Shown: one piece after another, positions 1-64,000 of the stretch
Position numbering within the stretch: the first letter of the stretch is position 1
Layout of the letters: each line of letters starts with the position of its first letter
Source: Zygnema cylindricum
Taxonomy: Eukaryota; Streptophyta; Zygnematophyceae; Zygnematales; Zygnemataceae
NCBI GenBank assembly: GCA_037447655.1
Contig: JBBHKE010000376.1
Location: 28,501-92,500, forward strand
Length of the DNA stretch: 64,000 nucleotides
Direction: 5' to 3'
The notes under the pieces: generated by a model
The model's input: only the letters and a program-made list of their open reading frames with translations
Told to the model about the DNA's origin: nothing
Databases searched by the model: none
Made by a program: the position numbers and the translations under genes

Positions 1-169
1 TTTGTATATTTCTACCGAGTAGTGGTTGTCGACCAAATAACACATTAGAAGGTTGAAATTTGCTAAGCTGGCTTGTACAAACATGCAATAACCCATGACA
101 ATATAATCAATGATTCATCCCACACAGTAATCTATTTCTCAAAACAATGTTTATGCAGAGCCCACTTAA

Positions 170-720
170 ATGTTTGCACCGCCTTCTCCGCCAAACCGTG
201 TGCCTGGGTTGATGTCGAATGGTTCAATGGTGATTGATCAACGCCTCCTCCAACATTTCCTGAAATTTGCCATAGAACTTGGTCCCTTGGTTTGTAAGGA
301 CTTCTGCTGGAGCTCCAAATCGGAGGAGCACATGCTCCTTGAAAGCGGTGGTGGTGAGTTTGGCAGTTTTGTGCAAAGGGCGACCACTTCCACCCATTTG
401 CTGAAATTCTCGATCATGAGCATGAGGTTTTTGTTGCCTCTTTGCGAAACGGGAAAATGACCAACCAGATCACACGACCACCTATAGGAGAGACCTCAGA
501 TATGCAAAGGTTGAAGTTTAGTCTGACGGTTAGAGAAAGAGGTTAGCAACCGGTCACATGTGCTACATCCATGTAACACGGCAACTACGTCTGCCTGCAT
601 GCTCTACCACCAATTACATGCCTGTACCAAACTCAAAGTCCGTTTAGTACCATAATGTCCCAGATTAGTATGAATCTGATCGATAAGTGATAGGCATTCT
701 CTCGGCCGAGGAACATGCCA
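170..720 (-). pseudogene. Gypsy integrase remnant
   Basis: The minus strand encodes an integrase zinc-finger relic (H-x4-H in HTNLGH, then CSTC) at about 715-545, followed by the catalytic core start (CDLVGHFP, then a MIENFSKWVEV block) at about 500-390. The block corresponds to the DxFSKWVE signature of Gypsy integrases, but with E in place of the usual D before N/H-FSKW. At least one stop codon falls inside the zinc finger. Integrase inserts the cDNA into the host genome. This copy is non-functional. Confidence 0.7.
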
Positions 721-917
721 ATGACTTCCATATGAGAGGAGACGGATAAGGGAACCTCCCATCTATAAGTAATTTTGAGCTCTTTTACGAACACGCTCCT
801 CCTCTCCTAGTGTTGTGCTTGTTCGAAATTACTGGGTGGATAAAAATAGGACCAAAGCACTATCCCGCCATGGATTGTATTCAATTTTGTGATATGTGGG
901 ACCCGGAAAATTGTAGA

Positions 918-1307
918 CTAGGTGTGCTCCAGCAGACAACGATGCAAGTGGTTCATCATCAAAATCCTGTCGCACTCCATTATCAGGAGAATTTTGTAAG
1001 GGGTTCGAGAAAGACCGTCGGCATTCAAACTGAGGAGCCCAGGTCGATAGATGATCTCCATATAGTATTCCTGCAAAAGAAGAGCCCAACAGGCTAACTT
1101 GTCGGATAGTTTGTCATTGGTCATGAGCCAATGCAATGGTTGATGGTCAGGGAGAAGAGTGAAAGTCTTACCATAAAGGTAATGGCGGAAATGCACAATT
1201 CTCCAAACGGCATCCAAACACTCCCCCTCATAATATGTAGTTTGACTCTGCTTGATTTTTGCTTCGACTAGCATAAGCCACCATGTATTCCTCACCTGTA
1301 AGCTCAC
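918..1307 (-). pseudogene. Gypsy RNase H remnant
   Basis: A 129-codon minus-strand frame has the classic Gypsy RNase H layout: a GECLDAVWRIVHFRHYLYG block, then DHQPLHWLMTNDKL, then a RPG...LNADGLSR end. This domain removes the RNA template during reverse transcription. It lies directly downstream (minus-strand sense) of the RT frame, as expected. The usual upstream catalytic D region is degraded. Confidence 0.85.
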
Positions 1308-1463
1308 GGTGAGCTAGGATGGCGTCAATACCAAGCCTACCAAAGTCTATCTGTAGGCATAATGGTAACTTATGATTTGGTGATCGGAGAATCGAAGCGG
1401 TGGATAGTGCTTTTTTAAATCTGTGGCATGCCTCAATCTGCTAGGGTCCCCAAGTAAGCTACG

Positions 1464-2420
1464 CTATTTTTTTAAGAGTTCATTTAGTGGGGATGCGAGC
1501 GTGCTAAACCCAAGAACAAACCTCCGATAATAATTAGCCAAACCTAAGAATGCACTCAGGCTCGTTAAATCTGTTGGGGTTGTTAGTTTCCTGATCGCTT
1601 CTACCTTGGCTTCTAGGGAAGTAATTCCCTCGGATAAGATAAAATGCCCGAGATATGGTACCTCTTCAGCCCCGAAGATGCATTTGGATGGATGACATTT
1701 GAGACCCACCTTTTTCAACTCTTTTAATACCCACTCTATATGTGGTGCGTGTTCCTCTATAGAGGATGAAGCAATGATTAAATCGTCAATGTAACAAACA
1801 GGCAAACTTACACCCCCCTTAGACTTAGTCCATAACCTTCTGGAATACGATAGGTGCATTTTTCAAGCTAAAGGCCATAACTGAACATTCCCAACGCCCA
1901 TCACTTCCCCAAAATGCAGTCTTATGTCGGTGTTTTTTCTCTGTTTAAATTTGGTTAAACCCTTGTTGTAGATCTTGAATGCTCAAATATTCAGCCCTTT
2001 CAACATGATCAAAAATGTACTCTACCAAAGGCATTGGATGTCGGTCCTAGATTGTACGCGAATTTAGTTCGCGATAGTCCCCGCACATACGACATTTTTT
2101 GAAATTCCCCTCCGTGTCTCTTTTACGAGGCATGACGGTGGGCGCCGCAAAGGTGGAGTCGGACCTATAAATCAGTCCTGCCTCTTCTAACTCTGAGCAT
2201 TGCTTGTCCACTGCATCCCATTCAGTTTATTATATACGATGCTTGGGTTTGAATATGGGTCTATCATCTTCCAGGCCAATGACATTCTCTAAATGGTGTG
2301 TTGACCCAAATCTTTCCTGGAGTAAGCGAATGCGTTTTAGTGTTCGTTTATAACTCCATTTAACAATTCCGGTTTTGGTTTTGTTTTTCCCGTCCCAAAA
2401 TTCCACGTTGGTTATTCATG
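1464..2420 (-). pseudogene. Gypsy reverse transcriptase remnant
   Basis: The minus strand shows the palm and connection motifs of a Ty3/Gypsy RT. A degraded CxDYRELN block lies near 2,090-2,060, an FSLKNAPIVFQ block near 1,880, and the catalytic YIDDLII box near 1,795. These are followed by YLGHFILSEGI and FLGLANYYRRF. Several frame changes separate the blocks; only the last 131 codons (1,859-1,464) form one open frame. The enzyme copies element RNA to DNA; this copy cannot be translated intact. Confidence 0.85.
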
Positions 2421-2629
2421 TGCGTTGATGGTAATGGCTTCCATGGCCTGTGCCAATGCTAGCTGCTCTTTCCCGACTAAAGACTGTCCCAACTTATACT
2501 CAACTGGGAGCTGATGCTAACAATTTCATGCATGATGCCAACTTCTAGATGGAAATGCAGTTGTCTAGTGTGGGACTGCGCGAACTAGTATCGAAGCTCT
2601 AGCCGTTGTGTATGCAGGAATAGACCAAA

Positions 2630-4054
2630 TCATGTGACTAGGTTCCAAGAAATCGTAAATAGTATGATTTGTGTCCGACATGGCAAAAAGAGGATAAAGA
2701 GAGATATGAAAAGTTGTACCCGGAAGAGAAGGTGAGGATTTACAAGCAATGTGTTTGAATGGTGTATTTCCCCTCCAGCTGATTGAGAACGATAGTTCTG
2801 TGCATATCGATCGGCTACAAACCCTACGCCGAAGACAAATGACAGGGATTGAGGATCCATATTTTGACCAAGTAAGGTGCAGCGCTGCCGCTCACTGAGT
2901 CTTGGGGCAGCGGTAGTGCTTAGAATGAAATGGAGTAAGAGTTCTCTCTGCGCAACAGTAGGTTCTTCTATAATGCCAATATGAGTGCTCTGAAGCATAC
3001 CAGTTCCGTTATGTGAATATGCACGGGAGTTTGGATATGGGACTAATGTAGGAAGTGCACGTAATGGTAGGCCAGGGGTATTAAGACAAACTGCAGGAGG
3101 ATAGTGTGTCTAGACACGTGTTTGGACCTTATGAAATGAAAGAAGTGCTTATTTAATGAAAAGTTTAGGTGGTCGGACAACAAGGTTAGCTTCCTGGAGC
3201 CGGCCTATGTCAACCAGATTAGTCCACTAGGAACGAACTTTGTGGGACTGCGACCCATGACGTGCGGCATTGATTATTAGTGGGGGTCGAATAAATGATT
3301 CGATACGTTTGTAATTTGTGAGAACCATAGGTCGGGGGTCATTATGAGCCGCGACGTTTTCTAAAACGTGTCCAAAGGGACGGTTTGATGACTAAAAGAA
3401 ATGGATAAGATGCACTACCTCAAAGAACAGTTTACTGCGCGGATCTGCTAGACCTGAACCCTTCCAAGCTCGAGACATACCCTGACATTCCCATCCTGCA
3501 AAAAGGAGATCGATTGGTTGTAACTTCTCCAGGTGGTGATTACCTATTAGACCGATATCCTTCACTAAAGCTGAATGCATACTATAAAACGCAGACTGTG
3601 GTAGGAGGTGAGGGTATTGTTTATGTAAGATTTGACAGTGGTGCAACTGAGCACCTCTAGCCAAAGGGTCACTATCTACGGAATAAATCTGCTTGATTAG
3701 AATATCGTTCCTAAGGCATAAGAGAAGTGTGGTACCTATTCTTGCAAACACGTCTAAGATAACAAGACCGTTTGGGTTAGGTTGTAAACTGACTAGCTTC
3801 CATTCAATCGGCAGAAACCCGGAGGGATCTTTTACAATCGCAGGTGGATCCGGAATACTGAATAAAGGAATTGGTGCAGTAAACTTATAGAAACAGTCAA
3901 AATTTGAAGAGTCAATAATAAAACCTAGGGTGCCAAATAATTCCGCCATCCTTGAGAGTTCTGGTAAGATTTCTTCCGCGATTAAAGATTCAAAAATATG
4001 AGCACCTATACAACCTGCAGCATAGGCTGGCAAGACAAACGCAGAATGAGCCAT
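2630..4054 (-). pseudogene. Cytosine-5 DNA methyltransferase module within Gypsy pol
   Basis: The 220-codon minus-strand frame at 4,054-3,392 has a motif I block (VILDVFARIGT), a SAM-pocket acidic stretch (YSVDSDPLARG) and a motif IV block (LLFAGWECQGMSRAWKGSG) followed by LADPRSKLFFEVV. These are hallmarks of C5-methyltransferases; the Cys of CQG is the usual nucleophile. A second frame (2,998-2,630) carries TTAAPRLSERQRCTLLGQ, which resembles the C-terminal motif IX/X region. The gap at 3,391-3,000, where the target-recognition domain should lie, is broken. Two key positions deviate: R for G in FAGIG, and E for the Pro before CQG. The product would methylate cytosine in DNA. It could in principle be a separate host pseudogene trapped between repeats, but its fit between PR and RT on the same strand favours a pol module. 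Confidence 0.75.
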
Positions 4055-4259
4055 AGTAGGAATGGGTTGATGAACTGAGATAAAAGGTAAGCAAACTTTG
4101 CGTTTCGGAAAATCTTTTGATATGTACGAAAACGTTTGATCTACATATCAACCCTCCCCCCTACTCATAAAATGACGTCCTGGCTGACCAAGTACTTATA
4201 ATCACTACACTTGGTGACCAAAGCGTGAGCATATATTTTTGCGAAATCGGATTTTTGAT

Positions 4260-4876
4260 CGACACTGAAATTGAAAACATAGTGGTTCTTTTGTCCTACG
4301 TAGGACTGGTGTTATGGTTCATACGGAAGTCAACAAACGAATGGTAGTGGGTTGTAGTGTATCTGCCGTAAGATCTATTTTTTTGGCAAAATCTGATTCG
4401 AGGATAATGGGTTTTTCCATTGTGTCTAAGAGAGGTAAAGTTTGGGCCACCCCATTATCTGTGAACACACATAACTTCTTATCGTGAAAACTGATGTGTG
4501 GAGTAAGAGTGGAACGCTCTTCGTTAGTAATTGCTTGAAGAGATAGGGTACTACGATGGTGTTAAAGCGCTTCTAATGCATGAACATATTGAGATAGATA
4601 TGAGGAATTAGCCTTGTTAATCGATTTAGGAAACATAGTGGACAGTATTGCTCACCGTTTTTTGACCTTATAGGCATCTTGTTTACTCCCCTCTAGAATA
4701 GTTAAGGCCTCAGCAGTGATGCTAAAGACTATTTCCGGGATAAGGGTTTTAGGTTCTTTAGCGAAAGATAATGGTATGCGAGTGTTAATGGATTTAGACT
4801 CACCATTATGATCGGGTCCCTTTGAAAAGATCTGCCCAGTGTTAAACGGTTGATTCTCGGAGAGATCGCCCAACAA
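4260..4876 (-). pseudogene. Gag/protease-like segment of the Gypsy element
   Basis: Two minus-strand frames lie upstream of the methyltransferase: 74 codons at 4,876-4,652, and a frame at about 4,556-4,260. The second contains LPLLDTMEKPIILESDFAKK, resembling the PIILGxDF segment near the end of retropepsin-like domains of Gypsy elements. The catalytic DTG/DSG triad is not visible. I assign a protease role from position and this one motif only. The 74-codon frame is unrecognised. Confidence 0.4.
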
Positions 4877-5115
4877 AAGAGGGCATATGGACTACGGTTT
4901 GGGCAATTCTAGTTAATTGCGGTTTAACCTACGCCATAAGCGCGGTAAACTGCTCCTTTATAAGGAGGAAGAAGAGGCGAAAATCCTAGAGGAAGAGGGG
5001 GAAGAGGACATGAAAGGGCTGGAGATCTCCTTCCCAGCCCGGATATTCAGATCCGACCAATTTTGCGTTTTTTTAGTGCAGCAATCTCGATGACATGGTG
5101 GCTTCTTGCCCAGAT

Positions 5116-5490
5116 GAGGAGCGTCAATGTCATTTTTGCGGGAAATGGGGCCATATTAGCCCCCAGTGTTTTTCAAAGGCTGAAAATAGAGGAGCCAACC
5201 GTAGAGGAGACGGCGGCGGCCGATAAGGTGGACGCGGCAACGGTCATCTTGGCGGCCCCGGTGGTCATGGAGGCCGCCATGGAAGAGGAGGAGGACACTT
5301 TATGGGTGACGATTACTTTGAGGGAGGCGACGAAGAGCAAATATTTTCCGCCCTTAACCTATTGCTTGATCTTTTGACACATTCTACACTACACGAAAAA
5401 GAGTGCATTATTGACACTGGAGCGTCACATAACATTTGTACTGACGCTTCACTCTTTGACGATTTTTGTGACCTCACGGTACCAAAATGA
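5116..5490 (+). pseudogene. Copia1 gag zinc knuckle and aspartic protease
   Basis: In the frame with codons beginning at 5,128 there is a CCHC knuckle (CHFCGKWGHISPQC, 5,128-5,169), which binds element RNA in Gag. It is followed by a Gly/Arg-rich linker, a TAA stop in that linker, and the protease active-site block CIIDTGASHNIC (5,404-5,439). DTGA is the catalytic triad of retropepsins. Only the last 62 codons (5,302-5,490) are continuous. Confidence 0.75.
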
Positions 5491-5799
5491 ATCACTGTTG
5501 TACGTGGACAAGTGAGTTCGATAAGTATCGTGGGTACTGTAAAAATTGGATTTGCCAAGATTAGACTCACGTGGGGTAGAAAAAGTTACGCAAATTCAAT
5601 TAACAAATGTTTTGTACTTACCTAAAGGATCAGTGAACCTTCTCAGTGTACCGCAGATTTAGTGAGCGGGCGGCAACATACTTGCGTACAGAGACTCCAC
5701 AATAAAAATTGTACGATCGGATGTGTACAAATAGGTGAAGGAGAAGTCACGGATTTTATGCATAGTCGCCTAAAATGGCGTCGGCCAAAATTCCCCCCA

Positions 5800-6269
5800 A
5801 ATTCTAATGGTATTTTTTCGCAAAACTTTGAGTTGAAAGGCCATTTAACCTTGTGGCACCACTGGATGTCTCACACATACGAGACGAGTTTACGACGGAT
5901 GATAAAAAATGTAAGCGTGCGGGAAATGGACTTGGCGTCGGGGCAAAAATTTAATGGGTGTGAAGAGTGTAGTAAGGGGAGACAAATCTGAAAGCTACAT
6001 CCGGCTAAGGGTCCCATGCATCGATCTAAGCATCCGCTTGATCTAGTGCAAATTGATTTATGTGGGGACGTGAAACCAAAGACGATTGGTGGAAACAAAT
6101 ATATTATGGTGGTGGTGGACGACTTCTCTCGCTTCACATGGGAAATATTACTAAAACACAAATTCGAAACTTTTTTACATTTTCAAGAGCAGTATGTGAT
6201 GGCCGAAAGGGAATGTGAGAGAAAGTTAAAATCTATTAGATCGGATAATGGAGGGGAATTTATTGCTTT
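5800..6269 (+). pseudogene. Copia1 GAG-pre-integrase and integrase, 5' part
   Basis: The frame encodes a pre-integrase zinc-binding segment (LTLWHHWMSH, then CEECSKGRQ) and the integrase core start. The core includes LVQIDLCGDV (first catalytic Asp), VVVDDFSRFTW and RSDNGGEFIAF (second catalytic Asp in SDNGGE). A TGA interrupts it at about 5,989. It ends at 6,269, where the solo LTR inserted between the codons for A and F of GGEFIAF. Confidence 0.8.
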
Positions 6270-7175
6270 TGTTGAAAAGAGGTAATTAGTATTTCACTTC
6301 CCTGTTTTAGTTTTGCTTTAAAGAAAGAGAGTGAGGATCAAAGGCGCGCCATGGCTGCCGCCATATTTAGAAAGTGGCAGTTTTTCAAGTAAAGGGTATT
6401 TTACTAAAATGATGCCTAAGTCTAGATTTGAACCTATGACCTCTAAAGTCTCTATAGCCTAACGCCTTAACCATTTAGGCGTTACGAAACGATACACGTG
6501 ACGGGTTTTATAAATACATAAACATTAACGCAACAGTTAATTAACAGCATACTAACCTAAAGGAGCAATTTCTGCATGTACGCAAATCTAAACCGTGTAA
6601 AATATGTTTTGATCGGACGGCCGACATTATAGCCGACACGCGAAGTGAGCTTTTTGGCGGCATACGGAGATAGCGTCACGCGGTGCCACGTGGCGCCACA
6701 TTATTTGATACCGGAAAAGATGGGAGGAGGAACCATGGCTTCCGATTTGACATGTGTCACCTTGTAGACCTTGTCGTACAATGGTCGTACAATAAGTACA
6801 TCGCCCATTGTACCTTCTTGTACTATATAGTGTTCCTATTGGACTAGGGTTTAGTAGTAGGTAGTCGTGAGTAGGCAGACCAAGACTTAGTGATATTTAG
6901 GTACCTCTCTCTAATAAGAGAACTTGCAACTATAAAGGTCATCTTTGACCAACCATAACGTACTGCTCAGGGGAGCAAATTCAGTGATTCTTTTTGCGTT
7001 TGACTCAAGGGAGTCTTGTCATCACAGGGGTGAGAGTGGTCAGAATATTTGTGTGCCTGGGCGGCGCTTATTCAGCGGGAAAGTAGAAGGGGAAAATATT
7101 ATCCTAGAGGCTTTCCATAGGTTGGCTTTACATAGGCTGCTCATTCTGTGGGTCAATGGAGACCACAGAATTTTA
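6270..7175 (+). repeat. Solo LTR, family B, inserted in copia1 integrase
   Basis: This 906-bp segment begins TGTTGAAA and ends AGAATTTTA (family ending TTTCA, here mutated). It is flanked by GCTTT at 6,265-6,269 and 7,176-7,180, an exact 5-bp target duplication. Removing it together with one GCTTT restores the integrase reading frame. It matches, in reverse complement, the LTR at 12,136-13,372, including the shared TGGCGCCACATTA and CGTACAATGG stretches. No internal region is present, so it is a solo LTR formed by LTR-LTR recombination. It contains a minus-strand tRNA-like stretch at 6,423-6,486. Confidence 0.85.
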
Positions 7176-7943
7176 GCTTTTGATCCTTATTCTAAAGTGT
7201 GGGGAATTTCTCACCAATATACTGTATCTTACTCACCGTAATCAAATGGCGTTGCGGAAAGGGAGAACCGCACTCTTTAAGAGATGGTACGATCCATGGT
7301 ACACGGATCGGGAAAGAGCATTTATTTATGGGGCGATGCAATTTTGACGGCAAATTATATTTGCAATCGGAGGATTACATCGGTTTCGGATGATAAAACT
7401 CCGTACGAATTGTGGTATGGCCGAAAACCTACTCTTCACCGCATTCGGATTTGGGGATGTTGTGCATCGATTTATATTCAAGCACAAAAGAGAAAAGGAA
7501 AATTTGCATCAAGAAGTTGGAGTGGTTATTTTGTGGGGTATAGCAATAAAGGGAGTATTTATCAAGTTTATGATCCCATTCGGAATGTCATTGAGGAATC
7601 AAGGAATGTGGATTTTCACGAGGATTTATTATCCACAATCTCTCTATCCTTCAAACGTCATTCTAATCTTGATTTTCATGAGGAATTTGAAATTTGTGAT
7701 CTTCGTGACATTGAGGGTTCAGATTCGAAAACTGATCCGGAATCCACCTCCAATGTTAAGAGGGGGAAAGATAAAATTGTGGAAAATGTAAATATTGATA
7801 ACATTGGTGGGGATTCACGAAGCGAAAATTCCCAAATGTCTTCGGACACGAGAAAATCTTCGTCTTCTAAATCGAGTGGACGGAATATCATTGAGGAGGA
7901 ACCGGCAAAGGGGAAAAAGAATTTGAGCCGAGGAGGAGTATGA
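7176..7943 (+). pseudogene. Copia1 integrase, 3' part
   Basis: The frame resumes with GISHQYTVSYSP, a stop (CAA to TAA), then SNGVAERENRTL. The third catalytic acidic residue is in the GVAERE block. It continues through TPYELWYGRKPTLHRIRIWGC and a YFVGYSNKG block typical of the Copia integrase C-terminus, then a Ser-rich acidic linker up to 7,943. Later frames are broken. Confidence 0.8.
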
Positions 7944-8129
7944 GAGAGAATAGGGGAAAGAAACCGGCTCGTCTTTCTTTCGATGGTAAGGGATATATTG
8001 AAAATTCTTGTTATTATATTTCAAGGGCTAGGGAGGAGGATTTCTTCTTATAGCAATCATTTTGGGACTATATGTCGGGCGATCCGCAATCGTACATAGA
8101 AGCACAAAATTCATGCAATTGGGAGAATC

Positions 8130-9027
8130 ATTGGAAACCAGAGTGGGAAAAAGAACTTTAATCTATCATCAACAGACGAACATTTGAGGAGGTAAGTTTA
8201 CCGGAAGGTAAAAATACTATTGATGCGAAAGTGGATTTTTAAAACTAAAACTTGTGCATCGGGGGAAATAGTAAAACATAAGGCTCGGCTAGTTTGTAAG
8301 GGCTTTCAACAAAGGGAAGCAGTAGATTATACGGAGACATGCACCGGAAATGAAGTTTGATTCTTTAAGGATGATCATTGCTATTGCCGCTACCGGCAAA
8401 AAGCACATTCACCAAATGGACGTAGAGACGGCGATCTTGAATGGTGATTTAGAGGAGGAGGTTTATATGAAATTTCTGGAGGGAGTAGTGTCGAAGGAGG
8501 GGATGGTATGGCGGCTCCGAAAGTCCTTATACAGACTAAAACAAGCACCGCGGACTTCGTATTTACGATTACACAAGGTCTTTAAAGAATTTGGATTCGT
8601 ACGAACAATTTCAGATTCTAGAGTTTACGTAAAAGGTGAGGGGGAGGATCAAATCAAATTTTTTGTCTACGTGGATGACTTTTTAATAATATTTGCCAAG
8701 TTTACGCGAATTGCGAAATTGAAAGAATACGTGCGTCTACATTTTAAAGTCAAAAATTTAGGGGAGGTACAATGTATTCTTGGAGTGGAAGTTTTAACGT
8801 ACGAAAATAGGGATATTAAATTGTCGCAAGCGCAATATCGTAAAGAAGTACTGACAAAATTTGCTATGTTGGATTCTCAGCCGGTTTTGACACCACTAGA
8901 TTCCAAACTTCAATATCACAAATTTGAGGAGGAGGAGGAGGAGGAGCAACTCATCAAAGCATATCTCCCCTCATCAAGGCAAAGATGCTCTAAGACGCTA
9001 ATTTTCTACATGTCTACAGATGTTTAA
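8130..9027 (+). pseudogene. Copia1 reverse transcriptase, truncated
   Basis: From about 8,200 broken frames encode the Copia RT opening (KHKARLVCKGFQQ), then a 225-codon frame from 8,350. That frame includes HQMDVETAILNGDLEEEVYM, SLYRLKQAP and the catalytic box FVYVDDFLII near 8,670. After QPVLTPLDSK the sequence runs into a short GAG repeat (8,926-8,946) and ends near 8,990, so the thumb, connection and RNase H are missing. Confidence 0.8.
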
Positions 9028-9029
9028 TA

Positions 9030-10500
9030 CAAGTTAGTCATATACATGTACTTAAGTGTGATGAGAATAAACGTACAAAATTGTGCCATAACCATACCAT
9101 GAGACAAAACATATAGGAAGAGTCATATGTTTAAACCTCACAAATAGACAAACTATAACTATTGAACGCTATTGTATTGCTGAAATAATGACAAAATTAC
9201 CGATGATTTACAAATGTAAATGGTGTTGGAGACTTTGTAGTCCAGGCTTTCACCAACTACAGTCAAAACTAGTACGAAAAGAAGCTACCCAATTCAAATT
9301 TGATGTTTTACACATATTTCCATATGCAATATAGACATATGTTCCTAAATGCTGATAAGTTGTTTAGCTACATATGCAAAAAAGGCGTGCTACTGGGTTG
9401 CGCTCCAATAATAAATTTTACTCCCATTGAGAGGCTAAGGGTGACGATGATTTGTTTTGCTGCCCCCGACTCACAACAGATATGGAGTGCATGAAAACTA
9501 TGGCATGTGGAGAAATAAACTCATCACATGAAGTTAGAAAGTATTCCTAAAAGTGGGGATCATAAGGAGCAAAAACACTTGCCGACACAAACAACTTGGA
9601 TTTCCACAATGCTAAAAAAAAACAAAAAAATCATTATATCCATGCAACAATATGGTTTATATATGGAAGGAAGTGCTTACCTGTTTCACCGATAAATACT
9701 GTGGTTTTTGAAGCACATACTAGTGCACTCTTTCATTGCACTTTGGGCTTGTGAGGGATACGGTGTAGTTGTAAAACGCGGTATTGTTGGTTCTCGCAGC
9801 CCCTTTTGGGAAGAGCGCACTTGGATTAAGAAGTGAGTGGACGATGTGTGACGACACGGTTGTGGGTAATTTCGATAAAATTGTTAAAAAATGCAAAAGG
9901 AAAAGGTAAAATAAAAATTAAGTGCAAAGATCATTTGGAATTTGCGAGAATTTAATGTATAGAGAGGCTTGCAGAAAAGAAAAAAACAGTTCAAATTATA
10001 ATTGACATGTCCAGCCAGGTGTTTTGAACATCGTTAGGGTGGTAACGAAGGAGCACCAACACGATAGCGAGTGTATTGGTATTTTTGACATTCTCGTGCA
10101 CAAAGTGGTTTTCCATGGCGGACAAAAGGTCGTTGATTGTGTGCTAGGACGGAACGTGCACATCAAACTGCTTTAAGCGAAAAATGTCTTCAAAAAGTCG
10201 AACTAAGTTCACCGTTTTCTCCTGCGGCACCACCTTTGGAATCTCCCAAAGCCATGGCTGCTGTCAATATCATTTTGTGGAATTTCACAAAGAGAGATCT
10301 TCAAAATAAAAAAATCTTGTCTTTCAACAAACACAACGGAGCAAATACATTATTTTGACAGCAAAGAAATATGGTGGATGCTAGCAATAGTTTAAGAGAA
10401 TTCAATGACTCATTACTTTTTGTTTAAAAACTTTATTTTTTAATATACTTTTTACGATCAAAGAACCCGAAGGACAGCTATTAAGCAAAGGTACCGCACC
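9030..10500. other. Unassigned spacer between Copia remnants
   Basis: I see no convincing gene. Short frames occur but lack recognisable motifs. The stretch is AT-rich and probably holds decayed repeat sequence, possibly including part of the copia4 3' LTR at its right side. Confidence 0.5.
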
Positions 10501-10973
10501 GATTTTTTTGGCCAGTATTTAAGATTGTGTAATTGATCCATAACGCGTATCCAAATTTAAATATAGATGTGGTTCCTTTATATACGATATAGGGTGAGGC
10601 GATGTTGATTGGTGATTGTGTTTATAGGAGTAGGATTATTGGACGACACAATAAAAGACAAAGAGAGTCAAAGCATTTAAAATTGTTTGATCAAAATTGA
10701 TAATTTCATTATGCAACAAGATCCTCTTATTTAACGTGACAAAATGCTAATTATTGTGGATAGTGGTGTACTACGCTACCTAAATTGGATTTGGGCAGCT
10801 ACATAAAGACCAAATCTATTAGGCAAAGTTGAGCGACGAAAAGAAAAGGAAAGAATAAGACTGAAACTAGAATTACAAGACCGCACTTGAATAAGTGGAG
10901 CACGGTTTTGTTTACGTAAGAAAAATGAGACTAAAGTGGACGTATAGAAACATACTAAAAATAACATTTAACA
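10500..10973 (-). repeat. Copia4 3' LTR (outer end not resolved)
   Basis: On the minus strand the coding end ...SLRGGC is followed by the polypurine run GAGGGGGGG and then TGTTAAATG at 10,973, the expected start of a Copia 3' LTR. The LTR proceeds leftward through AT-rich sequence with no genes. Its far end is not visible because no second copy of this LTR survives in the window; the left coordinate is a guess. Confidence 0.5.
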
Positions 10974-11907
10974 CCCCCCCCTCAAGCTAAAACTAAAAAG
11001 GAGTATTTTAGATGAAATATAAAGTGTAATTGGAGGAATTAGGAGGAAGGTGGAGGACGAAGGCCGGAGGAGAAAACGATGCTGCTCAAAATGGGGGCAA
11101 TGAAGAGCTTTGGTGAGAAAGTCAGCAACTTGATTTGCAGATTTCACATAGAGAAATTGAAGGGTTCCATCCTCGACACGCTCTTGATAATTGTGATATT
11201 GGATGTTGATGTGCTTGGTGCGCTTGTGGTGAACTGGATTCTTAATCAAAGCAAGGGCACCTTGAGAATCCGAGTAGATGGGAGTTGGTGAGGGTGGAGG
11301 GAAACCAAGATAGGTGAGAAGGGTTCGAAGCCAAACAACTTCCTTAGCGGCATGGCAAACAACCATGTATTCGGCCTCAGTACTAGAGCTAGTTGTAGTA
11401 GGTTGTTTCGTGCAAGTCTAAGAAATATGCCCATTTCCCAAGAAAAAACACAAGCTAGAATGGCAAGAAATGTCATCTTGTGCCCAATCAGAGTCAACAA
11501 AGTCGATGAGGGCAATAGAACCAGAGAAGGAGTAAGTGAGGCAAAAGATATAGTGCCTTGCAGATACCAAAAGACTCGTTTAGCAGCTGCAAGATTATCT
11601 GGAGAAGGTCTCTGAAGAAATATACTAAGTTTTGTAATCGCTGTAGCAATATCTGGCCGAGTTGCTTGTATGGCGTAAATAAGAGAGCCCGCCATGGAGC
11701 GGTAAGTGGCATGGAGAGGAGGGGAGAGGAGGGTGTCGGTGGCGGGGACGAGAGGCGAAATAGTATCCAAGGGGGTGGAGATAGAAGAGCAATTGGTCAT
11801 ACCCAAACGGCCATAGAGATTAGAGATAAAGGTTTCTTGGGAGAGGCAAAGAGTCTTAATAGAGCAATTTCAAAGGACTTGGATTCCAAGGTAGTATGTG
11901 AGTTCAC
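10974..11907 (-). pseudogene. Copia4 RT end and RNase H, 3' portion
   Basis: Minus-strand frames encode the RT C-terminus (MGMTNCSSISTPLD, YRSMAGSLIYAIQATRPDIA, LAAAKRVFWYLQGT) and the RNase H end (AKEVVWLRTLLTYLGF, IYSDSQGALALIKNPVHHKRTKHI). It finishes SLRGGC beside the polypurine tract. A frameshift separates the two near 11,500. The segment stops at 11,907 with TTCAC, the target duplication created by the copia3b insertion; the 5' portion of the same element continues at 23,643. Confidence 0.8.
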
Positions 11908-14214
11908 TGAAACTCTGAGACCTCCATAAGTCCTCAGAGTGGACAGCTTCCAAGAAGCCTCTAGGATAACCTTGACCCCTTTGTGTTTCAGCAAGAACAA
12001 CTACCACCCTAGCAAACAAAAACTTTGACCAACTTCACCTCTATGAAGGAAAGACTCCCATGAGTCGATATCAAAAAGAATCCCTGAATTTTCTCCCCTG
12101 AACAGTAAGTTATGGAGGGTCAAAATTGACCTTTTTGAAATTCTATGGGCTCCATTGCCCACAGAATTCGCAGATCCAAAAGAAGCTAATCTAGATAGTG
12201 CCGACTCCAAGTTGATATAAACCCAAATGAATGATCCCTTGATAATCAAAACCCCAATACAACTTCACCATTGTGAAGATAAGACCTTGTGTGTGCTCAG
12301 TTCCACCACAGAATGCAAAGCTTGAATATGTGTTTTGGACAGTATTCCCCACTTTGACTTTCCCACTGAATAAGTGCCACCCTGACACGCAAAAACCTCT
12401 GACCGACTACACCACTGTGTAGCTTGGACTCTCTTGAGTCCGCAGCAAAAAGAATCACTGAATTTGCTCACCCGAGCATTAAGTTATGGCTGGTCAAAGA
12501 TGACCTTTATAGTTACAAGCTCTCTTAGAGAGAGAGGTACCTAAATATCACTAAGTCTTAGTCTGCTTACTCACGACTACCTACTACTAAACCCTAGTCC
12601 AATAGGAACACTATATAGTACAAGAAGGTACAATGGGCGATGTACTTATTGTACGACCATTGTACGACAAGGTCTACAAGGTGACACCTGTCAAATCGGA
12701 AGCCATGGTTCCTCCTCCCATCTTCTCCGATATCAAATAATGTGGCGCCACGTGGCACCGCGTGACGCGATCTCCTTATGCCGCCAAAATCTCACTTCGC
12801 GTGGCGGGTATAATGTCGGCCGTCTGATCAAAACATATTTTACACGGTTTAGATTTGCGTACATGCAGGAATTGCTCCTTTTGGTTAGTCGTTTGTTAAT
12901 TAGTTGTTTTGTTAATGTTTATGTATTTATATAACCGGTCGGGTGTATCGTTTCGATAACGCCTTATTGGTTAAGGCTTACCTCTACAAACATAACCACA
13001 GACCATGGTTCAAATCTAGTCTAGAGCAGTTTTTGGTTGTGTTAGTTTGTTAGAACTCTCTACTTCTACACGTATAAATACCTATTATACCCAACATATC
13101 CCATCGTTGACTCTAAGCTATAGGTTAAAGCTAACGGCTGTAAAGGGTTATAGGTGCTAGGATCAAATCCTAATTCTCGCAATCCTCTTTTGCTACAAAC
13201 TACGAATCAGCCTATCCCCTTTAGACAACCATGGCACTAGCTCTCTCTCTGGTCTTCAGTGACTGCAACAAGTATGGGGACCGGAGAGATTTGAGCAAGA
13301 AGCATGCTGCCTTTGTTGACTTACTCTATTTATTTTTCCAATAGAGACCTAGTAAATGCATAAATTTCAACACTTTTACAAAGAAGATCTCTGGGGGAGA
13401 GGGTCCTATCTACAAATTTTTCTAAGTCCTATATCTCTCACAAACTCTATCTACTAGTGTACGACACCAATCATATTAAACTGTCGTACATAAAATTACA
13501 GCCGCTTGTGTAATTTATGTTCGGAAATTGTACGACATGGCCTAAAAATCGACACATGTCATATTCGGATTCGGTGTCATAATCCGCGGAGATACCGCGA
13601 TCCAACGCAATTTCGCCACATGTCATCCGATGTGGCGATGACCATAAACCGCCAAGAATCTCTTCCGCAATCTTGGCTTTCTTCCCAGTCGTCCGATTAA
13701 ATGTAGATTTCAATCGGAGCCGTCATAAATACATGCGCGGTATTTGTTTCGTAAAAGAAACAAAATACGCGATACTTGTTTGTTGTCCATACCGTAATCC
13801 GTACGTTTACATAACGGTTTCTATGAAACCGTAAACATCCGCAATTAAATGAATTTTCCGACGTCGTAACATATAAATACGAATCACACCTAATCGTATA
13901 TATCAGAACTTCTATACTTAACGGCTAAGGCTACCGGGTACCGGCGCTTTGAAGGTCGGCAGGTGCCAGGATCAAATCCTTTCACCAACATATAACTTTT
14001 AGTAAATAAACCTTCCTACCTGTAAATAGAATAATCTATTTCCCGTAAACCTCTAGATAGCCCAGATAGCCATGGCTCTAGCTTCCTCTCCAACTTCTTA
14101 GTGACGGTAACAAGTGTGAGAGTATAAGAGAGAAGTTAGAGGCAGACTTCCTCGGCTTCTTTCAATATTCCAATTTAGACCTAGAAAATAATGAAATAAC
14201 CATCGATTTCTACA
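11908..14214 (-). repeat. Copia3b 3' LTR, split by a solo LTR
   Basis: The two parts, 14,214-13,378 (LTR start, TGTAGAAATCG) and 12,135-11,908 (LTR end, GTTTCA), add up to about 1,065 bp. That is close to the 1,053-bp copia3a LTR and the 1,049-bp COPIA2 LTRs. The break is filled by the family B solo LTR. An antisense tRNA-like module lies near 13,920-13,985 and a TTTGTTTC/GAAACAAA palindrome near 13,742-13,770. Confidence 0.8.
12136..13372 (-). repeat. Solo LTR, family B, inside copia3b 3' LTR
   Basis: This 1,237-bp segment reads TGTTGAAATTT at its minus-strand start and TTTCA at its end. It is flanked by CTTTT at 12,131-12,135 and 13,373-13,377, an exact target duplication. Removing it reconnects the family A LTR sequence around the word GACCTTTT. 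It is the inverted relative of 6,270-7,175. Two tRNA-like A/B-box modules read on the plus strand (12,964-13,018 and 13,115-13,170), antisense to the LTR. Confidence 0.85.
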
Positions 14215-14548
14215 CTCCCTTTTTTTTCCAGTCAATCTTTAATCTCAGACCACACTTCTCCTTGCAGAAACTTAGTTTGGGGGAAGGCAAAGGTTTGGTC
14301 ATCATATCTGCTACCATCTCGCTATTTGGTAGGTACTCTAAACTGATTATTTTGTTTTCTACTTTCTCTCTAGAAAAGCTGAGTCTAATATCCATGTGTT
14401 TAGCTTTAAAATAATGTTTAGGATTGGCAGAAATAGCGATTGCAACCTGATTATCACAAAAAAAAAATTGCACACCACTCTTAAGGTGACCAAGCTCACC
14501 AAGCAAAGACTTGACCAACATCAATTCTTTTGGAGCAAAGCGAGAGGC
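14215..14548 (-). pseudogene. Copia3b RNase H C-terminus
   Basis: The minus-strand frame encodes KELMLVKSLLGELGHLKSGV, FFFCDNQVAIAISANPKHYFKAKHMD and the end MVADMMTKPLPSPKL, the Copia RNase H C-terminus. A polypurine run (GGAAAAAAAAGGGAG) precedes the LTR start at 14,214. It is the continuation of the frame that stops at 20,994, with COPIA2 between. Confidence 0.8.
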
Positions 14549-15597
14549 TGTAGAAACTAATGGTTCTAAAGTATTTTCTAGGTCTGAAAAGAAATAAAGA
14601 AACCGAGGCAGTTTATCTCTAACTTCTCTCTCCAACTCTCAAACTTGTTGCAGTCACTGAGAAATTGGAGAGGAAGCTAGAGCCATGGCTACCTAGGCTA
14701 TCCTGAGTTTTACGGGAAATTTGTATTAGTTAGGGTTTATTTATTTAAAAGGTATGTGCCGGCGACAGGAATTGATCCTTGTACCTACCGGCCGGCAGAC
14801 AAGAAATAGCCGGTAGCCTTAGGCGTTAAGTATAGGATTAGTGTTACGTAGTATATAGTTTGATAATTATTTAAATATGTATACGTACGATATTTCATTT
14901 AACTGTAATAGATTACGGGATACATAGATCTGGTAATATATAAAGTACGGATTACTGTACGGACTAGAAATCAATACCGCGCATTTGTTTCGTAAGTGAA
15001 ACAAATACCGCGCATGTATTTTCTACGGCTACGATTAAATCCGAATTTAATCGGACGACCGCAATTAGCGCCGAGATCGCGGAGGAAAATTTCGGCGGTT
15101 TGTGGCCATCGCCACATCAGATGACGTGTGGCGAAATTACATTGGATCGTGGAATCTCAGGAGATTATGGCACCGAATCCGGATATGACATGTGTCGACA
15201 TTTAGGCCATGTCGTACAATGTCCGTACCTAAAGTACACCGGCAACTGTACTTTTGCATACGGAACTCAATTCTGATTGGTTTCGTACATCAGTAGATAG
15301 AGTCTCTGAGAGAGATAGAACTTAGAAAAATTAGAAGATAGGACCCTCTCTCCCAGAGAGCTTCTGTACAAAAGGTCAACTTTGACCCTCCATAACTTAC
15401 TGCTCAGGGAAGCAAATTCAGAGAATCTTTTTGCTATCGACTCAAGGGAGTCTTGCCTTCACAAGGGTGCAGGTGGTCAGGGTTTTTGTCTGCCAGGTTG
15501 GCAGTTCTTTTTCCTGAAACACATAGGGGTCAGGATTATCCTAGAGGCTTCTTGGAAGCTGTCAACTCTGAAGACTTATGGAGGTATCAGAGTTTCA
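14549..15597 (+). repeat. COPIA2 5' LTR
   Basis: Begins TGTAGAAACTAATGG and ends GAGTTTCA directly before the PBS. It holds an antisense tRNA-like module (about 14,764-14,829), a palindromic ATTTGTTTC...GAAACAAAT hairpin between two CCGCGCAT words (about 14,975-15,018), and a GTCGTACAATG motif near 15,213. TATA-like or transcript-start sites cannot be placed with confidence. Confidence 0.9.
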
Positions 15598-15612
15598 GGT
15601 TATGGGCCCACC
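15598..15612 (+). promoter_or_regulatory. Primer-binding site for half initiator-Met tRNA
   Basis: GGTTATGGGCCCACC follows the LTR end immediately. It is exactly complementary to the anticodon stem-loop of plant initiator tRNA-Met (…GGTGGGCCCATAACC…) rather than to a tRNA 3' end. Drosophila copia is known to use a cleaved 5'-half of initiator tRNA-Met with the same PBS word, so I infer the same priming here. The ATG within the site (15,602-15,604) is the gag start codon. Confidence 0.8.
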
Positions 15613-16700
15613 CTCTAGGGTACCAATCTTTAATGGAACTGGCTTCATATACTGGGAAAGTATGATGATAGGAGCTTTATGCGAAAAAAGGTTTTGGGGG
15701 ATAGTGAGTGGACGGTTGGGGCGTCCATCAAGTCTTGGAATTCCTCCAGGGTTTGGAGGAACCAGATTCACCAGGAAAGAGGTTCCACCTTCGACGGCGG
15801 AAACAAAAGAAGGAGAGGTGGTGGACAAAGGAAAGGAGAAGGAGACGACCACACCAATAACAACTGGTTCGACGTTCATGTCACCTATTCCGAGGAATGA
15901 GGAGAATGATACTGAAACCTGAACTTCAACAATATGGCGGCAAAGCACTTCATCCTACGCCATCTCACTCAAGGACTTGCATGTCCTCATTTGCAGGTAA
16001 AAAGGGCATCCGATCTTTGGATGGCTCTCATAGAGATGTACCAAAGTGGTACGATTCAGCAATAACAGTTGGCTGATCAAAAAGTTAAGGAGTATGTATA
16101 CAAAGGGGGAAATATGTTGGATTTATGCAATGAGCTTGCTACACTCTTCATGGAGCTAGAGAGTGCGGGAAAAGATTTTAGTGAAAAATAAAGGGTTAAT
16201 TGTTAACTGATGAAGTTACTTGATGAGTTCGTGAACATAGTTTATCGTGTGCAGGACTTGCCTGACTCAAGGTGGATATGGAACTCAGTGGTAGGGATGA
16301 TTCTCGTTCAAGAGAATACAATTGAGATCCGAAGGGGAGGAAAGAGTGGTCGAGCCTTGGCAACAGCGACTGATTGGAGGAACAGGGATTCCCGAAAACC
16401 GGTCGGAAACTATGGGGGTAGGGAGCAGAAAAAACAGGCAGATGAGTTCGAACCAAGGGCTCCCAAAGGTCTATGTCATTTTTGTAAGAAACCGGGGCAC
16501 TATATGGCAGAGTGCACTAAGCTAACCGAACTTCGGTTAAAGGAAGGGCAGATCGGTGGTACCTCGAGAGGAAAGAAAAAGGCCCTTGTCACACAGGTTC
16601 TTGAGGCGGAATCCGAGGACGAGGACGATGAGCTCCTTTTGGATGAGGAGTTGGAGGCGAAAAATGAGGTCGAAATTCCACGAAGGCAAAAATGTGCTTA
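15602..16700 (+). pseudogene. COPIA2 gag, interrupted
   Basis: The frame starts MGPPSRVPIFNGTGFIYWES, the usual Copia Gag opening (substrate-like F-x-G-x-x-Y-x-W). It is broken by TGA at 15,920-15,922 and TAA near 16,064. The relative copia3a has sense codons there (TGG, CAA), so both stops are single transitions. A CCHC zinc knuckle (CHFCKKPGHYMAEC, 16,474-16,515) ends the capsid/nucleocapsid region. A Glu/Asp-rich linker leads into protease. Confidence 0.8.
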
Positions 16701-19700
16701 TGGTGGATTAAAAGGTGAAGCAGGCTGGATTGTAGATTCAGGTGCCTCCATGCACATGTGTAAGGATAGACACCTGTTCACTAAGATAAGAAAGATTCCC
16801 ACCGTAGAGATAGAGTACGGGGATGGGAGGATAGTCACCACTACTCTTGTAGGATCGGTAGATCTGAAAGTATTAGTAGAAGGAAAGACATCCATATTAA
16901 CATTCTCCGATATATTGTTTATTCCGGAGCTGAAAAAAAATCTTATCTCTACATCAGTATTAGATGATAAGGGTTTTTTCACTAGCACTAGGGAAGGAGT
17001 CTTTACTGCTAGTTTTGAGGATGATGTCTATTTCATTGCTGAGAAAGGTAGCCATGGGATGTTTAGGCTGATCTTAAGTAATGAAAAGAAGAAACTTTAT
17101 TATGTTGGTGTTCATGATATTATGATGTTGCATAAGAGGCTTGGGCATGTGAATCTAGATAAGTTAAGAGAGATGAAAAAGATGGGAGTGGTGGAAGGGA
17201 TTCAGTTCAGTGAAAGTGATGATATAAGTGATTGTGGTGGATGTGCTCAAGGTAAAACACACAGATTACCCTTTCCTAAATCAGCCACCTATAAGGGAGA
17301 AAAAATTCTAGATCTAGTACACATAGATATTTGGGGACCGGCTAAAGTGCCCTCACCAGGGGGGAAGAGATTTATGATGATTATAACTGATGATTGGTCT
17401 CGGTATTCCCGGGTATATTTTTTCAAAAACAAGTCCGAAGCTGAGGATTGTTTTAGACAATATAAAGCATGGAGCGAAAAACTCCATGAAACTCCAATCA
17501 AGAGAGTAAGGAGTGACAATGGTGGAGAGTATATTTCTAACGAGTTTGAGGATTTTCTTAGGGAAGATGGGGTTCAACACCAAAAGACAGTTCCAGAAAA
17601 TCCGGAACAGAATGGGGTAGCTGAAAGGTTAAATAGAACACTAAGTGATAGTGCTAGAAGTATGTTGTCAGATAAAAAGATAGGAAAAAGGTTTTGTGCA
17701 GAAGCAATGAACTGTGCTAATTACCTCAAGAATAGAGTTCTTACTTCAGCTATAAAAGATCAAACACCTTATGAGAGATGGACAGGCCCGAAACCAGACA
17801 TATCTCACTTAAAGGTTTTCGTCAGTCAAGTTTTCAGTCTAGATACTGATCGATCCAATTAGAAGCTAGATCCTAAAAGAAAACTTGGATATTTATTAGG
17901 ATATGATGAGGATGTTAAAGGATATTGAGTTTACAATCTAAAGAGGAAAGATATAATCTTAGTAAAGCATCTAGTAGTTATAGATGAAGGAAAGTCTGTG
18001 GATCCCTTCAAATATACGAAATTAGTAAAAATCAGATTTGAGTCAGAAAATTCCGATGACTTTGAGCTTCCTAACTATCCAGGTTTTAAAGAAGATCACA
18101 TTCTTGCAGGAACAAATCAAACCGAAAAGAACTCGGCTGTGGAAACTCTAGTGACAACTCTACTCGAAGTGGAAGACGTGGTGGAAATTGATTTGGAATC
18201 AAGGGATAGGGGAGAAGCCGAGTTTGTTCGAAAGAATCCACGAGAACCATCTATTCCGGCCTCAGATTTTGAAGGGGGGAGGAGAAGTAGCAAAAGACTG
18301 CAAGAAAAACAAGTTAATAACAAGGTAACTAAACTATCTCATCAAGATTAACCTCAAACTTATGGAGAGGCGATGACTTGTCCAGAAAGAAACCGGTGGA
18401 AGACAGCCATCAATGAGGAGATGGTTTCAATCATGGCAGCCGATACTTGGGAGCTGGTGGACTGTCCACCTAACCGAAAACCAATCGGTTGTAAGTGGGT
18501 TTTCAAACTAAAACTGAACCTAGATAACACAATCAAGCGCTACAAGGCCAGATTAGTGGCAAAGGGATTTACACAAAAGGAAGGAATTGACTACGAGGAA
18601 ACCTTTGCCCCAGTGGTCAAATTTCCCTCCGTCCGCATACTTCTCAGTTTAGCAGCGGCGGAAGACATGGAAGTTCATCAGATGGACATCAAGACAACAT
18701 TTTTGCATGGAGAATTGGAAGAGGAGATCTTCATGCGACAACCCGAAGGTTTTGTGGAGGAAGGAGAGAAGAGTAAGGTATGCCGGCTGATTAAATCTCT
18801 TTATGGTTTGAAACAAGCACCTCGACAATGGAATAAGAAGCTTGATGAGTTTCTTACGGGTCTGGGATATATTCGGATCAGCTCAGATCACTCAATCTAT
18901 GTTTTCGAAGATGAGGAAGGTTTTATATTTATTGCAATATATGTTGATGATTTGCTTGTTTTAAGTAAATCAATGGAAAAAATTAACAAATTGAAAACCG
19001 ATCTTAAGGGGAGATTTGAAATGAAGGATATGGGAGAAGCAAGATATATTTTGGGAATTCAAGTAGAGAGAGACCGAAAAAGGAAAATTATAAGACTGAC
19101 TCAAAAGGAAGCAATAGGGAACATGCTTGAAAAATTTCAAATGGATAAAGATAATAGTTGTAAAACTCCAATGGAGTTGAAGAAGGGAAGTGAGGGGAGT
19201 GAGGAAGGAGTCATAGTCTTAGACGAGGAATTATCTCCTGATGAACAGAAGTTCATGCAGACTATTCCTTACAGGCAAGAAGTGGGAAGTCTAATCTATT
19301 TTATGAATTGTACCCGGCCGGATTTAGCTGCATCTGTAGGAGTGCTGAGTAGAAGTCTAAATGCTCCCACTAAGAAGGATTGGGAGGCAGCTAAGCGAGT
19401 CCTTAGATATTTGGTAGGAACTAGGGATCTATGGTTGCATTTGGGTGGGGAGAATATTGACATCACTACTTGGAGTGATGCTAGTTATGGTGATGCTCCG
19501 ATGAGGAGATGCACTTCTGGATATGTATTATATGTGGGTGATGGGGCTTGCTGTTGGAGTAGCAAACAGCAAAAGGTTATTGCTCAGTCCACCATGGAGG
19601 CTGAGTATATGGCCTCTTGCTTTGCTGTAAAAGAATTGATGTGGGTCAAGTCTTTGCTTGGTGAGCTTGGTCACCTTAAGAGTGGGGTGCATAAATATTT

Positions 19701-19930
19701 TGTGATAATCAGGCAGCAATCGCTATTTCTGCCAATCCTAAACATCATTTTAAAGCCAAACACATGGACATCAGACTCAGCTTAGTTAGAGAAAAAGTAG
19801 AAAACAAAATAATCGGTTTAGAGTACAGACCAGATAGTGAGATGGTAGCAGATATCATGACCAAACCTGTGCCTTCCCCTAAGCTAATTTTTTGGACGGA
19901 GAAGTGTGGTCTGAAATTAAAGATTGACTA
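16700..19930 (+). pseudogene. COPIA2 pol: protease, integrase, RT, RNase H
   Basis: Protease shows IVDSGASMHMC (DSG at 16,735-16,743). Integrase shows HKRLGHVNLDKL and CGGCAQGK (zinc site), then DIWGP, RSDNGGEY and EQNGVAERLNR for the D,D,E triad. RT opens YKARLVAKGFTQKEGIDYEETF and has IAIYVDDLLVLS (YVDD 18,950-18,961). RNase H has TTWSDASYGD and QSTMEAEYMA. Stops occur near 17,860, 17,926 and 18,349, and a frameshift near 19,705. The longest open parts are 550 codons (16,210-17,862) and 470 codons (18,373-19,785). One polyprotein would have been cleaved by the protease. Confidence 0.9.
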
Positions 19931-19944
19931 GAAAATAAGGGGAG

Positions 19945-20993
19945 TGTAGAAACTAATGGTTTTAAAGTATTTTCTTGGTCTGAAAAGAAATAAAGAAGCC
20001 GAGGCAGTCTATCTCTAACTTCTCTCTCCAACTCTCAAACTTGTTGCAGTCACTGAGAAATTGGAGAGGAAGCTAGAGCCATGGCTACCTAGGCTATCCT
20101 AAGGTTTACGTGAAATTTGTATTAGTCAGGGTTTATTTATTTAAAAGGTATGTGTCGGAGACAGGAATTGATCCTTGTACCTACCGGCCGGCAGACAGGA
20201 AATAGCCGGTAGCCTTAGCCGTTAAGTCTAGGATTAGTGTTACGTAGTATATAGTTTGAAAATTATTTAAATATGTATACGTACGATAATTCATTTAACT
20301 GTAATAGATTACGGGATACATATATCCAGTAATATATAAAGTACGGATTACGGTACAGACTAGAAATCAATACCTCGCATTTGTTTCGTAAGTGAAACAA
20401 ATACCGCGCATGTATTTATAACGGCTACGATTAAATCCGAATTTAATCGGACGGCCGCAATTAGCGCCGAGATCGAGGAGGAAAATTTCCGCGGTTTGTG
20501 GCCATCGCCACATCAGATGACGCGTGGCAAAATTACATTGGATCGTGGAATCTCAGGAGATTATGGCACCGAATCCGGATATGACATGTGTCGACATTTA
20601 GGCCATGTCGTACAATGTCCGTACCTAAAGTACACCGGCAGCTCTACTTTTCTGTACGAAACTCAATTCTGATTGGTTTCGTACATTAGTAGATAGAGTT
20701 TGTGAGAGAGATAGGACTTAGAAAAATTAGAAGATAGGACCCTCTCTCCCAGAGAGCTTCTGTACAAAAGGTCAACTTTGACCCTCCATAACTTACTGCT
20801 TAGGGGAGCAAATTCAGTGATTCTTTTTGCTATTGACTCAAGGGAGTCTTGCCTTCTGAAGGGTGCAGGTGGTCAGGGTTTTTGTCTGCCAGGTTGGCAG
20901 TTCTTTTTGCTGAAACACAAAGGGGTCAGGATTATCCTATAGGCTTCTTGGAAGCTGTCTACTCTGAGGACTTATGGAGGTCTCAGAGTTTCA
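19945..20993 (+). repeat. COPIA2 3' LTR
   Basis: Direct copy of the 5' LTR, same length, preceded by the purine run AAAATAAGGGGAG. It ends TTTCA at 20,993 and is followed by the GAGGC target copy and interrupted copia3b coding sequence. One difference of note is GGTCTCAGAG where the 5' LTR has GGTATCAGAG. Confidence 0.9.
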
Positions 20994-22674
20994 GAGGCCA
21001 TATACTCAACCTCCATGGTGGAGTGAACAATAACCTTTTGCTGTTTGCTACTTCAACAGCAAGCCCTATCACACACATATAATACATATCCAAAAGTATA
21101 TCTCATCAGAGCATCACCATAACTGGCATCACTCCAAGTAGTGATGTCAGTATTCTCCACACCAAAATGCAGCCATAGATCCCTTGTTCCTATCAAATAT
21201 CTAATGACTCTCTTAGCTGCCTCCCAATCCTTCTTAGTGGGTGCATTTAGACTTCTTCTCAGCACTCCTAAAGCTGCAGCTAAATCCGGCCTGGTGCAAT
21301 TCATAAAATATATTATGTTTCCCAATACTTGCCTGTAAGGAATAGTATGCATTATGTTTCCCAATACTTGCCTGTAAGGAATAGTATGCATGAACTTCTG
21401 TTTTTCAGGAGATAATTTCTCGTCTAAGACTATGACTCCTTCTTCCTCACTCCCCTCACTTCCTTTCTTTAACTCCATTGGAGTTGTACAACTATTATCT
21501 TTATCCATCTGGAATTTTTCCAGTATGTTCCTTATTGCTTCCTTTTGAGTGAATCTTATAATCTTTCTTTCTCGGTCTCTTTCTACTTGAATTCCCAAAA
21601 TATATTTTGCTTCTCCCATATCCTTCATTTCAAATCTCCCTTTAAGATCGGTTTTCAGTTTATTAATTTTTTCCATTGATTTACTTAAAACAAGTAAATC
21701 ATCAACATAAATTGCAATTAATATAATACCTTCTTCATCTTCAAAAACATAGATTAAGTGATATGAGCTGATCCGAATATATCCCAGACCGGTAAGAAAC
21801 TCAAGTTTCTAATTCCACTGTCGAGGCGCCTATTTCAAACCGTAAAGGGATTAATCAGCTGGCATACCTTACTCTCCTCTCCTTCCTCCACAAACCCTTT
21901 GGGTTGTCGCATGAAGATCTCCTCTTCCAATTCTCCATGCAAAAAGGTTGTTTTGATGTCCATCTGGTGCACTTCCATGTCTTCCGCTGCTGCCAGGCTG
22001 AGAAGTATGCGGACGGAGGGAAATCTGACCACCAGGGCAAAGGTTTCCTCGTAGTCAATTCCCTCCTTTTGTGTAAATCCCTTTGCCACTAATCTGGCCT
22101 TGTAGCGCCCGATTATGTTATCTGGGTTTAGTTTTAATTTGAAAACCCACTTACAATCGATTGGTTTTCGGTTAGGTGGACAATAAGCTCCCAAGTATCG
22201 GCTACCATAATTGAGGCCATCTCCTCATTGATGGCTGTCTTCCACCAGTTTTTTTCTGGACACGTCATCGCCTCTCCATAAGTCTGAGGTTCATCTTGAT
22301 GAGATAGTTTTGTTACCTTGTTATTAACCTGTTTTTCTTGCAATCTTTTGCTACTTCTCCTCCCCCCCTCAAAATCTGAGGCCGGAATAGATGGTTCTCG
22401 TGGATTCTTTCGAACAATCTCGCCTTCTCCCCTATCCCTTGATTCCGAATCAATTTCGACCACGTTTTTCGCTTCGGGTAGAGTTGTCACTAGAGTTTCC
22501 ACAGCCGAGTCCTTTTCGGTCTGATTTGTACCTGCAAGAATGTCATCGTCTCTAAAACTTGGATAGTTAGGAAGCTCAAAGTCATCGGAATTTCCTGACT
22601 CAAATCTTATTTTTACTGACTTTGTATACTTGAAGGGATCCACAGACTTTCCTTCATCCATAACTACTAGATGC
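20994..22674 (-). pseudogene. Copia3b linker, reverse transcriptase and RNase H (5' part)
   Basis: In minus-strand order there is an acidic linker (DEGKSVDPFKYTKSVKI), the RT opening (CKWVFKLKLNPDNIIGRYKARL), HQMDIKTTFLHGELEEEIFM and the YVDD box (21,709-21,698). ILGIQVERDRERK and the RNase H start (TTWSDASYGD) follow. It stops at 20,994 with GAGGC, where COPIA2 inserted, and resumes at 14,548. A tandem duplication of about 35-40 bp (MHTIPYRQVLGN twice) is present near 21,305-21,390. Frames are broken near 21,830 and 22,190. Confidence 0.85.
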
Positions 22675-22691
22675 GCACATCGGGTTTTATA

Positions 22692-23642
22692 AACAAAAAC
22701 TTTCACCAACTTCACCTTTGTTAAGGCAAGACTCCCCGGAGTCAAGAGCAAAAAGAATCTTTGAATTTTCTCCGCTAAACAGTAAGTTATGGAGGGTCAA
22801 AGTTGACCTTTTGTACATAAGCTCTCTAGGAGATAGGGTCCTATCTATCAATTTTTCTAAGTCCTATCTCTCTCACAAAATCTATCTAATGGTGTACGCC
22901 ACCAATCATATGAAAGTGTCGTACATAAAAGTACAGCCGCTGGTGTATTTTATGTATGGAAATTGTACGACATGGCTTAAAAGTCGACACATGTCATATC
23001 CGGATTCGGTGGCGTAATCCCTGGAGATACCGCAATCCAACATAATTTCGCCACGTGTCATTCGATGTGGCGATGACCATAAACTGCCGAGAATCTCTTC
23101 TGCGATCTCTGCTTTCTTCCCGCTCGTCCGATTAAATGTAGATTTCAATCGGAGCCGTCATAAATACATGCGCGATATTTGTTTCGTAAAAGAAACAAAA
23201 TGCGCGGTACTTGTTTCTTGTCCATAGCGTATTCGGTACGTTTACATAACGGTTTCTATGAAACCGTAAACATCCGCCGTTAAATGAATTTTCCGACGTC
23301 GTAACATATAAATACAAATCAAACCTAATAGTATATATCAGAACTTCTATACTTAACGGCTAAGGCTATCGGCGCTTTGACGGTCAGCACGTGCCAGGAT
23401 CAAATCATGTCACCCACATATAACTTTTAGTAAATAAACCTTCCTACCTGTAAATAGAATAAGCTATTTCTCGTAAAACTCTGGATAGCCCAGGTAGCCA
23501 TGGTTGTAGCTTCCTCTCCAACTTCTCAGTGACTGCAACAAGTGTGAGAGTTTGAGAGAGAAGTAAGAGGAAGACTTCCTCGGCTTCTTTCTATATTCCA
23601 ATTTAGACCTAGAAAAAAATGAAATAACCATCGATTTCTACA
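22692..23642 (-). repeat. Copia3b 5' LTR, truncated at its inner end
   Basis: Starts TGTAGAAATCGATGG at 23,642 and matches family A LTRs until about 22,692, inside the CAAAAACT...TTGCCTT stretch. A 17-bp filler (22,675-22,691) then joins it to the RT linker. The missing tail, PBS, gag, protease and integrase indicate an internal deletion. It contains the palindrome GTTTCGTAAAAGAAAC (about 23,179-23,194) and an antisense tRNA-like module (about 23,357-23,415). Confidence 0.8.
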
Positions 23643-24505
23643 TTCACCTAGGTCACTCATGTCAAAATAACGTCGAAGAAGAATTTTTACAGTGGAAATC
23701 TCAAAAAGAGATTGACGAACAAGGATGAGGTCATCAACAAAAATAGCAACGATGATTAACGAAGCACCCGAGCCATAAAAATATATGATAAAGTTAGCGT
23801 CAATGCGAGTGAAGCCTTATTTCTTAGTGGCATTGATAGTATGGTTCGAAACATAAGGAGATTATTTCAAACCGTATACTGTTTTCATGAGGTGACAGAC
23901 TAAGTGTTCAGAGTCAGGGGACATGTACCCTTCAGGTTGCTGCATATAAATATTTTCTGAGAGGACACCATTCAAAATGGCATTTTTTACGTCCATTTGA
24001 TGAACATGGAAACATGTTCAGCATCTAATGCAAGGAGATCGCGAATTGACGTGAGACGAGCAACTAGAGTTTAAGTTTCAGTAAAATCTATACCCTCAAT
24101 TTGTGAGAATCCCTTGGATAGTAATCGGGCTTTGTATTTGTCGACGGATCTGTCTGCTTTTTGTTTAACGCGGAAAATCCACTTTGAACCGATGGCTTTG
24201 CGACCTGAAGGAAATGGAACAAGATTCCAAATGTTGGTGGATATGACGGCGGAATACTCTGCGTCAACTGCACTTTTCGAAAGGTGACTCTAGGTGAGAG
24301 TTAGGGTGTTTGAGAGCAGGTTTGAGAGAGAGGAGAGTGGATACTAGAGAGGCAGATGCACCAGTTGAATAAGCGCAAGCAAAGGATGCATGACCCATGG
24401 TCTCAATGAGGCTAAACGGAGGGCCACGAGATCTGGTCGAGTATCGACGAGATATATCAAGGGGGGCATCTATGGGGGTAAAAGAGGGTGGGAATCTGAA
24501 AAGAG
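23643..24505 (-). pseudogene. Copia4 reverse transcriptase, 5' portion
   Basis: The minus strand encodes a proline/serine-rich linker, SLIETMGHASFACAYSTGAS, then RT blocks: HQMDVKNAILNGVLSENIYM, QQPEGYMSPDSEHLVC, KTVYGLK and FVDDLILV near 23,730. Several stops and frameshifts interrupt it. It begins at a breakpoint with copia3a (about 24,505) and ends at TTCAC, the copia3b target copy. Its continuation is at 11,907-10,974. Confidence 0.75.
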
Positions 24506-24785
24506 CCCTTGATTCTGAATCAATTTCCACCACGTCTTCCGCTTCGGGTAGAGTTGTCACTGGAGTTTCCACAGCGGAGTCCTTTTCGGACTGATTTATA
24601 CCTGCAAGAATGTCATCTTCTCTAAAACCTGAATAGTTAGGAAGCTCAAAGTCATCGGAATTTTCTGACTCAAATCTGATTTTTACTGACTTTGTATATT
24701 TGAAGGGATCCTAAGACTTTCCTTCATCCATCACTACTAGATGCTTTACTAAGATTATATCTTCCCTTTTTAGATCATAAACTCT

Positions 24786-25961
24786 TTATCCTTTAACATC
24801 TTCATCATATCCTAATAAGTATTCCGGTTTTCCTTTAGGATCTCGCTTCCAATTAGACCGATCTGTATCTAGACTGAATACTTGACTGCCGAAAACCTTT
24901 AAGTGAGATATGTTTGGTTTCCGGCCTGTCCATCTCTCATAAGGTGTTTGATCTTTTATAGCTGAAGTAAGAACTCTATTTTTTAGGTAATTAGCACAGT
25001 TCATTGCTTCTACCCAAAACCTTTTTCCTATCTTCTTATCTGACAACATACTTCTAGCACTATCACTTAGTGTTCTATTTAACCTTTCAGCTACCCCATT
25101 CTGTTCCGGGTTTTCTGGAACTGTCTTTTGGTGTTGGACCCCATCTTCCCTCAGAAAATCCACAAACTGTTTAGAAGTATACTCTCCACCATTGTCACTC
25201 CTTATTCTATTATTTGGAGTTTCATGGAGTTTTTCCCTCCATGCTTTATATTGTCTAAAACAATCCTGAGCTTCCGACTTGTTTTTCAAAATATACACTC
25301 GGGAATACCGAGACCAATCATCAGTGATAGTCATCATAAATCTCTTCCCCCGTGGTGAGGGCACTTTAGCCAGTCCCCAAATATCTGTGTGTACTAGATC
25401 TAGAATTTTGTCTCCTTTATAGGTGGTTGTTTTGGGAAAGGGTAATCTATGTGTTTTACCTTGAGCACATCCACTACAATCACTTACATTATCACTCTCA
25501 CTGAACTGAATCCCTTCCACCACTCCCATCTTTTTCATCTCTCTTAACTTATCTAGATTCACGTGCCCAAGCCTCTTATGCCACATCATAATATCATGAA
25601 CACCATCATAATAAAGTTTCTTCTTTTCATTACTTAAAACCAGCCTAAACATCCCATGGCTACCTTTCTCATCAATGAAATAGACATCCTCCTCAAAACT
25701 AGCAGTAAAGACTCCTTCCCTTGTGCTAGTAAAAAAACCCTTATCATCTAATACAGACGTAGAGATGAGGTTTTTGTTCAGCTCCAAAATAAACAATACA
25801 TCGGAGAATGTTAATATCGATGTCTTTCCTTCTACTAACTCTTTCAAATCTACCGATCCTACAAGAGAAGTGGTGACTATCCTCCCATCCCCGTACTCTA
25901 TCTCTACGGTGGGAATATTTCTTTTCTTAGTGAACAGGTGCCTATCCTTACACATGTGCAT
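24786..25961 (-). pseudogene. Copia3a integrase region
   Basis: A 391-codon frame runs from just after the protease active site through HKRLGHVNLDKL, CSGCAQGK, the catalytic blocks (DIWG, RSDNGGEY, EQNGVAERLNR) and YERWTGRKPNISHLKVFGSQ. It is the best-preserved integrase frame in the window. The protease DSGA lies just upstream and is cut off by a TAG at about 25,983, where COPIA2 has TGG. Confidence 0.85.
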
Positions 25962-27106
25962 GGAGGCACCTGAATCTACAATCTAGCCTGCTTCACCTTT
26001 CAATCCACCGTAAGCACATTTATGCCATCGTCGAATTTCGACCTCGTTTTTCGCCTCCAACTCCTCATCTAAAAGGAGCTCATCCTCCTCGTCCTCGGAT
26101 TCCGCCTCATGTACATATGTCACAAGGGCCTTTTTCTTTCCTCTCGAGGTATCACCTGTCTGCCCCTCCTTTAACCGAAGCTCGGTTAGCTTAGTGCACT
26201 CTGCCATATAATGCCCAGGTTTCTTACAAAAATGACATAAACCTTTGGGAGCGCTTGGTCCGAACTCGTCGCTCTGATTTTTCTGCTCCCTCCCCTGATA
26301 GTTTCCGACCGGTTTCCGGGAATCCTTGTTCCTCCAATCGGAATCGCAGTTGCCAAGGCTTGGCCACTCTTTCCTCCCCTTCGGATCTCAATCGTATTCT
26401 CCCGAACGAGAATCATCCCTACCACTGAGTTCCATATCCACCTTGAGTCCGGCAAGTCCTGCACACGGTTGACTATGTTCTTGAACTCATCGGGTAACTT
26501 CATTAGTAAACAGTTAACCTTTCATTTTTCACTAAAATCTTTTCCCGCACTCTCTAGCTCCATGAAGAGTGTAGCAAGCTCATTGCAAAAAGCCAACATC
26601 TTCCCCCCTTTGTATACATACTCCTCAACTTTCGGATCAGCCAACTGTTGTTGCTGAATCGTTCCACTTCGGTACATCTCTATGAGAGCAATCCAAAGAT
26701 GGGATGCCCTTTCTACCTGCAAATGAGGACATGCAAGTCCTTGACTGAGATGGCGTAGGATGATGTGCTTTGCTGCCATATTGTTGAAGACCCAGGTTTC
26801 AGTATCATTCTCCTCGTTCCTCGGAATAGGTGACATGAATGCCGAACCAGTTGCTATTGGTGTGGTCGCCTCCTTCTCCTTTCCTTTGTCCGCCACCTCT
26901 CCTTCTTTTGTTTCCTCCGTTGAAGGTGGATCCTCTTTCCTGGTGAATCTGCTTCCTTCAAACCTTTGAGGAATTCCAAGACTTGATGGACGTCTAACCA
27001 TCCACTCACTATCCCCCAAAACCTTTTTTCGCAAAGAGCTCCTTCATCATACTTTCCCAGTATATGAAGCCAGTTCCATTAAAGATTGGTACCCTAGATG
27101 GTGGGC
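25962..27106 (-). pseudogene. Copia3a gag and protease start
   Basis: Gag starts MGPPSRVPIFNGTGFIYWES within the PBS, then shifts frame near 27,035. The next frame (27,034-26,522) covers the middle of Gag, including FNNMAAKHIILRHLSQGL. The zinc knuckle near 26,240-26,200 lies across a frame change. The acidic linker leads to IVDSGAS of the protease. At least two frameshifts and one stop make it inactive. Confidence 0.8.
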
Positions 27107-27114
27107 CCATAACT
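27100..27114 (-). promoter_or_regulatory. Copia3a primer-binding site (half initiator-Met tRNA)
   Basis: On the minus strand AGTTATGGGCCCACC directly follows the LTR end, with one or two mismatches to the COPIA2 site at its 5' edge. The gag ATG is again inside it. Confidence 0.7.
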
Positions 27115-28167
27115 TGAAACTTTGAGACCTCCATAAGTCCTCAGAGTGGACAGCTTCCAAGAAGCCTCTAGGATAACCCTGACCCCTTTGTGTTTCAGCA
27201 AAAATAATTGCCACCCTGGCAGACAAAAACTCTGACTAACTTAACCCCTCTGAAGACAAGACTCCCCTGAGTCGATAGCAAAAAGAATCTCTGAATTTGC
27301 TATCCTGAGCAGTAAGTTATGGAGGGTCATAGTTGACCTTTTGTACCGAAGCTCTCTGGGAGAGAGGGTCCTATCTCCTAATTTTTGTAAGTCCTATCTC
27401 TCTCACAGACTCTATCTTCTGACGTACTGAGCCAATCTGATTACAATTCCGTACACAAAAGTACAGCTGCCGGTGTACTTTCTGTACGGACACTGTACGA
27501 CATGGCCTAAATGTCGACACGTGGTATGTCCGGATTCGCTCCCTTAATCCTCGAAGATGCCGCTATCCAATGTCATTCCGCAACGTGTCATCCGATGTGG
27601 CGATGACCACAAACCGCCGAAATCCTCTTCCGCGATCTCGGCGTTAATTCCAGCCGTCCGATTAAATTCACATTTAATCGTAGCCGTAATAAATACATGC
27701 GCGGTATTCATTTCATTAAAGAAATAAATGCGCAGTATTGGTTTCTTATCCGTAGCGTAATCCGTACTTTTACATTACTGGATCTATGTATCCCGTAAAC
27801 AGTTACAGTTAAATGAATTATCCTACCTGGTAATGTTTAATTATATATCAAACCATATAGTACATAACACTAGTTAAAGACTTAACGGCTAAGGCTACCG
27901 GCTATCGGTTGTCTGCTGACGATAGGTACCAAGATCAAATCCTGTCGACGGCACATACCATTTAGTAAATAAACCCTAACTAATATATATTTCCCGTAAA
28001 CCTCTGGATAGCCTAGGTAGCCATGGCTCTAGCTCCCTCTCCAATTTCTCGGTGACTGCGACAAGTTTGAGAGTTGGAGAGAGAAGTTAGACGTAGACTG
28101 CCTCGGCTTCTTTCTATATTTCTATTTAGACCTATAAAATACTTTAAATGGACCATTAATTTCTACA
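27115..28167 (-). repeat. Copia3a 5' LTR
   Basis: 1,053 bp from TGTAGAAATTAATGG (28,167) to GTTTCA (27,115). Same family as the COPIA2 and copia3b LTRs. It includes an antisense tRNA-like module (about 27,888-27,960) and a degenerate palindrome near 27,705-27,735. Confidence 0.85.
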
Positions 28168-28198
28168 GATTTTCCCATTATGTAAATGCTACATAGCA

Positions 28199-28686
28199 GA
28201 GGTCGCAATCGGGTACTTGAATCCGTACCCGATCTATACCCGGCCGGCCGCGTCGGATCCGGAATGGATTCAGGTGCCAAATTTTGGGGCAGGCTGGATT
28301 CGGCCGCGTGTTTTCAAAAAAAAAACAAATTCGGGTACGGGCAGGTAAGGAAAAAACGAAAAAAAATTGAAGGTTTCGTATATTTGTTCCATTCCAGTAC
28401 AAAAGTGTCCATACTATCCCACATTATTGTACTTTGTACTCTTGGTATCTGGAAGGTATAAGGTAGATGTTAGATGTACCACTAATTTTGTACTTATAAG
28501 GGTACGGGCGAGTACGGGTAGTTGCGAGAAATCGCATTCGGTTAACTTATTTTTTGGTAAATGCGAATCGCGTACCGGGTAACAAGTTAGGAGCGTGCAA
28601 TAACCCGGCCGGATTTCGGGTGTTCAGATTTTGAAAAAAACATAATGCCTGATTCGGGTATTTGCAATTTTGACTTTTGCAACCTC
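28199..28686. mobile_element. Small TIR element, GAGGTCGC family, copy 1
   Basis: Bounded by GAGGTCGCAA and TTTTGCAACCTC. Near-identical words flank it (GCTACATAGCA on the left, GCTGCATAGCA on the right), a possible target duplication, though the exact offset is unclear. It has no coding capacity. The interior is homologous to the next element in reverse orientation. Confidence 0.65.
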
Positions 28687-28718
28687 CGCTGCATAGCATT
28701 TGTTTCGACTCATCTTTA

Positions 28719-29173
28719 GAGGTCGCAAAAGTCAAATTTTAGATAACCGAAACCGACCGTTTTTTTTTTTTCAAAATCTGAGTACCCGACGACCGACCGG
28801 GTTATGTCACGCTCCAAAATTGTTAATCGTTACCCGAAACGCGTTTACGAAAATAAAAGTTAACAAAAACTCGATTTCTCGCGACTATCCGTACCCGCCC
28901 GTACTTTAATAAGTACAAAATCAATGGTACATTTACCTTATACCTTCCACGATACCAAGAGTACCAAGTACAATAATGTTTGATAGTATTGACAGTACAA
29001 AACCTTCAATTTTTTTCGTTTTTTGCTTACCGACCTTAACAGTTTTTTTTTTTCGTGAATCACCCGCCCGAATCCGCCAGACCCCCCAAATTTGGCACCC
29101 GAATCCGTTCCGGATCCGGCGCCGGCGGTCGGTTAATGGTCGGTTACGGTTTCGGTTGACCGTTTGCGACCTC
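28719..29173. mobile_element. Small TIR element, GAGGTCGC family, copy 2 (inverted)
   Basis: Bounded by GAGGTCGCAAAAG and GTTTGCGACCTC. It lies 32 bp from copy 1 in opposite orientation, so the two form a long imperfect inverted repeat. Shared interior words include CCAAATTTGG/CCAAATTTTGG and TACCTTCCA. The superfamily is not determined; TIR length and the possible 8-11 bp duplication would suit hAT- or Mutator-like MITEs. Confidence 0.65.
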
Positions 29174-30683
29174 TGGCCATCGCATCGTGAAAATATCGTA
29201 ATATCGTATCGGCCCCGTTAGTGCATCGTTAGCAGGACTTTTCAAACGTTTTCCATTGTCGATTCGTCGCATCGCATCTTCCACTCGATACGCCGCGCTG
29301 GCGGCATCGGGCTGTGGCAATCATTGCTTTTCACGGTATTTGTTTGGGGGTTATCGCATTTTTTCAAGTAGTGCGTTTTTTTGACCCAAACAAGGTGTTT
29401 TAACTTTTAAAAGCCGATGGACCCCAACCGTTAAAACCGTCGAATCTATTCCAATGCGATGCGCATCTCTTTGACAAACCGTAAGAAAAAGTTGGTACAG
29501 TAATGTGAATTTCCGTCAAGCTGTTTTTTATACTACGTTAAATAATGTGAGATTTCGTAGGTCCGATGCACCAGACGTTGGCTCCCAACAGTACGACGAC
29601 ACTCCCAGCGGCATGATGGAAGTCCCATCTTCGCGAAAGTCCATTTCCAATCGACTGTCGCTGGCTTCACTTTTGTCGGATCTGCCATCGCCTAGAGCTG
29701 TGACTAGGCTAGAGCTGTGGCCGCCTTCAGCCGCGTGTCCTTTCGAGTTGTCAGAGACTCCTGCGAACGGGGGCATCTTATTGGCGCAGTCAGATGCCGC
29801 GGTGCTACAGCGCAGTTCTCCGCGAATCGCTGCTAGACGTTGTGAAGTACATAGCGTGGAGCTCAATTTACTGTTACTCGCTCTAGTTTGTGCCCGAGAG
29901 ATGCGTGGGCTGTTTTCGGCCTTTTGCCAAGTTCATGTTTTGAACGGGAAACGATGTTCAATGGCCAGAATTCCAGACACCGAGTCAGTGCTACAAGCGA
30001 CAAGAGCTATTCGCTGTTTGCTGTACATTATTGTACTGTGGCGATGCGTGGCTCCTTGGTGTCCCATAGCGCGAGCAGAGAGATCAGCCGAGGAAACTGC
30101 GAATTCGGTGCTTTGCGGTTGTACCTAGCGATTCTGTACGAAATTCAGGAGATTTACGCGGAGGATTGATTCTACCGTACGGTATTTTCTGCACGCCTTT
30201 AGGAAGTACATGCTTTTTCAGCCGTGGGGATAAACTCGAAGTCTCACAGAACCGTCCATTCCGCTGCTATTTATTGTGGTCCCGATTGTACTTCAACTTC
30301 GGAATGGGGGCTATCATCGCCACCCGATCTCTCGTTTCGTACACAATATCAGCATATAGTCAACATGTGTCTTCCACCTTCTGGAGCGTACGATCGTGTC
30401 AGAATTGTACGGCATATAATTGCCGGCAAACTGTCCAAGAACTATGAACCTGGCCGGTTACAGTCCATGCTGTCCTTGCCACCGTCCAATATATGCCGAA
30501 CTCCCAAAGGACAAAATAGATGCACAACACGAGAACGTTTTTAGTACAATTGAAGTACGAAGAGAACGCAATAAGCTGTGTTCGAAACATTACGATAACG
30601 TCTACACTTCAATTCGTTTAAATATGAAATTTCGTGCGCTCAATTTTCAAACGCCTAGCGATTTGTACGAACAAATCGGAAGG
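29174..30683. other. Unassigned region with unrecognised frames
   Basis: The longest plus frame (29,505-30,128, 207 codons) contains a Ser/Arg-rich stretch (GMMEVPSSRKSISNRL) but no domain I recognise, and it overlaps minus-strand frames of similar size. A second plus frame (30,224-30,544, 106 codons) is likewise unrecognised. They could be exons of a decayed gene or chance frames. I do not annotate them as genes. Confidence 0.4.
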
Positions 30684-30685
30684 TA

Positions 30686-31254
30686 CAGTAAACCGTGAAT
30701 CGTTATTAGCCTTATGTACTCTATATCGGCAGCCCAAAATTTTGACATTGATACCCGAAATACAATGAATAAATATAATTTTTCCTTGACGTTAATTACG
30801 GTTCTTATAAATTACTGTAGCGTTCATGGTTATACCGTACTTATTTCATGAATAGTGTGGTGTACGGAATGTGTTTGTTCGTACAACACTGTACTTCATG
30901 ACCGAAAATCGTACGGAATTTTTAGTTAACTTATGTCGGTAGCATACAGAACTGCGCTTCGAATAAACGTGGAGTCGAGTTTGCGACAAACGCGTTCCCA
31001 AACCCGAATTATAATTGTGGATTAAATACAGTAAAAGGACGAGACGTGGTACAGATTGTCAGATTTTGTACTTTTATCTATTTTACTGTATATGTAATGA
31101 CTGCAGATCCGGTGTACCGAAATCTGCGTTATGGAGAAATTACAATTAAACATTTTTTTGAAAATGGGATTGATACACAAATTAACATTAATGACACTTA
31201 TTAATTATTAACACTAATAATTTCTATAGTCTAATAACGATTCATGGTGTATTG
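30686..31254. mobile_element. Pogo-like MITE, copy A
   Basis: Starts CAGTAAACCGTGAATCG and ends, in reverse complement, CAATACACCATGAATCG. It is flanked by TA on both sides (30,684-30,685; 31,255-31,256). The CAGTA... termini and TA target are typical of pogo/Tc1-mariner type elements. The 569-bp interior has no coding frame but contains GTGTGGTGTACGGAAT and TTCGTACAA, shared with copies B and C. Confidence 0.8.
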
Positions 31255-31414
31255 TATTGTAGTCTCTTCCAGTTATAATGGTTACAGTAAAACAAAACTG
31301 ACGTTAATGCTCCTTCAATTTTTGTCGCGGTTCCGTTGGAAATGTTTTGGAATAGCTAAGTACTGTAGATTGGAGAGTCGCTACGAACCGCATGTCGTAC
31401 GTTTTCGACGGCAA

Positions 31415-33348
31415 CCTAAGGGTACTTTCGCATGTAACCAAAACTTAGTCTTGTTACTTTGTTTTTTAGCGAAGATTCTCCGTACAACTTTTAGAGCATT
31501 CGTATGTAAATAAATGAAATCGTACCTTTAGATTGTGACGGATGTAGACGTGGGTGCAATTTGTGACGATTGTAGAGACGTACAAAAATCGCGACAATTG
31601 ATGACGTTTACAAAATAGAGACGGTTGTAGACGTCTAGCTACTTGTGACATTGTAGATGTTTAGGGTTTGTGACATTTTGACGTCACGCATACTTATGAT
31701 AGCGTCGATGTCACAAATTCCAAAACATCCCGCCATGGTTTCCCGATTTTGTTTTTCCGTCCTCTCTCACTCTACTTACCACCAAAATAAGTTAAAAGAC
31801 AGCGAAAATAAATATTTTTTATAGATTTTTCATTTGATACCTTTCTTGCCATTTTTCATTACAAGAAGTGTGGTATAGACGCGTTAGTGGGAGAGGGGGA
31901 GAGAGAGAGGCGCTTTCACGACTTTCGCTTTTGCGAAATGGCGTCCGTTGGTCGAAACCCCCTCCACGGCCTCTATACGGAAAAAAGCGCACGAAAAAAA
32001 TTCACGCACAGGCTGGAAACGTGCGGTGGGTTTTTTTTTTCGTACTCCGCGCTCAAAAAATGTAAAAAACTTCCGGCACGTGCGATAGCATCTGCCTATT
32101 CGTTTACCTCATGGATCTTTATTTAAAATCACCTCGCGATGTGATTTTATATAAATTTTGAAGATGAGCTAGAAGGACGCGAAATTGGGTCGAAATGCGC
32201 TATACGACAAACTGCTTGGCGATAGACGACAAATTGCAGTAAATTTGAAGTTTTAAGGTAACGCAACTTGTACGGTGTTAATTTCATTTTTTTGGTACGA
32301 CTGCGGATTTTCTCTTCTTTTTCTAAGGGCACTTTCCCATGTGTTAAAGTTATAGTTATTTTATGTCGTTTTCCTTTATAACTTGGAAATAAACGAGAAA
32401 ACACGCAGCCGTACCAAAAAATTGAAATTACCATCGCATAAGTTGCGTTACCTTAAAACTTTAATTGCATTGCAGTTTGTCGTCGAGCGCGATGCAATTT
32501 GTCGTTTAGCGCGTCTCGACCCACTTTCGCGTCCTTATGGCTCATCTTCAAACTTTATATAAAATCACTTCGCGAGGTGATTTTAAACAAAGCTCCACGA
32601 CGTGGTCGAAATATGCATATGATTTCGCACGCGACGGAGGGTTTTGACAATTTTTGTGCCTGGAGTACCTAAAAAAAACCTACTGCATGTTTCCAGCCTG
32701 TGCGAAACTTTTTTCCGTGCGCTTACCGTGGAGGGGGTCTCGACCAACGGATGCCATTTCGCTAAAGCGAATTATGTGAAAGCGCCTCTCTCTCTCTCCC
32801 TCTCCCTCTCCCACTAACGCGTATAACTCACAATTCTTGCAATGAAAAAAGGCAAGAAAGGTATCAAATGAAAGATCTCTAAAAAATATTTATTTTGGCT
32901 ATCGTTTAGCTTATTTTGATGGCAAGTAGAGTGAGAACGGACGATAAAACAAAATCGGGAAACCATGGCGGAATGTTTTAGATTCAGTGACGTCGACGCT
33001 ATCAAAAGTGAGCGTGACGTCAAAATGTCACAAACCCTAAAAATATACAATGTCACAAGTAGCTAAACGTCTACAAACGTCACTATTTTGTAAGCGTCAT
33101 CAATTGTCGCGAGTTTTGTAGTCTTATACAAACTGTCACAAATTACACCCACCTCTACATCCGTCATGATCTAAAGTAACGATTTTTTTTTTTTTTACAT
33201 ACGAATGCTCTGAAAGTAGTACGGAGAATCTTCGCTAAAAACAAAGTTACAAGACTAAAGTTTCGTTTACATGGGAAAGTGCCCTAAGTTATGGAGGAAA
33301 ACGACAGAAAATAACTGTAACTTTAGCACATGCGAAAGTACCCTAAGG
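31415..33348. mobile_element. Foldback element with arms of about 0.9 kb
   Basis: The left arm starts CCTAAGGGTACTTTCGCATG and the right arm ends CATGCGAAAGTACCCTAAGG. Matching landmarks occur all along both arms in mirrored order: AGCATTCGTATGTAAA, GGTATCAAATGAAA, GGGAAACCATGG, AACGCAACTT and GGTACGRCTGCG-type words near the centre. The loop is only about 80-150 bp. No transposase frame is present. Such long-arm elements are usually non-autonomous DNA transposons; the superfamily is unclear. Confidence 0.8.
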
Positions 33349-34929
33349 GAGGATGCAGATTCCGCCGTTAAAAACTACAGTAGAGAAACGTATTTTTTTC
33401 AAGAGGAAAAAAGTCCAGAAGCCCTTCTCGAATGTTTACCTCGTCCGCGGGAAAGTCATTGACCAGACTCCGTACAGAATTGTACACGTATTTTATTTTG
33501 TGCGAACTAAATAAGAGTTCGAGAGTAAGCTCGTACCGTACGACCGTATTTCTAATCATAACATTGAACATCTGGTCCGCGTCATTTCCATCCTCGCCCG
33601 GGCGGCACTGATTGGCTCAGTTCGTGCCGTGGGACTGCAGGGAGAGACAACAACAAAAATACTGAGGACGTCAGCAAGCTTGACTTCTACTGCACTAACT
33701 ACGCGGGTTTTTGTGGGTTGGGACTTGGGAGCCTGACGGGATTCGTCTAGTTCCATGCGTACCTTCAGATGGCGACAGAACTTTTATCAAGCACAGAGCG
33801 ATCGAGTGCACATCTGCCGTACATAGCACGTGTAGGATCTACACCGTACAGTGATGCACAGCTGCAGATTCTTGCCGTAACGCGCAACTGGTGATGGAAG
33901 GGCCACTTTTGCAGCAGGGGGCGTTGGGTACAGATTGTGGACTATCCCAAAATCCAGGCTCACGGGCGGATTTACGTTGCAGCCTCGCCGGTCATTTGTG
34001 ACAAAAGTCAACAAGGGATAAGGCTTCTCGCTCGCTATCGTACGGCCACACAAAGCTAGTCCGTCCGGATTGCCACGTGACGACGGTCGAACGGCCGCAG
34101 TTCGCGAAGCCGATCGCTTGCCGTCCGGACAGCAATGGACACCGATGCTGCTCTTGTTGTGAACAGCCGTCACCATATAAATCTCGCGTCGCAGAATGTC
34201 GTACATGCGACTCCCGTCAACTGTACTGTACCATTCCGCGACAACCTTTCCCTTGCGGCCGGCCAACCACCCGAACAAAGCATCGCTGACGCGATTTGGT
34301 GAGAAAACGACGAAACCCACAAAAAGCGAAAGGCAACAAACCGCAAATCTTGAGGCCAAGAACGCGACGGCCAAAAATAATTTGAAATTTTTAAAAGCTT
34401 CAAATAATTCAAATAAAATTTGAATGTTCAAAAAGATTCGCCCAAACATTCCAAAAAAAATTCGACGCGCGGGCGGCAATCGCTCCCAAAGCCGCAAATA
34501 GTACCAAAACTCAAAGGTAACAAAAATCTTAAAATCAAACCACCGACCCAAATTTTCGCGAAAATTGACCTCTTTCCTTCCCGCCATCGTTTCTCCCACC
34601 AAAAATACACAAACCTTCAAAATTTCACAAAAAATACGCCAAAAAAAGCGCGGAAATGCCCAAATCCAATTAACGACCTTTAAATCGAACCCCGAATTCA
34701 GACAAACTAAAAGTCGCTTCTGCACGTTGAAGTCTCTCTCCCCTCGCAGTCCCTTCAATATTCTCTCCTCAAACGTGCTTCGTCCGTACGCCTATTCGCT
34801 GCTCATCGCTCTCTCCTTTTTGCTCTCTGCCTCTCACCTCTATCCGCCTCTCCCTCTCACTCTTTCTCCTCAGTCCCTCTCACTCTTTCTCCTCGATATT
34901 TTCCGTTTTCCCGCTAGGCCTTTGAAAGC
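33349..34929. promoter_or_regulatory. Upstream region of the SPL gene
   Basis: There is no gene I can support here. A 323-codon minus-strand frame (34,758-33,787) is probably fortuitous: it is rich in F/R and matches no family I know. The last 200 bp are C/T-rich (TCTCTCTCC, CCTCTCACTC), like plant core promoters and 5' leaders. Several CGTAC words occur (about 33,535, 34,037, 34,198), the core bound by SBP domains. The transcript start is not determinable. Confidence 0.45.
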
Positions 34930-35019
34930 ATGGCTGTTCTTTTTCCCTCCGACTCCACTCGAGTCTTCACTTTTTTGAAGCAAAGAAACCTGACGGCCTG
35001 TCTTTATCACTTTTTGTAA
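34930..35019 (+). other. Possible upstream ORF in the SPL 5' leader
   Basis: ATG in a good context (AGCATGGC) opens a 29-codon frame ending TAA, 82 nt before the SPL start codon. If the transcript starts upstream of 34,930, ribosomes would meet this frame first, which could lower SPL translation. The peptide matches nothing I know. Confidence 0.4.
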
Positions 35020-35101
35020 GAGTGTTGAATTCTTCTCGGAACCTCGCCGTTTTTGACCAGAAAACCTAATTTACTCCCAGAAGCCCTAATCTGGGGGATC
35101 C

Positions 35102-38100
35102 ATGGAGGCGGCAAAAGATGGAGGAGAATCAGTGAAGGAACCAAAGGATCCAACCGATTTGAATGATGTAAAAGATTTGAAAGATGTGTCTGCATCTGGT
35201 GATATGAAGAATTATCAGGTTCCAAACGTGGGGGAGAAGTTGTGGCAGAGCAGCCAATGGCAGTGGGATAGCTCAGCATTTGTTGCACAGGCTGCGACGA
35301 AATTGATGACGTCATCACCAGCTGGAGCTTTCCCCGGGGCTGATGTTCCTCCTGTCTGTTCTGAAAATGGTACAAAAACATGTTTCTCTAGGAGGTTAAA
35401 ATGACCTTGCTGCATTTACGACTTATCCTTTTTTCCTTCAATCTTCCTTTGGGTTCTCTCCTTCTTATGATTGTCCTTCCGTTTCATTCTCCTTCTTATG
35501 TTGCCTCTGATTCTGTCTCTTTTATCTATTTCTCCTTTCTTCCCTTTCCTTCCCCCTTTTTTTTTTATAAGTTCCTGACTGAGGACTGTTCCATGGCAGG
35601 CAAATTAGATTCTGGGGCTCCTCTCCGTCTCGCAGGAGGGGCGGGAGGATCAGAGGAGGGAGACTCAACCGGGGGAGACGAAGGAGGAGGGGGAGGAGTG
35701 GGAGGAATGGGAGGAGTTGGAGGTATGCAAGGACTTGGTGGAGGTGGAGTTGGAGGTGGAGGTGGAGGTGCAGGTGGAGGTGGAGGTGGAGGAATGGGAG
35801 TAGGGGGAGGAGGAGGTAGTGGGATGGGAAGCGGAGGGATGGGAGGAGTTGGAGGGGGAGGAGGAGATGGTGTGGTGACCATGGCTAGAGTTAATCCACA
35901 GGGTCAGCAACAGGGAGGATCTGAGGGAGAATCTTCTGGAGGACTGAGACGGCCTCGGTTTGGGGGAATGGGAGAGGAAGAGGAGGAGGATAGCAGAGGG
36001 AAGCGAATGCGTGATTCAACCATGGTAGTGGTTCCTCCCAGACCAATGCCAGCTGTTCCTATTCAGGGAGGGCACCATCCCTCGGCTCCTGCCTGCCAGG
36101 TGGAGGGCTGTAGGGCAGATTTGAGTGTAGGGAAGGAGTACCACAGAAGGCACAAAGTGTGTGAGATGCATTCAAAGGCGGCAACAGTCATGGTGGCGGA
36201 TCAGCTGCAGCGCTTTTGTCAGCAGTGCAGCAGGTGAGGAGGGATATGGAGGGAGGAGGGATGTGGAGGGAGGAGGGAGAGTCGGGGGATAGTAAAGGGA
36301 GTGGGGAAAAGAAAAAGGAAAGGAATGAGAAAAGGAGAAGTAGGAGAGGAGATGATGGCTTTTTGGTGGTTTGCTTGCTTGATGTTTTAATCGCTTTAAC
36401 CGAAAAGAATGGAATGGAGTGGAGTAATTGCTAGAGGCTTTCAAGTGTTTTTTTTTTTTTTTTGGTTCCGAAGGTTGTTTGAAAACATGTATAAAGTGAA
36501 ACCTCTATGCTTTGCTTTTTGATAGTGCTATTGAACAAGTGACGTTGGTGTTCTGGATGTTGCGAAGCTTTCTTGATTTATTTCTTGTTGATGTTGCTGA
36601 TTGTTTTGGTCGTAAGGTGGTTAGTTGTCGTAAACACCGGACATTTGCTCATTGGTGTTAGCACTCTCTTGACTTACAAATGGTCATTGTCTTAGGGTTT
36701 GGGCCTCCCAGTTTTTGTAGGCAGCTGGTGGATTTTTGAACGTTTGTCTTTGTGTAAGATTATTGGTGTTGTTGGCTTCAATGAAGCTAGACGGTAAAGA
36801 TCAGCACTTTTTTTCACTTTTTGGATGGTCTTTTCCTTTTTGTGTTCACAACAGATTGCGGCAGAATGTTTGTGGAATATGTTCTTAAATAGTTTGTCCA
36901 CCTGTTTAAAGGTGAATCCTGTGGACAGTCTTTTGGTCAATGCATTCTTTTCTATTCTTTCTCTGAGAAGTTACATTTGTATCAATATCAACTCATGTAT
37001 ACAGAAGGTTTGTTAAACCGCTGGCCAGTTTTTCATGTTTTCGGCCGTGCCATTTGTTTGGCATGTGCATCCCTGCTTTGAGTTTAAGTGGTTGAGTCAT
37101 TCTGTTGGCAATTCTCGAAATCTGAGCAACACCTTGAAGGCAGTTTTTTGCGCAGCTTAATTGAGTATTTTACTGCAAGATACTTAATTTTACTTTAATT
37201 AAGTCATTGTGTGTCATTTGCATAAGTCCTTGTTTTATTTGCAGAATGCTGGATTTGATGATTGAGCTCCATTGCTGTACCTGCCCTGTTCCAGCTTGAC
37301 TTAACGTGAAGTTGTGGCTTAGTTTGTCAATAATGTGACGCTGCTTGCTTTTTTGTTTTGAGATGGAAGTTCAACTACTGGATCATTTCAAACAAATATT
37401 GCAGGTTGTATAACGGAGCATATCATCTGAGGGTCTATGCAATCACCTTTTATGTCCTTGTTGAAGGTCGTTCAATTGTATAGTATGAAATCCGTATCTT
37501 GCAACACTTTCACCATGGAAGGTGAACATGTTTGATGTTTGCACTGTATCTGACTTCTGTGCAGAAGTTCTATGTTTTTATTGCATTAGAAAGAAGAAAA
37601 TGTTCAATTCCTGTCACCAAGCGTGATGAATTGTATTGAAGTTGGAAAGGTCCCTGCTTTGGGCACTTCTTCAGTTTTGTGTACACCTGTCTTTTTTTGG
37701 TTCCTGAACAATTGAAGGATACCACTCTTTTTTGTTTTCTGCTGTAGTCAATATTAACATAATCTGAACATGCTGTCATGCATAAAGTTTTGCACTGTAG
37801 TGGCGTTCCCTTGGTGATTTCTGCATGTGCTTGCTGAAATATTTTTGAAGGTTGCAATCACGTTTTAAAGTGCTGGAAAAGTGGGAAAAGAGATCTAGAG
37901 AAAAGCAGCCAAGGATGGGAGGAGAGCTTGTAGACTGATATTTGGTCATGTTGAACCTGTTCGTAATGTTGTAGAAACTGCATTTGGCTGTAGGTAGGTA
38001 CCAGTACCTATATGCAGATATAAACTGGAAGGGAAACGGAGGCAGGCTGCATAGTTGGTGTATTGGCAGCATGACTGGGTGTTGAACCTGGTCTGAGTGC

Positions 38101-41100
38101 GTGAAGGTATCTTGCTGGAAACAGCAAATGCTTTGAAGTTATGACGCCGCATGGCTGACAAAATCTAAGATCTGATAAGGTTGCAGATCAGATTTTATGG
38201 GATTAGTGTGGGGAACCCCAGGTAATGGACAAGCAAACTACATTGCGGTTGTTGATATTGTATTGCAATGCCCATCTGAGCATAGAATAAAGGCGAGAAC
38301 AGCGAAAAAGTCGAGAATATAACAATTGGACTAAGGACATAATGCAAGGGCACGGAGGATGAACTTTTCTATTAGTCATTGTATTCACTAGCATACAATC
38401 TGAGGCGAGCCTGGACTTCTCAATTGTTGTAGGAGAGCAGTATCCATGTTGATTGGCACATCGTGGTAGAAGTGAGCCAATCAATAATAATTTACTGTAG
38501 CTCACTCCTAGATTGGATATTGAAAGTTTCGTCTCATTGACAGAAATGCAGTTGACGCTCACAAGCGCGGCATTTTTTTAACCGGTTGTTACAATATTTC
38601 GCAAGTCAAAGTTATTTGACGGATATGGAAATGACACAGGTAGGTAGTTGGTTACTGAATGCATATTGCAGTGCGTGACTGATTAGATTGTCTGCAGGTA
38701 AGTGAAGCAGCCAGAAAAGCAGTTGGTCCATTAGAATCAAGGGAATAGCACGATGAAAGCCAATGATTTGAAGTGGCATCACAAAAGTGTTTAACTGACA
38801 GGAATATAAGTATTCTACTCACATCGTAGCCTTGAGGTGTGAACTGGGCTCATTCATGATCTGGCAGTCTCTTTAGGCCGCAGGCAAAGAAATGGAACGT
38901 GTACTTTGCAGTTACTGGATGTTCAAACTGTTGTGCATAACCTTTTTTTTTTTTTATCAGAATGTGCTCTGCAAAGCATTCGCGCGTCACAATTTTCTGT
39001 GATACAAGTGGCCCCCATTTATCCTGCTGAAATCACCACTACAACAAACAATTTACAACTTTCTGAGATCGATGATGTGATGATGGATGATGTTTGGCAG
39101 AGAATTCCGGTTAAAATGTGTAGCTGTCCAGTGTGTGTCCTGAACTGGATTGTGTAATGACTGCGGTCATAAATGTATGGATTTTGAGACCGTACCTTTC
39201 ACTGTTTGCAAGGTTCTCAAGAAGGTTTGTCTTTTCTGCCCTCAGGTAGAGGTCAGCTGGTTTGTGGACACAGCTGGTTGTCTGCTTGGTCTGGCCTAAC
39301 GTGGTTGCTCACAGGTTAACATGAAAGCTTGGTTCAGAATTTCTGATACTTTGAAATAATCATATTGGGTTGACGTCTTACAAAATTTTGGCTCTGAATA
39401 TTGATGGAGTAAGTTACTCATGTAGTCTTACCAAAAGTTGTTGTTCCAACATGTAGTCCGGATGTTTGGAACTGAAGACGATGATAAGGGCATATTTCAA
39501 TCTAGAACGTCAAAACATTACTGGAGTCTTTTCAGAAGGTATTGCAGGTGTAATTACATTCTTGTGGGATGTTATTGTGAGTTATTTTTGTTAGCTTAAA
39601 CTCTGGCCTCATTTAATGAGTTTGTTTGTTGTCTTTTTCAGATTCCACCAGCTGGCTGAATTTGATGAAGGAAAGAGGAGCTGCCGAAGGCGTCTGGCAG
39701 GACACAATCGGAGGAGACGAAAGCAGCATCAGCCCGCTCTCCCGGGTCCAGTGGACAATAAGCCCTTATTACTTGACGATGGGCAGGCAGAACGCATGAC
39801 AGCAGGTGAGCCTCTTTGGGTGACAATCAAACAGTGGCTTTGTTTTTTTCTTCAGAAGTCTGTCAGTCTTTTGGTTTTGTCCAAGTACTGTCAGTACGCT
39901 TGGCATGAACCAGTTTTCACTTCCGGTTCTTGGTTGGCCAAGCGAATAGTTTGTTATATCTGTGACCTGAACTTATCTGAATGATGTTTGCAAGACACGT
40001 TTGCCACCAAGTTACTTTGGCAAATTAGTTCATCAATTGGTGGTACTGTAAAAAACATGTTTGCTTGACGGTAGACTGGTGTGTGCGGAGCAGTGGCACG
40101 TATTGCACATGAACAACAGACCAGAACTTTGTCCAGTTACAAGTTCCTGAGATATCTCTGAGCATAACTAGAACTCTGACCTAGCTTATGTTGTTGCAAT
40201 TCGTAATGGGTACCATAAAAAGGAGTATGCAAGAGCTCCGGCTAATCTTGCCTTTAAGCGTCCATTGGTTCGTGTGTAGATGTAGCGGTTTTTCTTGGTT
40301 CGGTTACGTTAGATGTTCAGAATTGTGTTTGACCCTGGTGGGTTAACTACACTGTGCTTCAGCAGCTAATCTGGTTGTTGGTTATCGTTTCTGAGCCACA
40401 ATCAGTCTCCAGGAAAATATTTTTGATACTTATACCCCCGCTTCTCGTGTTCTTGTGAGCAAGTGTTTTTTAAGATTTTTTGTGATTCACAGGGAAGTCT
40501 TGCCTTTTGTCGTTTAGGAATTAGGTCTGACAAAAAGGTGAAGTATGGTTTTTACATGGAGAGGGCTGTAGGGTCAATTTATATGTGACAGATCAGTCAT
40601 TTTTTTTCTGAATTCTAGATGAAACTGAGAACTCTTATAGTACAACAGCTCTAGTCCTCGCAAGGTGGCACTCTGAAGATTGGCCAAGGTAGAGGACTGA
40701 CATTGTTGCTGCTTACTAAAAGCGAGTCAACAGCAAAGATCCGCAAAGGTAGTAGTGTTCAACCTATTCAGCATTATTGTAGCAGTCATCAGGACCCATC
40801 TCAGGCAATTAAGGTCTTTATTGTAAGCTAGTTAAACATCCCCATAATGTATTTCCTTTCATCCATGGAAATGAACCAAATGATTTACAAGAAAAACCCA
40901 ATAACTTGGTTTAAAATAAAATTTTGGTGGATGTATTAACCAGTTACATATATTGGAGGTCCTTTGCCGATAACTGATATATAGCATTTCAGGTCTACTG
41001 GTAGCGATCTATTAGCTGACATTAGTTACCTTAAATTTTGTATTTTATCGTGATACATGACATCGCTCAATAACGGATATATTTTAGGACATGTTGTTTC

Positions 41101-44100
41101 TGATGTGAATTTTGAAGTTATGGGGTTATCATTCTGCCAAGTGGCGGATGGATACTTCATGCGGGTATGTAATTTTGGTAGTTGCATGTAGTACAAACGT
41201 TTTAGTTCAGTACACTGTACTGAAACACAATAGCGCATCCGTAACAGTAGTAACGAGATAAATAACAAATAAATAAAAATATGCAGTCATAGGATAACTT
41301 ATTGACAATAAACATGTAGTGGTCAGGTAACGATAATATTGGCTATCTGGACTGATCAACATTTGGTCCTATCGGTTATTGGACATATCGGGTATATGTC
41401 CGACCACTGGTAGACAACGCTAGTGTTAACCCACTGTTTTAAGATCTTGGAATTTTCGGAACTTTCTCATCTTGGTGGAGTCTTGACACTTACACTACCG
41501 TAGTGTACAGAAGCTCAACGCACTATTGGGTGTATAAACCTGATAAATACCCACCACTTACAAAGCTATGTAATCCAGTTCTTCCACCCTGCTGGACAAA
41601 GTTGTGTGGCAACTTTGAACATGCGGTGGCAGGAAATCCATCTGCAACTAATGTTCAAAGCAAAATCATTAAAATTTCACAATAAACTGGAAGGGATATT
41701 TGAACATTTACATTAGAAAGAAAAAAACAGACTTTGACCCAACAAGGTGGCAGCTGTCCTTTCAGACTTGAAAGATGGAGTCGTCCCACCTTTTAGATGA
41801 AAAAGTGAACTGAATGTTAAGTTCTCTGACTTGTGCCTGCTCAACAGGTTTGCCCCTCAAAAGTTTCATGCAGAATTTGCTCATTCTCTATCTGACCTGT
41901 GTCTTAAACGCTAGCAAAACGGGATTTATCTGTAAGGTAAGGAACAGGGGTGGCAACTAACGTTTGTTGACTGTGAGTTTTGTACATGACATCCACTCAA
42001 GAAAAGGTAAGACTTATTTGCAAGGTAAGACTTAATAACATGCCTGGAAACTTACTCACACGGCTCTCTCCCCTTTTGGAGTTTAGTCTTAGTAAAGCTA
42101 TGCGTCTGGGTCATGACTGTTCAATTTTCTAGTATTGTAACTACATTGTATCACTTTGCGCGACTAACAAGCATAGCTAGATACACTTCATTGTTCCATA
42201 TACACTTCGCAAAAACTCATCTCATAATTTTAAAAAGTTGCTCCTTATTACTGGTCAGTGAAATTTATTGTTAAGACCGGAAACAAATTCCAAGCACTTG
42301 AATGTCGACTCAACGTTCAGACTTGTTCAATAGTTACGACAGAAATCGGTTTGTTTCAGATACCGTCTTAGAGACCTGCTGAAACCTGGAATGAGAATGG
42401 TGTTAACGCAACTTCGTCTCTCCACTAGTAGAGATTCGAGACAGGATATCTGTGTTTTTCTTTCAGGACTGAAGATAACAGACCAAAATTGTAGTTTGAA
42501 GCGCAAAGGAGTTTTTTAGGTTTAGCAAATGCTACTAAAGATTAATAACAAGCTCTAACCCAGCTTTTAAATAAAAAAAAAATCTTCCTCCATTTTTTGA
42601 TTTTACTGGAATAATTATCTGAACACATATTCTGTGTAAGATGTTAGATAAAAAGGTTCAGCCCTCTGACCACCGACCCAGCTCGCAATTCCACACTATG
42701 CCCAACTGTACCTCTCCTCTCTGCCTCCTTGAACTGCCTGTTCTGCCATCATTCTCCTATCATTCCCCTTCCGTCTTGGAAAATCAATTGAGCCATTATC
42801 GAACCTTCAATCCTCTTCTCTTGCTTCCCAAATTAAAGCTAAAAGGTACCAATCCCCCATGCTTCTCTTTCCTCTCCCTCTTTTCTTGCAGGTGGACAAG
42901 GTCTTGACCGGATGCCATATGACAGAAGTGTGGTAGTGTTCCCAGGAGGCAACCGAGAAATCGGCGACTCTACTCTCCGTCTCGGAGGATCCCAAGGTGG
43001 AGAACATGTATTGGGAACTACTCCCGGTGCGATCCAGGCCATTCCTGAAGCTCTTCTGACGGCTCTCACAAGAGGACAAGCCGGCGGACAGATGTCGATC
43101 TTGCAGCGAGTTCAGGCAGCTCTGGCCAATCAGGGGATAGGAATGGACCTTCCGGATCTCGGATTAGGTGAAGGAGGTCAGAGAATGTTGATGCAACGGA
43201 TTATTCAAGAAGCCTCGGCCAACCTCGGAATGCCAAGTGGCGGTTTGACGGGAATGCCAGGGTTGAGCGAAGGTGGGCAAGGAAATGTCGAGGGAGGAGG
43301 GGGAGGAGGAGGAGGTGTGGGAGGAAGTCTTGGACAGTTGGATACTCTCCAGCAGATGCAGCTTCAACATATTCTCCAGCAGCAGCATCAGAACCAGAAT
43401 CAGCACTCCAGCCAGAATCCCAACCAGAATCCACATCAGCACCAGCAGGAGCAGCTCCAGCAACAGAGGCAACAGCAGATGATGGAGTTTCCGTTACGGA
43501 GTCAGTTACAGTTACAGCAACTGTTAGGTGAACAGCAAGGAGGACAGGGAGTGGGAGTGGGAAGCGGAGGAGGAGGCAGTGGAAATGTCCGTCACAACCA
43601 AGGAGAGGCGGCTATGAATCGAAACAATCAAGGAGCAGGGCAGGGAGGAGGAGGAGGCGGCGGCGGCGGAGGAGGTGGTGGTGGTAGTGGAACGGGAGGT
43701 GGACAAATGGACACTCCGAATGTCCTCCCTCTCCTCACCTCTCCTCGCCAAGCCAATCCGAGCACCGGCAACATTTCAACCAATGAGAGTGCAGAAGCGG
43801 TTCTGAGTTCTCTGACTCAGGAACAAGCGGCTGCCCTTATGTCTTCCGAAGCCGGGTTCGACAACCCGGGACTTTTGGACTTACTCCAAAACCGTCAGGC
43901 TCGCGCCAACCTGGCGGTGGCCACCATGGGACAGCAACAAGAGGTCGGAGAAGCGCCAGCTGGCGTATCAGGAGCGTCCGGAAGAGGTCCGGAAGGTGGA
44001 GGAGGAGGACAAGGGGCGGGGAGTGGAGGAGGACAAGGAGGAGGACAAGGAGGACAAGGTCAGGGAGGACAGGGAGGGCAAGGAGGAGGGTTATATGATA

Positions 44101-47100
44101 TGTTGGGACAGCCTCGAGGGGGGGAGGAGGGAAGAGGGGCCACGTGGCAAGGGCAGAGTCAACAGGATTGGCAGCAGACTCGCCATATGCAGCAGGCCAT
44201 GGCCACCCAGCAGGTCCCCGCTGTGAGTCGCAATGAGCTTATGGGAGGGATCTGGAGGGTTTTCGGGTGGTTTTTGGGTAGTGTGTGGAAGGGTTTGGGA
44301 CAGTTTCTGGAGAGGATTCTGGGTGGTGTTGGAGGTTTTGGGTTGGTTTTTTGGGATTGTTTTTGAAGTGGTTTGAGGTAGTTTTTAAGAGAGGAATTTT
44401 CGATGGTCTTTTTTTAGGTTTGTTTGTGGCTTTTGAGGTGTTGGGAAGGGTTGTAAGTGTGCGTGTTGTTTGTTCCTGAGTGATTTTGAGTGCGTATTGG
44501 AGAGTTTTCTTTGAGTGTTTTTTGGCTAGTTTTTGTTTGCTTTTGTCTGTTGGAAGAGAGGGAGTAGGAGAGGAGTGTTTTCTAGTTCCAGCTGGTTGTA
44601 TTGATGGTTTTCCTTTTGTTTTATTTGACCGTATTTTTGTTGACTGTTTTGGTTTTGTTTTTTTCTGGTTCATACAATTTCTCTCCCTAGATTTTAGTTT
44701 ACGGTAAAATGCCATTCTGAGTTTTTTTCAAGGCAGGCCCATTTTTCTAATGCCTTCTGTTTTGGCCTGTCCATTACGCTTGTCATATTCTGTTTTCTTT
44801 GTAGTCGGCTTGTCCTTTTATTAGGTTGATTTCCTGTCGGTGTCATAGTTTTCAAGGTTCGCCAGACGTGGCGTTTTGCAGCTAGAACGAGCCACGTGGC
44901 AGAACTACAGAGAGTCTGTAATTCTGCACGGACTTTGGAGTAATGAACGTCCTATAGGAAAGGTCGGTAGAAGGGAGGCTGGAACTGGGAAAGGGTCGTC
45001 CCTTTTTTTTTTTCTTTTTTGGTTCCCCTGGCGCTGCTTATTCTTTGTCTTTTTCCTAAAACTTCATACCGGCGTAAAGGTCAATGAATCCTCTGTTCCA
45101 AGTTTTGCGCTGACGTCCTCTATCTTCCAAAACGAACCACTGTACGGTATTCCTCTTACTAGGACCGTTGTCTTTTATCGTATTCGCTGTGAATCTCCCG
45201 TCTCATGAACTCAAAAGTAACATTTTCGCACTATTTTTTGTCGCTTCCACCGGTTCTATTTAATAGCTCGGTCCTGCGAATCCTGCCGCTTACTTTTCCG
45301 CGCCGATTTTTCGGCACCCCGTTTCGGCTTTTTTCGTTAGCTTCCGTACGGTTAATACAAACGAAGTCAATCTCTGTCCGGCGCGATCTTTTGGAATACG
45401 CGGGCGCGTGTGACACTCGACCTGTGTCGCTCTCGCCGGGAACGAATGACCGCCAAACCACGTCAGTGTTCTGGCTGTCGACGGCCTCCTTTCTTTTGGC
45501 GCGCTTTGGGGCAATTTCAGCAGTGAGAGGAAGAGACAATCTGCGCTCCGAGGAGAAGCGTAAGGAGGAGATTTGGAGTCTTTTTTTCTCAATGAAGTGC
45601 GCGACCTGGAAAACTACATAAGCTGAGAACTGTTGCAGACGTAGAGTAAATCGAACCAGAAATAAATTGATGTAGAGTAAATCGAACCGGAAATAAATTG
45701 ATTTGAACTGAAGGTCAAAAGTTAAGTGAAAAGATATTGAAGGTGAAGTTGTCAGTTGTGTCAGATTTTGTGAGTGAATTTGTTATATAAATGGACTTGT
45801 AATATTATTTTTGAAGAAGCAACGTCATTTGAGTGACACTAGTCAATAAGACAAGAAGAGGTTACGGAGTGAACAGAAATAGCTTCTGTTGGAATACTCT
45901 TGGTCCGAAAGAGTGAAAGGAGAAAGCGGAGTCATGAAGGTTTCTGACATCGTTCCTGAATACACAATCACAAAACCACTGAAATCTCTGGATTCCGCTG
46001 TAAGTGAATAAGGATTCGAAGTGTTATAATTGTAGAAAGCAGGAGGTTTTTTTGACAGCTGGCGCAGTCTTAGCAAAGCTGATTTTCAGATTTTTCTGTC
46101 GCGCTTGACAGCCTCTCTTTTTTTTTCTTTTTTTTCTTTTTTTTTTAGGGTTTCCTGTAGGACAAGCTCATGTCACCGACTTTTTAGCTGGCTAGAAACT
46201 CAATGGTGGCGTCTTCGATTAATTTGAGTCTTTGATTAATCTGTGTTCATCATTGTACTTTGAAGATGTTCATCTACTCAATCGAGGGAACACTCCCAAG
46301 TAACAATCCTTATTTCGACTGTAGTTTAGAAAGTGACAAAACCCTCCTTTTGGGAATTTCTGAAGGAATGTTAGCTCAGGTGGTTTGGTGTAATTGTCCG
46401 TCATACAGTTTTAAGGAGTGGCTTTGTAATTGTATTGGAGCCATTGGAATTTTCTCTGAGTGGAATGGTTTAGGATTGAGCTAATAAGAATTTGGAAGTG
46501 AATTCAACTGGGTTATGAATTGGTTCCGAAAGCTGCTTGGGTTGAGAGTGATTCAGAAAAGTGAGTCATATCGACTTCGAGGAGTGAGGCATGAATTGAA
46601 TGGCTCTCTCTTCCTAACCTGCAGCAGTATACCTTCAGACTGTAATAATGTTTGGAAACTTTCTCTCTTAACACCGTTTTTTCTTTTCCTCTTGCCAATT
46701 CCCCCTTTTCTTTTGCTGGTTGCTCGCCCTTTCCTCTCACCAGTCCCCTTTCCTTGTCTCTTCTTTCTGATCTTTTTCTTAACCCGCTCTGTTCTCTCCC
46801 TCTCCTTGGGCTCCAGGAGCGCTCGGGGCACATCTCCTTCAAGCTGTTTGACCGCAACCCCGCTGACTTCCCCCACGATGTGCGGCAGCAGGCAAGACCT
46901 CGCCCCGACCTCTGACAGCCTCTCACAGCACGCCACCTGGCGACAGACCTCACCGTGCAACACAGGGTGGAAGGGAGGGAGGAGAGAAGGGAGAAGGGAG
47001 AAGAGAAAAAGGGAGAAGGGAGGAGAGAAAAGGGAGGAGGGAGAGAAAAGGGAGAAGGGAGGAGGGAGGAGAATGGGGGAAGGAGAAGAGTGGAGGGAGA

Positions 47101-50100
47101 AAGGAGGGAGAAGATGGAAGAGAAACGTTTGATCATTTCGGGAAGATGTGTGAAGAAGGCAGAAAGTCAAAAGAAAAGAGGCTCACAGGAAGGAGATGGA
47201 TGTGGGCGAGAGAACGTGGATACAGCTTGCTCTTGGGTTACTTCCAATGAGCAGCCTGTGGTTAGGATTTTCGTTTATCTTTTTTAGGTGTAATATGGGT
47301 ATTTAGCTTAAGAAGGTGGGAGGTTGGGTATAGAATGAAAGAGGACTTTTGTACGGCCACTCTCTTTTGATTTCCTTGTCATCGAAGGCGACCAAACAAG
47401 TCGAATGCCGAGGCATTTGATATTGATGGCCAAGCTCCTTTATTTCCTTTTATATTGAACTGCTTAAGAACAGCGTTGTCCCTTTTTTTTCTCCTCCGGT
47501 TTTAATTTTGCTTCTTTTTTGGGCCAATTTTCTTAGCAATAAACTTTCGGAAAATGTTCGCGGTACTACAGTGTTTGTGGTAGTTGAGTAGATTGAAGGG
47601 TAAAGGGTGTTCTTGTATCGGATCCTTTGATGGTGGATGTAATTTAAGTGAAGAATCTTTGGAATCGTAGTTTGATTCGGTGTGATCCTGTGAGTTCCAT
47701 AGAAGTGGGCTTCTCAGATTATTGCTTCCTGTTCCTCTTCGTTGTCCTCGTATTTCTGTTTGTTGTCGTTGTTCTATGGGGATGGTTTACGTATTGATTT
47801 TGTTATTGGCTTACTTCTTACATTGCATGAGTACGTTGATCTAACCAAAACTGCCTCTGAAACTTTTTTTTTTCAAATTCATCCTCAATTTCCTGTCATC
47901 CTCAAGCAGGTTTGGAAAACTTGGAATTGGACCCCTAAGTGACCAAGCCTGGCACAAATTTATTGGGGACAAAAGGAGAGAGGAAGGAGGGGCAATGTTT
48001 CTTACTTCTCTTTCAACTTGCAAAGATTGACGGTGGATCTATTCTAATCCATCATTTAGCTAACCCATGAACCATGTGTGCTTCTGTTAGAGAAAACACA
48101 TGGGATTTGATTAGGTGTTGTAGTGCGATGTGCATTCCTAATCCTAATAATGACAATTTCATGTTCTAAAAAACATGTTTTTTTTTTTTTTTTCCCGGGA
48201 AGCCCCTATCTTCTGTGGCTGACGTGGCAGGAGAAGGGATCTGCAGATTTTGGAATGGCTTGCCCATCGCCCACAGGACATGGAGAGTTACATTCGGCCT
48301 GGCTGTGTGGTGCTCATCATCCACACATGCATGCCGCATGCTGTATGGGACGCGGTGAGTTTCCATCCCTCCCTCCCTCCCTCTCTCCCTCCCACCCACC
48401 CTCACTCCTCCCTCCCTCCCTCACCCTCCCACCCCTCCCTCTCTCTCCCTTGTTTTGTTTCTCTAGCTTGTTCATTCTTTTTGGTTTTTTTTTTGTGTTT
48501 TTTTTTTATCGATGCTTTTGGATCGGTTGTTTTGACGCGACTGATTTTCGAGTTCTTAGTTCGACTCCGACGTCCCGAGTTCTCCCTTTAATTTCATTTC
48601 CCACCTCTCTGTTTTTCCCGGTTCCCTCTCCTTTCCTTTCCTTTCCTTTGTTCTCACCCTCCTCTACTTCTTTCCTTGTCCCTGCACTGTCTACTCGGCC
48701 TAAATAAGTGAGAGAAGCACATCAAATTTCCGTCAACCGGGCTTGTATGTGCAATGTTGGAGAGGGTTTGCTTCTGTTGTGCAGCACATCCTTCTGTTTT
48801 ATCCTCATAATCAACTGGTTCTGTTATGTCCTTGCCTTGTTTTTAACTGCTTTTTTCTCTTTTTGTTTCTTTTTTTGGTTAACAGATTGAGCAGGATTTG
48901 GCGGGCAGTTTGAGGAGGCTTCTAGAAGGTCCTGGACGAGAGTTTTGGTGCTCTGGGAGAATGTTAGTGCAAGTGTGCAGAATGGCTGTCCCAGTTGTTA
49001 ACGGTAAGCATCTGATTCATTTAGAAATTAAAGTATAAGTGCTAGTTTGTGTTCGGAGCAGATCTAGCCCAGCTTTAGGAGGTTCTTTTGGCTTTCATGT
49101 AAACGGTCTGACTTCACCAGAATCCTTTTCGTTGCAAAGTTGTCATTCTCAATTCACAGTTGTCGCAGGTTCACAATTAGAAAACTAAGGATGTTTCACT
49201 ACTATGTGGTGGAAGTGGCCGTCTGTAATAACTCTTCTGTATTAGCGATCAGCAGTATTCGTTGCCTGCCACCCTGTTATTTTGTAGGACTGCTTCTAGT
49301 TCTATTGCTGGTTCCTGATTTCTTGCGGACAAAATGGATGATTTGGACTGTGACTTGTTGGGCCCACAACTGCACTGTGTTCACGTCACTAGCTTCATGT
49401 CGTCTTCATAATTGGTGTGTATTGAAAAATTCAACCTGTTCTTTGACCGTGTTCTACAATTTTTTGGAGGCTTGAAGGAAGGATTTGGTTTGAGGAATGT
49501 TTTTGACAGTTTCAAGTGGTAGGGAGATTTGTTGGTCTTAGGTGGCGAATGGATGTGATGGTAATTGGACACCATCAGATAGGTGGCATTGCGGGCGAAA
49601 TAAGTCCAGCTGTTTCGTAGTTAAAATAAAACGGAAAACCAAACTGACTGACAACTCAAGCTTCAGGCTATGTCAAAGTAGTTTATTGTCTGACTTCGGT
49701 CGAGAAGCGCCATCTGCCTGAGAAACTTGATGGAACAGCTGGAGAATGCAACTTCTCTGATTCATACAAATTTTCAGAAAGTTCGGTTGTAGATTAATGC
49801 TGGTTAAAGCCCTTGTGTGTTAAGTTGGGGGAAGTAAAGGTTTAAATCCCGAATTTCATTGGTGTTTCAGGAGTGGTAGGACTTGTGTCAAGGTTGAGGC
49901 GTTTGGACTCACCGCATATAGTGTCGGCTCGGCCAATGGCAATTCAAGCTGGGAAGGAGACAGAGATTGTCATCCACGGTTATGGAATCTCTAAACCGGG
50001 AACACAGTAAGTGGAAATTACGATTTACTTGATAGGAATGGAAGTTGCAGCATTCCATTATTTGTGTGAGGTAGACGTCGTGATTAGTTTCGTTTGTTGT

Positions 50101-51514
50101 CGCAGGAGCATGGAAATATGGAGGGGAATATTTCCCCTAGAAATAGAAACGTAGACAACCTCTGACTTTTTGGGATGTGAAGCTTCTAAAGGAAGATCCA
50201 GCTGCTTTTATCAAACATTTTTATGAGTTGCAGACTAATAGGGTTATTACACTAAGGTGAAAACTGGCAATAGTTGCCATTTATCACGAGTACTCACTGT
50301 AATCACACAGATGTGCACTTTTTTTTTACAATTTGGTTTTTGTACATTTTTCTACTGCGCCAGTAACGCCAGTTATAATTTCCCTATATGGAGATTGCTA
50401 TAGAGTGGGAACTGGGAGAGGAGATAGTCCATGGTCAAGTCATTTTCATAGAATACGGTTAATAATACATGGTTGCACCTGGGGTTGTGTAGAATTTTCT
50501 GCGCTTTCCAGGGAAGGTATTTCGCAAACACGGTTTCATTTTCAAGCAACTCTCGGGAAGAGTCGATGGGAGGAGATGTTGGGCATGTAGAAGACCAAGA
50601 AGCTGTGGAGGATGATTATGAGGAGATGTGGGAGGAGGATGATGAACTCCAACTAGAGGAGCAACGCATTGTTTTCTCCGGAGGTGAAGCAAATGAGATC
50701 GGGAGGGCATTCCTAGAGGTGAGTTCATTATGGAAACCGTTTCATGTCATTTTATTGGAACCATGAGAGCATCTAGTGATTGTGTATCAATTTCTTGTAT
50801 TACGTCTTACTATTTCCCACCTTGTATCTTGTGCTATTTTTACTCGTTGCAACGTGTTCATCTTTTCTCAAAGGAGTGTACCGAACACATGTTAATAGTT
50901 TGGTTTTGGCTTTTGTCCAATGGGGAATCCAGGTGGTACATGGCGACGTGACAAGTAATTTTGTTCCCTTTGTGGTGGGTCCCCCGGAAATTTGCTCCGA
51001 ATTTCTTCGTCTGGAGGCGGCAATTGGTGTGACAGCCCGTTACGCCTCCCTTTTTTGTGAATGTAGAAGAGGAAGTTCTGTGGAGGTGCAATTAGCTGAG
51101 GAACGGGGACAGTTACAAGCTGAAGAAATTGCGAGGACGTTTCTTAACGAGTTGGGATGGGCAATGCGTTTTCATAATTTGCTTCAAAGTAGTCAGCTTT
51201 TGAGAACCGACGTCTTGAAGGATCAGGAGAGAAGGCAGCGATTATGTTCAATGGCGTTGGAGAATGGCTGGTGGGCAGTGGCGGGGTTTATCTCCTCCAT
51301 GGTCAAGGATAGTGGAACACGAGAGAGGGAGGAAACAACAGATTTGGTGGTAAAGTTTTTAGAAGACGATGGAACGGCTATGGATAGTTACGACTCTATT
51401 GCCCAGTTAAAAAACCAGATGGAACCAGTTCAGGTCTGCCTCAGGGGTGATGGAAGGAGGATAGCTGGGATAGGCGAGGAGGAGAATGCTATTCTGGTCT
51501 TCTGTGGAAATTAG
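35102..51514 (+). CDS. SBP-box transcription factor, SPL1/12/14-type (10 exons)
   Basis: Exons: 35,102-35,369; 35,600-36,233; 39,642-39,805; 42,892-44,222; 46,817-46,891; 48,247-48,354; 48,886-49,003; 49,871-50,006; 50,493-50,718; 50,933-51,514. They join in phase to 1,213 codons. An N-terminal acidic [10 protein letters not shown] segment resembles the WDLNDWKWD motif of large SPLs. The SBP domain (about residues 255-328) has both zinc sites (C-C-C-H and C-C-H-C) and the bipartite nuclear signal [17 protein letters not shown]; it binds GTAC-core DNA. The intron inside the SBP domain (CSR/FH) is the family-wide one. Residues 800-1,060 match the conserved middle of SPL1/12/14 ([44 protein letters not shown]). 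Gly-rich (about 114-180) and Gln-rich (about 505-570) tracts are unusual. The ankyrin repeats and C-terminal membrane segment of the class are missing. I saw no miR156-like site. The start was chosen because it fits the phase-1 donor and the motif. Confidence 0.9.
36094..36233 (+). other. SBP domain, first zinc finger (exon 2 part)
   Basis: Encodes [11 protein letters not shown] through QRFCQQCS. Cys and His ligands of zinc site 1 and the CQQC pair of site 2 are all present. The loop reads [15 protein letters not shown] where most family members have SKAPxVxVxGxxQRF, a mild divergence. The domain finishes in exon 3 (39,642 to about 39,724). Confidence 0.9.
36234..39641 (+). other. SPL intron 2 (within the SBP domain)
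   Basis: GT-AG intron of 3,408 bp at the conserved SBP position, phase 2. I see no coding sequence or clear transposon in it; short frames are chance. T-rich runs occur near 36,446-36,462 and 38,941-38,955. Confidence 0.8.
39806..42891 (+). other. SPL intron 3
   Basis: GT-AG intron of 3,086 bp, phase 1. No gene or recognisable mobile element is visible. It ends with a strong pyrimidine tract (CTCTCCCTCTTTTCTTGCAG). Confidence 0.8.
44223..46816 (+). other. SPL intron 4
   Basis: GTGAGT donor, AG acceptor, 2,594 bp, phase 0. The part at about 45,240-45,560 is GC-richer than its surroundings with frames on both strands and may be an inserted fragment, but I recognise no family. From about 46,660 to the acceptor the sequence is C/T-rich. 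Confidence 0.75.
46892..48246 (+). other. SPL intron 5, GC-AG type
   Basis: Exon 5 ends CGGCAGCAG and the intron starts GCAAGA, so the donor is GC rather than GT. The join gives VRQQ-ILEWL, which aligns with the family's LRTQ-IYNWL, and both sides are phase 0. Within the intron 46,969-47,127 is almost pure purine, and 48,361-48,450 is a CCCT-rich run. Confidence 0.8.
48355..48885 (+). other. SPL intron 6
   Basis: GTGAGT...AACAG, 531 bp, phase 0. It begins with a long C/T microsatellite-like run and contains no gene. Confidence 0.8.
49004..49870 (+). other. SPL intron 7
   Basis: GTAAGC...TTTCAG, 867 bp, phase 1. Nothing recognisable inside. Confidence 0.8.
50007..50492 (+). other. SPL intron 8
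   Basis: GTAAGT...TGTAG, 486 bp, phase 2. The acceptor is supported by the product PGTQ-IFCAFQG, matching PGTRLLCAFGG-type sequence in the family. Confidence 0.75.
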
Positions 51515-52489
51515 ACACCTGTAGTCACTGAAGCTTTTTTCTGTCCTTATCACGCCGTACCTTATTTATCTCACTTATCTCCCTTTTCTCTACAACATTA
51601 GGTGGTAGAAACTAAGGTAGAAAAATTGGAGGTCCAAGGAGATGGTCAACTTTCTAGCGAAAATGTCTACGTTGAGTTGATCTGTTAAAAAAATGCATTA
51701 TCTAATTTGTTTTGGTTTAGTCAAAGCTCTTTGTTATTTACAATTGGTCAACAAAGCTTTTGTGAGTTGCACTGAACCTATGCAGCTTTGGTCACGACCA
51801 GCCATTTTGTCTGCTAGTGAAGCTACACGATTCCATGAAATAATAAAAAATTAGAGCTTCCAGACTACACAAAGGTTTTTTTCTGGCAACTTTTGGTGAT
51901 ATTCTCCCCTGGAGTTATAAACCCGGGCTTTCCCTGCCTCATTTGTGTTAAATGTCCTTTTTTTAATCTTTTTGACTAGTCTTTTTCTTTCTGTTTGTGT
52001 GTTTTGTCTTTTAGATAGCACCGATAAGTGAGATCATATTTCTAAAATGAAGTAAAGGAAAAGTATTATACGCATTAAACTAGTAAAATAGGCTCAATTC
52101 GTATTTTACCCTATACCCTGTACAGAAAGCATTTTACCTTTGCGATAAGTGACACACGGCTTTAAATGCACATCGACAAAATCAGGATTGGAAACCCTAA
52201 CCAACTGGCAGATTTTTGTTGTATTTTTTATTCCACTTTGGGGTTCAATATAGGGTAAGGAAAGCCCAGTTAGAGACGCTAATTCTAGTGAATGGATGGG
52301 ATTGAATGACTCATCCACGTAAAGATAACAGTAATCAGTAAAAATAGTCCTATTTGTGCGGAGTGATATACGTAAAGCCTATCCTGTGAGACATTGGTGA
52401 TTAAGCCTGCACACCTTGCAAAGCCAAAGGCAAACACTGGCATAAAATGTCGTGAGCATAGACGGTTAAGAGCTCCCAAGCTCTATCCT
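51515..52489. other. SPL 3' region
   Basis: Follows the SPL stop codon (TAG at 51,512-51,514). AATAAAAAA-type words near 51,841 could serve polyadenylation. No gene is evident; a search by eye found no ankyrin-encoding exon. Confidence 0.5.
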
Positions 52490-53490
52490 CTTCAACTAGC
52501 GGGCAAACCAACGCCCTAGCGATTAAATATCTCTACCGCCATAGGAATAAATTCATCCATAGATCTTAATGAGTTAATGCGCATAGTGTTTCTCTTTGTT
52601 CGTAACAGTTGGCCAGTTGCTCCCCTTGCTACTCTAAATCTCTAATATGGCGGGCTGCCTAAGCCAGTAGTGCGAGAGCGGCAGGATTCGCTGAAACAAA
52701 TGTCTCCAAAAATCGCGTCGACCACCATCGAGCAGAAGATTATCGATTCGATTCAAAGGACGACTTCGCATTCAACACAATGCCCCGCCTTCGATGCAAT
52801 GGTCGCGGTACAGTACACCGCGAATTGTTATTAGTGTCAAATTTTAAATAGTGTTGAAGAAAATTTACCATACTTGATGCTAATTAAGAATTTGATTTTT
52901 TTCAAAAAAAAGGTGTATTCTAATTTCGGCGTTAATGCTAATTTGGGAACAGCAAAAATATAATATTCGCCGTACGATTATATACATTAATATACGTATT
53001 CGTACAAAATATTAGAAATCGTACGCCGTCGCGAATTTAAAATATCCGTACATGCCATACTAATTTACGTGTAAGAATAATCCCGTTTTTTTTAGCGCAC
53101 GCTCCTATGCGCGCGGGTCTGATTTAATTCATTTTTTGTAAATTTTCATTTGAAAAGGTACATTTATGTACGGTCTGACATCGACCGTACACCACACTAT
53201 TTAGGTTTTATTGTACTGTCAGGCTTTACGCAATTTGTACGGTACCTTAATTAACGTCAAGGAAAAATTAAAATCATGTATCCTATTTGAAAAAAAAAAT
53301 CAAAATTTTAAGAACCCAAATTAGAGCTATTGACACTAATAACGATTCGCGGTGTAGAGCACTGTCGCGTCACAAATGGTGTCGCGTGCATCCACGGTCT
53401 CGCCCCCATGGGAGCAGCGAAGCACATGCATGCCATTGGCTCAGCGGAAGCGTCGCACGAGCGAATTAGATAGCCGAGTACCGGCGGAGG
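52490..53490 (-). mobile_element. Non-LTR RT element fragment, split by MITE copy B
   Basis: The two flanks (52,490-52,808 and 53,357-53,490) are homologous to 60,240-60,620. Shared words include CTCKACCGCCAT...GGRATAAA.TCATCCATAG on the left and CCCCCATGGGA.CA.C.AAGCA on the right. They therefore derive from the C-terminal nuclease region of the same RT family. The 544-bp MITE sits in the middle. Confidence 0.65.
52811..53354. mobile_element. Pogo-like MITE, copy B
   Basis: Left end CAGTACACCGCGAATTG after TA; right end ATTCGCGGTG before TA (53,355-53,356). The right terminus lacks the last bases of the CAGTA repeat, so the boundary may be off by a few bp. The interior includes TTCGTACAA (52,999-53,007) and, reversed, the CCGTACACCACACT block found in the other copies. 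Confidence 0.7.
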
Positions 53491-54247
53491 AGAATGCTTA
53501 AATGGCTATCTTTAGCGATTTTATATCGAGGGGTGGGTGGTGATTTTTTCTCTCTATTCAATGTGGAGGGATCATTTACATGTGGGATACCTTGATATCT
53601 CACCCACCTCACGTCCTATCGTGCTCTATTCCCGCCCAAGAATATGTAGTCATGTACCTCGCAAAGAAGGGCCTTACGAACAGAGACGTGGTGATTTCAA
53701 CTGCAATTGAGTAGATCCTCTCAAGATTTGCCACACTATCATTCGTATGTTTTCAGCTGAATTCAATAGTGGTTCTGACACGCCCACTGGATGTGACAGT
53801 TGGTTAGTGGCCGGATTATGCCTCTCCGAGCCAACAGGTGCACCCTTCACGCCCACTGGTGATGTGACAGCTGGTCGGCCGGATTAGACCTTTCCCAAAT
53901 TCACAGGTACACCGTTCAGGAAATCATAAATGCTACAGTGACGTCGGCTGACTTGAACTTGACGTCAACTTTTGACAGGATAATATGCGAATGTCCACAT
54001 TAGGAGAAACGATCAGAATGAAGAAGACGTAAGAGTGTATAAGAAAACGTTTAAAAGAGCGCCCGTTTTAAAAACGTTTCTTTTGACGGACAAATAAGTA
54101 GGGAGAGTCCATGTTAAATTTTCCTCCGTACATACTTGTCCGATTTTCGTGTTACCTTTCCCTCGCAACCAAAATCCGACAAGGGTGCACGGGAAAAGTT
54201 GACGTGTGGCAAAAAAAAACATTAACTCTTACGACGATTCACTGTGA
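53491..54247. other. Unassigned spacer with a short tandem duplication
   Basis: No gene. A unit of about 65-75 bp beginning CACGCCCACTGG, with GATGTGACAG and TGGCCGGATTA/TCGGCCGGATTA, occurs twice at about 53,778-53,905. Confidence 0.5.
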
Positions 54248-54820
54248 GCTGTACACCGCCAATCGCTATTAGCGTTGTGTACACTAATTCCGTCCCGCTT
54301 TTTTTTTGTTTTATTCTCCATTAGCGTAGTTCATTCTATTTTTTTCTTTACTCTATTTAGGGGTAATTTTTTAGTACCGTACAAAATGGAAGTACGCCAT
54401 CTGTTAATTAGTGTGGTGTACGGAAAATGTCAGATCGTACAAAACTGTACCTTTTAAAGTGAAAAAGTATAATTAATGAGTTTTAGAAGCCGCGGACGCA
54501 TGAGAATGTGCGCTCTAAAAAGGGGGTCTAATCGGGCTGTCAAATATCACGTTCGCACATATTTGTCCAGCAACCACGTTTCGACTGTGTGAACGTACGA
54601 TTAGTGTACGATTTGTAAGATTTTGTACGAATACCTATATTAGTGTAAGCATGTTTGCGACCGACATTTATTTTTTTCAAAGATCCAAATTAGAATTATT
54701 AAACAATTAGAATGTATGTTTTTTTTCAAAATTTTCAAATTCTTAATTAGCGTAAACCACGGTAATTTTTCATGTACGCTAAAGAAACATCTACGCTAAT
54801 AGCGATTGGCGGTGTAGCTG
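54248..54820. mobile_element. Pogo-like MITE, copy C
   Basis: Ends GTACACCGCCAATCGC on the left and, reversed, CAGCTACACCGCCAATCG on the right, followed by TA (54,821-54,822). The interior has GTGTGGTGTACGGAAAATG and an exact TTGTACGAA (54,624-54,632). It is noncoding and ends 126 bp before the start codon of the next gene. Confidence 0.75.
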
Positions 54821-54945
54821 TAGTAGTAGCCCCAGCCTTCATGGCAACATGACATGTTCTATGTTGAACTTTATGGTTTACATGTTAATTTCTTGGGGAG
54901 TGTAGATAATTTTCTGTAAGGAAAGCTCCTTAAAATCTCGAAAAT

Positions 54946-57574
54946 ATGGTGGAAATTCATGTTTTGGCGAACTTTTCCTGCAGCCTTTCATCCATCCAAA
55001 CACTTCGGTTTTCCTGGCTAAAGATTGATAATTCTTTTTCTTGTCCTGATATGTCTTCATTACCTGGGCTCATGCCTCGTTCTGTGACTCTGATGTGCCC
55101 TCGAGCCAATTCTCAATGCATTGTAATGCATAAATTTGCCAGAATAGTCCCTTCTAAACAGATAAAGTATGCAATGTTGAACAAAACGTTGGGAAGCTCA
55201 ATTTCGACTAGTTTAAACATTTTTACCAGTAATCTCAACTCTTCTTTAAGTCCAGAGTTTCTACTGAAAGCTCAAGAAGTCAAAGAACAGGATAAAGAAG
55301 AAGACGACAAGAAAAACATACCCCGGAAGACAAATTTAAGTTCAATAACATTTGAATCTCAAGGAATCTCAGAGTTTGACTTTCCTCAACAAGTACCCAA
55401 CCAGATTTTCATTGGAACTATAGATTTAAATGCACCTGCAGGTTTGCCACGACTTTTTGCTAATTATGGGAGCAAGTTTTTTCCCTTTGTATTGGAGCAT
55501 TCTTTGGTGATTGTCAGAACTCCTGCTGGCAAGGTGACTCAACCCATGAATTGACTTTATGAAGGTCAACTTTTCATAACTTTTCTCATTTTTCTCACAA
55601 AATTTGTTTTGAACTTTGTTTGAAGAATGTGTGTGAAATGTTGTGGTTCAAACAATCAGAAAAAATCGTCTCTCAAACTAAAAGTTTTTTTTTTTTTTTT
55701 TAGTTTTAGTTTTACTTGAACGTAGGAAATTCTTTGGAACGCTGCTAATATGTAGTGAATCTCCAAAATGATATTATGAGACGGAATCAATAAGAGGAAA
55801 TATTGACTCACACTAATGAATACGCAGAGAAAAAATTTAGGCATGGTTATATTGGAACAAGTTGTATAGCCTGCAGGTGACAGTGCTTCTTACATCTGCA
55901 GAAGTGCCTGTTGGACTCCTGTTGTGATGAACAGTCCAACGGCATTTTAGAAGTGCCCTTTTAAGTGTTTTAGGCAAAAGCAAGGAGGGAATTGTCATTT
56001 TACGAAAAACAACTATTTTCACGCATTTTTATTTAAGTGTGGTTTGGTAAAGTCAGGGTGTTATAGTTTTATTCTCAAATCTGCACAAATGGTAACTCTG
56101 TTTTTATAAACCAAAATAGAAATTTTACAATAAGATGAGAGTGAAAGTGGTGAGAGAAAATTGCAGAGGAAACAGGCTATTGGTTGACCTAATGTGTTCA
56201 TTTTCATGTGGACCCTAGAAAATTGTTATGAGTGGTGCATTGTTCTAGGGGAAAATGTCTGCCAGAAAGCTACAAATTCATCTACTAATACATGCCTGCA
56301 AATCCTCGTGCTGACACGGCCTTCCGGTTGCGGGGCAAACTTGGTCATGATAGTTTTTTTTTTTGCGATGGACGTTTGTCTTGCAGTGTGTTTTGTTTGA
56401 TTTTCAGCCGCACAATCCGGAGGATCCAAACGTGGCTTTCCGAGTCCTAACTGGACAGTCTGTATCCGGTCAGACTTTCTTTCATTGGCATACGGTCTGA
56501 GTGCATGTTTGTGATGTTGGGAGGATATGCGTGAGTAAATGGCCTGTTATTGTGTTCGATTTTTTTGACCACCTTTGGTTCAACATTGAAAGTAGTGTGT
56601 TGTTGAGAGTTTGATGCTAGAATGTGCGTTACACTGTGGGTCCTCATTCCCTTTCGGGCATATACGCTGTCAAGGCGTTATCTGCTTTTTTATTGCCCGA
56701 TGACCTTGCTTACAGTGGAGATTTTGGTACTTTATTTGTTTTTTGCCTTAATGGTTTGTTTTAATTCTTGCTGGTCGTCCAAGTTTGATCTATTGTAGAC
56801 CAGTGATTGATGATGCCTCTCAAGTTGTTCTTGCTAGGATCAGGTTTTGTTCAGGAACGGTCGTTGCAGAAGTTGCCACGAGAGAGGTGCTGGTTCGTGG
56901 GAACTTCCAATAGTAACTGTCTGGAAACAGCTCGCCATTTTAATAGGGATTGGGATCAGAATCTTTCTGTGTTTCGACATGACTGCCGACATTATAGCGA
57001 TGGTAAGAATCCTTTCGTCAAATCTTCATTGGCTTGTTTTTCAACATCAGAGAGAATTCATTATGTTGCTCTATCTATCTATTTCAGAAACAGAAAATTG
57101 GTCAGTAAGGTACTCTGTTCATCGCTAAGAGTTAAAATGTTGCATGACGTGATGATATGCTGTCCACTCCTTATAATTATTGTTATTGACAGTAATGTAC
57201 GATTTTGGGCCCTCAAAACGCATGATTTTAACTCTAATAGCAATGATAGGTCTGCCAACCTTTACATATGAGTTTTTGGGGAGCATTGTTTCAGATATTT
57301 GGTTCACATTTTTTTTTTTGTAACGCAGTTTCTAGTCTGCCCTTTTTGGTCGTCGTAAGCAGGCCAAGGTTGTTCATCTCTTTTTCCGTATTCGTCATCC
57401 TTCTATGTAATGTTGCTGGAATGTCTTAAGCCAACTTTTGAAATCGTTAGTGACTTTGCGTGTGAGATGGCAGCCCTTGTGGAACATTTGACTGGCCACA
57501 AAGGAGTAATCGGGAACCTTTTTTGGGTGCGCCTCGAAATGTTTTTTACGAGGAGGAAAGAAAGTCAGACATAG
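54946..57574 (+). CDS. Conserved plant protein of unknown function (CWFVG/DCRHY family), 4 exons
   Basis: Exons 54,946-55,533; 56,387-56,468; 56,844-57,002; 57,474-57,574. They join in phase to 309 codons with GT-AG introns. Residues 1-60 are Ser/Arg-rich and low in acidic residues, like a plastid transit peptide; a second possible start is at 55,051 (MSSLPGLMPRSV). Motifs: NQIFIGTIDLNAPAGLPRL (about 160), SKFFPFVLEHSLVIVRT, then across the splice a VLFDFQPHNPEDPNVA stretch, LPRERCWFVG (about 234-243), HDCRHYSD (about 269-276) and LVEHLTGHK (about 278-286). I recall CWFVG and DCRHY...LTGEK combinations in an uncharacterised plant family but no name or function. The C-terminus after the LTGHK motif is short. 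The splice sites were chosen for phase and motif continuity. Confidence 0.75.
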
Positions 57575-59385
57575 TGTGACTGGAAAAGAAAAAAAAACAC
57601 TGGTAATTCCAGCCCTGTCTATACCACCTTTTCATTTCTTGGCTTTGCGATGTATTTGATTGCAATTTTTGATTGCAAGAATGGTTTTTTTGCTCTGGTG
57701 AGAGAGCCGCTTGCATCATTTTGGTCATTGCGTTGTTACCATTTCTTAGAAAGTCAATTTCTGATTAGGACCTGTCAAGGTATTAGAACGTACAGTAATC
57801 AATCACTGCTAAGTCAAGCTTTACATCTTCAAAAATTTCGACTCCTAAAACTTCCTATCACGACTGTTAACAGTCGTTTTTCTTGGAATTTTATACCTAT
57901 TTCAGCACTACTTTTAAGGCTTTAAAGTCTTCACTCAATGTTCCACTATCCTTTACACGACACTACTTTTAAGGAAGTGCTGGTATTGTCATTACATCAA
58001 TCACCATTTTGGCATTTGAAACATACATATGGCTTTTTTGTTTAACTTTTCTCTCTTAAAGAGTCACCGATAAATGCACACGTGTGTGTTATGTTGGACT
58101 TGATTTAACAGGACTGCGATTCGCCTCTTACTATGAAATGTTGTTTATGTGTTGCCTTCTGTCTGTTCACCTTATTATGATTTTCATGGTCAGTGTTTTG
58201 GACCTCTACATCTGGCTGGACGATGTTCATCTCTCTCTTACTTCCTTCAACGGATCAGCGCGTTGTGGTTCAGTACCGCCAATTTTTGTTTTCCGCGCAA
58301 AGTCTCTTTCAATGTTTGCTCCTCTAATAGGCCTGATTTGGCTTCTACAGAGAGAGAGAGAGACCTGGACAATGACAATGACAGTGGCGCTTGCTTTTCG
58401 AATCAAATCATTCTCCTGCGAAAGCAAACAGAAATCTTCAACAGTGATGAAAGTACCAGATGAATATGGATTTTGTGACTAAGATCTTAACGAAGTTATC
58501 TTGTAAACAGGTGCATCAGGCCCCGCATGTGACTTGGTGCAGCCATTGCAAGAACGAAATCAAGCTGATTGTTGATCTTCTCTTGAAATATGGTTTAGTG
58601 AATCCACACAAAGTTGCAACCTTCGTGGTTGTTGTATAGCAATGCAAATTCAGGAAAGACATAACAGCGCCGAGAGTGGTCATTATTGTTATTGGAGTTC
58701 TAGCTGTTCCTCAAATTTAGATCCCAAAAGTTTTTCTGCCCCACTGGAACAAAAAATCAGAAGTTTTAGTAAAAAGTGTAAAGCCAAGTGGACCTCCTGC
58801 ATATAAAATGAAAGAGAAATCTAGAACACCTTAAAATGGTGGGAAACATACTGTATCAGCCAATGAAACGCCAATGCAGTGGTATTCACTTGACAATTAG
58901 TACGGGGCAGTCTACCTAGCATTTTCAGTTGAAAAGAGGCACGACCACATATCAAAACCACATGTAATGCATTCATTAATAAACGTTAATCTACATCAGT
59001 TCTACAACATCATCTCTATCAAACATGTCATAGAAGCAATCGGCACATGGTAACATTGGAGTGTGTGGAGATCGCCTCTGTTTAAATGTGGCCAAGCAAA
59101 ACAAGTCCACTAATCCACCTGTTACATCTTAACAGTTGTAAGGAATTTAAAAAGTCAAAATTGCAATCTTACAGATTCGTAAAGGGCACAAGTATCAGTA
59201 CATACAAGTCAATTCCTCCATTGTTTTTTCTTCTCCATTCACCAGAATTGATGATAAACTATGATGAAAATTGCTGCATTACATTGCAACCCATTATAAT
59301 CATTGACATGGCTTCGTACAGAGATCTTATTTCGAAAACCATGATGTGTATAACAAGGTTGCTTCATACGCAGGTTTCGAACATA
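57575..59385. other. Spacer after the CWFVG/DCRHY gene
   Basis: No gene I can support. A 132-codon frame (58,084-58,482) is Cys/Leu-rich with no motif and overlaps another frame. It may include the 3' UTR of the upstream gene. Confidence 0.45.
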
Positions 59386-62111
59386 CAGTACACCGCGAAT
59401 CGTAATAAGAGTAATATACGCTAATTCCGTCACCCCAAATTTTGACTCTATCACAAAAATAGAGTACATTATTCTAAATTATTCTCTACGTTATTTAAGG
59501 TACTTCTTGAATGAGCTTTAATAACTCTAATACATTGCCGTTTTAAATAGTGTGGCGTACGGTCGGTGTCGGAACTGGGCAAAATTGTACCTTATTATGT
59601 AGAAAAGTACAAATAATGATTTAATGCAGGCAACTATCATGTAACTGCGTTTTAACAAACCGCGCAGTGCAAACGTCATACGACGATACACTGTACGTTT
59701 TGTCAGATTCTGTACAAATACCTAGTTTATAGTGGAGATATTCAAAGCGTCAAATTAAAATACTTAAATTAATTAGAGTGGGCAAGATAAATAAAAAATC
59801 ACGATGTAAACCATCTGAGTCCGCGGGTACAAAAGGGGTGGCATGGCCGAAACTGAAAAACTACCAGCATGGGAATAAAATAACAACACAACAAAAACAA
59901 ATGAAAACAACAACAAGGAAAATAAAAGCACCCAAACTCAAAATGAAAAGCACGGCAATTGACAAAACCAAAACTACAACCCCAACCCCAACCTAAAAAG
60001 CAACCCCGTAAGTCCCCCCATCTCGGGGGAGCACGTTGAAGGAGTTCCAAAACCCGACGACGATCCATAACCGAAACAACCGATCGGAGGAGAATAGAAG
60101 CTTGCACTCGTTGTAAAGCCACAGATAAGCGTTGACGATAAAAAGAAGTAAGGACCAAAGGAGGAGGGTTCCCAAGTCCTCAGCGCTCGAAAGCACGTCG
60201 AGCGCAAGTACGGAGAAACTCGTCCATTGCAACACCCAGACAACCAAAGATCTCGACCGCCATCGGGATAAAGTCATCCATAGGGTCCCGGTGGGCATAA
60301 TCACGCTCTTTAGCCTTAGCGGCATCATGAGCCCTCGCCCCAACATGTCGAGCTGCCTGACCAACAACTGTAGCTGAAGTAGGGTTCGCCAAAACAATGA
60401 GTTCGTGAAAACAATATCACCGAAGATTCGACGGGCACCATCAAGCAAAACAAATCGATCCAACACTTAGGAATAATATGAGAAACCTCCCGACGCACAG
60501 AAAAGCCCCCCTCTGAAGCAATAGTGGCAACGACATCGCAAATAGTGTCGTGCGCCTGGATCAAATCTCCCCCATGGGAACAACAAAGCAAGTGGACACC
60601 ATTGGGCCCCAAGACGCGACCACGTGCACAAACAAGAGAGCCAAGTAAAGGAGGATGGGGGAGGCCAAGGCGAAACCGGAGGGCGGTGGTGAACTGAGCC
60701 GGTGAGAGTCAGAGAGTGGGCAAAATCGGTGTAGCGAAAAGCCAAGACCTAGAACCAGGTCCACCACAAGATAAAAGACGAGCACGCGAAGAATCAGAGG
60801 GAAACGCCTTGAGAAGCTCGGATTTTATGGCGGCGACAACCCGATCGGAAATCCATTCCTGGACACGCTCAACGGATGTTGTAACAAGGGTGGAGAGAAT
60901 CGGCACATCCACTAGGGCATTGGGAGGAAGAGAACGTGATGCGTCCAATAAAGACCGCTGGAAGGCGAACACACCGTCCGAAACCCGGGGGACAATGACA
61001 GCTTGAATGGGGGTGTCCCCAGCCAATAAACGGGAAACAAGAGTAGAGGCAATAAGGCACCAACTCCCTAAATAGGCAGCAGGAGCAACACGAGCCGTCG
61101 ATAATAGACCCAACCCCTCTGTAGAGACAGGGAGGGATGCCTGAATATGGGCCGAGGGCCCATACTCGCGATTGAACGCCCCACGACCCAACAAAGTGTG
61201 GAGGACATCCATGAGGCAATCGTCAAAAGCGGAGAGAGAGGAGATAAACGTCGAGGTGGGAGGGGAAGTAAGGTAAGAAGGGCAGTGGGGAAAACACATG
61301 GTTAACATAGCAAATGCCACTTGGGGATCGGGAAGGTGAGGAAGGTCATCCACTTGGGCCAGATCTGATTGTAAAGCATCATGAAGGAATTGGGTGACGA
61401 AAGTATATGAACCAAGGGGGCAACCAAGCAAACGAATGCCATCGGAGGGAGAAGGGATTTGAAAGCCAGGAGGGGGAGTAAAGGAAGGTGGAATATCCTG
61501 AGGAGACCAAATATCACATTTCCAAGGTTGGACTGAAAGGTTGAGTTTCGCTAAACGTTCCTTGAAAAAATCATATACCAACACGAATTTTTATCTAGGA
61601 CCAAAAATGCGTATCATCTGCAACTGAAGGGAAAAGGCAAGAAGGGAAGGCAGTTGCGGAAGCACGAAGGGCCCGGTAATGGGCTAGGGCGAACAAAGGT
61701 TGCCAGTTGGAGAGGAGAGAGCAATGAGATCACCGTCCGAGTGCCAGTCGCAGAGGAGAGAGGAATGAGATCATCGTCTGCCGAGAAGGAAAGGTTGCTT
61801 GTCAAAGTATAGAAAGCTCTTACAAAGGGGAATAATTGGACAATCGGAGATGGAGCCGACACGTTCCGATCCACCGTATTGAAGGCATTGGAAACGTCGA
61901 CCTGAAGGACCAACCAATCCGGATGCACATCCAACAAAGCCCTAATCCCGTGGACCACGGCCTCACAACCTCCTCTCGTGGCCACTCCAAACTGATGAGG
62001 AGTTAGAGTAAATTCCTTTTTGAAAAAGTTATTTCACACAAATTAGAGTTCATGTTTTTCTCTTTTTTTACTCTAATTTTGTCTTTACTCTAATTACGAT
62101 TCGCGGTGCTG
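59386..62111. mobile_element. Pogo-like MITE, copy D, split by an RT element
   Basis: Left end CAGTACACCGCGAATCG after TA (59,384-59,385); right end, reversed, CAGCACCGCGAATCG. The first 400 bp match the other MITEs (GTGTGGCGTACGGTC, CTGTACAAATACCTA). The last 80 bp hold the closing TIR. The middle (about 59,795-62,000) is the non-LTR RT element, which therefore inserted into this MITE. Confidence 0.7.
59795..62000 (-). pseudogene. Non-LTR RT with C-terminal restriction-like nuclease, 5'-truncated
   Basis: The minus strand encodes an RT relic: FGVATRGGCEAVVHGIRALL, LVLQVDVSNAFNTVDR (finger/palm start), then a 291-codon frame (61,584-60,709) with thumb-like sequence (LLGCPLGSYTFV, YGPSAHIQASLPVSTEGLGL). 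It ends in a Cys/His cluster (HLLCCSHGGD...AHDTICDVV) and LLDGARRIFGDIVFTN, which looks like an RLE-type nuclease end as in R2-like non-LTR elements. The catalytic xADD region is missing or destroyed. Frameshifts near 61,600, 60,700 and 60,470. The 5' truncation suits target-primed insertion. The clade assignment is tentative. Confidence 0.6.
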
Positions 62112-62956
62112 TTGATTTCAACGAGAACGCCCTCTCTGTGGTATATAACGATTTTGTTTCCGCCAGCGAGATGTAAATTATCTGTGAATCGTATCTCAAG
62201 TAAAAATCTCGTCACCCAGTCTTCTGCAACCTCATTGGTTCATAAAATTCGTATGCTGATCAAATATAAAAATAGAAATCTAACGAAACGGAGCCATCTA
62301 TGAAGGTGAGAGCCTGTGACAAAGCGCTCCATCAAATCTGTACATTTCGTACACTTTGTTATTTTTTTTCTGAATTTCTGTCAGTAGCTGACGATTTTTG
62401 AATTTACTGTGCTCAACTGCTCATTGTAACCTGCACAATTTTACTAATAGACAAACTTAGAGGTGGATGCGCAGTACAGTAATGTACTGTACTTCTAAAA
62501 ATTTCCTACTAAGTAATTTACCATTCTCCATCATTTATCGATATTTTCTGGTCCGTGTACGGTAACGGAACTCACATTGAGAAACTGAAGCGCAATTTAT
62601 TAGTGTGGTCCATACCAGTAGAGACACTGTCCTTTAAACGCTATCGTACAACTGGCTGACGTAATGTAGACTGCCCGTGACGGACTCTGCAAGCCGTGCG
62701 TCAGCAAAGGCGATTGAACTTAGTGTAATCTACAGTACCGTAATAACCGTATGCCCTTCCTGAGCAGCTATTAGGTCCTGCAAATTTGGAGAATTCTTTG
62801 TGCGCAAGCAACATTTTGGATATTTCTCATCTCCTCCTCTCGTGTGAGCAATGCAGTTGCCCAGAGGCAGGAAGCATGCGGCCTCATCAAAATAGAAACT
62901 CATGAATACTGTTTGTTTCATGCCCACAGTCGCGTCACAGCATCCAGCTTGTTTCC
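62112..62956. promoter_or_regulatory. Upstream region of the 62,957 gene
   Basis: No gene. AT-rich with GTAC words (TACAGTAATGTACTGTAC near 62,473). It should include the promoter and 5' leader of the downstream gene. Confidence 0.4.
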
Positions 62957-64000
62957 ATGGCTGTTTCACGGTTCACAGTCACCACCACCAACATCTGCAT
63001 ATGTCCCCCTCTCAGGCACGGGTCTGATTCAGCTACTATCAGAAGCCAAAAAATCGATCTTGTTAATTCAAAAAGATGTATCTCTGCATGGCATGGATGC
63101 AGTTTTATAGTTGAGCGTCTTCTTGTTGACGCAATTGTGTCTAATAATGTCCTCTCAGGACAAACAGCTAGTCTTAATTCTTTACCAAGAACAGGTTCCA
63201 GACGTACCTTTGATGTTTTTAAATCGACAGGGAGATCCTGGAATCAGGCAATGCTATTGAGAGGAGTATCAGATGCACTGCTGAATGCGCGACCAATGAG
63301 TTCCCAAACATTTTGTACCATGGAAGAGGAGATTCAAGGAAAACCTAGACACAGAAATTCTGCAGAAGTTTCCACATCAAAAAATATTGACAGTCGCAAC
63401 CGTAGTGATTCTTTCTCAGAAGGACTGGGCTCAAATAAAACCCATGGGCGTACAAATAGGGGAAAAGAAAGTAGGTCGGACCACAGTGTCAAAGAAGTGA
63501 ACGATCAAGGGGAACCGGATATCAATTTCTTTCGAAACGCTTCAAATCCGCAAGAGCACTGGAATAATAGTCGACTGCATTGGGATCCTTTTCTACTAGA
63601 GTTAAAGGAATTTAAAAGTAAACAGGTCGCTCGGTGTATTATCATATTTACTGTTGCTCGTGAAGCTAATGGTTACCTACTAGCATTCTGTCAAGCAGCT
63701 ATAGAGAGTATACAGAGAGCTTGGTGGGCGGATGATTTGAAGGATGTTTGGGATTACCAGGTGTCTGATGATGGCAATCTTCAGAATAGAGCCGGCCATT
63801 ATGGCTATCAAATGGAGAAGGTTGTTGAACGATCGAGCAAAGTGAACTCACTGGAGGGCGATAGTAGCCACATGAAATGGGGACAAGAAGAATATATAGC
63901 TAACGAGAATGATGACAGCGTCAAATCAGGAAAAACAGATCATGATGTAGGACGGGGAACTGTAGGTAAAGGACTTGAAACATTTGAACATTCGATGCTT
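62957..64000 (+). CDS. Unrecognised protein with plastid-transit-like N-terminus, partial at window end
   Basis: A frame open from 62,906 has its first ATG at 62,957 in an excellent context (TTCCATGGCT) and runs 348 codons to the window edge without a stop. The first 50 residues (MAVSRFTVTTTNICIC...) are rich in Ser, Thr and Arg with no acidic residue before about position 20, like a chloroplast transit peptide. Then come a basic/Ser-rich middle (about 65-180), a more ordered stretch with HWDPFLLELKEFKSKQVARC, FTVAREANGYLLAFCQAAI and RAWWADDLKDVWDYQ (about 197-255), and an acidic, Ser/Gly-rich tail. I know no family with these motifs. The long single open frame, codon use and start context support a real exon; a downstream intron is possible. 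Confidence 0.65.
   Translation, partial: MAVSRFTVTTTNICICPPLRHGSDSATIRSQKIDLVNSKRCISAWHGCSFIVERLLVDAIVSNNVLSGQTASLNSLPRTGSRRTFDVFKSTGRSWNQAMLLRGVSDALLNARPMSSQTFCTMEEEIQGKPRHRNSAEVSTSKNIDSRNRSDSFSEGLGSNKTHGRTNRGKESRSDHSVKEVNDQGEPDINFFRNASNPQEHWNNSRLHWDPFLLELKEFKSKQVARCIIIFTVAREANGYLLAFCQAAIESIQRAWWADDLKDVWDYQVSDDGNLQNRAGHYGYQMEKVVERSSKVNSLEGDSSHMKWGQEEYIANENDDSVKSGKTDHDVGRGTVGKGLETFEHSML

Follow-up and report, generated by a model that had tools for sequence, protein, structure and literature searches.

The window, that is, the whole stretch of 64,000 nucleotides that was analysed, contains one dead copy of a multi-copy family of Gypsy-type retrotransposons, and copies of this family with long open frames are present elsewhere in the genome. 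In the Pol region of the family, the order is protease, methyltransferase, reverse transcriptase (RT), RNase H, DDE integrase and PHD finger. Our main reading, to which we give a probability of roughly 0.6, is that of a recently active family in which the element-borne methyltransferase would methylate the element's own new DNA, and in which the PHD finger would dock the complex on chromatin.

The features of the window copy are collected in Table 1. Analysis by blastn against another copy, C1344, gave 75.7% identity over positions 4961-3767 and 78.6% over 3766-3. Breakpoints of the methyltransferase's own, which the preliminary description had named as evidence against its belonging to the element, were not seen in the aligned copies: the alignment of the window copy to C1344 is collinear and unbroken from 4961 to 3. 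A third copy, C2678, was 86% identical to the window copy over 3.5 kb. The window copy runs past the left edge of the window, and its 5' part (gag and repeat A) gave no alignment there. Its PHD finger, which contains two stops, and one repeat B are situated just left of the window, at locus L176. A second methyltransferase copy was not found within the window, and tRNA and Rfam scans of the window gave no matches. A special CpG depletion of the window copy was considered and rejected, as the values obtained for the copy (0.71) and for its methyltransferase part (0.80) are near the 2-kb median of the window (0.74).

Table 1. Features of the element copy in the window
Feature	Positions	Strand	Basis or remark
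Decayed Gypsy-type element copy (linker, protease, methyltransferase, RT, RNase H, integrase)	3..4961	-	collinear blastn to copy C1344
Protease-like segment, frame-shifted, directly upstream of the methyltransferase	4156..4435	-	tblastn, C1344 protease piece, 65-68% identity
Predicted DNMT3-type cytosine-5 methyltransferase, 448 codons, 4 in-frame stops	2803..4147	-	frame open on to about 2632
Motif IV GWECQGMS, Glu-Cys replacing Pro-Cys	3473..3496	-	common to nearly all copies read
Reverse transcriptase, C-terminal part as open stretch	1464..1862	-	PF00078, E=2.4e-10
RNase H	918..1313	-	PF17917, E=1.2e-14
Integrase (H2C2 and DDE core), frame-shifted	111..1005	-	tblastn, C1344 integrase piece, 51-76% identity
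Start of the integrase-to-PHD stretch	2..111	-	alignment to other copies

The genome (352,776,454 bases in 2689 contigs) was searched with the N-terminal half of the methyltransferase as query, and 150 of 1521 first-look candidates were scored. At least 150 matches, that of the window included, are present genome-wide; all scored ones had E values of 1e-79 or better, and the 149 others were 51-79% identical to the window copy. Ten copies were read with 10 kb on each side (7.4 kb for one of the sides). These were picked for long open frames or high scores and not at random, and, as all ten had been found via the methyltransferase, they could not lack it. Downstream of the methyltransferase, RT and RNase H were found at a fixed spacing in nine of the ten, and no RT match was obtained for the tenth, C1158. 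Other copies with the methyltransferase-RT order, for which the preliminary description had suggested looking, were found in this way.

The methyltransferase domain and its Glu-Cys motif

The methyltransferase motifs of the window copy are read in a single minus-strand frame: motif I is LDVFARIGT, motif IV ECQGMSRAWKGSG...DPRSKLFF, motif VI LENV, motif VIII SHKVRS*WTNL and motif X LSERQRCTLLGQ. Motif I, motif IV and the C-terminal block, which had been described earlier on this strand, therefore all belong to one frame. The extent first given for the domain was 2630..4054; the frame stands, but its upstream limit goes a little further, to 4147. Over the 448 codons, 4 stops were counted in this frame versus 25 and 26 in the other two minus-strand frames. 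When the stretch was shuffled, the mean number of stops was 22.5 (sd 4.5), and none of 2000 shuffles had 4 or fewer.

Features of cytosine-5 methyltransferases (PF00145) are present, namely motifs I, VI, VIII and X in order and the catalytic cysteine. The window protein matched PF00145 with an E value of 1.4e-7, above the cut-off of this family, and NCBIfam dcm with 3.1e-7, but in the latter case with 30.3 bits for a cut-off of 100.65. Comparison with the PDB gave DNMT3B at 1.2e-6 (identity to a DNMT3B segment of about 30%); the best 29 of the 42 rows were DNMT3A/B/C, and the remainder were M.HhaI and M.HaeIII. For a stop-free copy, E was 2.1e-10 and the best 29 of 42 rows were again DNMT3. 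The motif order I-IV-VI-VIII-X is un-permuted, so that the circular permutation of DRM is absent, and no row named DRM, DNMT1, CMT or DNMT2 occurred among the 42 PDB rows of the window protein or those of the stop-free copy; on these grounds, the four types were rejected.

Phage methylases are roughly as near to this domain as DNMT3 is. In 2.3 Gb searched by tblastn, a pelagiphage methylase was the best phage match (2e-8). With the window protein alone as query, no relatives were confirmed in the viral and prokaryote collections; an alignment-led search based on the window protein and four phage enzymes gave 447 viral relatives, of which 80 were kept, 65 of these being distinct and complete. 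By blastp, these 65 scored 57-74 bits versus 52 bits for the DNMT3B segment, and four viral relatives fell below or beside the DNMT3B segment when the matching segment alone was used as query. Since the viral set is the best of many, such scores give no demonstration of a phage origin.

A structure model was built from the window protein, in which stops were replaced by Q, together with 60 of the 65 viral relatives (mean pLDDT 61, pTM 0.60). In a fold search with this model, the best 50 of 1494 matches (E up to 10) were all DNMT3-family entries. Judged by the best solved-structure match and by the un-permuted motif order, the domain is predicted to be of the DNMT3 type.

Motif IV was read in 74 copies drawn from the 150 listed methyltransferase matches: 8 from the first search (that of the window included), 6 from the long-read copies, 40 more, and 20 short stretches taken from the lowest-ranking matches. 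Glu-Cys was present in 69 of them, the other forms being VC (2), EY (2) and KC (1), and Pro-Cys was found in none. The cysteine is thereby kept in 72 of the 74. Pro-Cys was read in all 65 complete viral sequences, and the Glu-Cys pattern, when looked for at the DNA level in viral contigs, gave three loci, none of which was a methyltransferase. As nearly all copies read have Glu-Cys, its explanation by decay of the window copy alone was rejected. Among the 53-54 copies covering the positions concerned, motif I, ENV and motif VIII are largely conserved; the motif I glycine, which is an arginine in the window copy (FARIGT), is a glycine in 42 and an arginine in 8 of the 54 copies covered.

In both lineages of the family, Glu-Cys is carried by copies whose repeats are near-identical, and we therefore take it as a maintained trait; since the cysteine and the residues of ENV and motif VIII are retained, we infer a functional variant of the catalytic loop. 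To our knowledge, this would be the first cytosine-5 methyltransferase lineage that stably lacks the motif IV proline. As this near-invariant residue is absent, a loss of methyl transfer is possible, and this is the main doubt on the mechanism that we favour. The domain may be catalytically dead or altered and be retained in Pol for DNA binding or as a scaffold, much as DNMT3L is kept without activity. We hold this explanation to be a serious one, though unlikely: it draws on the contrast between the copies of the family, where Pro-Cys was never read, and the viral relatives, where it is constant, and it accords less well with the retention of the cysteine and with the conservation of motif I, ENV and motif VIII. 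If the enzyme is active, the Glu-Cys site would revise what counts as essential in a highly conserved DNA methyltransferase motif.

It is also conceivable, but improbable, that the methyltransferase acts on targets other than the element's own DNA, such as rival transposons, invading DNA viruses, or RNA. Antiviral roles have been argued or speculated upon for transposon methylases, according to a passage of Morozov et al. 2019 (PMC6338049), and among the sequences compared here the viral enzymes score somewhat above the DNMT3B segment. Against this, the methyltransferase is fixed in Pol beside RT and integrase, which favours an action on the nucleic acid handled by the particle, as in our main reading.

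Anatomy, selection and recent activity of the family

The open frame of C1344 was compared with Pfam in eight pieces. No match was obtained for the first 400 residues; the matches recorded were a CCHC zinc knuckle (1.3e-4), PF00145 (1.4e-12), RVT_1 in one piece (1.2e-19), RT_RNaseH (1.5e-35), Integrase_H2C2 (4.4e-16), rve (7.4e-13) and, at the C-terminus, a PHD finger (4.6e-11). The protease piece gave a weak aspartyl-protease match, whose best E value (0.011) was below the cut-off, and none of the eight pieces matched a tyrosine recombinase in Pfam. The assignment of the RT to Ty3/Gypsy is based on Pfam matches. The position previously proposed for the methyltransferase, between a protease-like segment and a Gypsy RT, was also recovered in the window copy, in which RT (PF00078) and RNase H (PF17917) follow on the same strand.

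That an ordinary host DNMT3 gene or pseudogene lies beside a Gypsy fragment by chance has practically no probability: native DNMT3 genes do exist in streptophytes, as reported in the main text of PMC5890265, but no intron interrupts the stretch across all motifs, the alignment of the window copy to another copy runs unbroken across protease and RT, and 149 other relatives were scored, so that this explanation was rejected by copy number, by the fixed RT spacing and by collinearity. The possibility, envisaged at the outset, that homologues exist only as a stand-alone host gene is itself refuted by the many element-borne copies.

Longer sequence was obtained for 54 copies, 30 of which gave at least 430 codons in one alignment, and seven of these 30 were free of stops. 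Among the 21 pairs formed by the seven stop-free copies, nine non-independent pairs had a usable Ks above 0.05, and their median Ka/Ks was 0.19 (interquartile range 0.09-0.25). Between the C1344-like and C829-like lineages, Ks was saturated and Ka was about 0.2-0.26. As far as codon substitutions in these pairs can tell, the values show that the methyltransferase is under purifying selection. The RT is more constrained, with a Ka/Ks of 0.03 for the pair C1112/C1344 versus 0.10 for the methyltransferase. In very close copies, the methyltransferase Ka/Ks reached 0.50 (C829/C1915), and these higher values in very close pairs make the claim of purifying selection weaker for the youngest copies.

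The repeats were compared in nine of the ten long-read copies, C1158 being left out. A layout of the form A-coding-B-A-B was complete in four of them (C1344, C829, C1915 and C449); in C1407 both B repeats are present without an A upstream, and the layout was not seen in the remaining four. The two A repeats were 100% identical over 931 bases in C1344, 99.6% over 1388 in C829 and 99.5% over 1475 in C1915, and 80% identical over about 1.2 kb in C449. Repeat B extends over 186-243 bases with 95.7-99.6% identity, and a G-rich, polypurine-like tract is situated just before the first B. The element ends are TGTCATGC...GCACGACA. Both ends were available for four copies, and in three of these a perfect 4-bp target duplication was found (TTGG, AAGG and CCCT); the flanks of the old copy C449, TCAT and GCAT, are alike at three of the four bases. 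Three copies from two lineages therefore combine repeats that are 99.5-100% identical with perfect 4-bp target duplications: the family has been recently active. In a separate case (L102/L103, copy C1112), the stretch with which repeat A usually starts recurs inverted downstream, at 97% over 964 bases; C1112 is a rearranged or nested copy.

The preliminary description had also suggested looking for full-length copies with LTRs enclosing the methyltransferase. Repeats are found on both sides in the four copies with the A-coding-B-A-B layout; two complete LTR units on both sides of the coding part were found in none of the nine copies compared. The layout is thus DIRS-like, yet the enzyme is a DDE integrase that leaves a target duplication. 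The junction of two repeat units, CACGACA-GC-TGTCATG, is present inside elements, and it would appear to be this junction that the integrase cuts, not ends made by reverse transcription. Taken together, the place of the methyltransferase as a fixed part of Pol, its many copies, the repeats and target duplications, and purifying selection agree with the initial proposal of a Gypsy-type lineage that carries its own methyltransferase.

The PHD finger, the proposed mechanism and the host genome

A PHD finger was present in eight of the ten downstream sides of the long-read copies, and C2678 and C1112 gave no PHD match downstream. Among solved structures, it is closest to PHF12, BAZ2B, Lid, WSTF and PHF21A, several of which read unmodified H3K4. 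When the genome was searched for this PHD finger, 984 candidates were obtained, of which 150 were scored; 14 control genomes gave none. The positions of the 150 scored PHD matches were then set against those of the 150 listed methyltransferase matches. At least 29 of the 150 scored PHD matches are located 3.5-4.5 kb downstream of a listed methyltransferase match on the same strand, for a chance expectation of 0.03, and the median spacing was 3823 bases. Within 15 kb of a listed methyltransferase match, 41 PHD matches were found, all on the same strand and one of them upstream.

According to the main text of PMC9915684, the PHD family of Zygnema cf. cylindricum SAG 698-1a is at least 9-fold larger than those of other Zygnema strains. 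Element-borne PHD fingers may well explain this reported expansion, and the counts of PHD 'transcription factors' in such genomes may be transposon counts.

In the mechanism that we favour, the methyltransferase would travel in the particle together with RT and would methylate the DNA newly made by the element itself, either ahead of integration or immediately afterwards. The PHD finger carried by the integrase would dock the complex on chromatin via the histone H3 tail. With writer and reader acting together, a new copy would be laid down already marked as silent DNA, and this silent marking might both lessen the harm to the host and hide the copy. A more far-reaching reading, which is possible but which we hold as tentative, is that of a reader-writer built by a retrotransposon: a DNMT3-type methyltransferase with a derived Glu-Cys loop, possibly with changed chemistry or substrate, would be joined to an integrase PHD finger, so that histone state would decide where new copies go and methylation would mark them from the start, and the spread of the element would account for the 9-fold PHD expansion in Zygnema cf. 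cylindricum. Transposons are ordinarily on the receiving end of DNA methylation. What a transposon would gain from methylating DNA is a testable question in the present case, since a single genome offers young and old copies for comparison.

As for the host, the preliminary description had spoken of a land-plant-type genome. This is probably wrong: the host would be a zygnematophyte alga, with GRAS matches on only 12 contigs and an abundance of PHD fingers that fits Zygnema cf. cylindricum. GRAS occurs in zygnematophytes and in land plants. Here, these 12 contigs hold 27 GRAS matches in all, and the 14 control genomes gave none; a moss would have several times more, and for a land plant 12 contigs are few. 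Although seedless land plants produce flagellate sperm, no match to radial-spoke proteins of flagella was obtained in the genome, a weak result since the 14 controls were silent as well. A land-plant host (moss, lycophyte or fern), for which the GRAS genes and the SBP-box gene of the window would speak, is unlikely. The genome of Zygnema cf. cylindricum SAG 698-1a is given in the main text of PMC9915684 as 359.8 Mb in 3587 scaffolds, with 29.8% Copia and 5.9% Gypsy; neither 'DNMT' nor 'DNA methylation' appears in that main text.

The rest of the window is of mixed content. A Copia-type element, recognized by eye on the plus strand at 4964-9030, begins a few bases from the alignment end (4961) of the truncated Gypsy copy; a stretch interrupts it, and one part of this interrupting stretch, 6419-7104, recurs inverted at 12337-13022 (87.7%). 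Several other Copia-type copies, also seen by eye, lie in both orientations at 13373-28168; pairs among them are about 77-95% similar, and open frames reach 551, 477 and 398 aa. Large imperfect palindromes, each matching its own reverse complement, were found at 28197-29175 (73.6% over 1.0 kb) and 31416-33288 (82% over 1.9 kb). On the plus strand, an SBP-box transcription factor gene occupies 35392-36237 and 39658 onwards; its SBP domain is split by an intron of about 3.4 kb, glycine-rich tandem repeats are present and, by eye, further exons probably extend to about 51.5 kb. A 293-aa open frame on the minus strand, at 60709-61590, resembles by eye the tail of a LINE-type reverse transcriptase and gave no Pfam match.

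Comparison with known systems

The closest known element, compared by description, is KnitGypsy-Dnmt3 of the charophyte Klebsormidium nitens, which is presented in the main text of de Mendoza 2018 (PMC5890265) as an LTR Gypsy element with a DNMT3-related, unrearranged and intronless methyltransferase in Pol, with repeats as in DIRS and a Ka/Ks below 0.2. The same text reports that the activity of this methyltransferase in yeast was inconclusive, and that K. nitens has fewer element copies than Symbiodinium. The Zygnema family resembles KnitGypsy-Dnmt3 in its unrearranged and intronless methyltransferase, predicted to be of the DNMT3 type, in the Pol of a Gypsy element of a streptophyte alga, in its DIRS-like repeats and in purifying selection, although it stays below the Ka/Ks limit of 0.2 at its median only (0.19, interquartile range 0.09-0.25). 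It differs from the published description by what is probably another host, by its at least 150 scored matches and by the 4-bp target duplications shown here. The Glu-Cys motif IV and the C-terminal PHD finger may be further differences; no word beginning with 'PHD' occurs in the main text of that paper.

SymbioDIRS-Dnmt3 and SymbioLINE-Dnmt of Symbiodinium are likewise retrotransposons with captured cytosine methyltransferases (main text of PMC5890265). The A-coding-B-A-B layout is common to SymbioDIRS and the Zygnema family. However, SymbioDIRS is a DIRS element with a tyrosine recombinase and SymbioLINE a LINE, whereas the Zygnema family has a DDE integrase downstream of RT and RNase H. A phrase search of open-licence PMC papers for DNMT-carrying retrotransposons found only de Mendoza 2018, which is cited in a passage of a 2025 survey stating that DNMT3 members are embedded in streptophyte and dinoflagellate retrotransposons (PMC12344493). 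Methylase transposons are absent from land plants according to a passage of Morozov et al. 2019 (PMC6338049), and, if the host is an alga, the present family does not contradict this; a land-plant host would.

DNMT3A and DNMT3B of animals are the closest solved structures to the Zygnema methyltransferase, by sequence and by fold, but DNMT3 has Pro-Cys where the Zygnema family has Glu-Cys. In animal DNMT3, a PHD-like reader (the ADD domain) is found beside the methyltransferase, whereas the chromatin reader of the Zygnema family comes last in Pol, far from the methyltransferase. Chromoviruses, Gypsy elements in which a chromodomain follows the integrase, likewise have a module that reads chromatin at the C-terminus of this enzyme; in the Zygnema family, this module is a PHD finger and not a chromodomain, and a methyltransferase is present in addition. 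The element is thus of a known kind, KnitGypsy-Dnmt3-like, with an unusual change in its Glu-Cys active site, and it adds a second streptophyte family, apparently far more abundant than the first, that keeps an enzyme of probable DNMT3 type under selection.
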